The notes under the pieces are model-generated. The model was not told the DNA's origin and searched no databases. It saw only the letters and a program-made list of their open reading frames with translations. Of a DNA stretch of 64,000 nt, positions 1 through 64,000 are shown in pieces. The position numbers were made by a program, and so were the translations under genes. Each line of letters begins with the position of its first letter. Within the stretch, counting starts at the first letter, position 1. The stretch spans positions 1 through 64,000 of the forward strand of contig NZ_SIJH01000007.1 in assembly GCF_004762095.1 (NCBI RefSeq), in the 5' to 3' direction. This DNA comes from Tabrizicola caldifontis (GTDB taxonomy: Bacteria > Pseudomonadota > Alphaproteobacteria > Rhodobacterales > Rhodobacteraceae).

Positions 1-125
1 TCAAAAGTCCCATGTGGATCACTCCGTTGCCCCCGCCGCTCACCGCTCTGGGGGAAGGTTCACATGGCTCAATTCTCAGTGGAAATTATACGCCTACCCG
101 GCTCAGTTCTGGGTGGAAATCAACA
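1..125. mobile_element. End of an IS21-family insertion sequence
   Basis: Only the terminal part of the element is in the window. Two subterminal repeats of 21 bp lie at 66-86 and 100-120 and agree at 18 of 21 positions (GGCTCARTTCT..GTGGAAAT type), the multiple-terminal-repeat arrangement seen at IS21-family ends. The tip, read on the minus strand from 125, is TGTTGATTTCCACC, starting with the TGT typical of this family. The tip interrupts an integrase gene and supplies its premature TGA stop. The istA and istB genes would lie outside the window, to the left. The family assignment rests on remembered terminal sequences, not on a search. Confidence 0.65.
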
Positions 126-665
126 CCGGCTGGCCAGCCCCACCACCCGGCTATCCGTCTCTGGGTCATCGGCCCTCAGGTGCTCCTTCACATACAGCTT
201 GCGGGCATCCCCGAGGGTAGGCTCTGGGGGCGAGTAGCGGTCAGGACCAAGGCGCATGAGGTTGATGGTGTAGCGGTCCACTGAGGGGACCCCTAGAGGC
301 CCATCTTCATCTTGGTGGTATTGGTCGGACAGATGCTCCGCTGCCGTCTCCAAATCTTCCTCAGAGGCCCCAGCGGCCACCAGATCAGCCCGCCTCCTCA
401 GCGCCTCCGCATAGGCTTCTCGACCGGAGAGAACGACACCACCGGGGACCGCCGCACGACCCTTTCCCCGCTTGGCCTCGGCAATCTCCCGCTCCACCTC
501 GGCGTGATACCGGGGGTAGGCCGCTAAGGCTTCCCTTTCCGACTCGCCCAGCTTCCGCTTGAACTCCCGCTTGGTGATGACCTCGGAAATATCCTTGGGG
601 ACCCTTCGGCGATACTGCCAACTACCCGATTTGGTGCGTTCAACGTGCTTCAAGACCAGTCCCAT
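120..665 (-). pseudogene. Tyrosine site-specific integrase, N-terminal fragment disrupted by an IS
   Basis: The 181 visible residues begin MGLVLKHVERTKSG and look like the N-terminal part of phage or island integrases of the DUF6538-containing type: a basic YRRRVPKDI segment, a charged helix and an Arg/Glu-rich arm. The catalytic tyrosine-recombinase domain is absent because the frame runs into the IS21-like end and stops at TGA 122-120, whose bases belong to the IS. The start at 665 lies 87 bp downstream of tRNA-Gly in the same orientation, the usual layout of an element integrated at a tRNA 3' end. It should be inactive. The remainder may lie beyond the IS, left of the window. Confidence 0.75.
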
Positions 666-751
666 GTGTGCCCCTTGTGTGCCTGAGTATGCACCGGAAG
701 GAACGCAAGTATCAGAAGTTATTGAGAAATATGACCGCACATAGTGTGTGC

Positions 752-825
752 TGGAGCGGGCGGCGGGAATCGAACCCGCGTCTCTAGCTTGGAAGGCTAG
801 GGTCTTACCATTACACAACGCCCGC
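752..825 (-). tRNA. tRNA-Gly (anticodon TCC)
   Basis: The minus strand reads as a complete 74-nt tRNA with encoded CCA. The acceptor arm GCGGGCG (825-819) pairs with CGCCCGC before the discriminator T and CCA (754-752). The anticodon stem CTAGC/GCTAG closes a CTTCCAA loop giving TCC. The T arm carries GGTTCGATTCC. A sigma-70-like promoter lies just upstream (837-865). The integrase remnant immediately 3' suggests this gene was an integration target. Confidence 0.97.
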
Positions 826-836
826 GCTGCACCCGC

Positions 837-865
837 TAGGTATGCGGACTGATCTGCTTAGTCAA
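837..865 (-). promoter_or_regulatory. Sigma-70-type promoter of tRNA-Gly
   Basis: On the minus strand a TTGACT -35 box (865-860) is followed after exactly 17 nt by a TACCTA -10 box (842-837). The -10 box ends 11 bp before the tRNA 5' end at 825. Box quality and spacing are good for a stable-RNA promoter. Confidence 0.65.
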
Positions 866-1010
866 GGCGGCACACCTACTGACCGTACAAGTGCATGCGT
901 TCAAGACACGCGCCCAGCCTGCGAAACAGGCAACCTGCGGCGATCCAGGCAAACCGGCACCCCGGGGGAAACACGGACCGGATGCGGCACAGCGATGCCG
1001 TGGCCTTCGG

Positions 1011-1970
1011 CTACGGACCCTGGACACGGAGGAAGCGTGCAATCCGGTCAGCAACGGCATCGTCACGGCCCAGCCAGATGTGTCCCCCGGTTGGAAAGAC
1101 CTCCAGCTCGGAATGCGGAATGCGTTCCGCCAGAAGGCGCGCGGTGGCGGCAGTTCCGAACCGGTCATCCTCGCAGGACAGGATCAGAGTCGGTGCGACA
1201 ATAGCCTCGTGCTCGGCAGTCGTCGGGGCACCGGCCCAGAAGGCATCGTTCTTCAATCCGGCAACCTTGCGGCTTACAGGAAAGATCTGGTCGAGGATCG
1301 CCTGCGCCCGCTGCCGCTCTGCGTCAGACACCTGATCCAGCAGCGCCGGGTCGGTGGCCAGCAGGGTGGCCATCATCTGCCCCGGCGCCAGCCGCGAAAC
1401 CGCCCAGAAGCGGAAGTCCGACCCCAGAACAAGATCCACTGCCACCTGTTGCAGCGCGCTGAACTCCACGGGATCGCGGTTGGTCAAGTTCGCCGCCGGC
1501 ACCAACAGCCCCAGATGCGAGCAGCGCTGGGGGTGACGCAGGGCGAATTCCGCCGCCGTCAAAGCCCCGGCCGACCCACCCAGGATCGGAAGGCGGTCGA
1601 TGCCCAGATGGTCAAGCAGCCCGGCCAGCACATCTGCCTGGCTGGCGGGCGAGGCGTCCTCGGGAAAGGCACTTCCCAGATAGCCGAAGCGTGACGGCGC
1701 GACGATGCGAAAGCCGCGGCGCCGCAGGCCTGCCGCGAACAGAAGCCCCTGATCGAAGCCGCCACCGGTACCGTGAATCATCAGAACCGGCTGGCCATCG
1801 CCTGCCACTGCGAACTCCAGCGGCCCTGCCGGGCTGTCGATCACCTGCCCCTGCGCAAAGAGCCGGTTTCCTGCCTGTGCCCTGGCCTCGCGGAAGGCCC
1901 CTGCCGCAAACGCCACGCCTGCCAGCGCCCCGCCGGCCAACCCCAGAAGCACTGTGCGTCGGACCGCCAT
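1011..1970 (-). CDS. Alpha/beta hydrolase with N-terminal signal or anchor
   Basis: A 319-residue alpha/beta-hydrolase fold protein. Residues 1-32 form a basic then hydrophobic Ala/Gly-rich segment with an AQA-like end, suggesting export or membrane anchoring. The oxyanion region is HGTGGG, the nucleophile elbow is GGSAGA, and the acid and histidine are likely in CEDDRFG and GGHIW near the C terminus. The start lies 3 bp after the stop of the upstream nitroreductase-like gene, so both are probably one transcript. The substrate cannot be told; esterase and haloperoxidase-like annotations are common for this fold. Confidence 0.85.
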   Translation of the reverse strand: MAVRRTVLLGLAGGALAGVAFAAGAFREARAQAGNRLFAQGQVIDSPAGPLEFAVAGDGQPVLMIHGTGGGFDQGLLFAAGLRRRGFRIVAPSRFGYLGSAFPEDASPASQADVLAGLLDHLGIDRLPILGGSAGALTAAEFALRHPQRCSHLGLLVPAANLTNRDPVEFSALQQVAVDLVLGSDFRFWAVSRLAPGQMMATLLATDPALLDQVSDAERQRAQAILDQIFPVSRKVAGLKNDAFWAGAPTTAEHEAIVAPTLILSCEDDRFGTAATARLLAERIPHSELEVFPTGGHIWLGRDDAVADRIARFLRVQGP

Positions 1971-1973
1971 CCC

Positions 1974-3059
1974 CTAGGCCAGCACCGCGCTGACCGGGCG
2001 GCGCAGCGACATCGGCAGCGCAGGCGCGCGGCCGAACCGGACCACCAGATCGGGCCGGACCTCCGGATTGCCCAGCCAGCGCGCGAACTCTGCCCGGACC
2101 TGGGACACCTCCACCGGCTGGTTGACGTGCGCCGTGCGGATGCCCAAGGCGGTCGCTTCCAGGGCAAAGCGCTGAAAGCTGCGCCCGACCCTGATCCAGT
2201 GCTGCGGGTCGGCCGCTGCGCCGATGAAGACCGCCACCCCGGCCGAGGACCGGATCTGCGCCCGATACTTGTCGTTTTCGCTGTCCTTCCTGAAGACAAG
2301 GGGAAACATGCGCCTGCCGATCCACTCTGGCATGACCGGGTTGCCGGAACAGGCGGCGAAAAGCCCGTCGCCGGTCTCGACCGCACGCGCAGAGCTGAAT
2401 CGGATCCAGTCCGCCAGTTCCTGCACGAAGGCCGGGTCATCCATCTGCGCGCTGTTGCCGGCAACCACGAAATCCAGAATCGCGTCGCGGTCGGCAGCAT
2501 CGGTGAAGATCAGAACCGTCACGCCCTCTTCCCGCGCCGCCGCTTCAAGACGTGCAAGATCCGCGGCCGAGACCGGCTGCCCGTCATAGATCGATCGCGT
2601 GGACTGGCGCAGCGGGATCGCCTGGAAAAGATCCTGCCGCCCCGGCTGCGCCGATGACAGCGCAATGTCGATCTTCGGATCGGCCCCGGGTCCGATGACA
2701 ACTTCACCGTGCCGGCCCAGTGCCGCCGCCGCGATGACCAGATTTTCAGTCGCACAGCCCAGACTTGCGAACAGGTGGTGGTCGTCCGGATCCACCACCG
2801 CCGTCCGCCGCGACGGATCGGGCAGGATGCTGACGTTCTGGCCGTCAAGCCGGAACCGCCACGGCTGCGTGTTGTGACCATTGGCAGCCAGCGTGGCCAT
2901 GCGGACCAGTTCTTGCACCGTCGCATCGCCGGCCGGAAGCCGCCGCTGCTGCTCGACCGTAGCCTGATAATCGCCCATGCGCGGCCAAAGACTGTAGCCG
3001 GCAGCGCCCGCTGCGGCGAGGACAAGTCCACTTCCCACCACGGTTCTGCGCGACAGCAT
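1974..3059 (-). CDS. Nitroreductase-family (Acg-like) flavoprotein with Tat-like signal
   Basis: About 361 residues. An N-terminal SRRTVVGSG followed by a hydrophobic stretch resembles a twin-arginine signal, suggesting periplasmic or membrane-anchored location. ANGHNTQPWRF and the later ALGIRTAHVNQP segment are typical of Acg-type nitroreductase-fold proteins, which bind FMN. ATG 3059 is preferred because an AAGG lies 8 nt upstream; in-frame ATG 3065 and GTG 3068 are too close to it. It is co-transcribed with the downstream alpha/beta hydrolase (3-bp gap). Electron donor and substrate are unknown. Confidence 0.8.
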   Translation of the reverse strand: MLSRRTVVGSGLVLAAAGAAGYSLWPRMGDYQATVEQQRRLPAGDATVQELVRMATLAANGHNTQPWRFRLDGQNVSILPDPSRRTAVVDPDDHHLFASLGCATENLVIAAAALGRHGEVVIGPGADPKIDIALSSAQPGRQDLFQAIPLRQSTRSIYDGQPVSAADLARLEAAAREEGVTVLIFTDAADRDAILDFVVAGNSAQMDDPAFVQELADWIRFSSARAVETGDGLFAACSGNPVMPEWIGRRMFPLVFRKDSENDKYRAQIRSSAGVAVFIGAAADPQHWIRVGRSFQRFALEATALGIRTAHVNQPVEVSQVRAEFARWLGNPEVRPDLVVRFGRAPALPMSLRRPVSAVLA

Positions 3060-3217
3060 GGTCATCACCTTGTCCTTCCGCTTGTCAGGCGGAAAGTCTC
3101 GGCCGCGTCACGGCCGAACGCCATGACATGGGTCAAGCGACCCGAAATCGCGCAAGTCGCCGGGACCTATCCCGTTCCGCCAGCATCGCCGGGGCAGACG
3201 ACAGGCTCCCGCCTGCC

Positions 3218-3874
3218 TCAGGCCGCGATCGGCTCGATCAGGCCGGGACCCGAGGCCCGGTTCGAGTTTACCGCCGTCCCCACCCGGTAGGGGCGGGTCA
3301 ACACCCCTTGGGCCGAGGCGCGCATCAGCACCGCCGCCCCGTGGCCGGCCTCGCCAAGCCAGAGGGGCCAGTCTTCCCGTTCCAGCACCACGGGCTCGCG
3401 GTGGTGGATTTCGGCCATCCCAGGACCGGCCTCGGTCGAGATGATGGCAACCGTATCCATGTCCCCCCAACGCTGCCAGACCCCGGCCAGCGCCATCGGC
3501 AGGCCATCTGCGCGGGTGAAATACCAGGGCAGCCGCACGCCGCCCTCGCCCTCGCTCCATTCGTAGAAGCCGCTCGCGGGCACGATGCAACGCCTCTTGC
3601 GGATCGCCTCGCGGAAGGCCGGCTTCGTCGCCACCGTATCCGACCTTGCGTTGATGATCAGCGGCCCGTCGTTCGGCGCCTTGTACCACTTGGGTATGAA
3701 CCCCCAGCGCATCGCCCGAAGCCGCCTTCTGCCGCCTTCGGAGGTGACCACCGCCACCGCATTCGTCGGGCAGACGTTGTAGTTCGGCACAGGCGGCAGG
3801 TCATTGCCGGGCACGGCATCGAACAGCGCGGCCAGCGCCTCGGTGGGATGGGTGATGGTGAACCGGCCACACAT
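3218..3874 (-). CDS. SOS response-associated peptidase (SRAP/YedK family)
   Basis: A 218-residue SRAP protein. The start was placed at MCGRF (ATG 3874) because the catalytic residue of the family is Cys2, exposed after Met removal; a longer in-frame extension to 3994 has no family counterpart. The conserved segments INARSDT, CIVPASGFYEW and the EIHHREP histidine motif are all present. SRAP/HMCES proteins crosslink covalently to abasic sites in single-stranded DNA and protect them. It appears monocistronic; no clear LexA box was found by eye. Confidence 0.93.
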   Translation of the reverse strand: MCGRFTITHPTEALAALFDAVPGNDLPPVPNYNVCPTNAVAVVTSEGGRRRLRAMRWGFIPKWYKAPNDGPLIINARSDTVATKPAFREAIRKRRCIVPASGFYEWSEGEGGVRLPWYFTRADGLPMALAGVWQRWGDMDTVAIISTEAGPGMAEIHHREPVVLEREDWPLWLGEAGHGAAVLMRASAQGVLTRPYRVGTAVNSNRASGPGLIEPIAA

Positions 3875-4352
3875 GTGCCCGAGGCTAGCGCGGTCCGGGC
3901 CATCGCGAAACCCCTGCCACGGGAAGGCGCTTCCCTGCCCGCGGTTTTGGGAAAGGCGGGATTGCCAGGCGTTCGAATTCCGCCAGCTGCGCATGCAGGC
4001 AAAGGAAAGGCACGGGCCACCTTCGCCAGGAGCCCGGCCGTCACGTCTGCCATGTCCGGCCCGAAATCATGGGGATTGGCCGCGCCGATGAAGCTGCGGC
4101 GGTCGCGATGGCAGTGAAGGGCTCGATCCAGGCATGGTGAACGCGGATGCGGATGGCATGCAGTGTGCAACTGGCCCATGCCAGACGGACAGAAAGGCGC
4201 CAATGGCCCGAAACGAAAAAGCCTGTGGATCGTTGTTCGCCGTTCCTGTCGGCCGGATCATCGGAAGACGGTTGATACTGGTCGCTTTGCCCAACACGGC
4301 GCCATCTGCCCGGTGGGTTGACCCAATGGCCGCGACGGGGCAAAAGCGGCGC
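3875..4352. other. Intergenic region without a recognised gene
   Basis: These 478 bp separate the divergent SRAP and DUF952 genes. Open frames exist on both strands, but none shows a recognisable family, a good ribosome-binding site, or continuity with the neighbours. It presumably carries the two divergent promoters, which I could not place. A decayed gene cannot be excluded. Confidence 0.5.
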
Positions 4353-4691
4353 ATGCTGATCCTGAAGATCTTCCGCCGCCCAGAATGGGACGCCTTCCGC
4401 GCCGCAGGCGAGACACGGGGGGCGCCGGTGGATCTGGCCGACGGCTACATCCATTTCTCAACCCCCTCACAGGTGGCCGAGACAGCGGCGAAATGGTTTG
4501 CGACCGAAAGCGATCTGGTGCTGGTGGCCTTTGACGCCGACCGCCTGGGTCCGGCCCTGAAATGGGAACCCTCGCGCGGTGGGCAGCTGTTCCCCCACCT
4601 CTACCGGCCGCTGCGGATCGAAGAGGTCGTCTGGGACAAGTCCCTTCCGCTTGGCGCGACAGGCCACATCTTCCCCGAGGGCCTGCTGTGA
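4353..4691 (+). CDS. DUF952 family protein
   Basis: A 112-residue cytosolic protein starting [15 protein letters not shown], with the family features [10 protein letters not shown] near residue 32 and HLYRPL toward the C terminus. DUF952 proteins are small, widespread and of unknown biochemical role. Its TGA stop (4689-4691) overlaps the GTG start of pyrD (4688), so translation is probably coupled. The chosen start ATG 4353 fits the family length; an in-frame extension to 4134 looks non-coding. Confidence 0.85.
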
Positions 4692-5749
4692 GCCTTCTGG
4701 AACGCGCGGGCCTTGCGCTGCTGCATCGGCTGGACCCCGAACGCGCCCACGCCCTGTCACTGGTGGCGCTGAAAGCCGGCCTTGTGCCGCTTCCCGGCCC
4801 GGTGACCACACCCCGGCTGGCCACGATGCTGGCCGGGCTGGAGCTTCCGAACCCCGTGGGGCTTGCCGCGGGTTATGACAAGAATGCCACCGCCATCCGC
4901 CCGCTTTCGCGTGCGGGGTTCGGCTTCATCGAGGTCGGCGCCGCCACCCCGCTGCCCCAGCCGGGCAACCCCAGGCCTCGCCTGTTCCGGCTGACCGAGG
5001 ACCGGGCCGCGATCAACCGCTTCGGCTTCAACAACGATGGTGCCAAGGCGATCGCCCGGCGTCTTGCCGCGCGTGTGCGGACGCAGGTGCCGGTGGGGCT
5101 GAACCTCGGTGCGAACAAGACCAGCGACAACCGCGCCGCAGACTTCGCACGCGTGCTGGCCACGTGCGGCCCGCATGTCGATTTTGCAACCGTCAACGTC
5201 AGCTCTCCAAACACCGAGAAACTGCGCGACCTGCAAGGTTCCGCTGCCTTGGCGGCCCTCCTCGCGGGCGTAATGGAAGCCCGCGCCGACCTGCCCCGGC
5301 CTGTTCCGGTTTTCCTGAAGATCGCCCCCGACCTGACCCAGGACGAACTGGCCCAGCTTGCCGAGGTCGCCCTTGGCTCTGGCATTTCGGGCATCATCGC
5401 CACCAATACCACGCTGTCGCGCGAAGGTTTGAAATCTGCAAGCCGGGACCAGCAGGGAGGCCTGTCCGGGGCGCCGTTGTTCGAAAGGTCCACCAGGATT
5501 CTGGCGCAACTGTCCCGGCTGACCGAGGGGCGGTTGCCGCTGATCGGGGTCGGGGGAATTGCTTCGGCCCAGGACGCCTATGCCAAGATCCGCGCGGGCG
5601 CTTCCGCCGTGCAGCTTTATACGGCCATGGTTTACCAGGGCCTGTCGCTGGTGCCGCGCATCGTGCGCGGCCTCGACGCGCTGCTGGCCCGCGACGGCTT
5701 TGCCAGCGTTGCCGATGCGGTTGGCACCGGGCGCGACGAATGGATATAG
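4688..5749 (+). CDS. pyrD: Dihydroorotate dehydrogenase (quinone), class 2
   Basis: A 353-residue class-2 enzyme that oxidises dihydroorotate to orotate with quinone as acceptor at the inner membrane, in de novo pyrimidine synthesis. Visible family signatures are [27 protein letters not shown], the catalytic-serine segment NVSSPNT, the FMN-binding LKIAPDL and IIATNTT, and LIGVGGI with [10 protein letters not shown] near the C terminus. GTG at 4688 was chosen because it overlaps the DUF952 stop and gives the usual N-terminal membrane-association helix. It converges on ecm with 25 bp between the stops. Confidence 0.96.
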
Positions 5750-5774
5750 TCCGGCGCCCCTTCGGCGGCAAAGG

Positions 5775-7730
5775 CTATTCGGCAGCGACAGCGGCGGGAT
5801 CGGCAAGCGCCACAAGATCCAGCATGATCCGGTTCAGCTGGAAATCCTTGGGGGTATAGACCCGGGCAACACCCATGGCCTGCAATGCACGGGCGTCTTC
5901 GTCGGGGATGATGCCTCCGACCACAAGCGGTGTCCGCGACAAGCCAGCCTGGCGCAGCAGGTCCAGTGTCTCGCGGATCAGCGGCAGATGGCTGCCCGAC
6001 AGGATCGACAGACCGATGACATCCGGCCGCTTGTCGGTGGCAGCGGCGACGATTTCGGCGGGTGTCAGACGGATGCCGTCGTAGGTGATCTCGAAACCGC
6101 AGTCGCGGGCGCGGGCGGCGATCTGCTCGGCGCCGTTGGAATGGCCATCCAAACCGGGCTTGCCCAGCAGCAACCGCAGCGGGCGCCCCAGTTTCGCTGA
6201 AACAGCGGCGACGGCCTCGCGCACCGGCTCCAGCCCCTCGGTGCGGTTCGAGGGGTGGGATGAGACGCCGGTGGGCGCCCGGTATTCACCGAAAAGCGCC
6301 CGCATCGCCCCGCCCCATTCACCTGTGGTCACACCCGCCTTCGCGCAGGCGATCGAAGCTGGCATGATGTTGTCGCCCGATTGCGCCGCCTGCCGCAGCG
6401 CGGCAAGGGCTTCGGCGACCTTGGCCGGGTCTCGGCTGGCACGCCATTCGGCCAGCCGGGCGCACTGGTCGGCTTCGGCCTGCGGGTCGGCCTGCATGAT
6501 CGCGCCTTCCCCCGTGGCCAGTGGCGAAGGTTCGGTGGTGGTGAACCGGTTCACACCGACGACGGTCGTCTCGCCGGACTCGATCTTCGCCAGACGCTCG
6601 GCATTGGCCTCGACCAGGCGGGATTTCATGTAGCCAATGGCCGCGACCGCCCCGCCCATGGCGTCGATGTGAGCGAGTTCTTCCAGCGCGCCGGCCTTGA
6701 GTTCGTTGACCTTGCGCTCGATGGCAGGGTTGCCGTCGAAGAGGTCATCGAATTCCAGAAGATCAGTCTCGTAGGCCAGGATCTGCTGCATCCGCAGCGA
6801 CCATTGCTGGTCGAAGGGACGCGGCAGGCCCAGCGCCTCGTTCCAGGCCGGAAGTTGCACGGCGCGGGCGCGGGCGTTCTTCGAGAGCGTCACGGCCAGC
6901 ATCTCGATCAGGATGCGATAGACGTTGTTCTCTGGCTGCTGCTCGGTCAGGCCAAGCGAGTTGACCTGCACGCCATAGCGGAAGCGGCGGAAGCGGGCGT
7001 CGGTGATGCCGTAGCGGGACTCCAGGATCTCGTCCCACAGCGCCACGAAGGCGCGCATCTTGCACATCTCGGTAACGAAACGGATGCCGGCATTGACAAA
7101 AAACGACAGTCTGCCCGCCATTGCGGGGAAATCTTCGGCCGGGACTTTCACTTTCAGATCATCGAGCACCGCGCAGGCGGTGGCGAGCGCGAAGGCCAGC
7201 TCCTGTTCCGGCGTCGCCCCAGCCTCTTGCAGGTGGTAGGAACAGACGTTCATCGGGTTCCACTTCGGCAGGTGTTTCCCGGTGTAGGCCGCGACATCGG
7301 TGATCAGGCGCAGCGAGGGTTCGGGCGGCAGGATGTAGGTGCCGCGCGAGAGGTATTCCTTGATGATGTCGTTCTGGACCGTCCCTTGCAGTTTCGAGAT
7401 GTCGGCGCCCTGTTCCTCGGCCACGGCGATGTAGAGCGCCAGCAGCCAGGGCGCGGTGGCGTTGATCGTCATCGAGGTGTTCATCTGTTCCAGCGGGATG
7501 TCCCGGAACAGGGTGCGCATGTCGCCGAGGTGCGCGATGGGCACGCCGACCTTGCCGACCTCGCCGCGCGAGCGTGGGTCGTCGCTGTCATATCCGGTCT
7601 GGGTGGGCAGGTCGAAGGCGACGGAAAGCCCGGTCTGCCCCTTGTCCAGGTTGGTGCGATACAGCGCATTCGAGGCTGCAGCCGTGGAATGGCCGGCATA
7701 GGTGCGGAACAGCCAAGGTTTCTCGGACAT
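5775..7730 (-). CDS. ecm: Ethylmalonyl-CoA mutase (B12-dependent)
   Basis: 651 residues, the length of Rhodobacter Ecm. The N-terminal catalytic barrel starts with PWLFRTYAGHST and contains TGLSVAFDLPTQTGYDSD and QMNTSMTINATAPWLL; the C-terminal cobalamin domain carries GLDGHSNG with the cobalt-ligating His at about 530, then LSGSH and VVGG. It converts ethylmalonyl-CoA to methylsuccinyl-CoA in the EMC pathway of acetyl-CoA assimilation. Ecm was preferred over methylmalonyl-CoA mutase because of the shorter single-chain length, strong resemblance to Rhodobacter Ecm, and ccr close by. Transcription is divergent from the acyltransferase at 7919. Confidence 0.93.
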   Translation of the reverse strand: MSEKPWLFRTYAGHSTAAASNALYRTNLDKGQTGLSVAFDLPTQTGYDSDDPRSRGEVGKVGVPIAHLGDMRTLFRDIPLEQMNTSMTINATAPWLLALYIAVAEEQGADISKLQGTVQNDIIKEYLSRGTYILPPEPSLRLITDVAAYTGKHLPKWNPMNVCSYHLQEAGATPEQELAFALATACAVLDDLKVKVPAEDFPAMAGRLSFFVNAGIRFVTEMCKMRAFVALWDEILESRYGITDARFRRFRYGVQVNSLGLTEQQPENNVYRILIEMLAVTLSKNARARAVQLPAWNEALGLPRPFDQQWSLRMQQILAYETDLLEFDDLFDGNPAIERKVNELKAGALEELAHIDAMGGAVAAIGYMKSRLVEANAERLAKIESGETTVVGVNRFTTTEPSPLATGEGAIMQADPQAEADQCARLAEWRASRDPAKVAEALAALRQAAQSGDNIMPASIACAKAGVTTGEWGGAMRALFGEYRAPTGVSSHPSNRTEGLEPVREAVAAVSAKLGRPLRLLLGKPGLDGHSNGAEQIAARARDCGFEITYDGIRLTPAEIVAAATDKRPDVIGLSILSGSHLPLIRETLDLLRQAGLSRTPLVVGGIIPDEDARALQAMGVARVYTPKDFQLNRIMLDLVALADPAAVAAE

Positions 7731-7918
7731 GGGGCCTCGCGAGTCGGTCGGGTAATTTTGTTGCGCTCATCACGGAATACGCGACAGATCATGCCAATGT
7801 CAATCGCTGCACTGCGGCGACACGTCCTTTGCCGTCCTGCCTTGCAGCCGCGGGGTATGCGCGCCCGGATGCGGAAGAAGCCATCGACGCGGTTTCCGGT
7901 TTCGGGCAGTGTGGGTGA

Positions 7919-9253
7919 ATGTTCGGCACGGTCGCAGTTCCGGTCTGGCTGCTGATCCTGATCCTCGGTTTTGCGGTGATCAGCTTTGCCACGCATTTCC
8001 TGTTCCCCTCGGTCCGCTGGTTCTTCCGCCGCAGGGCAGAACGCGCACTGATGCAGCTGAACGCGCGGCTCGACCGCAAGATCGATCTGTTCAAGCTGGC
8101 GCGGCGCTCCCACATGGTGGCGCGGCTTGCCTATGACCGGCAGGTGGTCGAAGCGGCCATGGCCCATGCCGCGGCAACCGGTGCGCCTGGCGAGGTCGCC
8201 CTTGAGGAGGCACGGCGCTATGCGCGCGAGATCGTGCCCGCCTTTTCGGCGACGCTCTACTTCGGCTTTGCCACACGGGCTGCAAAATGGCTGAGCCGGT
8301 TGCTTTATCGTGTACGGGTCGGCAAGGTGGACGAGCGGCTGGGCCAGCTGGATCCGAAGGCGACGATCATCTTCGTGATGAACCACCGGTCGAACCTGGA
8401 CTATGTGCTGGTCACCTGGCTGGTCGCGGAGCGTGCGGCGATTTCCTATGCTGTGGGAGAGTGGGCGCGTGTCTGGCCGCTTAGCGCGATGATCCGGGCG
8501 ATGGGGGCCTATTTCATCCGGCGCGGCAGCCGCAATGCGCTCTACCGCAAGGTTCTGGCGCGCTATGTGCAGATGGCGACCGCCGAGGGCACGACGCAGG
8601 CTCTGTTCCCGGAAGGCGGGCTGAGCCTTGATGGCCGTGTCGGGCCGGCCAGACTGGGGCTGCTTCACTATATCGTCGAGGGTTTCGACCCGGCAGGACG
8701 TGACGTGGCCTTCGTGCCGGTAGGCCTTGCCTACGACCGGGTGCTGGAGGACCGTGTCCTGGTCGAGGCGGCCGCAGCCGGCGGAAGGCAGTTCCGAAAC
8801 CGACCGCTCTGGGTGGCCTGGCATGCCGCCCGGTTCCTTTGGGCGCGGTTCAGGGGGCTGACACAGGGCTTTGGCACGGCGGCGGCCGGGTTCGGGGCGC
8901 CGGTCAGCCTGCGGGCCCATCTTGCCGAGGGCGGAACGGTCGAGACGCTGGGCGCGCGGCTGATGAGGGCGATCGCTGCGGTGGTGCCCGTGCTGCCGGT
9001 GCCGCTGGTGGCAAAGGCGATTGGCGATGGGGCGGCAAGCCGTGACGAGCTGCAGGATCGTGTCGCAACCCTGGTCGCGCGCTTGCAGGCGGCCGGGGCG
9101 GTCCTGAAGCTTCCGCCCCAGGGGCTGGCTGCCATCCTGAACGAGGGACTGACGCCGCTGATCCGCCGCGGGCTGGTGACCGAGGGCCTGCAGCCGGTGG
9201 CAACGGAACGTGCGCTTCTGGCATTCTATGCTGCTTCGGTACCGGAAGTTTAG
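7919..9253 (+). CDS. PlsB-like glycerol-3-phosphate / lysophospholipid acyltransferase
   Basis: 444 residues. An N-terminal membrane helix (about residues 5-28) is followed by a basic segment and an acyltransferase domain with block I NHRSNLDYV (HxxxxD), block II-like FIRRGSRNALYRKVL and block III FPEGGLS. These blocks define enzymes transferring acyl chains to glycerol-3-phosphate or its monoacyl form in the inner membrane. It lies between ecm and ccr, 129 bp upstream of ccr, a location without obvious metabolic link. The ribosome-binding site is weak. Which sn position it acylates cannot be judged by eye. Confidence 0.85.
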   Translation: MFGTVAVPVWLLILILGFAVISFATHFLFPSVRWFFRRRAERALMQLNARLDRKIDLFKLARRSHMVARLAYDRQVVEAAMAHAAATGAPGEVALEEARRYAREIVPAFSATLYFGFATRAAKWLSRLLYRVRVGKVDERLGQLDPKATIIFVMNHRSNLDYVLVTWLVAERAAISYAVGEWARVWPLSAMIRAMGAYFIRRGSRNALYRKVLARYVQMATAEGTTQALFPEGGLSLDGRVGPARLGLLHYIVEGFDPAGRDVAFVPVGLAYDRVLEDRVLVEAAAAGGRQFRNRPLWVAWHAARFLWARFRGLTQGFGTAAAGFGAPVSLRAHLAEGGTVETLGARLMRAIAAVVPVLPVPLVAKAIGDGAASRDELQDRVATLVARLQAAGAVLKLPPQGLAAILNEGLTPLIRRGLVTEGLQPVATERALLAFYAASVPEV

Positions 9254-9302
9254 GTCGCCGCAACGCGGCAGACATAAAATTACAAAATGTCTAATCAGAC
9301 TA

Positions 9303-9320
9303 TTGCAATATTGCGCGCAA
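9303..9320. promoter_or_regulatory. Candidate operator upstream of ccr
   Basis: An AT-rich island in GC-rich DNA contains TTGCAA (9303-9308) followed directly by TA and the perfect 10-bp palindrome TTGCGCGCAA (9311-9320), about 65 bp before the ccr start. It resembles the TTTGCAAA-type sites used by short-chain acyl-CoA-responsive regulators in this lineage. This is a pattern judgement only. Confidence 0.35.
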
Positions 9321-9382
9321 GAATATTATCTGCCGCCATAGGCGCGGCGATTCTGCGGCGCGGCAACCATCTGGAGGCTGAG

Positions 9383-10675
9383 GTGGCTTTGGATACGCAA
9401 AATGCTCCGGTGATCTACGACGCGCCGAAGAAGGACCTTTACGAACTGGGCGAGATGCCGCCGCTCGGGCATGTACCGGCCAGGATGTATGCTTGGGCAA
9501 TCCGCCGCGAACGGCACGGGGCGCCGGATCAGTCTTTCCAGGTCGAGGTTGTGGATACCTGGAAGATCGACAGCCACGAAGTCCTGGTCATGGTGATGGC
9601 GGCGGGCGTCAATTACAATGGCGTCTGGGCAGGACTGGGCCAGCCGATCAGCCCCTTCGACGGCCACAAGCACCCCTACCACATCGCCGGGTCGGACGCG
9701 GCTGGTATCGTCTGGGCGGTCGGCGACAAGGTCAAGCGCTGGAAGGTCGGCGACGAGGTGGTGATCCACTGCAACCAGGACGATGGCGACGACGAGGAAT
9801 GCAACGGCGGCGACCCGATGTTCAGCCCCACCCAGCGCATCTGGGGCTATGAGACGCCGGACGGCAGCTTTGCCCAGTTCACACGGGTCCAGGCCCAGCA
9901 ACTGATGCCACGTCCGAAACACCTGACCTGGGAGGAATCGGCCTGCTACACGCTGACGCTGGCCACTGCCTACCGGATGCTCTTCGGGCATGAACCCCAC
10001 GACCTGAAGCCGGGCCAGAACGTGCTGGTCTGGGGGGCCTCGGGGGGCCTCGGGTCCTATGCGATCCAGCTGATCAACACGGCCGGGGCCAATGCGATCG
10101 GGGTCATCAGCGACGAATCCAAGCGCGATTTCGTTCTGGGCCTGGGCGCCAAGGGCGTCATCAACCGCAACGAATTCAAATGCTGGGGGCAACTGCCCAA
10201 GGTGAACTCGCCCGAATACAACGAATGGCTGAAGGAGGCGCGACGCTTCGGCAAGGCGATCTGGGACATCACCGGCAAGGGCGTGAACGTGGACATCGTC
10301 TTCGAACATCCGGGCGAGGCGACCTTCCCGGTGTCATCCCTGGTCTGCAAGAAGGGCGGCATGGTGGTGATCTGCGCCGGAACCACCGGGTTCAACTGCA
10401 CCTTCGATGTGCGCTACATGTGGATGCACCAGAAACGCCTGCAGGGTAGCCATTTCGCACATCTGAAGCAGGCCAGCGCCGCCAACAAGCTGATGATCGA
10501 ACGCCGGCTCGACCCGTGCATGTCCGAAGTCTTCCCATGGGCCGAAATCCCGAAGGCGCACACACTTATGTGGAAGAACCAGCACAAGCCCGGAAACATG
10601 GCCGTGCTGGTGCAGGCGCCGCGCACGGGGCTGCGCACCTTCGAGGACACGCTCGAAGCCAGCCTCGGCCGATAA
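9383..10675 (+). CDS. ccr: Crotonyl-CoA carboxylase/reductase
   Basis: 430 residues from GTG 9383, which has GGAGG five nt upstream (9373-9377) and gives the exact length and N terminus (xALDTQNAPVIYDAPKKDL) of Rhodobacter Ccr. An upstream in-frame ATG at 9287 would add 32 non-homologous residues and was rejected. It is a medium-chain dehydrogenase fold with the NADPH-binding VLVWGASGGLGSYAIQL and FEHPGEATFPVS. It reductively carboxylates crotonyl-CoA to ethylmalonyl-CoA, the committed step of the EMC pathway, and feeds Ecm encoded nearby. Confidence 0.97.
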   Translation: MALDTQNAPVIYDAPKKDLYELGEMPPLGHVPARMYAWAIRRERHGAPDQSFQVEVVDTWKIDSHEVLVMVMAAGVNYNGVWAGLGQPISPFDGHKHPYHIAGSDAAGIVWAVGDKVKRWKVGDEVVIHCNQDDGDDEECNGGDPMFSPTQRIWGYETPDGSFAQFTRVQAQQLMPRPKHLTWEESACYTLTLATAYRMLFGHEPHDLKPGQNVLVWGASGGLGSYAIQLINTAGANAIGVISDESKRDFVLGLGAKGVINRNEFKCWGQLPKVNSPEYNEWLKEARRFGKAIWDITGKGVNVDIVFEHPGEATFPVSSLVCKKGGMVVICAGTTGFNCTFDVRYMWMHQKRLQGSHFAHLKQASAANKLMIERRLDPCMSEVFPWAEIPKAHTLMWKNQHKPGNMAVLVQAPRTGLRTFEDTLEASLGR

Positions 10676-10816
10676 GGCGCGCCCATTAATCTGCGGTTTA
10701 CCGCCGCGGGACTATCTGTGTTCGGGTGGGCCAGCAGCCGCCGGCCCATCCCGCATCGAACCTTCGACGGGGTGGGCCCTGCGGCGGCCCGCAAATCCAA
10801 GCGTCCCGAGGGGGTC

Positions 10817-10993
10817 ATGCGCCACGACTGGATCTTCGACGTGCTCTCGGACCTGCAGGACTATGCCTGGCAAAACGATCTGCCGGATCTGGCGCTGAAG
10901 GTTGAAGAGGCGCTGGCAGTCGCCCTGCGCGAGGTCGATGTTGCGCCCGAACCGCCCGCCCTGACACTTTCCCTGCCCCGCCGCGCGCATTAG
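10817..10993 (+). CDS. Small conserved hypothetical protein (58 aa)
   Basis: The peptide MRHDWIFDVLSDLQDYAWQN... is an acidic, largely helical small protein with a Leu-rich middle and a Pro-rich tail. I recall similar short proteins in other Rhodobacteraceae but no function. ATG 10817 has a purine-rich CGAGGGGG upstream. It lies between ccr and the RecD-like helicase, in the same direction. Confidence 0.6.
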   Translation: MRHDWIFDVLSDLQDYAWQNDLPDLALKVEEALAVALREVDVAPEPPALTLSLPRRAH

Positions 10994-11040
10994 GCCCGGC
11001 GGGCCTACCGCTTGACGCATCCCGCGGCTATGGTGGCGCG

Positions 11041-12603
11041 ATGCATCCCCCGGCGCTTCAGTTTTCCGACGATCAGGCCGAAGCCTACGATTGCCTTGCC
11101 ACCGCCTTCCGCGGGGCAGGCATCGATCTGGTCGAGGGCGAACTGTCCCCGATCAGCGAGGGTCGGGCCACCGTCATGGCGGTGATCGGCAAGGCGGGCT
11201 CTGGCAAGACCATGCTTCTGGCCGAACTTTACAGGGGGCTGCGGTCGGCCGGGGTCGAGGTAATCTCGGGCGACTACGAAGGGCGCAAGCGCAAGGACCG
11301 CCGGACCCTGGCGATCCTTGCCCCCACCAACAAGGCCGCCAGCGTCCTGCGGCTGCGCGGGGTGCCGGCGACCACGATACACCGCATCCTCTACACCCCG
11401 GTCTACGACCCGGAATACGAGAAGATCGCCGAATGGCTGGCCGGAACGGGCACGCGGCCGGTGATCGACAGCCTTGCCATTGCGGGGCTGACGGATCTGG
11501 CGCTTGACCGGGCACAGGCCTTCTACCAGCAGGTGGCCAGCATCCCCGGCGCGCTGGCGGCGGCGGGGCTCAAGGGGTCGGACTTCATCAAGGGCTGGAA
11601 GCGACGCGAGGAACCCCTGGACGTGGGCTTCGTCGATGAAAGCAGCATGCTGGACGAACGCCAGTTCGACGACCTGCGCGAGATCTTTCCGACGCTGGTC
11701 CTGTTCGGTGACCCGGCGCAGCTGGCCCCGGTAGGGCAGTCAGGGCAGATGGTGTTCGACCGCCTGTCCGAAGGACAAAAGCTGATCCTGCATCGCATCC
11801 ACCGCCAGACGCTGGACAACCCGATCCTCGACCTGGCCCATGCGCTGGGCGATGAACGGCTGGATTTCGAGGATTTCGAGGCCCTCGTGCAGGAAACGGC
11901 GCGTCGGGATGGCCGGGTGGTCTGGGCAGAACGTGTCGAGGCGCAGCTGATGGCACGTTCGCCGGTTCTCGTCTGGCGGAACGCGACCCGCGTGCGACTG
12001 ATCCAGGCCTTCCGCAATGCCTACGGCGCGCCTGAGGACCGGCTTCTTCCGGGCGAGCCACTGATCTGCGACGGGATCGAACTGCCGCTCAAGCACCGCA
12101 AGAAGCGCATCGACCTTGAAGCGCGCGGCCTGATCAAGGGCGCGCAGGTGATCTATCTGGGCGAGGGTAACCGCGAGGGTTTTGCCCGCCTGCATGTGGT
12201 GGGGGCAGAAGAGCCGCAGGTTTCGGCGGCCTCGATCATCAAGATCGAGAAACCGGATGAGGAGGAACCCTTCATCCCCCATGCGGCGCGGATGGGCGCT
12301 GCGTTTCTGCACGGTGCGGCGGTGACGATCCACAAGGCGCAGGGCAGCCAGTGGGACGAGGTGCAGGTCTTTGCCCCCGACCTTTACGCCGCCGCCCAGT
12401 CAGGCCGCAGCGAGGCGGGGGTGCCCTTGTGGAAACGGCTGGCCTATGTCGCGATCACCAGGGCGCAGACCCGGCTGTTCTGGGTCGTGCGCAACCGGCT
12501 GGCTCGGCCCACCGCGCCCCTGACCGTGGATGATCTCAGGCGCGAACCAGCCCCTCTGAGCCTGACCGAGGCTTCCCCTTCCGGTGCAGGGGCCTTAGGA
12601 TGA
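11041..12603 (+). CDS. RecD-like/Dda-type superfamily 1 DNA helicase
   Basis: 520 residues. Walker A is IGKAGSGKT (about 49-57), motif Ia APTNKAAS, Walker B GFVDESSML (about 197-205), motif III VLFGDPAQLAPV, a C-terminal TIHKAQGSQWDEV (motif V type) and AITRAQTRLFW (motif VI). This is the order of RecD2/Dda-like 5'-3' SF1B helicases, but the protein lacks the long N-terminal region of RecD2 and is not adjacent to recB or recC. A role in replication-fork or recombination repair is inferred. It runs into the Lrp-like small gene 21 bp downstream. Confidence 0.85.
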   Translation: MHPPALQFSDDQAEAYDCLATAFRGAGIDLVEGELSPISEGRATVMAVIGKAGSGKTMLLAELYRGLRSAGVEVISGDYEGRKRKDRRTLAILAPTNKAASVLRLRGVPATTIHRILYTPVYDPEYEKIAEWLAGTGTRPVIDSLAIAGLTDLALDRAQAFYQQVASIPGALAAAGLKGSDFIKGWKRREEPLDVGFVDESSMLDERQFDDLREIFPTLVLFGDPAQLAPVGQSGQMVFDRLSEGQKLILHRIHRQTLDNPILDLAHALGDERLDFEDFEALVQETARRDGRVVWAERVEAQLMARSPVLVWRNATRVRLIQAFRNAYGAPEDRLLPGEPLICDGIELPLKHRKKRIDLEARGLIKGAQVIYLGEGNREGFARLHVVGAEEPQVSAASIIKIEKPDEEEPFIPHAARMGAAFLHGAAVTIHKAQGSQWDEVQVFAPDLYAAAQSGRSEAGVPLWKRLAYVAITRAQTRLFWVVRNRLARPTAPLTVDDLRREPAPLSLTEASPSGAGALG

Positions 12604-12624
12604 CCATGCAAGAAGGAGGGTCCG

Positions 12625-12861
12625 ATGGCCTTGGTATTCGTCCAGTTCCGCTGCACTCCGGGCATGACCTATCAGGTCGCCGATGCGATCTGGGATCGTG
12701 AGGTGGTCAGCGAACTGTATTCCACCAGCGGCGACTACGACCTGATCGCCAAGGTCTACATCCCCGACGATCAGGACGTCGGCCATTATCTGTCGTCGCG
12801 GCTTTTCGACATTCCCGGCATCCAGCGCACGCTGACCACGATGACCTTCAAGGCATTCTGA
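12625..12861 (+). CDS. Stand-alone Lrp/AsnC ligand-binding (RAM) domain protein
   Basis: 78 residues corresponding only to the effector-binding ferredoxin-like fold of Lrp/AsnC regulators (VFVQFRCTPG..., SGDYDLIAKVYI, GIQRTLTTMTF), without a helix-turn-helix. Such single-domain proteins form oligomers and may bind amino acids or partner with full-length regulators. A strong AGAAGGAGGG ribosome-binding site lies at 12611-12620. Confidence 0.88.
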   Translation: MALVFVQFRCTPGMTYQVADAIWDREVVSELYSTSGDYDLIAKVYIPDDQDVGHYLSSRLFDIPGIQRTLTTMTFKAF

Positions 12862-12887
12862 CCCCCAGTTCGACCCGAGGGCCCGCC

Positions 12888-13292
12888 ATGCATCGCCTGC
12901 TTGCAGTGTTTCTTGCCGCCAGTCCCGCCCTTGCCCAGGATCCGTCCTGGCCGGCCGAGTTCAACAGGGTAGTCAGCGAATCCGCCGGTTTCTGCGAAGG
13001 TGAATTCAGCCTTGCCGAAGGCACGGTGACCCGGATCGATCTGAGCGGCGACGGGATGCCGGACTGGCTGCTTGATACGGCGGGCTTCACCTGTTCGACC
13101 ACGCCCTCGCTTTACTGCGGAATCCTGGGGTGCACCGTCTATACCGAGATCGATGGCGCGATCGGCATGCTGACCCTGAAATCGTGGGAGGTGGTTACAG
13201 AACAGGGCGAAACCTTCCTGACTGCGCCGGACCAGCAGGGCCAGCCCATCCGCTACCGCTGGACAGGGACCGACTGGGAACAGCCGGACTGA
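12888..13292 (+). CDS. Exported hypothetical protein with four Cys
   Basis: 134 residues. The first 16 or so (MHRLLAVFLAASPALA) form a signal peptide ending in ALA, so the product is periplasmic. The mature part has a calcium-loop-like DLSGDGMPDWLLDTAG segment and cysteines at GFCEGE, FTCSTT, YCGILGCT, probably disulphide bonded. No family function known to me. It follows the Lrp-like gene by 26 bp. Confidence 0.75.
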   Translation: MHRLLAVFLAASPALAQDPSWPAEFNRVVSESAGFCEGEFSLAEGTVTRIDLSGDGMPDWLLDTAGFTCSTTPSLYCGILGCTVYTEIDGAIGMLTLKSWEVVTEQGETFLTAPDQQGQPIRYRWTGTDWEQPD

Positions 13293-13374
13293 TCCTGTCT
13301 GCTTGACCCACATCAATCCGGCCAGGCCCCGACCCTGCTAGGACGCCTGCGTCATCTGCAGCAGGGCCACGCCA

Positions 13375-13734
13375 ATGTTCGACCGCATCCGCTCTCTCCT
13401 CCACCGGCTGCATCAGGTCAGCGAGGCCGAGGCCCTGACCGATCGTGACCTTGAGGATCTGGGCATGACCCGCGCTCAGGTTCTGGACTTTCTGCGCATG
13501 CCGCAGGACATCACCGAACGCGTCACCGCCATGGGCGCAATCTTCGGCGTGCCCGAGACCGAACTTAAACGCAACCATGCCCAATGGGTTGAACTGCTGA
13601 CAGTCTGCGGCCACTGCGCGGAACGGGGCGCCTGCGGTCGGGTGCTCGACATGGGCGACATGGCAGACCCCGCGGCCATCGACTTCTGCAGCAATCGCGC
13701 GTCCTTCCTTGCTCTTGCGCCGCACGGCGCCTGA
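13375..13734 (+). CDS. DUF6455 family protein
   Basis: 119 residues, helical, with the cysteine-containing segment [14 protein letters not shown] and a later FCSNRASF. This matches DUF6455, a family found mainly in Rhodobacterales, where the cysteines may bind metal or a cluster. No function is established. It begins ATGTTCGACCGC at 13375. Confidence 0.75.
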
Positions 13735-13894
13735 CAGCGAAGCCCCCTTGCGCTGCCCGCCGACCGCCGCCTTAATGGGGCGCGGGTCGGTCTTGCGCCT
13801 TCAGACGGGGCAGACAGAAGGACGATCCGATCAAGACACGAAGATCTTCAGGGCTTTCATGGACTTGGCCATGGCGCCCGAATCCGGGGGAATC

Positions 13895-14599
13895 ATGACC
13901 GTCCACATCGGCGCCAAGCCGGGCGATATTGCCGAAACCGTTCTGCTGCCAGGCGACCCCTACCGCGCGCGCTGGGCGGCGCAGACCTTCCTGCAGGACG
14001 CGGTGCTGGTGAACGAGGTGCGGGGGATGCTGGGCTATACCGGCACCTGGCGCGGGCACAGGGTCACCATTCACGGTTCGGGCATGGGCATGCCTTCGAT
14101 GTCGATCTACGCCAACGAACTGATCCGCGACTATGGCGCCAGGACGCTGATCCGCGTGGGGTCGGCCGGTGCACTGCCCAAACATGTCAAGGTCCGCGAC
14201 GTGATCCTGGCGCAGGCCGCCTCGACCGTAGGCTCCCCCTCGCGCACGATCCTGCGCGAGCTGAACTTCGCCCCCTGCGCCGATTTCGGCCTGCTGTCAA
14301 AAGCCTATGCCGCAGCCACTGCGATGGGCACGCCTGTCCCCGTCGGCGGCATCTATTCGTCGGACACCTTCTACGACGAACGCCCAGACCTGACCGAGCA
14401 GCTTGTTCGTCACGGCTGCCTTGGGGTAGAGATGGAGACTGCCGAACTTTACCTGCTTGCCGCGCGGCATGGTGCCCGCGCGCTGGCCGTCCTTACCGTT
14501 TCGGACCACATCGCCACCGGCGAGGCGCTGCCATCGGACCAGCGCGAGACCACCTTCGGCGACATGATCAGGATCGCCCTGGAGGCCGCATTCGCATGA
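13895..14599 (+). CDS. deoD: Purine nucleoside phosphorylase, DeoD type
   Basis: 234 residues, the normal length of hexameric bacterial [46 protein letters not shown] and [13 protein letters not shown] are family signatures, with the catalytic Asp in VSDHIATGE. It phosphorolyses purine (deoxy)nucleosides to base plus (deoxy)ribose-1-phosphate, feeding salvage with deoB and add encoded 38 kb away. ATG 13895 was chosen because it follows CCGGGGG and gives the canonical N terminus. Its stop overlaps the start of the SHMT-like gene (ATGA). Confidence 0.95.
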
Positions 14600-15915
14600 C
14601 CCGCCTCGTCCCCCGCCCCTGGGTGCCGCAGGCCTGCGAAACCCACATCCAGCGCCTTGCCGCGGCAGCAGCCAGCCCCTCGGCGCAGGTTGCGGCCCGG
14701 ATCGGGCAACTTATCGACCGAAATCAGGAAATCCACGACCGCGACTGTTTCAACCTGAATCCTGCGACCAACGTGATGAACCCCCGGGCCGAAGCGGCGC
14801 TGGCCCGGGGCCTCGGGTCGCGCCCATCGCTGGGTTATCCCGGCGACAAGTATGAAATGGGGCTTGAGGCGATCGAGGAGATCGAGGTCATCGCCGCCGA
14901 ACTTGCCGCCGAAATCTTTGATGCGGGCCATGCCGAAATCCGCGTCGGCTCTGGCGCGCTGGCCAATCTGTACGGGTTCATGGCTCTGGCGAAACCTGGC
15001 GACAGCATCATCGCCCCGCCCGCCAGAATCGGTGGACATGTTACGCACCATGCGGCCGGCTGTGCGGGGCTCTATGGGCTTACGACCCATCCGGCCCCCA
15101 TAGATGCCGATGGCTATACCATTGATCTTTCTGGCCTTCGCGACCTTGCCCATGCGGTTCGGCCAAAGGTCATAACCCTGGGCGGCAGCCTGAATCTCTT
15201 TCCGCATCCGGTGGCCGAAGTTCGCAAGATCGCCGATCAGGTCGGCGCTAAGGTCTTGTTCGACGCTGCCCACCAATGCGGCATCATCGCCGGGCGTGTC
15301 TGGGCGAACCCGCTGACCGAAGGCGCACATCTGATGACGATGAGCACCTACAAATCCCTGGGCGGCCCCGCGGGGGGACTGATCGTGACGAACGATACCA
15401 CCATCGCCGAACGTCTTGACGCTATCGCCTTCCCCGGCCTCACCGCAAATTTCGACGCCGCAAAATCGGCGGCACTGGCGCTGACGCTTCTTGACTGGCG
15501 CGACCATGGGGCTGCCTATGCCCGGGCCATGGTGGATCTTGCGCGCGCTCTGGCGCAGGAACTGGTCAACCTTGGTCTGCCAGTCTTTGCCAGCGACAGG
15601 GGGGCCACCACCTCGCACCAGTTCGCGGTCGAGGCTGCGGCCTTCGGTGGTGGTCAGGCGGCCTCCAGAAGCCTGCGCAAGGCCGGGTTCCTTGCCTGCG
15701 GCATCGGCCTGCCCCTGCCCGAGGTGCCGGGCGACATGAACGGTTTGCGCATCGGCACGCCCGAACTTGTCCGCCGGGGTGTCACCCCAGCGGATGCGCC
15801 CGAACTTGCCGCGCTGATCGCCGAGGCCCTGCGGTCCATCGCCCCCGAAACCATCGCCCCCCGGACCCGCGCGCTGCGGGCCCGGTTCCAGGGCCTGCAT
15901 TACGTGAACGCATGA
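14596..15915 (+). CDS. SHMT-like PLP-dependent enzyme
   Basis: 439 residues of the serine hydroxymethyltransferase/aminotransferase fold: [42 protein letters not shown] (PLP-ring Asp and His) and [13 protein letters not shown] with the Schiff-base Lys. The core motifs diverge from housekeeping GlyA (TTTHKTLRGPRGG type), so this may be a paralogue with other substrates such as alpha-methylserine, allothreonine or a nucleoside-derived compound. It overlaps deoD upstream and the aldo-keto reductase downstream by ATGA, forming one tightly coupled operon. Confidence 0.8.
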
Positions 15916-16895
15916 AGACCCGTCGTCTTGGCCTGAACGGCCCCGAGGTTTCCGCACTTGGCCTCGGCTGCCTGTCCTTCGGTGGCATCTTCGGCCCGAC
16001 GACCGAGGACGAAAGCCTGCGAACCCTTGATGCCGCCTGGGACCATGGGATCAATTTTCTTGATACGGCAAACGGTTACGGAAAGGGTCTCAGCGAATCG
16101 ATCATTGGCAAGTGGCTGAGGACGCGTGGCCACCGCCCCCACATCGCCACCAAGGCCGCATTCACCGACGACCCCGCCCGCCGCGTCGACAACCGGCCAG
16201 AGCATATGCGCACCGAACTGGAAGGCTCGTTGCGGCGGCTTGGGGTGGATCATGTGACGCTTTTCTACGCCCACCGTCACGACCCGCAGATCCCAGCCGA
16301 AGACCTGGCAGGAACCATGCAGCGCTTGCACGAGGAGGGGAAGATTCTGGGCTACGGCCTGTCGGAAATCGGCCCCTATACGCTGGAACGCGCCCATGCG
16401 GTTCACCCGGTCATGGCAGTGCAAAGCGAATATTCGCTGTGGACACGCCAGCCCGAACTGGGTCTGATCCAGCGGTGCGCCCAGCTTGGCGTTGCCTTCG
16501 TGCCGTTTTCTCCGCTGGCCCGCGGGGTCTTCGGCACACCGATGGCCGATCCGGCAACCTTCCCGCCGGGGGAATTCCGCACCCGCATTCCCCGGTTCTA
16601 CCCTGAAAACTGGCCGCACAACCTTTCGAAGCTGCAAGCCTTCCACCATATGGCCAGAAGCCGCGGCTTTGACCCCGCGGCGCTGGCCTTGGCATGGATT
16701 CTGGATCGCGGCCCGCATCTGATCCCGATCCCGGGCACCCGTACGGCCGAACACCTTAAGGCATGGATCCTTGCGCCCGAAATCGACCTGTCCGATGACG
16801 ACCGGGCCGAGATCGACCGCATCCTGCCAGTCGGCTGGGCCTGGGGCGACCGCTACGATGACCCGCAGGCGGCGACGGTCGAGCGGTATTCCTGA
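15912..16895 (+). CDS. Aldo/keto reductase
   Basis: 327 residues. The TIM-barrel signature elements LGLGCLSFGG, FLDTANGYGKGLSE (catalytic Asp and Tyr), the Lys in TKAAF, the His in FYAHRHD, and an NADPH-binding C-terminal LIPIPGTRTAEHL are present. It is a cytosolic NADPH-dependent carbonyl reductase of unknown substrate. Its start overlaps the stop of the SHMT-like gene (ATGA), suggesting the two act on related intermediates. Confidence 0.92.
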   Translation: MKTRRLGLNGPEVSALGLGCLSFGGIFGPTTEDESLRTLDAAWDHGINFLDTANGYGKGLSESIIGKWLRTRGHRPHIATKAAFTDDPARRVDNRPEHMRTELEGSLRRLGVDHVTLFYAHRHDPQIPAEDLAGTMQRLHEEGKILGYGLSEIGPYTLERAHAVHPVMAVQSEYSLWTRQPELGLIQRCAQLGVAFVPFSPLARGVFGTPMADPATFPPGEFRTRIPRFYPENWPHNLSKLQAFHHMARSRGFDPAALALAWILDRGPHLIPIPGTRTAEHLKAWILAPEIDLSDDDRAEIDRILPVGWAWGDRYDDPQAATVERYS

Positions 16896-16919
16896 CACCG
16901 CGACCACCGAGGAAGGCCG

Positions 16920-17795
16920 TCAGCGACGACGAGCGGCGCCGTGGCTGCGGTCATAGGGGTTGGCCCCCGGCGGGGCCCATCCGACTGGCGGCGCCTTCGG
17001 CCGGAAAACCTGCACCAGCAGCGGATGGCAGGCTGCGGCGTCCGATGAATGTTCGGTCGAACAATCCCCGCCCGGGCAGGCGGAAAGAGCCCCCAGAAGG
17101 TCGATTTCTGCCATGAATTCAAGATAGTCGCCCGGACGCACCGGGCTTGCCTTCATGAAATACTGACCCGTGTCGCGGGTGAAGCCGGTGCACATGAAGA
17201 CATTCAGCACGTCATGCACATGCAGTTCCGCCGCATGCAGCGGCAGACCGGCATGCGCCGCCACGGCGCGGGTCAGATTGGAATGGCAGCAGTGGTGATA
17301 CTGCTGCCCGCCGGACAGAAGCGCATGGGTATAGGGATCGCATCGGGTGCCAATCACATCATGCACGCTGCCGCCGAAGGCGTCGAAACCATACCAGTCC
17401 AGCGTATCCTTGGTGATCGTCGCCATCGGCCGAAGGTAAGGCAGGCAGGACCACATCCTGTCGCCGGTGGACAGATGCGTGCCATGCAGCGCCCGCGTCT
17501 TTCCGGAAAAGAACCGCTCGGCCAGGTTGCCCGCCGCGAAAAGGTTCAGATCGCCCACCTGCGGGCCTTCCACGCTGACAATGCGGAAGAAGTGGCCGGC
17601 CGACACCTCGAAGCAACGCGCCTCGCGCGGGGGAACCAGCACTTCGTCGATCAGGCTCCAGCCCTCGCGCGCGGCGCGGTAGGCAAAGAGGTCGGGGCGC
17701 GGCAGGCCCCCGACCGGATAGCAGATCACGGGGGCAACGGCCTTGCGGGCTTCGGCATCGGCGGGGGCGGGGTGTTCGGGGCGGTCGGGCTTCAT
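16920..17795 (-). CDS. DUF1989 / urea carboxylase-associated family protein
   Basis: 291 residues. The N-terminal half has VLVPPREARCFEVSAGHFFRI and GPQVGDLNLF; later segments HHCCHSNL, DVLNVFMCTGF and CPGGDC match the metal-binding pattern of DUF1989 proteins found beside urea carboxylase/allophanate hydrolase. No such partner genes are in this window, so it is an orphan here. It converges on the aldo-keto reductase with 24 bp between stops. Confidence 0.85.
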   Translation of the reverse strand: MKPDRPEHPAPADAEARKAVAPVICYPVGGLPRPDLFAYRAAREGWSLIDEVLVPPREARCFEVSAGHFFRIVSVEGPQVGDLNLFAAGNLAERFFSGKTRALHGTHLSTGDRMWSCLPYLRPMATITKDTLDWYGFDAFGGSVHDVIGTRCDPYTHALLSGGQQYHHCCHSNLTRAVAAHAGLPLHAAELHVHDVLNVFMCTGFTRDTGQYFMKASPVRPGDYLEFMAEIDLLGALSACPGGDCSTEHSSDAAACHPLLVQVFRPKAPPVGWAPPGANPYDRSHGAARRR

Positions 17796-17830
17796 GACCG
17801 CAGACTTGCCGGGAACCGGCCCCGCCGCAA

Positions 17831-17905
17831 GCGCCGATTTCTTCGAAGAAATCGGCGCAGAGCCTCCAAGGGCTCCGGTGCGGAGTTTTCGAAAACTTCG
17901 CCCCC
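17831..17905. repeat. Interspersed double-hairpin repeat, family A, copy 1
   Basis: A perfect 28-bp palindrome at 17831-17858 (GCGCCGATTTC.. with central TTCGAA) is followed by AGGGCTCCGGTGC and a second near-perfect palindrome, GCGGAGTTTTCGAAAACTTCGC, at 17880-17901. A second copy is at 59140-59213. Here it follows the last gene of the sdh operon (minus strand) and precedes DUF1989. The position and paired hairpins suggest a terminator or REP-like element. Confidence 0.85.
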
Positions 17906-17906
17906 C

Positions 17907-18101
17907 TTACCCCCTTGCCCGCAGGCAATCCTTGGGTTCGCGCCCCCGCGCCTCGGCCCCGCAGACCACGCAACGCCAGTAATCAGGCGCCACGCGGCGG
18001 TCCTGCCGCCAGCGGCAGTCGCGCGTCAGGGTCGTGGTTCGCCACCGGTGCCAGAGATAGAGATAAACTCCGACCGCCAGGATCAACAGGATCAGCGGCA
18101 C
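17907..18101 (-). CDS. Small membrane protein with CxxC motif, downstream of sdhB
   Basis: 64 residues. The N-terminal membrane helix (MPLILLILAVGVYLYLW) is followed by a basic linker and a DYWRCVVCGAEA segment with a CxxC pair. Start ATG 18101 lies 7 bp past the sdhB stop, so it is probably the last gene of the sdh transcript. I recall similar short proteins after sdhB in other Rhodobacteraceae. Function is unknown; a role in succinate dehydrogenase assembly would be speculation. Confidence 0.65.
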   Translation of the reverse strand: MPLILLILAVGVYLYLWHRWRTTTLTRDCRWRQDRRVAPDYWRCVVCGAEARGREPKDCLRARG

Positions 18102-18108
18102 GTGAGAA

Positions 18109-18885
18109 TCACACCACCCGCTCGACCATCATCTTCTTGATCTCGGCGATCGCCTTGGCCGGGTTCAGCCCCTTCGGGCAGGTCTTGGCGCAATTCATGA
18201 TCGTGTGGCAGCGATAGAGCTTGAACGGGTCTTCCAGCTGGTCCAGCCGTTCCCCCGTGGCTTCATCGCGGCTGTCGATGATCCAGCGATAGGCATGCAG
18301 CAGCGCGGCGGGGCCAAGATAGCGGTCCGAGTTCCACCAGTAGCTCGGGCAGGATGTGCTGCACGAGGCACACATGACGCATTCATAAAGCCCGTCCAGC
18401 TTCTTGCGATCCTCGATCGACTGCCGCCATTCCTTGGCCGGGCGGTTGGTCTTCGTCTCCAGCCAGGGCATGATGCTGGCGTGCTGGGCGTAGAAATGCG
18501 TGAGGTCCGGGATCAGATCCTTGATGACCGGCATGTGCGGCAGCGGGTAGATCTTCACGTCGCCCTTGATCTCGTCCAGGCCATAGATGCAGGCCAGCGT
18601 GTTGATGCCGTCGATGTTCATCGCACAGGAGCCGCAGATCCCTTCGCGGCAGGACCGGCGGAAGGTCAGCGTCGGGTCGATCTCGGTCTTGATCTTGATC
18701 AGCGCATCCAGAACCATCGGCCCGCAGCTGTCCATGTCGACGAAATAGGTATCGACTCGCGGGTTTTCGCCGTCATCGGGGTTCCAGCGGTAGATCTGGA
18801 ACTTGCGCACGTTCTTGCCTTCAGGCTTAGGCCAGGTCTTGCCGGTGCGGATCTTGGAATTCTTGGGCAGGGTGAACTGAACCAT
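18109..18885 (-). CDS. sdhB: Succinate dehydrogenase iron-sulfur subunit
   Basis: 258 residues. [13 protein letters not shown] plus a later LAC provide the [2Fe-2S] ligands; [12 protein letters not shown] and [12 protein letters not shown] provide the [4Fe-4S] and [3Fe-4S] ligands. This is the electron-transfer subunit of complex II on the cytoplasmic face of the inner membrane, passing electrons from SdhA flavin to quinone at SdhCD. It is separated from sdhA by four unrelated genes, all on the same strand with gaps of 11 bp or less. Confidence 0.97.
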
Positions 18886-18896
18886 GGATCAGCCTT

Positions 18897-20048
18897 TCAA
18901 TGGATCGACGGGGCAGCGGCAGCGTCGGCAGCCAGCCCCGGCGGCGGGTCAAGGTCAAGGTCGGCCAGCATGTCCAAGTTCTCGACATGCTGTTTCCGGG
19001 AGGTCGGGTTGGCCGTCATCCAGCCGGCCAGATCATTGCTTACGGCTTGGCGATAGGCGGCATCGTCCCAGTGCGGGCGCAGGTCGATGCCCAGCCCGGC
19101 AAAGACGTGGAAAAGGATCTCGACGTCGTAAAGCGCAACTTCCAGGTCGGGCCGACTGCCACGCGTTTCGGTCGCACAGCCCAGCCGTCCTGCTAGCACC
19201 TGATGGTATGCAAGACGCGTGCAGCGCGGTGCAAGCTGGCAGCGTGCCGTATTACGCAGCGACCGGCGCCGCAGGACATGGATTTCCTGCCGCACCCGAC
19301 CGATAAGGGTCCGGCCATGCAACGCCGAGCCTTCCGAGAAAACCAGGATGTCGGCGCCTGCGTAGAGCGCAAGTTGGGAACGGATTGGCAAGTTGCCGGG
19401 GTCCACGACCGGCACACCCAACCGCGAGAGCAGCCCCGCAAGATAAGCCTCGCCGGCATGTCCGCCACGACCAGACGCCACCATCCCGGCCCGGGTCACG
19501 AAAACCAGCCGGTTGGGCACGGGCCGAAGGCCGTTGAGCCGGGCCCTCTCTTCCAGAAGGTCCAGATATTGCGGCGACGTTGGCACCCCGCCCAGCATCT
19601 CGCCCTGGGCCGCGACATGAAGTTCCCGTACCAGAACGGGCGAGGTTACCAGATGGACGCGATCTCGCGGCACACCGTGCCAGTCCAGCACATCCCAGAC
19701 GTGAAGCGGTATGCGGCCAACATCTGAACCAGGTTCGATGGTAAAGAGGAACCGATCCCGGGGCCGATCGCGCACCGATTGCGGCAAGCGGGTCAGATGC
19801 TCGGCCACGAGGTGGCCGAACTGGTGGATCAGATACCCACCCCAGACGGCTGGCTCGTCGATCATGGCGGCTTGCACAGGCATGGGCGCCGGGCGGTCCG
19901 ATGGCCGACCGTCACGACAGTGCCTCGCGCTGACCTGGGCATCGAAGGAATGCCAGATCGGGCCGCCGATCGGCACCGATCGTCGCACCTTGCCGACCGG
20001 AACCACAGCCACATCGCGGAACAGCTGCATGGGCGCGAGGCCGGTCAT
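18897..20048 (-). CDS. Glycosyltransferase family 61-like protein
   Basis: 383 residues from ATG 20048. It has the GT61-type layout: an N-terminal half with GGYLIHQFGHLVAEHL, a middle FLFTIEPGSDV, and a C-terminal VFVTRAG, NLPIRSQLALYAGADI and FSEGSALHG block. Such proteins add sugars to capsule or exopolysaccharide precursors. The gene sits inside the sdh operon, 11 bp upstream of sdhB and 2 bp after a lipoprotein gene. Its C terminus is Asp/Ala-rich. An upstream in-frame start at 20120 would overlap the preceding gene. The placement looks like a lineage insertion. Confidence 0.78.
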   Translation of the reverse strand: MTGLAPMQLFRDVAVVPVGKVRRSVPIGGPIWHSFDAQVSARHCRDGRPSDRPAPMPVQAAMIDEPAVWGGYLIHQFGHLVAEHLTRLPQSVRDRPRDRFLFTIEPGSDVGRIPLHVWDVLDWHGVPRDRVHLVTSPVLVRELHVAAQGEMLGGVPTSPQYLDLLEERARLNGLRPVPNRLVFVTRAGMVASGRGGHAGEAYLAGLLSRLGVPVVDPGNLPIRSQLALYAGADILVFSEGSALHGRTLIGRVRQEIHVLRRRSLRNTARCQLAPRCTRLAYHQVLAGRLGCATETRGSRPDLEVALYDVEILFHVFAGLGIDLRPHWDDAAYRQAVSNDLAGWMTANPTSRKQHVENLDMLADLDLDPPPGLAADAAAAPSIH

Positions 20049-20050
20049 CC

Positions 20051-20344
20051 CTACCCCTTCCAGCCCGGCATCTGGCCAAGCGGCCGCGACGGCGGTTGGC
20101 CGGTCTTCTGCTGGACACAAAGTTCGAATACCGCCGCAGGGTCCCGTCGCAGCAGGAAATCAGACGAGACCTCAAGCTCGATTGCGCCAGCGGTCTTGCC
20201 ATTCGATCCAACCCCGACGCTTACCTCGCCGCGCGGCTGCTGGGCCAGCCGGGCACGCTCAAGGCACTGCCGCTCCGCCTCGGCCATCGACATCGATCCG
20301 CAGGCGGCCAGAAAGGAAAGAACCAGAAAGGCAAGGCGTTTCAT
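20051..20344 (-). CDS. Small lipoprotein, sdh operon
   Basis: 97 residues. The N terminus MKRLAFLVLSFLAACGS has a lipobox (LAAC), so the product is probably a periplasmic lipoprotein. The mature part contains AEAERQCLERAR and a C-terminal FELCVQQKTGQPPSRPLG with two further Cys. No function recognised. It lies 4 bp downstream of the next lipoprotein gene. Confidence 0.72.
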   Translation of the reverse strand: MKRLAFLVLSFLAACGSMSMAEAERQCLERARLAQQPRGEVSVGVGSNGKTAGAIELEVSSDFLLRRDPAAVFELCVQQKTGQPPSRPLGQMPGWKG

Positions 20345-20348
20345 GTGG

Positions 20349-20666
20349 CTACCTGATCGGAGGCACGCCATTGGCGGCGAAGCAGGATTGCGCAGCAGGC
20401 CGCAGCGCCAGATTGCGGATGTTCTCCTTGGTCTGTGTTCCGGCCTCGACGCCGATATCGCGGGCCAGTGCGCGGATCTCGGGCATGGTCGCGGCATCAA
20501 GGATGCACTCTGTCGCCGCCTGCGCCGGACCAGCCGGCATGTCACGGTTCACCACCGCAAAGACCACGTCGCCCGCGGCACGGCGCATCGTCCGGTCGGC
20601 CATCTCGGCCGGGTCGCAGGCGGCCAGCGCCAGAACGACAAGGGCAAGGGCAGGTCTGAGGGTCAT
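20349..20666 (-). CDS. Small lipoprotein, sdh operon (paralogue of next upstream gene)
   Basis: 105 residues from ATG 20666. MTLRPALALVVLALAACDP is a lipoprotein signal with LAAC lipobox. The mature region (TECILDAATMPEIRALARD, LALRPAAQSCFAANG) aligns by eye with the gene just upstream (20666-21025), sharing two Cys and an Arg-Pro-x-Ala-x-x-Cys pattern. Its start overlaps the upstream stop (ATGA). Function unknown. Confidence 0.75.
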   Translation of the reverse strand: MTLRPALALVVLALAACDPAEMADRTMRRAAGDVVFAVVNRDMPAGPAQAATECILDAATMPEIRALARDIGVEAGTQTKENIRNLALRPAAQSCFAANGVPPIR

Positions 20667-21025
20667 CAAAAGCCTCCGATCACAAGGCCCTGCGCCGCCC
20701 GAAGCTGGCCGCCTGACAGGGCCCGGACAAGACATTGCGCCGCCTCGGGCCGTTGTGCCACAGTCCTGACCGTGGGCCAGGCGCGGTTGGCGACTTCCTG
20801 CGCGGACCCCGCCCCGGCCGCCTGTGCCAGCGCCAGCAACTCGGACGTCGATGCATTATCTATCACACAGTCGGAATAGGGCTTGACCGGCACACCGGGC
20901 AGATAGCGCTCCGCCGCCGTGTCGACCGCGGACCTCGCCAGGCTGCGCGTCGTCTCCTGCATCACGGCTTCGCCCGCCACGCAGGCGGGCAGGGCCATGA
21001 ACAGAAGAAGCGAAGTGGCGCGCAT
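20666..21025 (-). CDS. Small exported protein, sdh operon (paralogue of next gene)
   Basis: 119 residues. A short signal ([18 protein letters not shown]) suggests a lipoprotein processed at Cys15. The mature part contains YSDCVIDNASTSELLALAQ and VAQRPEAAQCLV, resembling the adjacent 20349-20666 product. Start ATG 21025 overlaps the sdhA stop codon (ATGA), so expression is coupled to sdhA. R. sphaeroides, as I recall, also has hypothetical genes between sdhA and sdhB. Confidence 0.75.
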   Translation of the reverse strand: MRATSLLLFMALPACVAGEAVMQETTRSLARSAVDTAAERYLPGVPVKPYSDCVIDNASTSELLALAQAAGAGSAQEVANRAWPTVRTVAQRPEAAQCLVRALSGGQLRAAQGLVIGGF

Positions 21026-22827
21026 CAGAATTTCCGCTCTGCCGGGGCGATCTTCTTCAGCGGGATGCCACCCTCGGCCTCTGAGGTCAGCGGTTCGGTG
21101 TGCACCGGGCGGTAGTCGAGGCTGACCTTCGCGCCATCGACCCAGGCCAGCGAGTGCTTGCGCCAGTTCACGTCGTCGCGATGCGGGTAATCCTCGTGCG
21201 CATGCGCGCCGCGGCTTTCGGTGCGGGCGTGCGCGGCATAGATCGTGGCCAGCGCGTTCGGCATCAGGTTCGTCAGCTCCAGCGTCTCCATCAGGTCGCT
21301 GTTCCAGATCAGCGACCGGTCGGTGACGTGCAGATCATCAAGCTTGGCCGCGATGGCGGTCATTTTCCTTTCGCCCTCGGCCAGGGTCGCCTCGGCGCGG
21401 AAGACAGCGGCATCGGCCTGCATGGTCTTCTGCATCTCCAACCGCAACTGGGCGGTGGGCACGTTACCCTTGGCATGGCGCAGGGCATCGAACCGGGCCA
21501 GCGCCTTGTCCACCGCGGCCTTGTTGGTGGCGGGCACCGCGGCGGCCCGATCCACCACCTGCCCGGCGCGGATCGCCGCGGCCCGGCCGAAGACCACCAG
21601 GTCGATCAGGCTGTTCGACCCCAGCCGGTTCGCACCGTGCACAGAGGCACAGCCAGCCTCGCCCACCGCCATCAGGCCGGGAAAGACGGCATCTGGGTCG
21701 TCCTTCGTCGGGTTCAGCACCTCGCCCCAGTAGTTCGTGGGGATACCACCCATGTTGTAGTGCACCGTGGGCAGCACCGGGATCGGATCCTTGTGCAGAT
21801 CGACGCCAGCGAAGATGCGGGCGCTTTCGGTGATGCCGGGCAATCGTGCCTCCAGCGTCTCGCGGGGAAGATGGTTGAGATGCAGGTGGATATGGTCGCC
21901 GTTCGGTCCGCAGCCGCGGCCTTCGCGGATTTCCAGCGTCATGCAGCGGCTGACATAATCGCGCGGCGCCAGATCCTTGTAGTGTGGCGCATAGCGTTCC
22001 ATGAAACGCTCGCCGTTGGCGTTGGTCAGATACCCCCCCTCGCCCCGCGCGCCTTCGGTGATGAGACAGCCCGAGCCGTAGATGCCGGTCGGATGGAACT
22101 GCACGAACTCCATGTCCTGCAGGGGCAGACCAGCGCGGGCCACCATGCCGCCGCCGTCGCCTGTGCAGGTATGGGCCGAGGTCGCGCTGAAATAAGCCCG
22201 GCCATAGCCGCCCGTCGCAAGCACCACCATCTTGGCGTTGAAGACATGGATCGTGCCGTCATCCAGTTTCCAGGCGACCACACCGGTGCAGGCGCCATCG
22301 GTGATGATCAGGTCCAGCGCGAAATATTCGATGTAGAATTCGGCGTTGTTCTTCAGGCTTTGACCGTAAAGCGTATGCAGGATCGCGTGCCCCGTGCGGT
22401 CCGCCGCCGCACAGGTGCGCTGCACCGGGGGGCCTTCGCCGAATTCGGTCGTGTGGCCGCCGAAGGGGCGCTGGTAGATCTTGCCCTCTTCGGTGCGGCT
22501 GAAGGGCACACCGTAATGCTCAAGCTCGTAAACGGCCTTGGGCGCCTCGCGCGCCAGGTATTCCATCGCGTCGGTATCGCCCAGCCAGTCCGACCCCTTG
22601 ACGGTGTCGTACATGTGCCATTGCCAGTTGTCGGGCCCCATGTTGCCAAGGCTGGCGGCGATGCCGCCCTGTGCGGCCACCGTGTGGCTGCGGGTCGGGA
22701 AGACCTTGGTCACGCAGGCCGTGCGCAGGCCCTGTTCGGCCATGCCAAGCGTCGCGCGCAGGCCCGCGCCGCCGGCACCCACGACCACCACGTCGTAATC
22801 ATGCGTCTCGTAAGGGTAGGCAGTCAT
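21025..22827 (-). CDS. sdhA: Succinate dehydrogenase flavoprotein subunit
   Basis: 600 residues, typical length. FAD-binding [12 protein letters not shown] at about 15-26; the covalent flavin His is in [11 protein letters not shown]; substrate-site segments [20 protein letters not shown] and [10 protein letters not shown] are intact. It oxidises succinate to fumarate, feeding complex II in the TCA cycle. The stop is overlapped by a small exported-protein gene; sdhD is 10 bp upstream. Confidence 0.98.
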
Positions 22828-22837
22828 ATCGATTCCT

Positions 22838-23209
22838 TCACAGCGCGATGCGGGCCAGGGCGAACAGGCCGGTGGCCGCGATGACCCAGGCCAGCGAGAC
22901 GACGAAGATGATCAGCATCCTGCGTGCCGTGCCCCGGGCGTAATCCTCGATCATCGTGGTCGCTCCCATCGCGAAATGGCGCATCCCCACGATCAGAACC
23001 AGCGCGGTCACGATCGCCGGGAAGGGGCGAGCGAAGGTCTCCAGCACCTCGGCCCGTGTGCCGCCCAGCGCGCTGCCGAAGATGTAAAGCCAGACCGGCA
23101 CAAGAAAAGCCAGGCCCACGGCCGAAACGGTCATCGACCAGTGATGTTCCGTGCCGGCATGGGCGGCACCCTTGCCCTCGGCGCGCTTGCGGGGGGTCAG
23201 ATAGCGCAT
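22838..23209 (-). CDS. sdhD: Succinate dehydrogenase membrane anchor subunit
   Basis: 123 residues from ATG 23209 ([12 protein letters not shown]...), matching the family N terminus. An alternative GTG at 23221 overlaps the sdhC stop. Three hydrophobic helices are visible, with the haem/quinone-region segment [14 protein letters not shown] at the second. It anchors SdhAB to the inner membrane together with SdhC. Confidence 0.93.
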
Positions 23210-23217
23210 GGCGTCCC

Positions 23218-23604
23218 TCACCGAACCAGAAAAATTGTGATCACAGTCAGCACGGCCGAACCGATGATACAGGCCCAGCCCAGCTTTTCCGCCGTCGGGA
23301 TGTCCAGCCCCTTGCCCGCGTCATAGTAAAGGTGCCGCAGGCCGGCCAGATAGTGATACCACACCGCCCACAGCGACCCGGTGAAGATCAGATCCCCGAA
23401 CCAGCTGGTCGCAACCGCATTCGCCAGCGCAAAATAATCGTCCGAGGTCGCCGCGGCCAGAAGCCACCAGACCCCCAGCACGATCCCGGCGATCAGGGCA
23501 TGGCCCGTGATCCGCGTCAGGATCGAGGTCAGCATCGGCACCTGCCAGCGATAGATCTGCAAATGCGGCGAAAGGGGGCGTTCTGCACGCCGGGCGTCTG
23601 CCAT
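23218..23604 (-). CDS. sdhC: Succinate dehydrogenase cytochrome b556 subunit
   Basis: 128 residues from ATG 23604. The SPHLQIYRW N-terminal motif is a family signature, followed by TSILTRITGHAL and three transmembrane helices; YLAGLRHLYYD carries the predicted haem-ligand His. First gene of the sdh operon. The upstream region holds a pair of GTGATCAC palindromes (23759-23789). Confidence 0.95.
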   Translation of the reverse strand: MADARRAERPLSPHLQIYRWQVPMLTSILTRITGHALIAGIVLGVWWLLAAATSDDYFALANAVATSWFGDLIFTGSLWAVWYHYLAGLRHLYYDAGKGLDIPTAEKLGWACIIGSAVLTVITIFLVR

Positions 23605-23758
23605 GGGTCTGGTCCTCACCTCTGGCGGCGCGGGCAGCGATCCGGCCCCGCGCTCGGCTAACGTTCGTTGCCTTGAATAGCGCGGATTTCGCCCGTGTCA
23701 CGCGCGAGAATGCCGCAGACGCAGGATGTTTCCGCTATCCGGGCAGATTTCTTGGCTT

Positions 23759-23789
23759 CGTGATCACGGGCAGAAAATCCGTGATCACG
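23759..23789. promoter_or_regulatory. Twin GTGATCAC palindromes upstream of sdhC, 21 bp apart
   Basis: CGTGATCACG occurs at 23759-23768 and again at 23780-23789, a spacing of exactly 21 bp (two helical turns), 155-185 bp upstream of the sdhC start. The spacer read toward sdhC contains GATTTTCTGCCC. The same palindrome with the same 21-bp phasing and a similar ATTTTC spacer is found three times upstream of sucC. This looks like a shared TCA-cycle operator; the binding protein is not identified. Confidence 0.7.
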
Positions 23790-23808
23790 AATTTCCGATG
23801 GAAATCGT

Positions 23809-24444
23809 TCAGCGTGACAGCAGGGTCGAATCCCAGGTCAGGGCCAGGCCGAAATGGCTGTCGGCATAGTCGGACCCATCGTAGTAGCGGAAGTCGACTG
23901 CCGTCGTCCGCCCAAGTGAATAGGTCATGCCCAGATCCCATTCGCGCTCGCTGCCTGCGTCCTCGACCTGAAAGATGCCGAACTGGCCCGATACTTCGAG
24001 GGCATCGGTTGCCGACCAGGCCGCCCCCAGATAGGCGCTGTTCAGATCCGATTGCGGATCATGCGCCAGGTCCAGCTTTCCGGTCACCGGACCAAGAGGC
24101 ATGCCAAGGCCAAGCGTATATTCCCCGCAGCATTCGCCCCCGTCGTTCGGGTAGTAATAGCGGGTATAGCCGACATCGTAGGTCAGCCCGCCCGCTGTCT
24201 CGTTTCGGTAGCCGAGGTAAAGGTCGACTTCATCCAGCAGGTCGTCGCTGGCCACCTGCCCCCAGATGCCGACATAGAACCCGACGGCCTCGCCCTCGAT
24301 ATAGCCCGAGAAATAGGCGTTGGAACTTCCGCCCTCTTCCTTGTGCTTGTATTCCAGCTTGGCCCCGCCCAGAAGCTCGAACCCCTGCGCCCCGGCCATT
24401 CCTGCCGAAAAGGCCAACACTGCCACGCCTGCGATCATGCGCAT
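23809..24444 (-). CDS. TorF-family putative porin
   Basis: 211 residues with a signal peptide ending GMAGAQG (about residue 18) and alternating amphipathic strands (YFSGYIEGEAVGFYVG, DLYLGYRNETAGGLTYDVGYT) ending in an aromatic-rich C-terminal strand, the pattern of an outer-membrane beta-barrel. TorF family is the best match I can name. Start ATG 24444 has GGAGG 7 nt upstream. It lies between mch and sdhC in the same orientation. Confidence 0.75.
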   Translation of the reverse strand: MRMIAGVAVLAFSAGMAGAQGFELLGGAKLEYKHKEEGGSSNAYFSGYIEGEAVGFYVGIWGQVASDDLLDEVDLYLGYRNETAGGLTYDVGYTRYYYPNDGGECCGEYTLGLGMPLGPVTGKLDLAHDPQSDLNSAYLGAAWSATDALEVSGQFGIFQVEDAGSEREWDLGMTYSLGRTTAVDFRYYDGSDYADSHFGLALTWDSTLLSR

Positions 24445-24549
24445 GCCACTGCCTCCGTTGTTGTTATTCGTGTCATTGTGGCACAACCGGGCGCCGGGCT
24501 GAACCCCCGGATCGCCAGATATTGCGGTTCTTGGCCGGAAACCTGCCAC

Positions 24550-25572
24550 CTATCGCGGCAGCAGCGCCCAGTAGTCAAGGTCCAGCAGTACCTCGGGCAG
24601 ATATTTCCCGTCCGCCCCCCGCAGCCTTCCGGCTGCGCCGCGTGTTGCCACCAGCCGAAGCCGCAATGCCCCGATACCGGGCACACCGGTCTCGGCGCCG
24701 TCAAGCACTTCGGACCAGGCCCGCACCGTGTCGCCAGCGAAACAGGGGTTCACATGCGCACCCGCGTTCAGGGCCACGATGAACTGGGCATTCGCCAGGC
24801 CGTTGAACGACAGCGCACGCGCCAGGCTGATGACATGGCCGCCATAGATCAGGCGCCGGCCGTCCTCGCGCTGCGTCACGTCGAAATGGACCTTGGCGGT
24901 GTTCTGCCAAAGCCGCGTGGCCAGCATGTGTTCGGCCTCCTCGACCGTGACGGCATCGACATGGTCGATCACCTCGCCTACCGCATAGTCGCTCCACCGG
25001 TGCGGTTCGCCCGCCAGTTCGAAGTCGTAGCGGCTGAAATCCAGACCCTCGGGCACCACCAGAGACTGCGGCGCCACCACGGGCGCCAGCTCCGGCACAT
25101 GCACCGGCACCTCGACCTCGCGTCGCCGCTTCCTGACCAGCACCCAGCGGACATATTCCAGCACCACCTCGTCGCGCTGGTTCAGCCCGCGCGTGCGGAC
25201 CCAGACCACACCGGTCGCCCCGGACGAGGTTTCCTTAAGCCCGATCACTTCGCTTTCCGCCCGCAGCGTGTCGCCCGGCCAGACCGGCTGCAGCCAGCGC
25301 CCCTCGGCGTAGCCCAGGTTCGCCACCGCGTTAAGGCTGATGTCGGGCACCGTCTTGCCGAAGACCGTATGGAAGGCGATCAGATCGTCCAGCGGGCTGG
25401 CCCGCAAGCCCACCGACCGCGCGAACTCATCCGACGAATACACCGCGCCCCGCGCCGGATAAAGCGCGTGGTAAAGCGCCCTTTCCCCGCCACCCAGGGT
25501 GCGCGGAACGGCATGCCGGATCACCTCGCCCAAGGCGTAGTCCTCGAAAAAACGGCCAGGATCCGTCTTCAT
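24550..25572 (-). CDS. mch: Mesaconyl-CoA hydratase (beta-methylmalyl-CoA dehydratase)
   Basis: 340 residues from ATG 25572, beginning MKTDPGRFFEDYALGE. Two MaoC-like hot-dog halves are visible; HTVFGKTVPDISLNAVANLG and AHVNPCFAGDTVRAWSEV are characteristic of Rhodobacter Mch. It hydrates mesaconyl-C1-CoA to beta-methylmalyl-CoA in the EMC pathway. Its start overlaps the DUF1737 stop (ATGA). The mcl2-nnrU-DUF1737-mch order agrees with what I recall of R. sphaeroides. Confidence 0.92.
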   Translation of the reverse strand: MKTDPGRFFEDYALGEVIRHAVPRTLGGGERALYHALYPARGAVYSSDEFARSVGLRASPLDDLIAFHTVFGKTVPDISLNAVANLGYAEGRWLQPVWPGDTLRAESEVIGLKETSSGATGVVWVRTRGLNQRDEVVLEYVRWVLVRKRRREVEVPVHVPELAPVVAPQSLVVPEGLDFSRYDFELAGEPHRWSDYAVGEVIDHVDAVTVEEAEHMLATRLWQNTAKVHFDVTQREDGRRLIYGGHVISLARALSFNGLANAQFIVALNAGAHVNPCFAGDTVRAWSEVLDGAETGVPGIGALRLRLVATRGAAGRLRGADGKYLPEVLLDLDYWALLPR

Positions 25573-25772
25573 AGCTCGCCCAGCTTCAGATCGGGGTGAT
25601 AGTCGCCCGCCACCTCCTTCACCACCGCCTGCCCGCAACGCATCACGCCGTTGGCCGCATCAAAGGCATAGCTGGGCGAGCCGTGCAGCGCCCAGCCCTT
25701 GTTCAGCGCCGCCGTCACCTTGTGACAGAACTCCGACGTGTCGTCCGCACTCAGGAACCGATAGAGCTTCAT
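25569..25772 (-). CDS. DUF1737 protein
   Basis: 67 residues beginning MKLYRFLSADDTSEFCHKVT, with ALNKGWALHGSP, the hallmark of the short DUF1737 family. It is cytosolic and of unknown role, yet conserved next to mch. Overlaps mch by ATGA. A family-B repeat separates it from nnrU. Confidence 0.85.
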   Translation of the reverse strand: MKLYRFLSADDTSEFCHKVTAALNKGWALHGSPSYAFDAANGVMRCGQAVVKEVAGDYHPDLKLGEL

Positions 25773-25807
25773 CGCCTCACCAATTTGCAGCAATCCGAAC
25801 GGAATTG

Positions 25808-25863
25808 CCTTCCTTTCTGCCCAAACATCCCACGGGGGTGCGAGGGTGTGAAACCCCCGCCTC
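25808..25863. repeat. Interspersed repeat family B, copy 1 (diverged)
   Basis: CATCCCACGGGGGTGCGAGGGTGTGAAACCCCCG corresponds, with several mismatches, to the copies at 40392-40446 and 52544-52597. It fills the gap between nnrU and DUF1737, starting directly after the nnrU stop. The hairpin arms (GGGTGTG/AAACCC region) are less perfect than in the other copies. Confidence 0.75.
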
Positions 25864-25867
25864 GCCC

Positions 25868-26413
25868 TCAGCCGAAGGGCCAGACGCCCAGCCAGTTGTG
25901 GACCCAGCCGATTGCCCCCAGCACCACCACCGCCCCGACGACCGCGCCGATTTCCCTGCCCACCGGAGCGGGCGCCGGGGGCGCCGGCCGCGGCTCGGCC
26001 CGATTGATCACGATCACCTCGACCACCGCCCAGGCCAGGATGCCCCCGAACAGGATCACGCTGGCAAGATCCCCGTTCACCAGCAGGTGCGCCACAGCCC
26101 AGACCTTGACCGCCGTCAGCTGCGGATGCCGGATCACGCGCGTGATCCGCGTCTTCATGCCGGATGCGGCATAGAGATAGACCGCGAACAGCATCAGCAG
26201 ATTGTTCACATGCGTCAGGAACACGGGCGGATACCAAAGGTCGATCTGTTCCACGCCGCGATAGCCGATGACCATCAGCACCAGACCTGCCAGCACGCCC
26301 AGCGCAACCACACCCCGGCCCGCGTCGCCCATCGCCGCCCGCTGCGCCGGGGCCAGGCGCCTGAACAGATGCGCGGCCCACCACAGCGCCAGTCCCAGAA
26401 CGATCAAGGTCAT
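25868..26413 (-). CDS. NnrU family membrane protein
   Basis: 181 residues with four or five hydrophobic helices. GYRGVEQIDLWYPP, MKTRITRVIRHPQLTAVKVWA and VNGDLASVILFGG are typical of NnrU/DUF1295-like proteins. NnrU was named from denitrification clusters but is also conserved beside mcl2 and mch without denitrification genes. ATG 26413 is preferred over GTG 26416. Confidence 0.87.
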   Translation of the reverse strand: MTLIVLGLALWWAAHLFRRLAPAQRAAMGDAGRGVVALGVLAGLVLMVIGYRGVEQIDLWYPPVFLTHVNNLLMLFAVYLYAASGMKTRITRVIRHPQLTAVKVWAVAHLLVNGDLASVILFGGILAWAVVEVIVINRAEPRPAPPAPAPVGREIGAVVGAVVVLGAIGWVHNWLGVWPFG

Positions 26414-26449
26414 CACGGTCCTCCGAACGGTTTCGGTGCCACCTTGGCC

Positions 26450-27292
26450 CTAAACCGCCAGCGCCGCAATCGCCTCGGCCTTCTCGGTCAGCGCCTTCGC
26501 GGTGGCCACATGCAGGTTCTCGACGATCCGGCCATCAACCACGGCCACGCCCTCGCCCTTCGCACGCGCCTCGGCATAGGCCTCGATCTGGCGGCGTGCC
26601 AGCGCCACCTCCTCCTCCGAGGGCGCAAAGACCGCGTTCGCGATTTCCAGCTGGGCCGGGTGAATCAGCGTCTTGCCGTCGAAGCCCATGTCGCGGCCCT
26701 GCTCGCATTCCGCGCGCAGGCCCGCCTCGTCCCGGAAGGCGTTGAACACACCATCGACGATCAGCTTGCTCTCTGCCCGCGCGGCCAGAACGCATGTCCC
26801 CAGCGCCGCCATCAGCGGCAAGCGGTCCGCGCGATGCCGCGCACCCAGCTCTCTGGCCAGATCGTTCGTGCCCATCACCATCCCCTCAAGCCGGGGATGG
26901 GCGGCGATGGCGGCAGCGTTCAGGCAGCCACGCGCCGTCTCAAGCATCGCCCATAGCGGCTTTGCCACCCGTGTCCCGACGGCGTCCAGGTCTTCCGGCC
27001 CGTTCACCTTGGGCACCAGCACCGCATCCGCGCCGGGATGGCCGGCAAAGGCCAGCATGTCCGCTGCGCCCCACGGCGTCTCCAGCCCGTTCACGCGCAC
27101 GATCCGCAGCCGCCCGCCGAAATCGGCCCGGTGCAGCTCGTCAGACAGCAGCGCCCGCGCACGCACCTTTTCTTCGGGGGCGACGGCATCTTCCAGATCG
27201 AAGATGATCGCATCGGCCGGCAGCTCACGCGCCTTTTCCAGCGCTCGTTCCTTCGAGGCCGGGATGTAGAGGACAGACCGACAGGGACGCAT
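26450..27292 (-). CDS. mcl2: (3S)-malyl-CoA thioesterase (Mcl2, CitE-like)
   Basis: 280 residues of the HpcH/HpaI-CitE fold: RSVLYIPASKERALEKA, IFDLEDAVAPEEK, VPKVNGPEDL, LETARG, MGTNDLARELG and GFDGKTLIHPAQ. In Rhodobacter the gene next to nnrU and mch encodes the (3S)-malyl-CoA thioesterase that hydrolyses malyl-CoA to malate in the last part of the EMC pathway, and context drives this call. A malyl-CoA/beta-methylmalyl-CoA lyase cannot be excluded by eye. First gene of the mcl2-nnrU-DUF1737-mch operon. Confidence 0.85.
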   Translation of the reverse strand: MRPCRSVLYIPASKERALEKARELPADAIIFDLEDAVAPEEKVRARALLSDELHRADFGGRLRIVRVNGLETPWGAADMLAFAGHPGADAVLVPKVNGPEDLDAVGTRVAKPLWAMLETARGCLNAAAIAAHPRLEGMVMGTNDLARELGARHRADRLPLMAALGTCVLAARAESKLIVDGVFNAFRDEAGLRAECEQGRDMGFDGKTLIHPAQLEIANAVFAPSEEEVALARRQIEAYAEARAKGEGVAVVDGRIVENLHVATAKALTEKAEAIAALAV

Positions 27293-27452
27293 GACGACTC
27301 ACCTCCGCGCAAGATTCTTGCGCTTGAAAGCACGGATCGGACAGAAACGGCAAGCGCATTTTTGCCGCAGCGCAGCAAGAGCACCGCATCAACTGGGTCG
27401 AGGCCCTTGCTGGCAGCCTTTTCCCACGTCCGGCCCGCCACAGGCCAGTTCC

Positions 27453-27554
27453 ATGAGGCAGCTCGCGTTTGCCCTGTCGCTTGGCTTCGCCGGGATCATC
27501 CTCGCCACCCGGCTTGCCTTTTCCAACCCGAACTGGGGCGGCCCTGACGGGTGA
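27453..27554 (+). CDS. Possible truncated small exported protein
   Basis: A 33-residue reading MRQLAFALSLGFAGIILATR is almost entirely a signal-peptide-like sequence and then stops after NPNWGGPDG. A GTG (27551) overlapping the stop opens another frame (VIACLVGRHGQARHAIV). Together they resemble the start of a small periplasmic family common in Rhodobacteraceae, broken by a frameshift. It lies alone between divergent mcl2 and the convergent TSUP gene. It may be a remnant or chance. Confidence 0.3.
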   Translation: MRQLAFALSLGFAGIILATRLAFSNPNWGGPDG

Positions 27555-27627
27555 TCGCGTGTCTGGTCGGACGCCACGGCCAAGCCCGCCACGCGATCGT
27601 TGCGCCCCCGCTTGCGCGAGGCCCGGG

Positions 27628-28377
27628 TCAGGCCAGCTTGCTCACGCCGTCCCAGATCAGCTTGACCGAGATCATGAGAAGCGCCCAGGTCACCAGCCGG
27701 AAGAACAGACGTTCCGGCATCAGCCGCACCAGCCTTACCCCGGCAAATACGGCGACGACCGAAGGCAGGGCCAACACTGCCGCAATCTTCAGGTTGCCGA
27801 TGTTCAGCTGTCCCAGCGCGTAATACGGCAGCAGCTTCACCGCATTGATCACCGCGAAGGCAATCGTCGTCGTCCCGGCAAAGACCGCCTTCGAAAGGCC
27901 GAGCGGCAGGGTATAGACCTGCCAGGGCGGCGCGCCCGCGTGGCTGACGAAACTGGTGAATCCCGCCAGCGCGCCCCAGAACAAGCCCGGCACCACCTCT
28001 GCCCGGCGCGGCTCTGCCACCGCTGGGCGGCGGGCAAGGATGTTCAGCGCGAAGGCAAAGCCGATCAGCCCGACCAGGAATGTGACCGCTGCCTCGGGAA
28101 CCAGACTGGCCGTGGCCCAGCCAATGCCGATTCCCGCCACGGCACCCGGAAGGACGATGGCCAGCACCCGCCGGTCGTAATGCCGCCGGTAGGCCCACAA
28201 CCCGAAGACATCCGACACGACATAGACCGGCAGCAGCAGCCCCGCCGCCGCCACCGGGTTGATGACCAGCGCCAGGACAGGCACCCCCAGCATCCCGACC
28301 ACCGGGACGCCGCCTTTGCTCATCCCGACCAGCGCCGCAGCGATCAGCGCTGCCGCCCAGAACCAAAGATCGTGCAT
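27628..28377 (-). CDS. TSUP (TauE/SafE) family transporter
   Basis: 249 residues with about eight transmembrane helices and the family-typical GMSKGGVPVVG near the N terminus and SFVSHAGAPPWQVYTLP in the middle. TSUP members export sulfite, sulfoacetate or other anions, so the substrate is open. Start ATG 28377 was chosen because GGAGG lies 5 nt upstream; the in-frame ATG at 28392 has no such site. Divergent from mdh. Confidence 0.88.
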   Translation of the reverse strand: MHDLWFWAAALIAAALVGMSKGGVPVVGMLGVPVLALVINPVAAAGLLLPVYVVSDVFGLWAYRRHYDRRVLAIVLPGAVAGIGIGWATASLVPEAAVTFLVGLIGFAFALNILARRPAVAEPRRAEVVPGLFWGALAGFTSFVSHAGAPPWQVYTLPLGLSKAVFAGTTTIAFAVINAVKLLPYYALGQLNIGNLKIAAVLALPSVVAVFAGVRLVRLMPERLFFRLVTWALLMISVKLIWDGVSKLA

Positions 28378-28393
28378 CGCGCCCTCCGCCATG

Positions 28394-28454
28394 GGTTACC
28401 GCTAACGCCCTTTCGGGACAGCCGAAAGCGGCATTTTCTCGCATACAATTGTAT
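28394..28454. promoter_or_regulatory. Two palindromic sites between TSUP gene and mdh
   Basis: GGTTACCGCTAACG (28394-28407) is a CG-centred near-palindrome of the LacI type and shares the CGCTAACG core with the site upstream of prpE (59316-59329). Further on, ATACAATTGTAT (28443-28454) is a perfect 12-bp palindrome with TTGTATAC character, as in GntR/FadR-type operators. Both are 80-140 bp upstream of mdh. No -35/-10 pair could be assigned with confidence. Confidence 0.45.
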
Positions 28455-28491
28455 ACCGATTGCCCTGCAAGGCTGGACAGAACCCCGATAA

Positions 28492-29496
<1,005 letters not shown>

Positions 29497-29524
29497 GCGG
29501 CCCCTGATCTGAAGCGCTTCCCCG

Positions 29525-29556
29525 AACACCCCCGGACCCGTTTCCGGGGGTGTTTG
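29525..29556 (+). terminator. Rho-independent terminator of mdh
   Basis: An 11-bp perfect stem, AACACCCCCGG (29525-29535) with CCGGGGGTGTT (29544-29554), encloses an 8-nt loop. It is 29 bp after the mdh stop. The U tract is short, being folded partly into the stem. Confidence 0.85.
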
Positions 29557-29949
29557 CCTGTGATGCCACCGCCCGGCTTGCCGAACCGGCGCCGCCTGAG
29601 GACCGCGACCCGACCGGCCGTCCCTCGGCTGGCCTGCCCGCACCGCCCGGCAGCCCGGCCCTGCCCCATGTCGCCACCAGTCCGGCCGCGGCACCGTCCT
29701 TTACTCTTGTACCTTTCCCCAAATACTCCCGCCGCAGGCAGCGCGGCTTTTCCAGCGGGCATGCACTGCTCGAAATGCACCGGGCACCGCCCGGTCAGGG
29801 TGTCGGGGATATTCTGCCGCGAACGGCCAAACGTTTGAAATCATGAACGAGCACGGAATGATCTACCACGGACGGGACCGCACCCCCTTGCCCTGCCGGG
29901 CGGAATCCGGCATCCCCAAGGCCAGACCCATAGCCCTGGAGGGCCCACC
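29557..29949. other. Intergenic region without a recognised gene
   Basis: About 390 bp between the mdh terminator and a 56-aa gene. Several short frames are open, but none has a recognisable product. An AT-richer patch around 29698-29730 could hold a promoter for the downstream genes. I see no clear RNA gene. Confidence 0.5.
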
Positions 29950-30120
29950 ATGGACTATTCGAAATCCGGCAACCCCAAGGGTGCCCGCCGGGCACCGCGT
30001 GGGCCGGACCACGCCCAGAAGGGCGCGCCGAAATCGACCACGCCGCCGCGAGAAACCAAGGAACAGCTCCTCGCCCGGATGAAGGCTGCCGCGACCGCGA
30101 AGAAGGACCAGAAAGGCTGA
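29950..30120 (+). CDS. Small basic conserved hypothetical protein (56 aa)
   Basis: The frame MDYSKSGNPKGARRAP...LLARMKAAATAKKDQKG is rich in Lys, Arg, Ala and Pro, with a short C-terminal helix. I recall near-identical short proteins starting MDYSK in other Rhodobacteraceae; function unknown. GGAGGGCCCACC lies upstream of ATG 29950. Its TGA stop overlaps the presumed CTG start of the methyltransferase. Confidence 0.7.
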   Translation: MDYSKSGNPKGARRAPRGPDHAQKGAPKSTTPPRETKEQLLARMKAAATAKKDQKG

Positions 30121-30782
30121 GACCTGCCTCCCCCTACCTCGCCCCCGGCTTCTATGAGGACGCCATCGCGAAGGGCCGCCACCGCGAGATCGTCGGCGGT
30201 CGCTGGGACGAAACCGCCCGCATCCAGATGCAGGTCCTTCTGAACGAGGGCATGACGCCGGAGGATCACCTGCTGGATATCGGCTGCGGCGCGCTGCGGC
30301 TTGGCCACAAGGCCGTGCCGTTCCTGAAGCCCGGTCACTACTGGGGCACCGATGCCTCGTTGGCCTTGATGCGGCACGGCCGGACAACCGAACTGCCGGA
30401 CCCCGAGGCGCTGCCGCTTGACCATCTGATCGAGGACGCCGACTTCGTCTATCCCGGGGTGCCCGACGGGATCACGCTTGCCATCGCCTTCGGGGTCTTC
30501 ACCCATCTGCCTGCCCCGGCGCTGACCACGGCGCTGCGCAACCTGCGCCGCTTTGGACGTCTCAAAGCCTTTCTGTTCACCGTCTTCATCGCCCCGGATG
30601 GTGCTGGTCCGTTCCGGCAGGCCGATGGCGTCGTGACCCATTCGGACCGCCCGCCCTATCACATCACCGCAGCTGCGGCCGAGGCGATGATCGGTTCAGC
30701 CGGCTTCACTCCGGCGCGCCGACCGGCACTTCTGCCCCGGGGTCAGGTGCTCTGGGCCGCCATCCCGCCCTGCACGCCCTAG
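30117..30782 (+). CDS. Class I SAM-dependent methyltransferase, probable non-ATG start
   Basis: SAM-binding motif I is LLDIGCGALRLGHKAV; later motifs are AFGVFTHLP and a C-terminal substrate cap. The first ATG, 30228, lies only about 20 residues before motif I and leaves out an upstream in-frame, protein-like stretch (YLAPGFYEDAIAKGRHREI, RWDETARIQ). No ATG, GTG or TTG exists upstream in frame; CTG 30117, overlapping the preceding TGA as CTGA, is the only near-cognate codon before that stretch. I therefore place the start there (221 aa). Substrate unknown. Confidence 0.65.
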   Translation: MRPASPYLAPGFYEDAIAKGRHREIVGGRWDETARIQMQVLLNEGMTPEDHLLDIGCGALRLGHKAVPFLKPGHYWGTDASLALMRHGRTTELPDPEALPLDHLIEDADFVYPGVPDGITLAIAFGVFTHLPAPALTTALRNLRRFGRLKAFLFTVFIAPDGAGPFRQADGVVTHSDRPPYHITAAAAEAMIGSAGFTPARRPALLPRGQVLWAAIPPCTP

Positions 30783-31073
30783 ACCGCCCGGATGCTGCCA
30801 AGGAAGGCCGGGGTCGCCAAGCCCCGGTTCGCCCCTTGGCTTCGGGCCGGCAGCAAGGGCTGCACCGACCCATGGGGGATGGGTTGCCGGGGCAGCAGGC
30901 CTGAAAAGACCGCTCGTGCAAAGACATCGCGGGATCGCCCGTTAGCCGATCATCCGCCGCGTGCGGCACCGAATGCGGGCCGCAGGGGCGCCGCAGATCA
31001 CGCAGCTGGATATCCTGACTTGCCACCGCATGGGCACGGCCGCACTCTCTGCCTATCAACAGTGGAGGCCCGG

Positions 31074-32255
31074 ATGCGCGCCCTTACCCTTGCCCTTCTG
31101 CTTGCCGCCGCGCCCGTCGCTTCCGAAACCCTGTCGGAAGAGATCGCCCGCACCGGAATTTCCGCAACCAAGACAAGGCTGGCTGCCATGGCCGATCCTG
31201 CCAGCGAACAGCTGTTCGCGCTGGCCGGCCTGCGCTTCCTTGGGGGGGTAGAGGCCGCCCTGCAGCTGCGCTGGCAGACCGGTATGCGGGCCGACTGGTC
31301 CGAGCTGCCCATCCTGCGCCTGCCGATCCCGGAAAACCCCGCAGCCCGCCCCTTCGCAGCGGCTGATTTCACCACTCTGATCACCAATCTCGACGCCGAA
31401 ATGGAGGCTGCCCGTGCAGCCCTGGCACAGCTTGGCGACCAGCCCTTCGCGCTGGACATCCGGCTAGCGGATCTGTGGTTCGACATCAACATGAACGGCA
31501 CCCGCGACGATGGCGAGGAAATCGGCGCGGTGGCCGGCATTCTTGCCGGCGGACGCCGGGTCGGCATCCCGGTCGTCGATCCGGTGATCCGCTTCGACAC
31601 TGCCGATGCCGCCTGGCTGTCGGCCTATACCCACTTCCTTTCTGGCTTTGCCTCGGTCGCGCTGGCCTATGACCCGGAGCCTGCGATCCAGCGGGTGATC
31701 GAATCCAGCAAGGCGATCTATGCGCTCTGGGGCGACACGCCGCCGCCGAACGCGATGGACATGATGTTCGGCCGCCAGGTGGACCGACTGGCCATGGTGC
31801 TGCTGGCGCTGTCGAACACGCCCGACAAGGGCCTTGCCGCAAAGGCGCACGGCCATTTCATGTCGATGATCGCCGAGAACCGCCGCTTCTGGACGCTGGT
31901 CGAACTGGAAGAGGACAACCAGGGCGAATGGGTGCCGAACGACAGGCAGGTTTCGGCCATCGGCCTTGTCATGCCCCCCGGGACCGGGACGCGGTGGCAG
32001 GCGGTGCTGGCCGATGCCGAGGCGCTGCTGACCGGCGAGAAGCTGATCCCGCACTGGCGCTATGGGGCCGAGGCCGGGATCAACCTGAAGAAGATGTTCG
32101 ACAACCCCCCGCCGGTGGACCTGGTCACCTGGATCCAGGGCGAGGGCTTCCTTCCCTTCGCGGAAAAGGGCGAGCGGATCGGCATGGATTCCTGGCGCGA
32201 CTTTGAACGTCTGGTCTCGGGCGATGCGATGCTGTTTGCCGTCTTCCTGAACTGA
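31074..32255 (+). CDS. Periplasmic hypothetical protein
   Basis: 393 residues with a clear signal peptide (MRALTLALLLAAAPVASE). The mature protein is acidic and mostly helical, with a calcium-site-like DINMNGTRDDGEEIG at about residue 145, and MMFGRQVDRLAM and YGAEAGINLKKMFDNPP further on. No family recognised. GGAGG sits 5 nt before ATG 31074. It lies just upstream of the sucC regulatory region. Confidence 0.75.
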   Translation: MRALTLALLLAAAPVASETLSEEIARTGISATKTRLAAMADPASEQLFALAGLRFLGGVEAALQLRWQTGMRADWSELPILRLPIPENPAARPFAAADFTTLITNLDAEMEAARAALAQLGDQPFALDIRLADLWFDINMNGTRDDGEEIGAVAGILAGGRRVGIPVVDPVIRFDTADAAWLSAYTHFLSGFASVALAYDPEPAIQRVIESSKAIYALWGDTPPPNAMDMMFGRQVDRLAMVLLALSNTPDKGLAAKAHGHFMSMIAENRRFWTLVELEEDNQGEWVPNDRQVSAIGLVMPPGTGTRWQAVLADAEALLTGEKLIPHWRYGAEAGINLKKMFDNPPPVDLVTWIQGEGFLPFAEKGERIGMDSWRDFERLVSGDAMLFAVFLN

Positions 32256-32352
32256 TCGGGCCGGGATCCGGTGAAGGATCGTGCAGGTTTCCTTGCAGAA
32301 TCCGGCCCGTGCCTTGCGGGTCGAATCACGGAGCCATTGGCGCGGAACGCTC

Positions 32353-32403
32353 GCGATCACAAATTTTCCAGTTGTGATCACGAAATTTCAGGGCGTGATC
32401 ACA
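32353..32403 (+). promoter_or_regulatory. Three GTGATCAC palindromes phased at 21 bp upstream of sucC
   Basis: GATC cores lie at 32355, 32376 and 32397, exactly 21 bp apart, within GCGATCACA, TGTGATCACG and CGTGATCACA. The two spacers both contain an ATTTTC/AATTTC element, as in the sdhC array. The array ends 111 bp before sucC. A CGCTAACGG half-site follows at 32429. Regular two-turn spacing implies cooperative binding by a dimeric regulator on one DNA face; its identity is unknown. Confidence 0.75.
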
Positions 32404-32514
32404 TGATGCATTTTTCTGCGCCCTTCAGCGCTAACGGACGGAAATCCGCGTAGGATTACGCCTGCATTCATGCGATGAGGCCGGCAAGTTCATCAAGGGA
32501 CAGGGTGCTGCGCC

Positions 32515-33708
32515 ATGAACATCCACGAATACCAGGCCAAGGCGCTTCTGCGCAGCTACGGCATCCCGGTCAGCGATGGCCGCGTCGTGCTGAAGGCCGA
32601 AGAGGCCAAGACCGCCGCGGGCGAGCTGGACGGGCCGCTTTGGGTCGTCAAGGCGCAAATCCATGCAGGCGGCCGCGGCAAGGGCCATTTCAAGGAACCC
32701 GAGGCCGGCGAGAAGGGAGGCGTCCGCCTGGCACGCAGCGTGGGCGAGGCGGCCGAATTCGCCCGCCAGATGTTGGGCCGCACGCTTGTCACCGTGCAGA
32801 CCGGCCCGGCGGGCAAGCAGGTGAACCGCATCTACATCGAGGACGGCTCGGACATCGAGAAGGAATTCTACCTTGCCCTGCTGATCGACCGGAAATCCAG
32901 CCGCATCTCGATCGTCGCCTCGACCGAGGGCGGCATGTCGATCGAGGACGTGGCGCATGCGACGCCCGAAAAGATCCTGACCTTCACCATCGACCCGGCG
33001 ACCGGCCTGCAGGATTTCCACGGCCGCCGCGTGGCCTTTGCCCTGGGCCTCCAGGGCCAGCAGGTCAAGCAATGCGTGCAGATCGTGAAGAAGCTTTACC
33101 AGCTGTTCATCGACAAGGACATGGACATGCTGGAGATCAACCCCTTCTGCGTGCTCAAGGACGGCTCGCTGCGGCTTCTTGACGCCAAGATGGGCTTCGA
33201 CGGCAACGCGATCTACCGCCACCCCGACATCGCCGCCCTGCGCGACGAGACGGAGGAGGATCCCAAGGAACTCGCAGCCTCTAAGTTCGACCTGAACTAC
33301 ATCGCGCTTGATGGCGAGATCGGCTGCATGGTCAACGGCGCGGGCCTCGCGATGGCCACCATGGACATCATCAAGCTTTACGGGGCGGAGCCCGCCAACT
33401 TCCTCGACGTCGGCGGCGGCGCGACGAAGGAGAAGGTGACGGAGGCCTTCAAGATCATCACCAGTGACCCGAACGTGAAGGGCATCCTCGTCAACATCTT
33501 CGGCGGCATCATGCGCTGCGACATCATCGCCGAGGGCATCGTCGCCGCCGTGAAGGAGGTCGGGCTGAAGGTGCCGCTGGTGGTGCGGCTGGAAGGCACC
33601 AATGTCGAGCTCGGCAAGAAGATCATCAACGAATCCGGCCTGAACGTGATCGCCGCCGACGACCTGTCGGACGCGGCAAGGAAGATCGTCAAGGCGGTGA
33701 AAGGCTGA
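32515..33708 (+). CDS. sucC: Succinyl-CoA ligase (ADP-forming) beta subunit
   Basis: 397 residues. It begins [19 protein letters not shown]; the ATP-grasp domain has [19 protein letters not shown] and MLEINPFCV, and the CoA-ligase domain has [13 protein letters not shown] and [16 protein letters not shown]. With SucD it makes succinate, ATP and CoA from succinyl-CoA. First gene of sucC-sucD-(terminator)-sucA-sucB. Confidence 0.98.
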
Positions 33709-33713
33709 AGCCC

Positions 33714-34598
33714 ATGTCCATCCTCGTGAACAAAGCGACCAAAGTCATCTGCCAGGGCTTCACCGGCAGCCAGGGCACCTTCCATTCCGAACAGGCCATC
33801 GCCTATGGCACGCAGATGGTCGGCGGCGTGACCCCCGGCAAGGGCGGGACCGAACACCTCGGCCTGCCCGTCTTCGACAGCGTGCACGAGGCCGTGGCCA
33901 GAACCGGCGCCGATGCGACCGCGATCTACGTTCCCCCGCCCTTCGCCGCCGACTCGATCCTCGAGGCCATCGACGCCGAGGTGCCGCTGATCGTCTGCAT
34001 CACCGAAGGCATTCCGGTCCTCGACATGATGAAGGTCAAGCGCGCCCTCATCAACTCGAAGTCGCGCCTGATCGGCCCGAACTGCCCCGGCGTCCTGACC
34101 CCCGGCGAATGCAAGATCGGCATCATGCCGGGCTCGATCTTCTCCAAAGGGTCGGTTGGGGTCGTGTCACGCTCGGGCACGCTTACCTATGAGGCCGTGA
34201 AGCAGACCACCGACGTGGGCCTTGGCCAGACCACTGCCGTCGGCATCGGCGGCGACCCGATCAAGGGCACCGAACACATCGATGTGCTGGAGATGTTCCT
34301 CGCCGACCCTGACACCCATTCGATCATCATGATCGGCGAGATCGGGGGCAGCGCGGAAGAGGAAGCCGCCCAGTTCCTCGCAGATGAAAGGAAGCGCGGC
34401 CGCTGGAAGCCCACCGCCGGCTTCATCGCCGGCCGCACCGCCCCGCCCGGCCGCCGCATGGGCCACGCGGGCGCGATCGTTGCCGGCGGCAAGGGCGATG
34501 CCGGGTCCAAGATCGAGGCGATGAAATCCGCCGGAATCGTGGTGGCCGACAGCCCTGCGGGCCTGGGCGAAGCCGTACTGAAAGCGATCAAGGGCTGA
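33714..34598 (+). CDS. sucD: Succinyl-CoA ligase alpha subunit
   Basis: 294 residues. CoA-binding [18 protein letters not shown], the [20 protein letters not shown] segment, and the phosphohistidine motif [10 protein letters not shown] (His at about 251) are intact. The start is 5 bp after the sucC stop. A hairpin with a T tract follows before sucA. Confidence 0.98.
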
Positions 34599-34608
34599 AC
34601 TGGACCAG

Positions 34609-34630
34609 GGCGGGGGACGCCCCGCCTTTT
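34609..34630 (+). terminator. Intrinsic terminator or attenuator between sucD and sucA
   Basis: A 7-bp GC stem, GGCGGGG (34609-34615) with CCCCGCC (34620-34626), has a 4-nt loop and is followed by TTTT. It sits 10 bp after the sucD stop and 38 bp before sucA, so it could uncouple sucCD from sucAB. Confidence 0.7.
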
Positions 34631-34667
34631 CCCTCGGCGGTAGCTCCGCCCCAACAGGAAACGCGCG

Positions 34668-37637
34668 ATGACCGACCAATCCCCGAACGCCGCCTTCGCC
34701 GCCTCGTCCTTCCTCGACGGGGCCAATGCCGATTATGTCGATCAGCTGGCCGCGCGCCACGCCGCCGACCCGAACAGTGTCGATCCTCAATGGGCCGAGT
34801 TCTTCAAGGCCCTCGGCGACAGCGAGATCGACGCCAAGCGCGCCGCGCAAGGCCCGTCCTGGGCGCGGGCCGACTGGCCGCCTACCCCGGCAGATGACCT
34901 GACCGCCGCGCTGACCGGCGAGTGGGCTGCGCCCCCGTCGGCGAAGGAAGCCCGCGCCGCCGGCGCCAAGATCGCCGCCAAGGCCGCCGAGGCAGGCGTC
35001 GCACTGTCCGAAGACCAGATCCAGCGCGCTGTGCTCGATTCCATCCGCGCGCTGATGGTCATCCGCGCCTACCGGATCCGCGGCCACCTGGCCGCCGACC
35101 TCGACCCGCTGGGGCTGGCCGAGAAGAAGTCCCACCCCGAGCTCGACCCGGCCTCCTACGGCTTCACCGAAGCCGACATGGACCGGCCGATCTTCATCGA
35201 CAACGTGCTGGGCCTGACGCACGCCTCGATGCGCGAGATCATCGACATCCTGAAGCGCACCTATTGCGGCACCTTCGCGCTGCAATACATGCATATTTCC
35301 GACCCCGAACAATCGGCCTGGCTCAAGGAACGGATCGAGGGCTACGGCAAGGAAATCCAGTTCACGCGGGAAGGCCGGAAGGCCATCCTGAACAAGCTGG
35401 TCGAGGCCGAGGGCTTCGAGAAGTTCCTGCACGTCAAGTACATGGGGACCAAGCGTTTCGGCTTGGACGGGGGCGAGGCGCTGATCCCGGCGATGGAGCA
35501 GATCATCAAGCGCGGTGGCGCGCTGGGGGTGAAGGAAATCATCATCGGCATGCCGCACCGCGGCCGGCTGAACATCCTCGCCAACGTGATGCAGAAGCCC
35601 TACCGCGCGATCTTCCACGAATTCCAGGGCGGCTCCTACAAGCCCGAGGATGTGGATGGCTCGGGCGACGTGAAATACCACCTCGGCGCCTCGAGTGACC
35701 GCGAGTTCGACGGCAACAAGGTGCACCTCAGCCTGACCGCCAACCCCAGCCACCTCGAAGCCGTCAACCCGGTAGTGCTGGGCAAGGCGCGGGCCAAGCA
35801 GGATCAGCTCAACGACACCGCCGAACGGATCGCGGTGCTGCCGGTGCTGCTGCACGGCGACGCGGCCTTCGCCGGTCAGGGTGTGGTGGCGGAATGCCTG
35901 CAACTGTCGGGCATCAAGGGCCACCGGACGGGGGGTTGCATCCACATCATCGTCAACAACCAGATCGGCTTCACCACCGCACCCGCCTTCAGCCGGACAT
36001 CGCCCTACCCCACCGACATCGCGCTGATGGTCGAGGCGCCGATCTTCCACGTGAACGGCGACGACCCCGAGGCCGTGGTCCATGCTGCCAAGGTGGCCAC
36101 CGAGTTCCGCCAGAAGTTCCACAAGGACGTGGTCATCGACATCTTCTGCTACCGCCGCTTCGGTCACAACGAAGGCGACGAGCCGATGTTCACCAACCCG
36201 GCGATGTACAACCGCATCCGCAAGCAGAAGACGACGCTCCAGCTCTACACCGAACGGCTGGTGGCCGACGGGCTGATCTCGGCCGGCGAGATCGAGGACA
36301 TGAAGGCCGCCTTCCAGGCCCGCCTCAACGAGGAGTTCGAGGCCGGCAAGGCCTTTCTGCCGAACAAGGCCGACTGGCTGGACGGGCGCTGGAAGAACCT
36401 GCAGACCAAGGATCTGAACACCTACCAGCGCGGTGAAACCTGGATCAAGGCCGAGACCTTGGCCGAGGTAGGCGCCGCGCTGACCCGCGTGCCCCCGGGC
36501 TTCGATCTGCACAAGACCGTCGCCCGCCAGCTTGAGGCCAAGGCCCGTATGTTCGAGACCGGACAGGGCTTCGACTGGGCCACTGCCGAGGCGCTGGCCT
36601 TCGGCTCGCTTCAGCTCGAAGGCTTCCCCGTGCGTCTGGCGGGCCAGGACTGCACCCGCGGCACCTTCAGCCAGCGCCATTCCGGCTGGATCGACCAGAC
36701 CACCGAGGAACGCCACTACCCCTTGAACCACATCCGCCCGGGACAGGCGCGGTATGAGGTCATCGACTCGATGCTTTCGGAATATGCCGTGCTCGGCTTC
36801 GAATACGGCTATTCGCTGGCCGAACCGAATGCGCTGACGATCTGGGAAGCCCAGTTCGGCGATTTCGCCAACGGTGCACAGATCATGTTCGACCAGTTCA
36901 TCAACTCGGGCGAGTCGAAATGGCTGCGCATGTCTGGCCTCGTCGTCCTCCTGCCCCACGGCTTCGAGGGCCAGGGCCCGGAACATTCCTCCGCGCGACT
37001 GGAACGGTTCCTGCAACTGTCTGCGGAAGACAACTGGATTGTTGCCAACTGCACGACGCCGGCGAACTATTTCCACATCCTGCGCCGTCAGCTGCACCGG
37101 ACCTATCGCAAGCCGCTGATCCTGATGACGCCCAAATCGCTCTTGCGCCATCCGATGTGCGTCAGCCGGGCCGAGGATTTCACCGACGGCTCGACCTTCC
37201 ACCGCGTGCTGTGGGACGATGCGCAGAAGGGCAACTCGACCCTGAAGCTCAAGGCCGACGAGAAGATCCGGCGCGTCATCCTCTGCTCGGGCAAGGTCTA
37301 TTACGACCTTCTGGCCGAACGCGACGCGCAGAAGCTGGACGATGTCTATCTGCTGCGGGTCGAACAGCTTTACCCCGTGCCGACGATCTCGCTCGGCCAG
37401 GAACTCGCGCGCTTCCCGAAGGCCGAGTTCATCTGGTGCCAGGAAGAGCCGAAGAACCAGGGCGCCTGGTCCTTCATCGAGCCCGAGATGGAGGCGATCC
37501 TGACACGTGTGCGCGGCAAGCCTACGCGCATGTCCTATGCCGGCCGCAAGGCCAGCGCCTCGCCCGCAACGGGCCTCGCCTCCCGCCACAAGCAGGAACA
37601 GGAAACCCTTGTCGCCCAGGCCCTTGGCCTGAACTGA
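34668..37637 (+). CDS. sucA: 2-oxoglutarate dehydrogenase E1 component
   Basis: 989 residues. It begins with the [14 protein letters not shown] and [11 protein letters not shown]1o N-terminal domain; later come GMPHRGRLN, the TPP/Mg site region around [14 protein letters not shown] and [20 protein letters not shown], and the C-terminal [12 protein letters not shown]. It decarboxylates 2-oxoglutarate with TPP and succinylates the lipoyl group of SucB. 25 bp separate it from sucB. Confidence 0.98.
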
Positions 37638-37662
37638 CCTCGGACAGACCGGAGAAATTGAG

Positions 37663-38883
37663 ATGACTGACGTTATGGTGCCCGCCCTCGGCGAATCCGT
37701 GTCCGAGGCCACCGTGTCCACCTGGTTCAAGAAGCCGGGCGATGCGGTGAAGCAGGACGAGATGCTCTGCGAGCTCGAGACCGACAAGGTCTCGGTCGAG
37801 GTGCCCTCGCCGGTCTCGGGCGTCCTGGCCGAGATCCTCGCGCCCGAGGGCACGACGGTAGCCGCCAACGCGCGGCTGGCGATCGTGACCGAAGGCGCCG
37901 CCGCAGCGCCGAAGGCCGAGGCCGCCCCTGCCCCCGCGCCTGCCGCCATGACCACTGCGCCCGCCGCCGCGAAATCGGTCGAGGACGCACCCAGCGCGAA
38001 GAAGGCCATGGCCGAGGCCGGCCTGACCCCTGACCAGGTTCAGGGCACCGGCCGTGACGGCCGAATCATGAAGGAGGACGTGGCCCGCACCGTGGCCGGA
38101 GCCGCAGGAACCGCCGCGGCCGCCGCAGCTCCGGCCCCCGCGCCCGCCGCCCTGCCCCGCGCCCCCGTTCCGGCCGAGGACGCCGCGCGCGAGGAACGGG
38201 TCAGGATGACCCGCCTGCGCGCCACCATCGCGCGGCGGCTCAAGGACGCGCAGAATACTGCGGCGATGCTGACCACCTACAATGAGGTGGACATGTCCGC
38301 GATCATGGAACTGCGCAACACCTACAAGGACGCCTTCGAGAAGAAGCACGGCGTGAAGATGGGCTTCATGTCCTTCTTCGTGAAGGCGTGCTGCCATGCC
38401 CTGAAGGAGATCCCCGAGGTCAACGCCGAAATCGACGGCCAGGACATCGTCTACAAGAACTACGTCCACATGGGCGTTGCGGTCGGCACGCCCTCGGGCC
38501 TTGTCGTCCCGGTGGTGCGCGATGCCGACCGGATGTCCTTTGCCGAAATCGAGAAGAAGATCGCCGAACTCGGCGCCCGCGCCCGCGACGGGAAGCTCAG
38601 CATGGCGGAGATGCAGGGCGGCTCCTTCACCATCTCGAACGGCGGGGTCTATGGCAGCCTGATGTCCTCCCCCATCCTCAACCCCCCGCAGTCCGGCATC
38701 CTTGGCATGCACAAGATCCAGGACCGCCCCGTGGTGGTGAACGGCCAGATCGTCATCCGCCCGATGATGTATCTCGCCCTCAGCTACGACCACCGGATCG
38801 TGGACGGCAAGGGTGCGGTGACGTTCCTGGTGCGGGTGAAAGAGGCGCTGGAGGACCCGCGTCGGCTGCTGATGGATTTGTGA
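37663..38883 (+). CDS. sucB: Dihydrolipoyl succinyltransferase (E2o)
   Basis: 406 residues: one lipoyl domain with the target Lys42 in [11 protein letters not shown], an Ala/Pro-rich linker, an E3-binding domain ([23 protein letters not shown]), a second Ala/Pro linker, and the catalytic domain ending with SYDHRIVDG (His377, Asp381). It transfers succinyl to CoA in the 2-oxoglutarate dehydrogenase complex. A GGAGAAATTGAG ribosome-binding region precedes the ATG. Confidence 0.98.
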
Positions 38884-38950
38884 TCGCAATCGCGGAAGCA
38901 CATAACGCCGGGGCGCCAACATCCCGACAGATCTGCGGAAAGGCAATCCA

Positions 38951-39772
38951 ATGGCCTTAAATCAAAAGCACGATGTCTGTCTCGTGTCTCCGGTACCGTT
39001 GCTTGACGACTTCGCCGCAGACCTAGCGACCGTTCTGACAGAGCCCATTGGAACCGAGGTTGAATTGCATGTCGGGCTGCATCGCCCGGGCAAGCTGGCA
39101 TCGTTCGCTCCTCGAACGCGTCGAGGGCTTTACGTCCGAATGCAGACCGAGCACATGCTGGACGTCACGGGGCGGCCGATGTGGAAAAGGCATCTTCTTG
39201 AGACGATCCAGCAGCAGGCAGCATCTTTTGACCTAGTGCTGGACCTGTCCGAAGGGAACCGTCCGATCTACGAAGATTTGCCTGCTGAAGTCCGGTCGCG
39301 CATTCATTTCGGCCCGCACATTTTCCCCGCATCGGCGCCACCCATCGCGATTGCGGCGGACGGTCCGACGCTGTTTTTCGGTGGAACCAACCGTCGCCGG
39401 ATGCGCAATCTGCAACGCTTGCGCCAGGACGGTGTCAAGGTGCACGAGGTGCCCACCAATACCTTCGGCGCGGCACTTAGGGCGGAAATGACGAAAGCCT
39501 CCAGCGTCCTAAACCTACATTTTGCCGAAGGAATCTACACAGAAGCCCCACGCATTTTGAAGGCGATGCTGGCTGGGCTTCCAGTTCTGTCCGAGGAACT
39601 GGCCGCTCCTTTCGTGGCTGATCTTCATTACCTGTCAGTGCCGCAGGCCAACAAAGCTACTAAAGAACGACTTGCAGAAATTTACGCCAATATGTGTTGC
39701 TTACTGAGCACCGAATTCTCGCTGCTTGGCTTTCTGCGCCGCGTGGCAATGGACCAGGTGGTGTCAAAATGA
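38951..39772 (+). CDS. Glycosyltransferase-like protein of atypical composition
   Basis: 273 residues. A Rossmann-like C-terminal half contains FFGGTNRRRMRNLQRL and the GT-B-type segment EGIYTEAPRILKAMLAGLPVLSEE, resembling family 1/4 glycosyltransferases, but the N-terminal domain is short. Codon use is visibly more AT-rich than in sucB and lpd, with several TTT, AAA and CTA codons, suggesting acquisition. It lies between sucB and lpd; its stop overlaps the next start (ATGA). Confidence 0.6.
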   Translation: MALNQKHDVCLVSPVPLLDDFAADLATVLTEPIGTEVELHVGLHRPGKLASFAPRTRRGLYVRMQTEHMLDVTGRPMWKRHLLETIQQQAASFDLVLDLSEGNRPIYEDLPAEVRSRIHFGPHIFPASAPPIAIAADGPTLFFGGTNRRRMRNLQRLRQDGVKVHEVPTNTFGAALRAEMTKASSVLNLHFAEGIYTEAPRILKAMLAGLPVLSEELAAPFVADLHYLSVPQANKATKERLAEIYANMCCLLSTEFSLLGFLRRVAMDQVVSK

Positions 39773-39999
39773 TCCCACTGTGCTCCTGTCTGTCCGCCCT
39801 GCTCCTCGCCTCCATCGCCACCACCCAGGTCATCCCCACCGGCACACCCGCCGCCGCGCCGGAAACCCTCGCCCTGCCGCCCGACACCCCCTATTCCGAG
39901 GTGGCCCGCTACTGCCAGGCCCAGACCCACTGGTTCATGCGCATGAACCGCCGCAACTTCACCGAGCTTGCCGTCGCCCTGCCCGAGGCCTTCGAATGA
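39769..39999 (+). CDS. Small exported hypothetical protein
   Basis: 76 residues. The first 20 or so (MIPLCSCLSALLLASIATT) look like a signal peptide or lipoprotein signal; the rest has PYSEVARYCQAQTHWFMRMNRR. ATG 39769 overlaps the stop of the previous gene, and its own stop overlaps the MAPEG start (both ATGA). Function unknown. Confidence 0.6.
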   Translation: MIPLCSCLSALLLASIATTQVIPTGTPAAAPETLALPPDTPYSEVARYCQAQTHWFMRMNRRNFTELAVALPEAFE

Positions 40000-40391
40000 C
40001 CCCCGAGCTCACCGCACTCGCCCTGGCCGGCCTCCTGCAAACGGTCCAGTTCCTCCTCTTCGCCATCCCCGCAAACCTGGAACTTGGCACCGGCTACACC
40101 TCGGGTCCCCGCGACACCCCGCCGCCCCGACCGCTCTCAACCCTCACCGGCCGACTGCAACGCGCAATGATGAACCATTTCGAGGGGCTGATCCTCTTCA
40201 CCCTCGCGGTCGTCGTGGTCACCCTGGGCAACCAGTCCACCCCGGTCACACAATACGCCGCATGGACCTATCTCGCGGCCCGGGTGCTCTACATCCCGGC
40301 CTATGCTGGAGGCCTGCGCCCTTGGCGTTCGGTCATCTGGGCGATAGGCTTTCTGGCAACCCTGACGATGATCGCTGCAGCCCTCATCTGA
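39996..40391 (+). CDS. MAPEG family membrane protein
   Basis: 131 residues with four transmembrane helices. GYTSGPRD, LQRAMMNHFEGLILFTLAVV and YLAARVLYIPAYAGGLRPWRSVIW are hallmarks of the MAPEG superfamily (glutathione- or leukotriene-related enzymes in eukaryotes; bacterial function mostly unknown). It is within the sucB-lpd interval, immediately before a family-B repeat. Confidence 0.9.
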   Translation: MTPELTALALAGLLQTVQFLLFAIPANLELGTGYTSGPRDTPPPRPLSTLTGRLQRAMMNHFEGLILFTLAVVVVTLGNQSTPVTQYAAWTYLAARVLYIPAYAGGLRPWRSVIWAIGFLATLTMIAAALI

Positions 40392-40446
40392 CTTCTTCTT
40401 CCGTTCGCAAATATCCCACGGAGGTCCGGGGGTGTGAAACCCCCGG
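40392..40446. repeat. Interspersed repeat family B, copy 2
   Basis: CTTCTTCCGTTCGCAAATATCCCACGG is followed by a perfect hairpin CCGGGGGTGTGAAACCCCCGG. It agrees closely with 52544-52597. It starts directly after the MAPEG stop and ends 29 bp before lpd. Relative to transcription it is inverted compared with copies 1 and 3. Confidence 0.88.
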
Positions 40447-40475
40447 TTCCCCAACCAGACCAGAGGATCCGACCC

Positions 40476-41864
40476 ATGGCAGATTTCGACACCATCTTCA
40501 TCGGCGCCGGCCCCGGCGGTTATGTCGGCGCGATACGCGCCGCACAGCTTGGCCAGAAGGTCGCCTGCGTCGAGGGGCGCGAGACGCTGGGCGGGACCTG
40601 CCTGAACGTGGGCTGCATCCCCTCGAAGGCACTGCTGCATGCCACGCACCTGCTGCACGAGACGCACGAGAACTTTGAAAAGATGGGCCTCATGGGCGCC
40701 GCCCCCAAGGTCGACTGGGTGAAGATGCAGGCCTACAAGGCCGATGTCGTTGCCGGCAACACGAAGGGCATCGAATTCCTGTTCAAGAAGAACAAGGTCA
40801 CCTGGCTGAAGGGCTGGGCCACGATCCCCGCCCCCGGTCAGGTCAAGGTCGGGGACGAGATCCACACTGCGCGAAACATCGTCATCGCCACCGGTTCGGA
40901 ACCCTCCACCCTGCCTGGCGTCGAGATCGACGAGCAGACCGTTGTCACCTCGACGGGCGCGCTGACCCTTGCCCAGCCCCCGAAATCGATGGTGGTGATC
41001 GGCGCGGGCGTGATCGGGCTGGAGATGGGCTCGGTCTATGCCCGGCTTGGAACGGAAGTGACGGTGGTCGAATATCTCGATGCCATCACCCCCGGCATGG
41101 ATGCCGAGGTCGCCAAGACCTTCCAGCGCATCCTTGCGAAGCAGGGCCTGAAATTCATCCTGGGCGCGGCGGTGCAATCGGTAACCAAGAGCAAGAAGGG
41201 TGCCACTGTCAGCTACAAGCTGAAGAAGAATGACAGCGAGGCCACGCTGGAGGCCGAGATCGTCCTCGTCGCCACCGGCCGCAAACCCTATACGGCAGGT
41301 CTTGGCCTGGAGGCGCTGGGCGTCGAGATGGGCCCGCGCGGCACCATCAAGACCGACGCGCATTTCCAGACCAGCATTCCCGGTCTCTACGCCATTGGCG
41401 ACACCATCGCCGGTCCGATGCTGGCCCACAAGGCGGAAGACGAGGGCATGGCCGTCGCCGAGATCCTGGCCGGGAAGCATGGCCACGTGAACTACGGCGT
41501 CATTCCGGGCGTGATCTACACCACGCCCGAGGTGGCGAATGTAGGCAAGACCGAGGAACAGCTGAAAGAGGATGGCCGGGCCTACAAGGTGGGCAAGTTC
41601 CCCTTCATGGGCAACGCCCGCGCAAAGGCGGTGTTCCAGGCGGAGGGTTTCGTGAAAATCCTTGCCGACGCCACGACCGACCGCATCCTGGGCGCCCACA
41701 TCATCGGCCCGGCCGCGGGCGACCTGATCCACGAGATCTGCGTCGCGATGGAATTCGGCGCCTCGGCGCAGGATCTGGCGCTGACCTGCCACGCGCATCC
41801 GACCTGGTCCGAAGCCGTGCGCGAGGCCGCGCTCGCCTGCGGCGACGGCGCGATCCACGCCTGA
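40476..41864 (+). CDS. lpd: Dihydrolipoyl dehydrogenase (E3)
   Basis: 462 residues from ATG 40476. FAD-binding [15 protein letters not shown], redox pair GGTCLNVGC (Cys42, Cys47), NAD-binding [15 protein letters not shown], second FAD motif [14 protein letters not shown] and the catalytic [10 protein letters not shown] (His441, Glu446). It reoxidises dihydrolipoyl groups of SucB, and possibly of other 2-oxoacid dehydrogenases. An upstream in-frame ATG at 40434 falls inside the repeat and was not used. Confidence 0.97.
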
Positions 41865-41873
41865 CCCCGGCCT

Positions 41874-42617
41874 TCAGGTGCCGAGCGGTCTCGGCACCTC
41901 TTCATCCGACGGGTCGATGGCGATCGGCCGGAACATTGGAAACCCCTCGGCGACTTCCCGTACCGAGGGGGCAAAGTCGAACAGCCCGAAGAAGCGCGCG
42001 ACACCAAAGCTTTCGATGGTCTGGTCCAGGTATTCGGCGACGATCCTGTCGTAATTGTCACGCAGCACCGTGTTGCCCGGCGACAGGTTCGTGACGCAAA
42101 GCATACCCGTCGGGCGCAGGTCCAGCATCGTCATCTTCAGGTCTGGGCGCCATTTCCGGAGGATAGGCACCAGCTTCCAGACATCCCCCGTCCATGCGCC
42201 GCGGACCGCAGCCAGATCGCGTGTTGTCCTCTCGCTGTCGATCGGCACGCAGTCGTGCATCAGGATGACGCCTTCCGGATCGCTGGCCGTTTCGGTGCCG
42301 ATGAAGTCGCGCAGCAGATATTCGAACAGGTGCATCCCGTCCAGAAAACTCACGCCCGGCCGGATGCGGTTGGCTTGCAGGAAACCCGAGGCGAAGAAGT
42401 CGTCGCTGGTCGTCTGGAACATATGCAGCGCCGGCTTCTGGCGGATCACGTCGATCCGCACCCGGAAACGGGGGTCCACGGCAATCGCCTTGCCGCGCAC
42501 GGGGGCGAGGGACGCTCCGGTGCGACAGCCGATTTCCAGATACCAGTCGAACAGGATGCAGCGATGCAGTTCCGACAGGAAGTCGAGATAGTGATAGCCC
42601 CTGGGCCTGCGAAACAT
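41874..42617 (-). CDS. Methyltransferase-fold protein, class I SAM-like
   Basis: 247 residues. It shows WYLEIGCRTGASLAPVRG (SAM motif I), AVDPRF, FLDGMHLFEYLLRDF, and VILMHDCVP, the pattern of methyltransferase-24-like proteins often found in polysaccharide clusters. It converges on lpd with 9 bp between stops. Substrate unknown. Confidence 0.7.
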   Translation of the reverse strand: MFRRPRGYHYLDFLSELHRCILFDWYLEIGCRTGASLAPVRGKAIAVDPRFRVRIDVIRQKPALHMFQTTSDDFFASGFLQANRIRPGVSFLDGMHLFEYLLRDFIGTETASDPEGVILMHDCVPIDSERTTRDLAAVRGAWTGDVWKLVPILRKWRPDLKMTMLDLRPTGMLCVTNLSPGNTVLRDNYDRIVAEYLDQTIESFGVARFFGLFDFAPSVREVAEGFPMFRPIAIDPSDEEVPRPLGT

Positions 42618-42746
42618 GGCGATCCCCCTGCCTGCGTCTGGCCACGGCGTCCGCGGCTGCCGACCGCGACCGGGCCGTCCGCCCCACCGCGGTGGTAGAA
42701 GCGGCAGGCGCCTGCCGCAAGCCTTGGCCGAGGGATCGGCCCCGCC

Positions 42747-43658
42747 TCAGTGCGCCGGTCGGATGAAGGTGCCGTTGCGCAGTTCCGCAAAGGCCTGGCG
42801 CAGTTCGGCCTCGGTATTCATCACGATCGGCCCGGCCCATGCCACCGGCTCTTCGATCGGCGCGCCCGAGATCAGCAGGAAGCGAACGCCCTCTGGCCCG
42901 GCCGTTACCGTCACCTCGTCGCCCGCACCGAAGCGGACCAGCGTCCGGTTGCCGGACAGGTCGCGGATGTTGACCTCCTGCCCGGCAACTTCCTTCTCCA
43001 GAAGTACGCCCTCGGGCCGCGCGGCATCGCGGAAGCTGGCCGATCCCTCGAACACATAGGCAAAGGCCCGGCGGCGGGTATCGACCCTGAACACCTTCCG
43101 CCTGCCCGCAGGTACGACGATGTCCAGATATTGCGGTTCGGCCGCGATGCCATCGACCGGGCTTTTCACGCCGCGGTAGTCGCCGATGACCACGCGAATG
43201 CTGGTGCCATCATCCTCATGCCGTTCCGGCAGTTCCACCCCCGGAATGTCCTGATAGCGCGGGTCGGTCATCTTCAGATGCCGTGGCAGGTTGCCCCACA
43301 GCTGAAACCCGTGCATCCGGCCCTGCGCATCGCCTTTCGGCATCTCCTGATGCAGGATGCCGCGCCCGGCGGTCATCAGCTGGAGGCTACCCGGCCCCAG
43401 GATGCCCCGGTTGCCGAGCGAATCGCCGTGCTCCACCGTGCCGGCAAGGACATAGGTGATCGTCTCGATTCCCCGGTGCGGATGCCAGGGGAAGCCGGCC
43501 ATGTAGTCGCGCGGATGATCGCCGCGAAAGTCGTCGAACAGCAGGAACGGGTCGGCCTCTGTCGGATCCTGGAACCCGAAGGCACGGTGCAGATGAACGC
43601 CCGCCCCCTCGATATGAGGCAGGGCGCGGCGGGTCTCGATGACGGGACGGATGGACAT
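42747..43658 (-). CDS. Pirin family protein
   Basis: 303 residues with the bicupin pirin fold: FLLFDDFRGD, FPWHPHRGIETITYVLAG, GDSLGNRG, LMTAGRGILHQEMP and MHGFQLWGNLPRHLK. The His/His/His/Glu metal ligands of the N-terminal cupin are present. Bacterial pirins include quercetinase-like dioxygenases and regulators of metabolism. The GntR regulator downstream on the same strand map may control it. Confidence 0.93.
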   Translation of the reverse strand: MSIRPVIETRRALPHIEGAGVHLHRAFGFQDPTEADPFLLFDDFRGDHPRDYMAGFPWHPHRGIETITYVLAGTVEHGDSLGNRGILGPGSLQLMTAGRGILHQEMPKGDAQGRMHGFQLWGNLPRHLKMTDPRYQDIPGVELPERHEDDGTSIRVVIGDYRGVKSPVDGIAAEPQYLDIVVPAGRRKVFRVDTRRRAFAYVFEGSASFRDAARPEGVLLEKEVAGQEVNIRDLSGNRTLVRFGAGDEVTVTAGPEGVRFLLISGAPIEEPVAWAGPIVMNTEAELRQAFAELRNGTFIRPAH

Positions 43659-43739
43659 GGGATGCCTCGTGGAATTGCGGTTGTCCTGAAGATGGGGCCT
43701 GCGAGTCCGCGCGCCAAGGCGAAAATGCGGGGGGGGTCA

Positions 43740-43757
43740 TTGTGCGAAAAAGCACAA
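43740..43757. promoter_or_regulatory. Inverted repeat TTGTGC-N6-GCACAA upstream of pirin
   Basis: Perfect 6-bp arms at 43740-43745 and 43752-43757 flank GAAAAA, 82 bp upstream of the pirin start and 48 bp past the stop of the GntR-type regulator gene. The arrangement suggests an operator, possibly for that regulator. No experimental motif known to me matches. Confidence 0.35.
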
Positions 43758-43804
43758 ATCGACTGGCGCATGTTGCGACGCAGCCCGAATTGCAGGCGCG
43801 GCAG

Positions 43805-44449
43805 TCACCCTGTCAGATGCCGCAGGCCCTGCGTCACGTCGGTCCGCACGGCCAGCCGCAGGCCGGGTTCGTCCCCCGCCTTCAGCGCGGCCAGGATCAT
43901 CCGGTGATGCTGCGGCGGTTCGCGGCGCTTCACCTTTTCATACACCGCCCGCATCGTCGGACCCAGTTGCAGCCAGACCGTTTCGCACATCGCCAACATC
44001 GCCGGGGTCTGGGCGCGCAGGTAGAGCGTTCGGTGAAACTCCAGGTTGGTGCGCACATAGGCAACGGCTTCGCCCTTCACCGCGGCTTCGGCATTGGCCA
44101 TGTTGATCGCAGCCAGCCGCTCGATCAGCGCGAAATGCGCGCGCGGCAGGGCGCGGGCGGCCATCTCGGGTTCCAGCAGCGCACGAATCGCCGCCAGCTC
44201 CTCGATCCTTTCGGGGGTCAGCTCCGGCGTCGAAATCCGGCCCGAGGAGGAAAGCGTCAGCGCCCCTTCCGCCACCAGCCGCCGCACCGCCTCGCGCGCA
44301 GGGGTCATCGACACGCCGAACTGCTTGCCAAGGCCCCGCAGCGTCAGCGACTGGCCGGGATCCAGTTCGCCATGCATCACCTGCTGGCGCAGCGTTCGAT
44401 ACAGCTTTTCATGCGCGGCGGCATTGGGATCGGGGGGGCGGGTGCTCAT
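43805..44449 (-). CDS. GntR-family transcriptional regulator (FCD type)
   Basis: 214 residues. The N-terminal winged helix (YRTLRQQVMHGELDPGQSLTLRGLGKQFGVSMTPAREAV) is followed by an all-helical FCD ligand-binding domain with the metal-site residues EFHRTLY and HHRMI. FadR-subfamily regulators typically sense carboxylic acids. ATG 44449 gives the canonical start; the in-frame start at 44485 was not used. It lies directly upstream of pirin. Confidence 0.9.
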   Translation of the reverse strand: MSTRPPDPNAAAHEKLYRTLRQQVMHGELDPGQSLTLRGLGKQFGVSMTPAREAVRRLVAEGALTLSSSGRISTPELTPERIEELAAIRALLEPEMAARALPRAHFALIERLAAINMANAEAAVKGEAVAYVRTNLEFHRTLYLRAQTPAMLAMCETVWLQLGPTMRAVYEKVKRREPPQHHRMILAALKAGDEPGLRLAVRTDVTQGLRHLTG

Positions 44450-44481
44450 GGCCGGCAGGGAACACCCCGCGCGGTCGGGGG

Positions 44482-45174
44482 TCAATCCTGAAAGCGCAGC
44501 CGGTGCAGCGCCTGGCCCTGCGCATGCAGCCAGGCGCGCTGCGCCTTCCAGCCGGGACAGATGCGCTCGACCACCGCCCAGTAGGCCGGCGAGTGATTCA
44601 GTTCGACCAGATGCGCGACCTCATGGGCTGCGACATAATCCAGCACCGGGGGCGGGGCCATGATCAACCTCCAGGAATACATCAGCCGCCCGTCCGGTGA
44701 GCACGAGCCCCACCGCGACCGGGTATCGCGCAGCACCAGCGTCGAGTAGCGCCGCCCCACCAGCCCGGCATAACGGGTAGAGGCCGTTGCCAGCCGGTCG
44801 CGCGCCAGCACCTTCAGCCAGGCCGCCACCCTTGGTGCCGCGTTGGCCGGATCCCCAGGCACCAGCAGGCTGTCGCCTTCCACCCGGATCGACCGGCCTG
44901 CGCCCTGCTCCACGAGCAGCTGCCGCCCCTCGACCGGAACCACAGACCCCAGGCCCACCGGCCGCACGGCCGATTCGGGCATCGACTCGAGGGTCTGGCG
45001 CAGCCAGCCCTCGTGCCCCTTCAGGAAAGCCAGCGCCTCGCCCTCGCGCGCGCGCAGCGGCATCGACAGCGTCACCTTCCCGTCAAGCCGCGACACCCGA
45101 AGCGAGAATCGCCGTGCCCGCGCGGATCGCTTCAGATGCACCTCGACGGGCGGAGAGCCGGGCAGGATCGCCAT
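44482..45174 (-). CDS. YgjP/DUF45-type zinc metallopeptidase-like protein
   Basis: 230 residues. N-terminal SARARRFSLRVSRLDGKV and the C-terminal SRWGSCSPDGRLMYSWRLIMAP precede the zinc motif AHEVAHLVELNHSPAYW (His184, Glu185, His188). This is the bacterial SprT/M48-like family also called M48 family metallopeptidase or YgjP. Substrate unknown; a proteolytic role at DNA or ribosomes is speculative. Confidence 0.92.
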   Translation of the reverse strand: MAILPGSPPVEVHLKRSARARRFSLRVSRLDGKVTLSMPLRAREGEALAFLKGHEGWLRQTLESMPESAVRPVGLGSVVPVEGRQLLVEQGAGRSIRVEGDSLLVPGDPANAAPRVAAWLKVLARDRLATASTRYAGLVGRRYSTLVLRDTRSRWGSCSPDGRLMYSWRLIMAPPPVLDYVAAHEVAHLVELNHSPAYWAVVERICPGWKAQRAWLHAQGQALHRLRFQD

Positions 45175-45296
45175 GAAAACCCCTTGAAACCTGCGTCCAG
45201 GATAGCCATTTGCCGCGCCTCACGAAAGCCTTTGACAGTCGCCTGCACCTGTGGCAAGCGGCGTCATTCTGCTACCCACCGCTCGAAGGGATGACC

Positions 45297-45632
45297 ATGC
45301 CCAAGGAAGAATGGGGCACGAAACGCATCTGCCCGACCACCGGCAAGCGTTTCTACGACCTGAACCGCAACCCGATCGTCAGCCCCTACACCGGCGAGAT
45401 CGTGGATATCGAATCGGTCCGCCGCAAGATGGCCGCCAGCGTCATCTCGCGCATCGCGCCCGACAAGGACGAGGATGTCCTGGTCGAGGATCTGGAGACC
45501 GATGACGACCTGCTGGAAGCCGCCGCAAGCGACGACACCGAGCTGGACGATGACCTGCTGGAAGACGACACCGACGACAATGTGTCGCTCGACGATCTGG
45601 CCGACGTGGCCGGCGACGAGGAAGAGGTCTGA
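45297..45632 (+). CDS. TIGR02300 family acidic protein
   Basis: 111 residues. MPKEEWGTKRICPTTGKRFYDLNRNPIVSPYTG is the conserved N-terminal part of this alphaproteobacterial family, with a single Cys and a beta-rich core; the C-terminal half is extremely Asp/Glu-rich and probably disordered. Function unknown. ATG 45297 is used because AAGGG lies 6-7 nt upstream; ATG 45291 is an alternative. Confidence 0.9.
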   Translation: MPKEEWGTKRICPTTGKRFYDLNRNPIVSPYTGEIVDIESVRRKMAASVISRIAPDKDEDVLVEDLETDDDLLEAAASDDTELDDDLLEDDTDDNVSLDDLADVAGDEEEV

Positions 45633-45670
45633 GACGGAAGCCGTGACAAGGGGGGCGTGAATTTTCCCCC

Positions 45671-45727
45671 TTGCACCCCCCGGCGACCTGTCCTAGACAC
45701 CCGGCATCACGCCGCAGGGCGTGATGC
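45671..45727 (+). promoter_or_regulatory. Candidate tRNA-Ala promoter and leader hairpin
   Basis: TTGCAC (45671-45676) and TAGACA (45694-45699) are separated by 17 nt. The hairpin GCATCACGCC/GGCGTGATGC (45704-45713 with 45718-45727) follows, 11 bp before the tRNA. The hairpin could alternatively terminate the TIGR02300 gene. Confidence 0.45.
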
Positions 45728-45738
45728 TTCTCTCCGGT

Positions 45739-45814
<76 letters not shown>

Positions 45815-45830
45815 AAGAGAACGTGAAAGC

Positions 45831-45855
45831 GGGGCGGTTTTGACCGCCCCTTTTT
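45831..45855 (+). terminator. Rho-independent terminator after tRNA-Ala
   Basis: GGGGCGGT (45831-45838) pairs with ACCGCCCC (45843-45850) around a 4-nt loop and is followed by five T residues. Confidence 0.9.
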
Positions 45856-46075
45856 CATTGCCAGTCCGGCAATGTCCGGCCGCATCGGCATGACTTGGCT
45901 TGACATCGGCAGGCCAAGGGCCCATGTCCCCCAAGTCCGAAGTCCGTGCCGCGTGAGCACCGAAAGGCCCGGACGAAAGGTTCCCACCATCACGCAGGGG
46001 CGCCGCCGCGCGGCACGGTCACGGACATTCGTCCGGGGCGAGGGTCGCGGGCCCTTTGACGTATGGAAGACCCCC

Positions 46076-47413
46076 ATGACCTCGTTCGCCGACCTCGGCC
46101 TGTCGCCGAAACTTCTGAAGGCGCTGGAAAAGACCAGTCTGAAACAGCCCACGCCAATCCAGGTGCAGGCCATTCCCCACATCATGAAAGGCGCCGACCT
46201 GATGGGCCTGGCCCAGACCGGCACCGGCAAGACCGCCGCCTTCGGCCTGCCGCTCTTGCACCGTCTGCTTGACATTGGCCATCCTCCGGGCCCGAAACAT
46301 GTGCGCGCGCTGATCCTTGCGCCGACGCGGGAACTGACTACCCAGATCAGGGACAATCTGGAAACCTTCACCAAGGGCACCGCTGTCAAGGTGACGATGG
46401 TCGTCGGCGGGGCCTCGTTGTTCAAGCAGGCTCAGGCCCTGTCGCGGGGAACGGATGTCCTGGTGGCCACGCCCGGCCGGCTGATCGACCTGCTGGAACG
46501 CGGCGACGTCAGCCTGGAAAAATGCGGCTACCTCGTCCTCGACGAGGCCGACCACATGCTCGACATGGGCTTCATCCATTCCCTGCGGAAGATCGCAAGG
46601 CATATCCCGCTGAAGCGTCAGACGCTGCTTTTCAGCGCGACCATGCCCAGGGACATCGAGGAAATCGCCGACACCTACCTGCGCAGCCCGGTGCGCGTGC
46701 AGGTGGCCCCCCCGGGCAAGCCGGTGGAGCGGATCGTGCAGGGCGTCCACTTCATCCCGAACGGCGACAAGGCCAGGCTCCTGGAGGACTACCTCAAGAA
46801 GCACCCGGGCGAACAGGCCCTGGTCTTCGGCCGCACCAAGCACGGGTCGGAAAAGCTTGCCAAGCTACTGGCGTCCTGGGGCTTCAGGGTAGGCTCGATC
46901 CACGGCAACAAGAGCCAGAACCAACGCGACCGCACCCTGACAGAATTCCGGACCGGCGAGCTTGATGTTCTGGTTGCAACCGACGTGGCCGCACGGGGCA
47001 TCGACATCCCCACCGTTCGGCATGTCTACAACTACGACCTGCCGAACGTGCCGGAAAACTACGTCCACCGCATCGGCCGCACCGCGCGTGCGGGGGCCCA
47101 GGGGACGGCGGTCGCCTTCTGCGCCCCGGCTGAGATGGTGGAACTGCAAGCCATCGAGAAGCTGCTGAAGAAGCCGATCCCGGTTATCGGCGGCGCGCCT
47201 TGGGCAGCCGAAATCGTCGCTGCGGCACCAAGGCCAGGCCAGAACCGGGGGCAGCGCCCGCAGCGGTCCGGCGGGCCGAAGCCTGCGGCCAAGCCGCAGG
47301 GCCAGCGCCCCGGCGGCAAGCCTGTGGCGGGGGCCCGGCCGCAGGGCGGCCAGGCCAGCCCGCGGCGCGGTTCTGGCGGCAAGCCCGGCCAGCCGCATCG
47401 CAGGCAGGGCTGA
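46076..47413 (+). CDS. DEAD-box ATP-dependent RNA helicase
   Basis: 445 residues from ATG 46076. Q motif (KQPTPIQVQAIP), Walker A AQTGTGKT, APTRELTTQI, TPGRLIDLL, DEAD in VLDEADHMLD, SATMP, and the C-terminal VATDVAARGIDIP and HRIGRTARAG are all intact. The tail after residue about 380 is a low-complexity Gly/Pro/Arg/Gln/Lys-rich stretch likely to bind RNA. RhlE-like by layout. A leader of over 200 bp separates it from the tRNA terminator, so regulation by its 5' UTR is possible. Confidence 0.95.
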   Translation: MTSFADLGLSPKLLKALEKTSLKQPTPIQVQAIPHIMKGADLMGLAQTGTGKTAAFGLPLLHRLLDIGHPPGPKHVRALILAPTRELTTQIRDNLETFTKGTAVKVTMVVGGASLFKQAQALSRGTDVLVATPGRLIDLLERGDVSLEKCGYLVLDEADHMLDMGFIHSLRKIARHIPLKRQTLLFSATMPRDIEEIADTYLRSPVRVQVAPPGKPVERIVQGVHFIPNGDKARLLEDYLKKHPGEQALVFGRTKHGSEKLAKLLASWGFRVGSIHGNKSQNQRDRTLTEFRTGELDVLVATDVAARGIDIPTVRHVYNYDLPNVPENYVHRIGRTARAGAQGTAVAFCAPAEMVELQAIEKLLKKPIPVIGGAPWAAEIVAAAPRPGQNRGQRPQRSGGPKPAAKPQGQRPGGKPVAGARPQGGQASPRRGSGGKPGQPHRRQG

Positions 47414-47678
47414 ACGCGGGCATGGACCGCCACTCGAAGAACTGCCTCTCGATCAGATCGCCGCGCATTGCCCTTGTCGCCATGCCGTCGATCACATGGC
47501 AAGGGCCGTCGTCGCCCAAGTGTCCCATCGGGCAAGCAGGGTCGGGTCAAGGATCGGGCGATGCCCCGGCGGTATCAGGGACCGAAGCCCCTGCCGCCTG
47601 ACAGTCATGGCGGTGCCGGGTTTCCTGCCCCGGCCATGGCGCTTGCGGGCTGTCCACAGCTCGGCTAAGCGGCGGCGC

Positions 47679-48257
47679 ATGGCCAAGCTCTACTTCCACT
47701 ATTCCACGATGAATGCGGGCAAATCGACCGCGCTGCTGCAAGCCTCGCACAACTACCGCGAGGGGGGCATGGCAACCTATCTGATCACCGCGCGCCTTGA
47801 CAATCGCGCCGGGCAAGGCCGCATCGCCAGCCGCATTGGCATTGGCGAGGACGCTGACACCTTTGCCCCCGGCGAAGACATGTTCGCCAAGCTTCAGGCC
47901 CGTTTCGCTGCCGGAAAGGTTGCCTGCGTCTTCATCGACGAGGCACAGTTCCTGTCCAAGGAACAGGTCTGGCAACTGGCCCGCGCGGTGGATGACCTGG
48001 GCGTGCCGGTCATGTGCTATGGCCTGCGCGTCGATTTCCAGGGCAACCTCTTCCCCGGCTCGGCCGCGCTGCTGGCCTGGGCCGACGAGATGCGCGAGGT
48101 GCGCACCATCTGCCGGTGCGGCAAGAAAGCCACCATGGTCATCCGCCGCGGCCCCGACGGACGCGCGCTGAAACAGGGCGAACAGGTGGTGATCGGCGGG
48201 AACGAGACCTACGTCAGCCTTTGCCGCCGTCACTGGCGCGAGGCGGTCGGCGACTGA
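47679..48257 (+). CDS. tdk: Thymidine kinase
   Basis: 192 residues, type II bacterial TK. Walker A is STMNAGKST near residue 9; FIDEAQFL provides the Mg/catalytic acid; the lasso zinc site is CRCGKKAT and CRRHW. It phosphorylates thymidine (and deoxyuridine) in salvage. ATG 47679 follows GGCGGCGC with a weak ribosome site. Its last 28 bp overlap the 3' end of the convergent EamA gene. Confidence 0.95.
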   Translation: MAKLYFHYSTMNAGKSTALLQASHNYREGGMATYLITARLDNRAGQGRIASRIGIGEDADTFAPGEDMFAKLQARFAAGKVACVFIDEAQFLSKEQVWQLARAVDDLGVPVMCYGLRVDFQGNLFPGSAALLAWADEMREVRTICRCGKKATMVIRRGPDGRALKQGEQVVIGGNETYVSLCRRHWREAVGD

Positions 48258-49165
48258 GGCCCGGACGGGCGGGCGATCAGCACACCCGCCAGCACGATCA
48301 GCGCCATGCCGGCGGCAGCCAGCCAGGTCAGCCTTTCCCCCCACAGCAGGTAGCCCCAAGCCGCCGACGCAGGCAGGATCACGTATTCGAACACTGCCAC
48401 CCGCGACGCCTCGGCCATCTGGTAGGCCTTGACGAACATCCCCACGCCCAGCAGCGACCCCGCGGCCTGCACGAAGGTCCACCACAGAAAGGTGCCGCTT
48501 GGCCAGACCGCTCCCCTCTGGACAAAACCCGCCGCGCCTTCGGCAACCGGCACGGGGAACACCGCAAGCATCACCATGCCGATCAGCCCGAAGACCCCGA
48601 GAATGCCGAAGAACCCGGCAACCAGCACCTCGGCGCTTTCGCCCTCGCACCACTGCCGGGTGGCGATGTTGCCCATGGCATACAAGGCCCCGGAAATCAC
48701 TGGCAGCAGCGCGGCCAGCGTCGCCCCCTGCACCGCCTCACGGCCCAGGACCAGCACCACACCGGCAAATCCGACGGCCACGGCCAGCACCTGAATGCGG
48801 CTGATGCGCAGCCCATAGACCAGACGCTGGATCAGCAGCACGAAGATCGGCGCGGTGAACAGCCCCGCCGCGACCTGCGCCACCGGCAGGAAGGCCAACG
48901 CCCCGAAATAGATCAGCATCGCCGAACCGTGGATCAGCGACCGCGCCACCACCGCGCGCGGGTTCTTCGGACGCAGTCGAAGACCCAGGGGCATGGCCAG
49001 GATGGCAAGCAGTGCAAAGGCCATAGCCGTGCGCGTGGCGTGGAACTGCCACAGTCCTGCATCCTGCGCGATCACCCGGACGTAATTGTCGGTGTAGGCG
49101 ATTATGGTGGCATAGATCAGGATTGCGCCGAAGGCGGCCAGGGTCCGGTTCGGGGTCTCGCTCAT
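48230..49165 (-). CDS. EamA (DMT) family transporter
   Basis: 311 residues with about ten transmembrane helices in two EamA repeats; the first begins AAFGAILIYATIIAYTDNYVRVIA and the second follows LAAVVPVISGALYA-like sequence. Substrate cannot be predicted; RhtA, YdcZ and nucleobase exporters share this fold. ATG 49165 was chosen over the non-homologous extension to 49282. The 3' end overlaps tdk tail-to-tail. Confidence 0.9.
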   Translation of the reverse strand: MSETPNRTLAAFGAILIYATIIAYTDNYVRVIAQDAGLWQFHATRTAMAFALLAILAMPLGLRLRPKNPRAVVARSLIHGSAMLIYFGALAFLPVAQVAAGLFTAPIFVLLIQRLVYGLRISRIQVLAVAVGFAGVVLVLGREAVQGATLAALLPVISGALYAMGNIATRQWCEGESAEVLVAGFFGILGVFGLIGMVMLAVFPVPVAEGAAGFVQRGAVWPSGTFLWWTFVQAAGSLLGVGMFVKAYQMAEASRVAVFEYVILPASAAWGYLLWGERLTWLAAAGMALIVLAGVLIARPSGPQSPTASRQ

Positions 49166-49346
49166 GATCTTGCCTGCCTCTTGTCTGCCCGTTCTGCCCG
49201 ACATGGCACCGGCCAGACCGCCTGAACGCGACCTTGCAGCGCCGCTTGCAGGCCTTGCGACTGCGGAAATCGCCATGTCCAAGGCGATTGTGGATGCCCG
49301 GCGCTGGCGATAAGGTGCCGGGGAACAGGCAGAGACCCAGAGGCCG

Positions 49347-50369
49347 ATGACGGCGCTGAAGAAGTATCAGAGGCTCGAATGTTCGGGCCTGTGGCGCGAG
49401 ACACCGCACGACCAGCGCCGCGAGGTGCTGGTGCGCTTCGGCGAGGCGACGCTCATCCTGTCCGACCCGAAAAGCGGCGAGGCGATCAGCCATTGGTCCC
49501 TTCCCGCCGTGATCCGCATCAACAGGGGCGAGGAACCGCCGGTCTTTGCCCCGGGCACGGAATCGGCCGAAAGCCTGGAACTGACCGAACCCTACATGAT
49601 CGCCGCGCTGGATGCGGTCCGCGCCGCTGTCACTGCCGCTGTGCCCCGCCCGGGGCGACTGCGCGGATTGATCCTTGGCGGACTGGCGCTGCTGGTAGTC
49701 GGGCTGGGCCTGTTCTGGCTGCCCGGCGCGCTGATCGGCCACACGGCCTCGGTTCTGCCGCCAGCACAGCGGGCCCAGATCGGGCAGCGTGTGCTTGACG
49801 ATCTGTCGCGCGTGACGGGGGCGCCCTGCGACAACCAGCTGGGACTTGAGGCCCTTGCCCGGCTGGCCGGCCGCGTCTTCGGACCGGTCGATACGCCAAT
49901 CCTCTACGTCATGCCCGAAGGGGTGGATCAGCCGCTCCACTTGCCCGGCGATGTCATCATCCTGCCGCGCCGGCTTCTGGAACAGGCCAACGGGCCGGAA
50001 GCTGCGGCCGGCGCGGCGCTGGTGGAAGGCCTGCGCGCCCGCGCGGCCGATCCGATGGTGCCGCTTCTGGAATATGCGGGCCTGCGCGCCACCTTCCAGC
50101 TTCTGACCACGGCGGACCTGCCCGATACCGCCATCAAGGGCTATGGCGAAGCCGCGCTGCGCGCCGCACCTGTCAGGCTGTCCGACGACGAGCTGATCCG
50201 CGCCTTCGAGGCTGCGCAGATCCCCGCCACCCCCTATGCACTGGCCGTCGATCCCGACGGCGCAATCACCGGCGGTCTCGCTGCGGGCGATCCCTACAAG
50301 GGCCTGGCCCCCGCGCCACTTATTCCCGACGAATCCTGGGTCGCGCTGCAAGGCATCTGCGGCGCCTGA
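49347..50369 (+). CDS. Membrane-anchored protein with degenerate M48-like domain
   Basis: 340 residues: an N-terminal cytosolic domain of about 100, one transmembrane helix at about 106-130, and a periplasmic domain. The latter has HLPGDVIILPRRLLEQ and then AALVEGLRARAADP exactly where M48 peptidases carry HExxH, so it looks like a catalytically dead M48 relative. I recall homologues in Rhodobacteraceae. Its stop codon abuts the stop of the convergent SPOR pseudogene with no gap. Confidence 0.7.
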   Translation: MTALKKYQRLECSGLWRETPHDQRREVLVRFGEATLILSDPKSGEAISHWSLPAVIRINRGEEPPVFAPGTESAESLELTEPYMIAALDAVRAAVTAAVPRPGRLRGLILGGLALLVVGLGLFWLPGALIGHTASVLPPAQRAQIGQRVLDDLSRVTGAPCDNQLGLEALARLAGRVFGPVDTPILYVMPEGVDQPLHLPGDVIILPRRLLEQANGPEAAAGAALVEGLRARAADPMVPLLEYAGLRATFQLLTTADLPDTAIKGYGEAALRAAPVRLSDDELIRAFEAAQIPATPYALAVDPDGAITGGLAAGDPYKGLAPAPLIPDESWVALQGICGA

Positions 50370-50917
50370 TCAGGGCCCCACAACCATCACATCCGAAAAG
50401 CCCAGGACCAGATACTTCTGACGGGCCCGCGCCGCCGGTTCCACCGTAGCGAATGGCCCGGCACAGACCGTGACCCGGCCCGCATTGCCCGTAGCCTGGC
50501 CCTGCGTTGCCGGGCGGTTCAGCGATCGCAGCATGGCAATCATCTTGATGCAGCGGAAGCCACATCGAAGCGGCCCACCGTGAACGGATGACGATTCGTG
50601 CCGCCCTAAGGTCCTGCCGATGCGGCCGGCGCTGAAGGGGCAACACCGTCTTCTGCCACGGGTACCCGCCGACCCGAAGGCGGATTGTCGCACATGGGTG
50701 CACCCTGCCGCGTGACCCTGGGCACCCAGACCGGATTTCCGGGCGTTCCCGCCCGCAGGAACAGGCAGCCCCGGCTGTCAACATACTGCTGGCCGGCATA
50801 GTCGGGCGGCGGCAGTTCGGCCGGGCGGATCAGTTCGGCCGGCGCCGGACCGGCCGGCACGATGGCAAGGGCAGCGCCCGCCAGCGCAGCCGACAGGCAG
50901 ACCGCCCCACGCCGCAT
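50370..50917 (-). pseudogene. SPOR-domain protein, disrupted by nonsense and frameshift
   Basis: From ATG 50917 the frame gives a signal peptide (ALAGAALAIVPAGPAPA), then QYVDSRGCLFLRAGTPG and WVPRVTRQGAP, the conserved N-terminal region of a Rhodobacteraceae SPOR-domain protein. It ends at TAG 50608-50606, but the same frame continues with FTVGRFDVASAASR, the first SPOR strand. The rest of the SPOR domain (MIAMLRSLNRPA, GRVTVCAGPFATVEPA, GFSDVMVV) is in another frame, ending at 50370. The usual proline-rich linker is nearly absent. It starts 1 bp after the upp stop. Confidence 0.7.
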
Positions 50918-50918
50918 G

Positions 50919-51551
50919 CTACTTGGTCCCGAACATGCGGTCCCCGGCATCGCCGAGCCCGGGCACGATATAGCCGTGGTCGTTCAGATGGCTGTCCACC
51001 GCCGCCGTCACTATGGGCACATCCGGGTGCGCCTCTTTCATCCGGGCGATGCCCTCGGGTGCCGCAAGCAGGCACAGGAAGCGGATCTGCTTCGCTCCGG
51101 CCTTCTTCAACAGCGACACTGCCGCCGCGCTGGAATTACCCGTCGCCAGCATCGGGTCGACCACGATGGCGATCCGGTCCTCCATCTGTTCGGGCAGCTT
51201 GCAGTAATATTGCACGGGCTGCAGCGTCTCGGGGTCGCGGTAAAGGCCGATGAAGCCCACGCGCGCCGCCGGGATCAGCTCCAGGATCCCGTCCAGAAGC
51301 CCGTTGCCCGCCCGCAGGATGCTGACAAGGGCAAGCTTCTTGCCCTCGATCATCGGGGCGTCCATTTCTTCCAGCGGGGTCTCGATCCGCTTGGTCGTCA
51401 TCGGCAGTTCGCGCGTGACCTCATAGGCCAGAAGCAGGCTGATCTCGCGCAGAAGCTTGCGGAAACTGGCGGTCGAGGTGTCCTTTTCCCGCATCAGGGT
51501 CAGCTTGTGCTGAACCAGCGGGTGCGACACGACGGTCAGGTGATCCAGCAT
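50919..51551 (-). CDS. upp: Uracil phosphoribosyltransferase
   Basis: 210 residues, typical length. [18 protein letters not shown] at the N terminus, [12 protein letters not shown], the PRPP-binding [15 protein letters not shown] and a C-terminal [15 protein letters not shown]. It makes UMP from uracil and PRPP. The start directly follows the add stop. Part of the cdd-deoA-deoB-add-upp salvage operon. Confidence 0.97.
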
Positions 51552-52529
51552 TCAGGCCTCCAGCTTCTGCGCAACTCTGGTTCTGGTATCGGCGTCACAA
51601 AAGGCAGCGTCAAGCGACTGGCGCGCGATGCGACGGAATTGCCGTTCATCCCAGTCGAAGGCACGGTGCAATTCCTCGTATTCCCGCGCCATCGTCGTAT
51701 GGAAGAACGGCGGATCGTCGGTCGATACCGTGACCTTCACCCCGCGCCGGTCCAGTTCGGCGATCGGGTGGGCCCGGAACGAGGGGTAAAGCCCCAGCGC
51801 CACGTTCGATCCCGGACAGACCTCCAGCACGATCCCCGTCTCGGCCAGTTCATCGACCAGCGCGGGGTCCTCGATCGCCCGCACCCCGTGCCCGATCCGT
51901 TCCACCGCAAGATCGCGTACCGCGTCACGCACGCTGTCCGGCCCGCCCCATTCCCCGGCATGCGCCGTCAACCGCAGGCCCGCCTCGCGCGCACAGTCGA
52001 AGGCCCAGCGGAAATCCTTCGGCGCGCCCATCCTCTCGTCGCCCGCGATGCCGAAGCCCACCAGCCAGTGGTCCGCCGTCTCGGCCGCGCAAAGCGCCGT
52101 TTCACGCGCCTTCTCTGGCCCGAAATGTCGGATGCAGGTGACGATGCCGCGCAGGATGATTCCCTGCTTCCGCTCTGCCTCCTCGGCTGCCTCGCGGATC
52201 GCGTGCAGATATTCCCGCCAGGCCGCCAGATCGCGCCCCCCGCAGAAATCGGGGGACAGGAAGGTTTCGGAATAGACCACGCCCGAGGCCGCGGATTCCT
52301 CCAGCACTGCAAGCGTCAGGCGCCGGTAATCCTCGGGCGTCTGCAGGGCCGAGGTCGCCGCTTCGTAGACCTTCAGGAAATCCCAGAAGTCCCTGTAGCG
52401 GTAGTTTCCCCGCGCATCGAAGATGCCGGATATGTCCAGATGCTTCTCGGCCGCCAGACCCCGGATGAAGGCTGGCGGCGCCGCGCCTTCCAGATGCAGA
52501 TGCAATTCCACTTTCGGCAATCCGCTCAC
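51552..52529 (-). CDS. add: Adenosine deaminase
   Basis: About 325 residues. Metal and catalytic motifs: PKVELHLHLEGA, LTAHAGEWGGP, ERIGHGVRAI, and VSTDDPPFF; all ligands present. It deaminates adenosine or deoxyadenosine (or adenine in related families). GTG 52529 is preferred because GGAG lies 6 nt upstream; ATG 52541 would give 4 more residues but its ribosome site is too close. Copy 3 of repeat family B sits immediately upstream. Confidence 0.88.
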   Translation of the reverse strand: MSGLPKVELHLHLEGAAPPAFIRGLAAEKHLDISGIFDARGNYRYRDFWDFLKVYEAATSALQTPEDYRRLTLAVLEESAASGVVYSETFLSPDFCGGRDLAAWREYLHAIREAAEEAERKQGIILRGIVTCIRHFGPEKARETALCAAETADHWLVGFGIAGDERMGAPKDFRWAFDCAREAGLRLTAHAGEWGGPDSVRDAVRDLAVERIGHGVRAIEDPALVDELAETGIVLEVCPGSNVALGLYPSFRAHPIAELDRRGVKVTVSTDDPPFFHTTMAREYEELHRAFDWDERQFRRIARQSLDAAFCDADTRTRVAQKLEA

Positions 52530-52543
52530 GGGGCACTCCATCC

Positions 52544-52597
52544 CTTCTTCCGTTCACAAATATCCCACGGGGGTCCGGGGGTGTGAAACCCCCGGGG
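52544..52597. repeat. Interspersed repeat family B, copy 3
   Basis: CTTCTTCCGTTCACAAATATCCCACGG followed by the perfect hairpin CCGGGGGTGTGAAACCCCCGG at 52575-52595. Nearly identical to copy 2. It fills the deoB-add gap inside the salvage operon, ending against the add leader. Confidence 0.88.
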
Positions 52598-52601
52598 CCG
52601 G

Positions 52602-53798
52602 TCACAGAAAACTCCGCCCAGGCCCTTCCGGGGCCACCCCCAGATGCGCCGCCACGCTCGCCCCGACATCCACGAACCCGCGCAGGCCCACCTCGCGCCG
52701 GCCCAGGCCCCAGCCCACCACGGGCACCCGCTCGCGCGTGTGCTCGGTTCCGGCCCAGGTCGGATCGTTGCCGTGATCGGCGGTGAAGATCGCCAGATCC
52801 CCCGCCCGCAGGTTGGACAGGAACCGCGGGATCTGGGCGTCGAACCACTCCAGCGCACGGGCATAGCCTGACACGTCGCGCGGATGGCCATACAGCGTGT
52901 CGAACTCGACGAAGTTCGCGAAGGTCAAGGAACCGGGCTCCGCCTCGGCACCCAGCCGCACCAGATGTTCGAAAAGGTCAGCGTCCGACTTGCCCTTGTG
53001 CAGCGTCCCGATGCCCCGCATCGAGAAGATGTCGCCGATCTTGCCAATGGCATGCGTCGCCCGCCCGGCCCCGACCACCCAGTCCAGAAGCGTCGGAGAG
53101 GGCGGCGCGATGGCGAAATCCTTGCGGTTCGCAGTGCGCCGGAAATCGCCGCAGGTGCCGGTGAAGGGCCGCGCGATCACCCGGCCGACCTTGCGGGCGT
53201 GCAGCATCGGCGCCAGGTCGGCACACAGCTTGAGCAGCCGCTCCAGCCCGAAGGCCTCTTCATGCGCGGCAATCTGGAACACGCTGTCGGCGCTGGTATA
53301 GCAGATCGGCCAGCCGGTCCGCAGATGCTCCTCGCAATGTTCGGCGATGATCGGCACGCCGGAAGCATGGCAGTTGCCGAGGATGCCCTCGGTCCCGGCC
53401 AGCCGGCAGACCTCGGCCACGATGTCATCGGGGAAGGCGGGCACGGTGTCGGGGAAATAGGTCCAGTCCCAGGGCACCGGCACGCCGGCCAGCTCCCAGT
53501 GCCCGGACGGCGTGTCCTTGCCCTTCGACACCTCCTCTGCCGCCCCCCACAGCCCCTCGGGCACGGCATCCAGCCCCGGCGTGGCCGCGCCCGAAGCCAG
53601 CCGGATCGCCGCCCCCAGACCCAGCCGGTCGAGGTTCGGCATCCGCAGCGGGCCAGACCGGCCGGTCTCGGCCCGGCCCTCGGCGCAGGCCGCCGCGATG
53701 TGGCCCAGCGTGTTCGCGCCCGCGTCGCCGAAGGCTGCCGCATCGGGCGCCCCGCCGCAGCCGACCGAATCCATCACCACAAGAAAGGCGCGGGCCAT
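52602..53798 (-). CDS. deoB: Phosphopentomutase
   Basis: 398 residues with alkaline-phosphatase-superfamily metal motifs: FLVVMDSVGCGGAPDA, GANTLGHIA, GKDTPSGHWE (nucleophile Thr), FVEFDTLYGHPRD, and TADHGNDPTWAGTEHTRE. It interconverts (deoxy)ribose-1-phosphate and -5-phosphate, linking DeoA and DeoD products to central metabolism. Its start overlaps the deoA stop (ATGA). Confidence 0.97.
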   Translation of the reverse strand: MARAFLVVMDSVGCGGAPDAAAFGDAGANTLGHIAAACAEGRAETGRSGPLRMPNLDRLGLGAAIRLASGAATPGLDAVPEGLWGAAEEVSKGKDTPSGHWELAGVPVPWDWTYFPDTVPAFPDDIVAEVCRLAGTEGILGNCHASGVPIIAEHCEEHLRTGWPICYTSADSVFQIAAHEEAFGLERLLKLCADLAPMLHARKVGRVIARPFTGTCGDFRRTANRKDFAIAPPSPTLLDWVVGAGRATHAIGKIGDIFSMRGIGTLHKGKSDADLFEHLVRLGAEAEPGSLTFANFVEFDTLYGHPRDVSGYARALEWFDAQIPRFLSNLRAGDLAIFTADHGNDPTWAGTEHTRERVPVVGWGLGRREVGLRGFVDVGASVAAHLGVAPEGPGRSFL

Positions 53799-55108
53799 CA
53801 GGCGATCCTCTTCTGGATCAGGGCGGGCGCTTCTGGCGCCTCCGGCCCGATCCGGTAGGCCGCCTGCACCGCGGTCACCGCCGCCCGCGCCGCATCCTCG
53901 CTGGCGGCGTGCACCTTGGCCAGCGGCACGCCGGCCCCGGTTTCCTCGCCGATCCCGGCCAGGTCCGACAGCCCGACCGAGGGGTTCACCTTGTCCCCCT
54001 CCCGCAACCGACCGCCGCCCAGATGCACCACCGCATGGCCCAGCGCCTCCCCGTCGATCGCCACGACATAGCCAGCTACCGGTGCCGGCACATCCAACAC
54101 CACGGGCGCCGAGGGCAGCCTTTCCGGCCAGCGTTCGATGAAATCCGCAGGCCCCCCCTGTGCCGCGACCATGCGCCCGAAGATCTCGGCAGCCCGGCCC
54201 GACTGCAAGGCCTCGGCGATCCGGCCCGCGCCATCGGTCGCATTTGTCGCCAACCCGGCAAGGGCCAGCGCCTGGCCGCCCAGACTGACCGTCAAAGCCC
54301 GAAGCGGGCTGTAGCCCGAAGTGCCGGTCAACGTCTTCATCACCTCGATCACCTCCAGCGCGTTGCCTGCCGCGGTGGCAAGGGGCTGCGACATGTCGGT
54401 GATCAGCGCACTGGTCATGCAGCCTGCACCGCGCGCCGTCGAAACCAGCGCACGCGCCAGCGCCTCGGCCCGTTCCGGCGTCTTCATGAAGGCACCGCTT
54501 CCGCATTTCACGTCCAGCACCAGGGCCTGCAGCCCCGCTGCCAGCTTCTTGGCCAGGATCGACGCAGTGATCAGATCGATCGACTCCACCGTGCCCGACA
54601 CATCGCGGATCGCATAAAGCCGCCGGTCAGCCGGGGCCAGATCGGACGAAGCTGCCACGATCGCACATTTCACTGCGTCGATCTGCGCCCGCAACGCCTG
54701 TTCCGTCAGGGCGGTGCGGAAACCGGGTATCGCCTCCAGCTTGTCCAGCGTGCCCCCGGTATGGCCCAGGCCCCGGCCGGAGATCATCGGCACATAGGCC
54801 CCGCAGGCCGCCAGCGCCGGGGCGAGCAGAAGCGAGGTGCAATCGCCGATCCCGCCGGTAGAATGCTTGTCCACCACCGGGCCGGGCAGGTGCCAGGACA
54901 GAACCTTTCCGCTGTCGCGCATGCCCAGGGTCAGCGCGACCCGGCCTTGCTCTGACAGCCCCTTCAGAAGTACCGCCATAGCGAAGGCCCCGGCCTGGGC
55001 ATCCGTCACCTCGCCCGAGGCAAGCCCCGCCGCGAACCAGCGCAGGTCGTCGGCCGAAGGCTCACCCCCGTCGCGGACCTTTGCGATGATCGAACGCGCG
55101 TCTGTCAC
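53798..55108 (-). CDS. deoA: Thymidine phosphorylase
   Basis: 436 residues from GTG 55108, which overlaps the cdd stop (GTGA). Phosphate-binding DKHSTGGIGD, ISGRGLGHTGGTLDKLEAIPG (family signature), and LDVKCGSGAFMKT. It phosphorolyses thymidine/deoxyuridine to base and deoxyribose-1-phosphate, passed to DeoB. Confidence 0.97.
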   Translation of the reverse strand: MTDARSIIAKVRDGGEPSADDLRWFAAGLASGEVTDAQAGAFAMAVLLKGLSEQGRVALTLGMRDSGKVLSWHLPGPVVDKHSTGGIGDCTSLLLAPALAACGAYVPMISGRGLGHTGGTLDKLEAIPGFRTALTEQALRAQIDAVKCAIVAASSDLAPADRRLYAIRDVSGTVESIDLITASILAKKLAAGLQALVLDVKCGSGAFMKTPERAEALARALVSTARGAGCMTSALITDMSQPLATAAGNALEVIEVMKTLTGTSGYSPLRALTVSLGGQALALAGLATNATDGAGRIAEALQSGRAAEIFGRMVAAQGGPADFIERWPERLPSAPVVLDVPAPVAGYVVAIDGEALGHAVVHLGGGRLREGDKVNPSVGLSDLAGIGEETGAGVPLAKVHAASEDAARAAVTAVQAAYRIGPEAPEAPALIQKRIA

Positions 55109-55497
55109 GTCCGCTCCATGTGCGCGGCGGTAAACAGGCCAGGCAGAAGTTCGGCCACGGTCATCACTTTCTGCTTTCCATCGGTCGTGCACATTGTAAC
55201 CCTCACTTCGGGGGCCGCGAATTCGGCAATCTTCTGCCGGCAGCCGCCGCAGGGGGGCACCGGGTCGGGGCTGTCGGCGATGACCAGAATCTCGGCGATC
55301 CGGTTATCCCCCGCCGCGACCATCGCGGCGATGGCGCCAGCCTCGGCACAGGTGCCTTCGGGATAGGCTACGTTCTCGACATTGCAGCCGACATGCACCG
55401 CGCCGCTTGTCGCGCGCAGCGCCGCCCCCACCTTGAAGCGCGAATAGGGCGCATAGGCCCTTTCCCGCACCGCCGTTGCGGCCTCAAGCAGCGTCAT
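55105..55497 (-). CDS. cdd: Cytidine deaminase
   Basis: 130 residues, homotetrameric type. Zn site: CAEAGAI (catalytic Glu) and PPCGGCRQ; YAPYSRFKVGAAL at the N terminus. ATG 55497 is used because AGGGG is 6 nt upstream; ATG 55503 is immediately next to it. First gene of the salvage operon. A RutR-type palindrome lies 14 bp upstream. Confidence 0.95.
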   Translation of the reverse strand: MTLLEAATAVRERAYAPYSRFKVGAALRATSGAVHVGCNVENVAYPEGTCAEAGAIAAMVAAGDNRIAEILVIADSPDPVPPCGGCRQKIAEFAAPEVRVTMCTTDGKQKVMTVAELLPGLFTAAHMERT

Positions 55498-55510
55498 CGC
55501 CATCCCCTGT

Positions 55511-55526
55511 TTGACCATTTGGTCAG
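55511..55526. promoter_or_regulatory. RutR-type operator upstream of cdd
   Basis: TTGACCATTTGGTCAG contains the perfect palindrome TGACCA-TT-TGGTCA and differs from the RutR consensus TTGACCAnnTGGTCAA, as established in E. coli, only in the last base. RutR is a TetR-family repressor that senses uracil/thymine. The site sits 14 bp before the cdd ATG, where a bound repressor would block transcription of the whole salvage operon. Confidence 0.7.
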
Positions 55527-55632
55527 AGTGTGAGCCGAAGGCGCGCTTTCCGCAAGCGGGGTGTGCTTCGCATACGTCTCTGGCGTCTCGTCGCGGGTCG
55601 GCGATGGGAAGCCGAAGGCGCACGCAGAGGCG

Positions 55633-56715
55633 TCACATCGCCACCACCCGCGTCGGCGGATTGCCGGGCAGCGTTACCTCCAGGAGTTCCAGGTCCGGTG
55701 TCGGGTCGGCATAGCGCGTGGCCATGCCCGGCGGGATCACGAAGGCATCGCCCGGCTCCAGCCGGTAGGGGTCTTTCCCTTCGCCCTCCAGGGTCATGGC
55801 CCCCTTCATGACGAAGCTGAACAGGATGTCACCGTCATGCACCGTCCACGGCGTGGGCTCTCCTGCAGGCCGCGCCACCATGACCGAGGCCACGCCCTTC
55901 GTCGCCGCGTGGATCGTCGTGTCACGCGCCTCGAAGCCCGGGATCCGGAAGGGACGGAAGATGCCCTCTGCCCCGATGTTGTGAACGAAACGCTGCCCCT
56001 CCCATTCCCGCTCGGGCCGGTAATGCGGGGTGGGCAGGGTCATCTCGTGGTCGATCTCGGTGATGTGTTCGGCCGGGACGCCGATCTCCACCACCTGCAC
56101 CCCCTCGGAATGCAGCACCTTGTGGCGGATGCCCGGCGGCTGGATGAAGCAGTCGCCGGCATGGATACGGCGAACATCCCCCTGATCTTCATACAGAACA
56201 TCCACCCAGCCCGCGACGCAGAAGATCAGCTGGAAGCCGACCTTGTGGAAATGCACCATGTCGGGCACCGGGCCGTCCGGGACGCGGATGTGGCTGGCGA
56301 TCATCGCCCCGCCGAGGCGCGAGGGAATCAAGTCGCGATATTCCATCCCGGCCCGCCCGATCACCCAGGGCGCCTGATCGGCCAGGCGGCGCACCACGAA
56401 GGCATGTTCCGTTGCCGGCGTGACAACCGGGGGGTTCAGCTCGTCGATCTCCACCCGCGTGCCGTTTGGCGCGACCAGTTCCTTCGCGCCCCCGGCAAAG
56501 GTCGGATCGTCGGTCAGGATGCGGATCGTGCCTGGCGCCTCGGGCGCGCCCTTCTGGATGCGGATGCGCAGGCCATGGCCCGACAGAACCGCCACCTCGG
56601 GGTTGTCGGCGGGAAAGATCATGTCCAGCCGCATGCCCAGGGTCTTTGTGTAGAAGGGCAGATCCTCCCGCAGTTCATGCGTTGGCAGCCTGACTTCGGC
56701 GCGTATTTCCGTCAT
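55633..56715 (-). CDS. VOC/double-cupin fusion protein
   Basis: 360 residues. Residues 1-115 resemble a glyoxalase/VOC module (FYTKTLGMRLDMIFPADN). Two cupin domains follow: one with VHFHKVGFQLIF and DCFIQPPGIRHKVL, and one with DGDILFSFVMKG and GDAFVIPPG. The order suggests a metal-dependent enzyme or sensor of small molecules; the substrate is unknown. ATG 56715 is taken; ATG 56721 is an alternative. Divergent from maeB. Confidence 0.75.
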   Translation of the reverse strand: MTEIRAEVRLPTHELREDLPFYTKTLGMRLDMIFPADNPEVAVLSGHGLRIRIQKGAPEAPGTIRILTDDPTFAGGAKELVAPNGTRVEIDELNPPVVTPATEHAFVVRRLADQAPWVIGRAGMEYRDLIPSRLGGAMIASHIRVPDGPVPDMVHFHKVGFQLIFCVAGWVDVLYEDQGDVRRIHAGDCFIQPPGIRHKVLHSEGVQVVEIGVPAEHITEIDHEMTLPTPHYRPEREWEGQRFVHNIGAEGIFRPFRIPGFEARDTTIHAATKGVASVMVARPAGEPTPWTVHDGDILFSFVMKGAMTLEGEGKDPYRLEPGDAFVIPPGMATRYADPTPDLELLEVTLPGNPPTRVVAM

Positions 56716-56814
56716 GGTCATCCCCGTGCTATGGCGGCATCGTGTCTGGCGCGGCTGTGATTTGCAAGCCGGGCGCGAATGGGCTTCAACCGATGCCGCA
56801 TTGGCGAAAGCATA

Positions 56815-56840
56815 AAGATGGTTTAACGCTGAACCATCTT
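56815..56840 (+). promoter_or_regulatory. Perfect 9-bp inverted repeat upstream of maeB
   Basis: AAGATGGTT (56815-56823) and AACCATCTT (56832-56840) flank TTAACGCTG-like sequence, ending 15 bp before the maeB ATG and touching the GGGAGGAACG ribosome-binding site. It could be an operator or a leader hairpin controlling translation. A TTTGCAAG element lies further up at 56761-56768. Confidence 0.5.
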
Positions 56841-56854
56841 CGCGGGAGGAACGG

Positions 56855-59134
56855 ATGGACGAGGCACGGCACGACGGCGCGCGACAGGCGGCACTGGACT
56901 ACCATGAATTTCCCAAGCCCGGAAAACTGGAAATCCGTGCGACCAAGCCCCTTGCCAACGGCCGCGACCTGGCCCGCGCCTATTCCCCGGGCGTGGCCGA
57001 GGCCTGCCTCGAGATCAAGGGCGATCCGGCGACGGCCAGCCGTTACACCTCCAAGGGCAACCTCGTCGCCGTGATTTCGAACGGCACTGCGGTCCTTGGC
57101 CTCGGCAACATCGGGGCGCTCGCGTCCAAGCCGGTGATGGAGGGCAAGGCGGTCCTGTTCAAGAAGTTCGCCAACATCGACTGCTTCGACATCGAGGTGA
57201 ACGAACCCGACCCGGTGAAGCTGGCCGAAATCGTCTGCGCGCTGGAACCCACCTTCGGTGCGGTGAACCTGGAGGACATCAAGGCGCCCGACTGCTTCAT
57301 CGTGGAAAAGCTGTGTCGCGAGAGGATGAAAATTCCGGTCTTCCACGACGACCAGCATGGCACGGCGATCGTGGTTGGCGCTGCAGCAACGAATGCGATG
57401 ATCGTCGCGGGCAAGCGGTTCCAGGACATCAAGGTGGTTTCCACCGGCGGCGGCGCGGCGGGCATTGCCTGCCTGGAAATGCTGGTAAAACTGGGGGTCC
57501 GTCGCGAGAACATCTGGCTTTGCGATCTGGAGGGTCTGGTCTATCGCGGCCGCGAGGCGCAGATGACCCCGCAGAAAGAGGCCTTCGCCCAGGGCGACCG
57601 TCCGGCAACCCTTTCCGATGTGATCGCGGGCGCCGACCTGTTCCTCGGTCTGTCCGGCCCCGGCGTGCTGACTCCCGAGATGGTGGCGAAGATGGCGCCG
57701 AACCCGATCATCTTCGCGCTTGCCAACCCCACCCCGGAAATCCTGCCAGACGAGGCTCGCAAGGTCGCCCCCGGCGCTATCATCGCCACCGGGCGCAGCG
57801 ACTTCCCGAACCAGGTCAACAATGTCCTGTGCTTCCCGTTCATCTTCCGGGGCGCACTGGACGTGGGCGCGACCACGATCAACGCCGCGATGGAACTGGC
57901 CTGCATCGAGGGCATCGCCGCGCTGGCCCGCGCCACCACCTCGGCCGAGGCCGCCGCCGCCTACCGGGGCGAGACCATGGCCTTCGGCCCCGACTATCTG
58001 ATCCCGAAGCCCTTCGATCCCCGTCTGATCGGCACCGTGGCAAGTGCCGTGGCCCGTGCGGCGATGGAAACCGGCGTTGCAACACGGCCCATCGAGGATC
58101 TCGACGCCTACAAGCGCAAGCTTGATGGTTCGGTGTTCAAGTCGGCCCTTCTGATGCGGCCGGTGTTCGAGGCCGCCCGCACTGCCGCCCGCCGCATAGT
58201 CTTTGCCGAAGGCGAGGACGAGCGCGTGCTGCGCGCGGCCAATGCGATCCTGGAAGAGACGACCGAGGTGCCAATCCTGATCGGACGGCCCGAGGTGGTA
58301 GAGGCGCGCTGCGAACGTTTCGGCCTGCCGATCCGGCCGGGGCGCGACTTCCACCTGGTCAACCCGGAAAACGACCACCGCTACCGCGATTACTGGGGCA
58401 CCTATCACGAATTGATGGCCCGCCGCGGCGTCACACCCGACATCGCCCGCGCGGTGATGCGCACCAACACCACTGCAATCGCCGCGATCATGGTGCACCG
58501 CGAGGAAGCCGACAGCATGATTTGCGGCACCTTCGGCCAGTACAACTGGCACCTCGGCTATGTGCGCCAGATCCTCGCGCGCGGCGGCCTGCACCCGGTA
58601 GGCGCCCTGTCGATGATGATCCTGGAAGACGGTCCACTTTTCATCGCCGACACCCATGTGCATTCGGAACCCACCCCGCAGCAGATCATGGAAACCGTGA
58701 TCGGCGCGGCTCGCCATGTCCGCCGGTTCGGCATCACCCCGAAGATCGCGCTCTGCACCCAGTCGCAGTTCGGCAACATGGACAATGCCTCTGCCCGCCG
58801 GATGCGCGAGGCGCTGGAACTGCTGGACGTCCGCGAGCCCGATTTCGCATATGAGGGCGAAATGAATATCGACGCCGCGCTGGACCAGTCGATCCGCGAC
58901 CGGCTTCTGCCCAATTCGCGCTATGACGGAGCGGCAAACGTGCTGGTCTTCGCCTCGTCGGAAGTGGCCTCGGGCGTGCGCAACATCCTGAAGGTCAAGG
59001 CAGGCGGGCTGGAGGTCGGGCCGATCCTGATGGGCATGGGCAACAAGGCGCATGTGGTGACCCCGGCGATCACCGCGCGGGGCCTTCTGAACATGTCGGC
59101 GATCGCCGGCACACCGGTCGCGCATTACGGCTGA
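56855..59134 (+). CDS. maeB: NADP-dependent malic enzyme with phosphotransacetylase-like domain
   Basis: 759 residues. The N-terminal half is a malic enzyme (DLARAYSPGVAEAC, FHDDQHGTAIVV, VSTGGGAAGIA, LSGPGVLTPEM, ALANPTPEI), and the C-terminal half (from about 440) is a phosphotransacetylase-like domain with FAEGEDERVLRAA. This hybrid is typical of proteobacterial MaeB. It decarboxylates malate to pyruvate making NADPH, and the PTA-like part is thought to be regulatory. A family-A repeat follows the stop. Confidence 0.97.
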   Translation: MDEARHDGARQAALDYHEFPKPGKLEIRATKPLANGRDLARAYSPGVAEACLEIKGDPATASRYTSKGNLVAVISNGTAVLGLGNIGALASKPVMEGKAVLFKKFANIDCFDIEVNEPDPVKLAEIVCALEPTFGAVNLEDIKAPDCFIVEKLCRERMKIPVFHDDQHGTAIVVGAAATNAMIVAGKRFQDIKVVSTGGGAAGIACLEMLVKLGVRRENIWLCDLEGLVYRGREAQMTPQKEAFAQGDRPATLSDVIAGADLFLGLSGPGVLTPEMVAKMAPNPIIFALANPTPEILPDEARKVAPGAIIATGRSDFPNQVNNVLCFPFIFRGALDVGATTINAAMELACIEGIAALARATTSAEAAAAYRGETMAFGPDYLIPKPFDPRLIGTVASAVARAAMETGVATRPIEDLDAYKRKLDGSVFKSALLMRPVFEAARTAARRIVFAEGEDERVLRAANAILEETTEVPILIGRPEVVEARCERFGLPIRPGRDFHLVNPENDHRYRDYWGTYHELMARRGVTPDIARAVMRTNTTAIAAIMVHREEADSMICGTFGQYNWHLGYVRQILARGGLHPVGALSMMILEDGPLFIADTHVHSEPTPQQIMETVIGAARHVRRFGITPKIALCTQSQFGNMDNASARRMREALELLDVREPDFAYEGEMNIDAALDQSIRDRLLPNSRYDGAANVLVFASSEVASGVRNILKVKAGGLEVGPILMGMGNKAHVVTPAITARGLLNMSAIAGTPVAHYG

Positions 59135-59139
59135 CCGTT

Positions 59140-59213
59140 CGCCGATTTCTTCGAAGAAGTCGGCCCGAAGCCTTCAAGGGCTCCGGTGCGGAGCTTTCGA
59201 AAACTCCGCCCCC
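59140..59213. repeat. Interspersed double-hairpin repeat, family A, copy 2
   Basis: CGCCGATTTCTTCGAAGAAGTCGG (one G-T mismatch in the palindrome) then AAGGGCTCCGGTGCGGAG and a second perfect palindrome, GCGGAGCTTTCGAAAACTCCGC, at 59188-59209. About 74 bp are shared with 17831-17905. It lies directly after maeB, consistent with a terminator role. Confidence 0.85.
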
Positions 59214-59303
59214 TTTGCAAATCTTTCGCGCAACGGATCAGGTGATTTGCAGGCGGCCATTGGTTTGCAAATATTTGTCCCGTTACGCCGCAAATTCTGC
59301 AAA
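59214..59303 (+). promoter_or_regulatory. Cluster of TTTGCAAA-type sites upstream of prpE
   Basis: Perfect TTTGCAAA at 59214-59221 and 59264-59271, plus variants TTTGCAGG (59246-59253) and TCTGCAAA (59296-59303). Core-to-core spacings are 32, 18 and 32 bp, a mirror-like arrangement. ScfR-family regulators (PccR, RamB, MccR) bind TTTGCAAA-type motifs at propionyl-CoA and acetate genes, fitting control of a propionyl-CoA synthetase. The cluster is 97-186 bp before the start. Confidence 0.65.
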
Positions 59304-59315
59304 TCTGTCGCACTC

Positions 59316-59329
59316 CGCTAACGGTAACA
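59316..59329. promoter_or_regulatory. LacI-type CG-centred site upstream of prpE
   Basis: CGCTAACGGTAACA is close to the pattern TGNTANCGNTANCA, which I recall as the motif of the LacI-type regulator CceR of carbon metabolism in alphaproteobacteria. It overlaps the inverted repeat AACGGT-N3-ACCGTT (59320-59334) and sits 71 bp before the ATG. The motif is from memory. Confidence 0.45.
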
Positions 59330-59399
59330 CCGTTGCGCCCCGGGCATCCCATGGCATACCACCATCACGAGGAGACATCGGCAGGGGGGGGAGATCGCG

Positions 59400-61286
59400 A
59401 TGGGCTATGCGCAGGTTTATGACCAGTGGCGGAACGACCCGGAGGGGTTCTGGCTCTCGGCAGCGGGGGGCATCGACTGGGTGAAGAAGCCCGCAAAGGC
59501 GCTGGATGACAGCCGCGCCCCCCTTTTCGAATGGTTCACCGACGCCGAGGTAAACACCTGCTGGAATGCCGTCGATCGCCACGTTGCCGCCGGCCGTGGC
59601 AAGCAGCCCGCGATCATTCACGACAGCCCCGTCACCGGAACGAAACACGTCATCACCTATGCCGAATTGCAGGACCGCGTCGCCCGTCTTGCGGGCGCGC
59701 TGAAGGCCCGCGGCATCGAAAAGGGCGACCGGGTCATCATCTACATGCCCATGGTCCCCGAGGCGCTGGAGGCGATGCTTGCCTGCGGGCGGATCGGCGC
59801 GATCCATTCGGTGGTCTTCGGCGGCTTCGCGGCACATGAACTTGCCGTCCGCATCGACGACTGCACGCCCAAGGCGATCATCGCCGCCTCCTGTGGGATC
59901 GAGCCCTCTCGAGTGGTCCACTACAAGCCGCTCCTCGACGCGGCCATCGACCAGGCCGCCCACAAGCCCGACTTCTGCGTGATCTTCCAGCGCGAGCAGG
60001 AGGTGGCCGCCCTCACCCCCGGCCGCGATCTAGACTGGCACGCCTTCCAGCACGGGGTGACGCCCGCCGACTGCGTGCCCGTCGCGGGCAACCATCCGGC
60101 CTATATCCTCTACACCTCGGGTACCACGGGGGCGCCGAAGGGCGTGGTGCGGCCCACCGCCGGGCATCTCGTGGCGCTGAACTGGACCATGCGCGCGATC
60201 TACAACGTCGGCGCGGGCGACGTGTTCTGGGCCGCCTCGGACGTGGGCTGGGTCGTCGGCCACAGCTACATCTGCTACGGCCCCCTGATCGCCGGCTGCA
60301 CCACCGTCGTCTACGAAGGCAAGCCCGTCGGCACCCCAGACGCCGCCGCCTTCTGGCGCGTCATCAACGAACACAAGGTGCGCAGCTTCTTCACCGCGCC
60401 CACCGCCCTTCGCGCCATCAAGCGCGACGACCCGGACGGCAAGCTGGTCCCCCCGCTGCCGACGCTCCAGGCGCTCTATCTGGCGGGCGAACGCGCGGAC
60501 CCCGACACGATCCACTGGGCGCAGACCCACCTGAAGGTGCCGGTGATCGACCACTGGTGGCAGACAGAGACCGGCTATGCCATCGCCGCCAACCCGCTTG
60601 GCATCGAACATCTGCCGGTCAAGATCGGCAGCCCTTCCGTGCCCATGCCCGGATTCGACGTGCAGGTGCTGGACGAGGGCGGCCACCCGGTTTCCCCCGG
60701 CACGCTCGGCGCCATCGCAATCAAGTTGCCACTACCGCCCGGCACCCTTCCGACGCTGTGGAATGCCGAGGACCGCTTCCGCAAGAGCTACCTCGACCAC
60801 TTCCCCGGCTACTACGAGACCGGCGACGCGGGCTATGTCGATGAGGACGGCTATCTCTACATCATGGCCCGCACCGACGATGTCATCAACGTCGCCGGCC
60901 ACCGACTGTCCACCGGCGCGATGGAGGAGGTGCTTGCATCGCACAAGGACGTGGCCGAATGCGCCGTGATCGGCGTGGCCGACGAGCTGAAGGGTCAGTC
61001 GCCGCTGGGCTTCCTCTGCCTCAACAAGGGTTCGAACCGCCCGCATGACGAGGTGGTGAAGGAATGCGTGCAACTGGTCCGCGACCAGATCGGCCCCGTC
61101 GCCGATTTCAAGCGCGCCGTGGTGGTGGACCGCCTGCCCAAGACCCGCTCGGGCAAGATCCTGCGCGGCACCATGGTCAAGATCGCCGACGGCCAGCCTT
61201 GGAAGATGCCCGCCACCATCGACGACCCCGCGATCCTGGACGAGATCACGCTGGCGCTGCGCTCGATCGGCCTGGCCAAGGACTGA
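59400..61286 (+). CDS. prpE: Propionyl-CoA synthetase
   Basis: 628 residues. Starts MGYAQVYDQWRNDPEGFWLSAAGGIDW, which fits PrpE rather than Acs. ATP-binding YTSGTTGAPKGVV, acyl-adenylate region WWQTETG, YYETGDAGY, and the catalytic Lys586 in TRSGKILRGTM. It activates propionate (and possibly acetate) to the CoA ester for entry to central metabolism through the propionyl-CoA/EMC route. GGGGGGGGAGAT precedes the ATG. Confidence 0.92.
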   Translation: MGYAQVYDQWRNDPEGFWLSAAGGIDWVKKPAKALDDSRAPLFEWFTDAEVNTCWNAVDRHVAAGRGKQPAIIHDSPVTGTKHVITYAELQDRVARLAGALKARGIEKGDRVIIYMPMVPEALEAMLACGRIGAIHSVVFGGFAAHELAVRIDDCTPKAIIAASCGIEPSRVVHYKPLLDAAIDQAAHKPDFCVIFQREQEVAALTPGRDLDWHAFQHGVTPADCVPVAGNHPAYILYTSGTTGAPKGVVRPTAGHLVALNWTMRAIYNVGAGDVFWAASDVGWVVGHSYICYGPLIAGCTTVVYEGKPVGTPDAAAFWRVINEHKVRSFFTAPTALRAIKRDDPDGKLVPPLPTLQALYLAGERADPDTIHWAQTHLKVPVIDHWWQTETGYAIAANPLGIEHLPVKIGSPSVPMPGFDVQVLDEGGHPVSPGTLGAIAIKLPLPPGTLPTLWNAEDRFRKSYLDHFPGYYETGDAGYVDEDGYLYIMARTDDVINVAGHRLSTGAMEEVLASHKDVAECAVIGVADELKGQSPLGFLCLNKGSNRPHDEVVKECVQLVRDQIGPVADFKRAVVVDRLPKTRSGKILRGTMVKIADGQPWKMPATIDDPAILDEITLALRSIGLAKD

Positions 61287-61316
61287 GACTGGACAGACCT
61301 GCCGTGCTCGGGCAAT

Positions 61317-61333
61317 CTTTGCATTATGCAAAG
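61317..61333. promoter_or_regulatory. Palindrome embedding the hpt start codon
   Basis: CTTTGCAT-T-ATGCAAAG is a perfect inverted repeat with 8-bp arms; the ATG at 61326 lies in its right arm and no purine-rich ribosome site precedes it. It could act as an operator or sequester the start codon in RNA. Confidence 0.45.
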
Positions 61334-61718
61334 ACCCCTGCACCCCCGCCCTGAGGTTCCGGCCCTGCCCGGCGGCTTTGACGCAGCCCGGCTGCGGCAC
61401 CTTCTGCGCCTGGTCGGCCCGGAAGAGGCCCCGGCGCTGCTGGCACAGCTTCGGCTTGATCTCGCAGGCTGCGCCGAGGGCATCGCGCGGGCTGCTGCTG
61501 GCCCTGACTGGGACAACCTGCGCGAGGCCAGCCATGTGCTGATCTCGCTGGCCGGTTCGGCGGGCGCTGTGACCCTGCACGAACAGGCGCAGGCACTGAA
61601 CGTGGCAGCGCATGCCCGTGACCCGGCGACGCTTGCCGACCTTCTGCCCCTGCTTCAGGCCGACCTCGCCGCCCTGATCGCCGTGGTCGATACCACCGCC
61701 GCCGAGGCACAGGAATGA
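61326..61718 (+). CDS. Hpt (histidine phosphotransfer) domain protein, LuxU-like
   Basis: 130 residues, a single helical bundle. The phosphorylatable His is probably His70 in EASHVLISLAGSAGA, the Hpt signature (H-x-L-x-x-x-x-G-x-x-G). Its stop overlaps the ATG of the LuxO-like regulator. It would pass phosphate between a hybrid sensor kinase encoded elsewhere and that regulator. Confidence 0.8.
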   Translation: MQRPLHPRPEVPALPGGFDAARLRHLLRLVGPEEAPALLAQLRLDLAGCAEGIARAAAGPDWDNLREASHVLISLAGSAGAVTLHEQAQALNVAAHARDPATLADLLPLLQADLAALIAVVDTTAAEAQE

Positions 61719-63130
61719 AGACCCCGACAACTTCTCGCCCGCCGCTGCTGCTGATCGAGGATACCAGCTCGCTTCAGATGGTCTATCGCTCGATCCTTTC
61801 CGGGGCGGGGTTCCGCGTCTCGGTCGCGGGATCGGCTGCAGAAGGGCTTGCCCAGTTCCAGGCCCTGCGTCCCTCGGTGGTGCTGCTGGACCTGGTGCTG
61901 CCGGACCGTGACGGTTTGCAGCTGATGCAGGAATTCCTTGCCATGCAACCCGAAACCGCAATCATTGCCATTACCGCCAACGGATCGGTCAACCGCGCGG
62001 TCGAGGCGATGCGGGCGGGTGCGCATGACTTCCTTGTGAAACCATTCGATGAAAACCGCCTGCTCGGCGCGGTGCAGAACCTGCTCAAAGAACGCGGAGA
62101 GCGCCGGGCCGAAGAGTCAGGCATCGTGCCCTCGGTCGAGAGCGCAACCTTGCCCGATACCTCCGGCTTCATCGGCTCTTCCGAGGCGATGAAACGCATC
62201 CATGCCACCATCGCCTCGGTCGCGCGCTCCATGGCCACCGTTTTCATCACCGGCGAAAGTGGCACCGGGAAAGAACTTTGCGCTCTGGCCGTCCATGCCA
62301 ATTCGGCCCGCGCCTCGGGCCCCTTCATCGCACTCAACTGCGGCGCCATCCCGCAGGACCTGCTGGAAAGTGAAGTATTCGGTCACATGAAGGGCAGCTT
62401 CACCGGCGCAATCTCTGACAAGCCGGGCGCGGCGGCGGCGGCCGACGGGGGAACGCTGTTCCTCGACGAGATCTGCGAAATGGCGCCCGCGCTGCAGACC
62501 AAGCTCCTGCGTTTCCTGCAGACCTCTACCGTCCAGCCCGTGGGGGCCACCCGGCCCCGCAAGGTGAACGTCCGCATCGTCTGTGCCACCAACCGCGACC
62601 CGCTGGATGCCGTCCGCCGCGGCCAGTTCCGCGAGGATCTATACTACCGCCTGTTCGTCGTGCCGATCCACATGCCGCCTCTGCGCGAGCGCGGCCATGA
62701 CGTGATCGAAATCGCCGAGGCCGCGCTCCAGCGCTTTGCCGAGGAAGAAGGGCGACGGTTTCATGGCCTGACCCCGGAGACCCGCGCGTTGCTGCTGCAA
62801 CTGCCTTGGCCGGGGAACGTGCGGCAACTGCTGAACGTGATCCGCAACGTCGTCGTGCTGAACAGGGGGGGCTGGGTGACGCCCGAGATGCTGCCTCCCG
62901 GACTGGCCGACGACCTTCCTGCCCGCGCGACATCCGGTCCGCAGCCGGACCCCGACCTGCCCACGACCGACAGCCTGGTCGGCTTGACCCTGGCCGAGGC
63001 AGAGCGGCTGCTGATCGAGGCAACACTTGCCCGCCACGGCAATTCGATCCCGCGGGCCGCGCGCGTGCTGGATGTCTCGCCCTCCACGCTATACCGGAAG
63101 ATCGAGGGCTGGAAGGCGCGCGCCTCCTGA
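61715..63130 (+). CDS. Sigma-54 response regulator, LuxO/NtrC family
   Basis: 471 residues: receiver domain (Asp59 in VVLLDLVLP, Lys109 in LVKPF), AAA+ domain with Walker A GESGTGKE at 180-187, GSFTGA loop at 227-232 (Ser in place of the usual Ala), Walker B GTLFLDE at 246-252, and a C-terminal Fis-type helix-turn-helix. Activates sigma-54 promoters. The pairing with a LuxU-like Hpt gene resembles Vibrio quorum-sensing phosphorelays, but the input kinase is not in the window. Confidence 0.9.
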   Translation: MKTPTTSRPPLLLIEDTSSLQMVYRSILSGAGFRVSVAGSAAEGLAQFQALRPSVVLLDLVLPDRDGLQLMQEFLAMQPETAIIAITANGSVNRAVEAMRAGAHDFLVKPFDENRLLGAVQNLLKERGERRAEESGIVPSVESATLPDTSGFIGSSEAMKRIHATIASVARSMATVFITGESGTGKELCALAVHANSARASGPFIALNCGAIPQDLLESEVFGHMKGSFTGAISDKPGAAAAADGGTLFLDEICEMAPALQTKLLRFLQTSTVQPVGATRPRKVNVRIVCATNRDPLDAVRRGQFREDLYYRLFVVPIHMPPLRERGHDVIEIAEAALQRFAEEEGRRFHGLTPETRALLLQLPWPGNVRQLLNVIRNVVVLNRGGWVTPEMLPPGLADDLPARATSGPQPDPDLPTTDSLVGLTLAEAERLLIEATLARHGNSIPRAARVLDVSPSTLYRKIEGWKARAS

Positions 63131-63202
63131 CGACTGCCTGGCACGTCTTTGGCACACGGGCAGCCAAGATCCGGTCACACAAGCAACGCGCGTGCTACGG
63201 CG

Positions 63203-63961
63203 TCAGGTGAACTGCTCGCCGATCAGGCGTTCCTCCAGTCCGTGGCCCGGATCGAACAGCAGCCTGTGCGTGACCGAAGGCTCGGTCCTGACCTCGACGC
63301 TTGCGACATTGCGCACCGAGGACCGGCTGTCGGCATCCGCCATCACCGGCCGCTTTTCGGCCTCCAGCACCTCGAACCGCACCACGGCGGATGACGGCAA
63401 GAGCGCCCCCCGCCAGCGTCGGGGCCGGAAGGCCGACATCGCCGTCAGCGCCAGCACGTCCGATCCGATGGGCAGGATCGGCCCATGCGCCGAATAATTG
63501 TAGGCGGTGGATCCCGCGGGCGTTGCCACCAACGCCCCGTCGCAGACCAGTTCTTCCAGTCGCACCCGCCCGTCGACCGAGATGCGCAGCTTTGCCGCCT
63601 GCGGCCCCTGGCGCAGAAGCGAGACCTCGTTGATCGCAAGCGCCTCGGTCACCCTGCCCTTTGCATTCACTGCCCGCATCGCCAGAGGATGGATCACCGT
63701 CTCTTCGGCCGCGCGCAGGCGCTCGATCAGGCCGTCTTCGGCATAGGCGTTCATCAGAAAGCCGATCGTGCCACAGTTCATGCCATAGACCGGCAGCCGG
63801 CGCCCATGCGCCGCGTGCAGCGTTTCCAGCATGAAGCCGTCACCGCCCAGCGCCACGATCACCTCGGCCGTCCGGGGCTCGGCCTGGCCATAGCGCGCGG
63901 TCAGCGCCGCCAGCGCCGCCACGGCGGCAGGGGCCCTCGATGCCGTGAACCTGATGCGCAC
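63203..63961 (-). CDS. nadK: NAD kinase
   Basis: 252 residues from GTG 63961. [11 protein letters not shown] (catalytic Asp41 in the GGDG motif), [48 protein letters not shown] are all conserved. It phosphorylates NAD to NADP, supplying NADPH for Ccr and biosynthesis. AAGGGGGGCGAGG lies just before the start. Only 39 bp of upstream sequence are visible. Confidence 0.95.
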
Positions 63962-64000
63962 CCTCGCCCCCCTTCCCGCCCGGCTGTTTCGAACCTTGAC

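Follow-up and report, generated by a model that had tools for sequence, protein, structure and literature searches.

A phased tandem array before sucC and sdhC of Tabrizicola caldifontis as the probable operator of an AkgR-type GntR regulator

Introduction

The closest described relative of the system analyzed here is the AkgR regulon of Rhodobacter sphaeroides; AkgR is presumably the product of RSP_0981. In the accessible part of one report GTGATCAC is given as the motif of AkgR, a GntR-type transcriptional activator (PMC6365646), and in the accessible part of another the GntR regulator RSP_0981 is predicted to control sucCD, sdh and the 2-oxoglutarate dehydrogenase genes (PMC4344238). The same part of PMC6365646 proposes the GTGATCAC palindrome as the site of PS417_07240, a gntR-like gene of the deoxyribonate cluster of Pseudomonas simiae, whose product is 32% identical to AkgR.

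The DNA analyzed here (the window, i.e. the whole stretch of 64,000 nucleotides) carries the same palindrome in tandem before sucC and before sdhC. An earlier note, made from the letters alone, had drawn attention to these repeats and had named an AkgR-type activator of TCA-cycle genes as a candidate for the protein that reads them. The analysis supports, with a probability of roughly 0.8, the reading of the array as a tandem operator of the GntR-FCD regulator encoded at 43805-44449 (- strand), the local AkgR-type protein, by which suc and sdh would be jointly activated.

Results

Tandem arrays before sucC and sdhC

The array upstream of sucC and the genes that follow it are these:

32353..32360, + strand: distal (third) operator copy GCGATCAC, with one mismatch
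32374..32381, + strand: middle operator copy GTGATCAC, its position kept in the relatives read
32395..32402, + strand: proximal operator copy GTGATCAC, its first base 120 bp before the sucC ATG
32515..33708, + strand: sucC, by NCBIfam match
33714-34598, + strand: sucD, by NCBIfam match, following sucC
34668-37637, + strand: sucA, by NCBIfam match, after sucD
37663-38883, + strand: sucB, by NCBIfam match, after sucA
40434-41864, + strand: lpd, by NCBIfam match, after sucB

Both spacers (AAATTTTCCAGTT and GAAATTTCAGGGC) are 13 bases long, giving a step of 21 bp, and each contains a T-run that ends in C at spacer base 8. The three-copy, 21-bp-phased array described in the earlier note is borne out as to its GATC cores (32355, 32376 and 32397), but its first site is imperfect. 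The ATTTTC-like element that the note placed in each spacer corresponds to the T-run, which does occupy the same place in the window, but its sequence is not kept in relatives; ATTTTC as a motif of its own was ruled out, as the relatives read keep only the A/T richness of the spacer centre.

When the 29-base unit was scanned with up to two mismatches, three matches were obtained in the window against 0.01 expected, and 0 of 100 shuffles reached three. The search for GTGATCAC-N13-GTGATCAC that had been proposed was run on all 3.48 Mb of the genome (53 contigs) and returned exact pairs only before sucC and sdhC; pairs with one to three mismatches occur elsewhere in that genome.

On the opposite strand the sdhC array is followed by a promoter-like element (its -10 hexamer read by eye) and the sdh genes:

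23781..23788, - strand: distal operator copy GTGATCAC (exact)
23760..23767, - strand: proximal operator copy GTGATCAC (exact), 21 bp from the distal copy
23674..23701, - strand: promoter-like GTGACA-N16-TATTCA, whose box begins 66 bp beyond the first base of the proximal copy
23218..23619, - strand: sdhC
22838-23221, - strand: sdhD, after sdhC
21025-22827, - strand: sdhA, after sdhD
18109-18885: sdhB, by Pfam iron-sulphur domains and place

The claim that sdhC is preceded by the same unit thus holds for exact copies and for the 21-bp step, with two copies instead of three; the spacer (GGATTTTCTGCCC, read towards sdhC) also has a T-run ending in C at base 8. Between the sdh and suc operons (23809-30662) lie MaoC-like, DUF1737 and CitE-like genes, which stay together with both operons in most fetched relatives. 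The only exact TGTGATCACA in the whole genome lies at 23236-23245, at the 3' end of sdhC beside an AATTTTT run, and may reflect coding constraint or a further site.

Conservation and grammar of the array

A pair of GTGATCAC copies with 2-32 bases between them is present in 223 of 248 family genomes (each genus represented once, with a single exception), compared with 1 of 248 for a reversed-motif control; absence of the array from related genomes, which the earlier note had named as evidence against its proposal, is therefore not the case. Upstream regions were read in 32 relatives from the array-positive genomes listed (with the window, 33 of the 223), each of which had an exact pair by selection, with spacing free between 10 and 40 bp. 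In the window and the fetched stretches, which were chosen around listed pairs, 67 exact pairs have spacers of 12-13 bases: 33 stand before sdhC and 32 before sucC, while the remaining two stand before sucA (L079) and by no identified gene (L099). The arrays are thus placed upstream of the suc and sdh operons, as expected for AkgR operators.

Of the 32 sucC arrays, 29 have a step of 21 bp and three have one of 20 bp; for sdhC arrays the counts are 31 and 2 of 33 (window included in each). Three sdhC start codons (L079, L082 and L091) were probably called too far upstream, the proximal site lying 10-23 bp before the ATG, and these arrays are included when the steps are counted but not in the A/T test described below (30 of 33). 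In 24 of 32 sucC arrays the proximal copy starts 114-122 bp before the ATG. Two copies are the norm and a third is a lineage extension: an in-phase third copy with at most one mismatch occurs in the window, before sucC in L065 and before sdhC in L079, and the third copy is perfect in G135 and, before sucC, in the congener G191. A T and an A flank the palindrome, giving TTGTGATCACAAA before sucC (21-bp-step arrays: 29 sucC, 31 sdhC). Because the search required the whole palindrome, its full conservation is partly by choice; the flanking T and A were not required, yet they are kept.

Several other arrangements were seen. Pairs with 5- and 10-base spacers occur (L100, L101, L102), and extra pairs with 13- and 12-base spacers (L099, G042:C16:228293-228321, and G230:C8:298943-298970, respectively) are on contigs that carry neither the sdh nor the suc pair. 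In G177 (L079, G177:C4) the pair at 6932-6960 is directly before sucA, no sucC or sucD being found between, as if the array stayed with the operon head when gene order changes. Outside the family, any pair is present in 18 of 285 genomes of the class, with a 13-base spacer in 2 of the 18 (counted by eye). Two genomes of another family, f15, have pairs, with a 14-base spacer (L213, G261:C1:1130808-1130837) and a 13-base spacer (L214, G393:C189:992-1020); no regulator match at E<=1e-40 was found in either G261 or G393.

The GntR-FCD regulator gene

A candidate for the protein that reads the array is encoded in the window itself:

43805..44449, - strand: GntR-FCD regulator, the proposed AkgR-type protein, from its Pfam GntR and FCD domains, co-occurrence and neighbours

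Its domains score 51.9 bits for GntR (PF00392; cut-off 27) and 65.4 bits for FCD (PF07729; cut-off 24.3). McbR of Escherichia coli presumably differs from this protein in its targets and motif; its structure (PDB 4p9f) is, by sequence, the closest solved one (E 4.1e-23, residues 18-203). Among the named matches listed, several from Tabrizicola are 91-94% identical and those from Rhodobacter up to 93%; none of the 80 named loci retained comes from R. sphaeroides. In a class sample of 289 genomes the regulator is found at E<=1e-50 in 4 of 4 family genomes and 0 of 285 others, one of which has a match at 3.9e-45.

The gene lies 2 kb beyond lpd, close to the sdh/suc cluster, and it has lpd or a suc gene nearby in 13 of the 30 loci read with 1.5-kb flanks and in 54 of the 80 read with flanks of up to 10 kb; it adjoins sdhB in G051, and elsewhere it is unlinked to sdh/suc or the contig ends. 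General autoregulation of the regulator is not supported, as an exact GTGATCAC within 300 bp upstream was found in only 4 of 110 regulator loci (one stretch, L162, being incomplete at its start). In G187 the regulator ortholog is preceded, at a distance of about 40 bp, by a pair of GTGATCAC copies separated by 5 bases (L100, G187:C1:3357949-3357969), which suggests possible autoregulation in some lineages. In the FCD domain an Asp appears to be changed to Asn and the last His to Asp, both kept among the aligned orthologs. These are two of the usual FCD metal-ligand positions, and the ligand of the regulator may be unusual.

Co-occurrence of regulator and array

With an ortholog cut-off of E<=1e-50 (set after the table had been seen) and counting by eye, 220 of the 248 family genomes have both regulator and array, 21 have neither, 3 have the array only and 4 the regulator only (Fisher p 1.5e-23, in a test that ignores kinship). 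Among the four genomes with the regulator alone, a sucC match is lacking in G122 and G155, the nearest to sucC in G147 is a sucC-like gene (52% identity), and G040 has a pair with one mismatch at -137/-116. In the array-only genomes G019, G096 and G114 the best regulator matches are 36, 28 and 38% identical; another protein can therefore pair with the array, or else the assembly lacks the gene (completeness 77% for G096 and 100% for G114). From array-negative genomes 20 sucC loci were taken; L262 was dropped for want of a recognizable start, leaving 19 readable and 18 of them regulator-negative. None of the 18 has a pair at a 20- or 21-bp step with up to two mismatches in total, and one (G017) has a pair with three.

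Part of this association is explained by shared descent, since a control GntR protein, the one control regulator run, is also associated with the array, less strongly (185 both, 20 neither, 38 array only, 5 protein only at E<=1e-50, by eye; Fisher p 2.8e-10). This PdhR-like protein (C23:157319-158083), whose nearest solved structures include PdhR and whose relative in G114 is encoded about 4 kb away from sdhB, was rejected as the binder because 38 genomes with the array lack it and 5 without the array have it. In a SucC tree with 51 rows, 7 changes (bootstrap range 6-8) are required to account for the 18 regulator-negative rows, of which well-supported branches force only 2. Some lineages seem to have lost regulator and array together.

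The alternative that survives best is that the GntR gene only travels along while the array is bound by another regulator, such as NtrC, an unlisted protein or the LacI-type RSP_1663 protein, which is presumably CceR. The three genomes with the array and without a GntR ortholog favor it, as does the prediction, in the accessible part of PMC4344238, that RSP_1663 and NtrC regulate sdh in R. sphaeroides. The RSP_1663 motif printed there is an inverted repeat, [A/G/T]GTT-N6-8-AAC[A/C/T], and no match to it was found on either strand of 32256-32514 or 23620-23808; it is thus missing from the sucC and sdhC upstream regions of the window. Moreover, GTGATCAC is printed for AkgR in the part of PMC6365646 available, and the second GntR protein fits the array pattern worse. 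A different binder is accordingly considered unlikely, and binding by the GntR-FCD regulator remains the preferred reading.

The promoter-like box

In 20 of 33 regions upstream of sdhC a GTGAC[ACT] box, taken to be a -35 element, begins between +65 and +68, counted from the proximal copy. In four others it stands at +56, +77, +86 and +87, near whole turns from +67; since these outliers are few, a whole-turn rule for the position of the box is suggestive only. None was found in the remaining 9 of 33 regions, 3 of which have an incomplete stretch. For sucC, a sigma-70 score scan placed the best promoter at scattered positions (-35 at +56 in 9 of 32, rows read by eye), and no sucC promoter is therefore claimed. 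Transcription starts of R. sphaeroides, which bear on promoter distances, are reported in PMC7471390.

The position of the box bears on a second alternative, in which the GntR protein does bind the array but acts as a repressor of sdh and suc, and is released when its FCD domain takes up a ligand. Repression is common among GntR proteins, which lends this reading some plausibility; the sdhC sites, however, stand some 60 bp ahead of the promoter-like box and not over it. AkgR, furthermore, is called a transcriptional activator in the available part of PMC6365646. Repression appears improbable, if less remote than the structural explanation taken up below, and activation is preferred.

A/T tracts between array and gene

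In both operons the stretch that leads from the array towards the gene is marked by A/T tracts:

32403..32455, + strand: A/T tracts at a phase of about 10 bp, from the array towards sucC; 10-bp power reached by 0.005 of 200 mononucleotide shuffles
23707..23759, - strand: phased A/T tracts from the sdhC array to the promoter-like box; 10-bp power reached by 0.035 of 200 mononucleotide shuffles

In profiles anchored at the proximal copy of 21-bp-step arrays (29 sucC, 31 sdhC), A/T peaks fall at +9, +19, +29, +39, +49 and +56 before sucC and at +9, +19, +28, +39, +51 and +58 before sdhC. Over +8 to +60 the correlation between the two profiles is r 0.63; it is best at lag 0 and turns negative at lag 5. 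In both operons the column power at 10.25 bp over +8 to +60 is above all 2000 random-shift controls, and over +60 to +105 it is likewise above all 2000, though lower. For stretches upstream of the array 55, 481, 292 and 1807 of 2000 controls are at or above the observed value, the lowest being sucC -75 to -25.

Taken singly, 24 of 32 sucC stretches and 17 of 30 sdhC stretches reach 0.05 against dinucleotide shuffles, versus 3 of 18 regulator-negative sucC stretches, the relatives not being independent samples. Against mononucleotide shuffles the counts are 28/32, 21/30 and 3/18, with 7/32 for sucC upstream of the array. The regulator-negative control regions were taken at a set distance from the ATG, leaving out L243 (G040) since the array is present there. 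A/T content is 0.57 in array-positive stretches against 0.45 in controls; the shuffles keep composition. The ladder thus has the same offsets in both operons, accompanies the regulator and is mostly missing without it.

These tracts, phased at about 10 bp, and the GATC in each core could be taken to mean that the array is a structural or methylation element (curved DNA, GATC methylation) with no dedicated binding protein, a very remote prospect given that the array accompanies one regulator gene across 248 genomes, is not seen upstream of sucC in the 18 genomes read that lack the regulator (one weak three-mismatch pair aside) and keeps a flanking T and A that were not part of the search. With the array read as an operator, it is possible, and proposed here only tentatively, that the ladder has a function in the AkgR system, as a track, either bent or bound by the alpha-CTD, through which the dimers are coupled to RNA polymerase.

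Discussion

The palindrome expected of an AkgR operator is present in the window, and since GTGATCAC is in print as the AkgR motif (accessible part of PMC6365646), the AkgR-type candidate of the earlier note holds. Independent support is given by the conservation of the array and its co-occurrence with the GntR gene of the window. From these comparisons we infer that the window regulator is an AkgR ortholog, and likewise its binding, cooperativity, activation, the extent of the operons and any ligand.

Since proteins of the GntR-FCD type bind as dimers, one dimer would be expected on each GTGATCAC palindrome (best as TTGTGATCACAAA before sucC), and the 21-bp step would place two dimers, or three in the case of sucC here, on one face of the helix at a distance of two turns. 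Dimers aligned in this way could act together, and the layout of the sites thus makes cooperative binding plausible. At sdhC the bound dimers would stand some 60 bp ahead of the -35-like box, and in both operons A/T tracts with a period of 10 bp run from the array in the direction of the gene. The A/T found about 6 bp from each dyad would be suited to contacts of the wings with the minor groove, a face at which, by analogy with the FadR-DNA structure, the protein would sit. Further tracts would present minor grooves on the face of the dimers at each turn from operator to promoter, so that dimers about 100 bp upstream might reach RNA polymerase; such tracts would fit either intrinsic bending or landing places for the alpha-CTD of the polymerase between activator and promoter. 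The bound regulator would raise transcription of sucCDAB-lpd and sdhCDAB together, and the outcome would be a tuning of the part of the TCA cycle from 2-oxoglutarate to fumarate.

A control region of the TCA cycle, present in 222 of the 247 genera of the family that were sampled, would thereby be tied to one regulator gene, with a grammar of two palindromes two turns apart, a phased A/T stretch and then the promoter. Its wide conservation, together with the apparent joint losses, makes the helical-phase rules of a GntR-type activator directly testable.

The 21-bp tandem and the A/T ladder were not found described in the literature, in a partial search that the primary AkgR study (Imam 2015) lay outside. 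As far as the accessible parts of the sources go, the AkgR regulon of R. sphaeroides shares with this system the GTGATCAC motif (PMC6365646) and the suc and sdh targets (PMC4344238), and differs from it in that the sites here form a 20/21-bp tandem (three before sucC) followed by a phased A/T stretch; for the PS417_07240 system the part of PMC6365646 available describes one site per cluster, and the genes are not those of the TCA cycle. An AkgR-type GntR regulator acting on TCA operons is thus a known kind of system, to which the present work adds the regulator gene of the window and, subject to Imam 2015, the strict two-site grammar and the A/T ladder.
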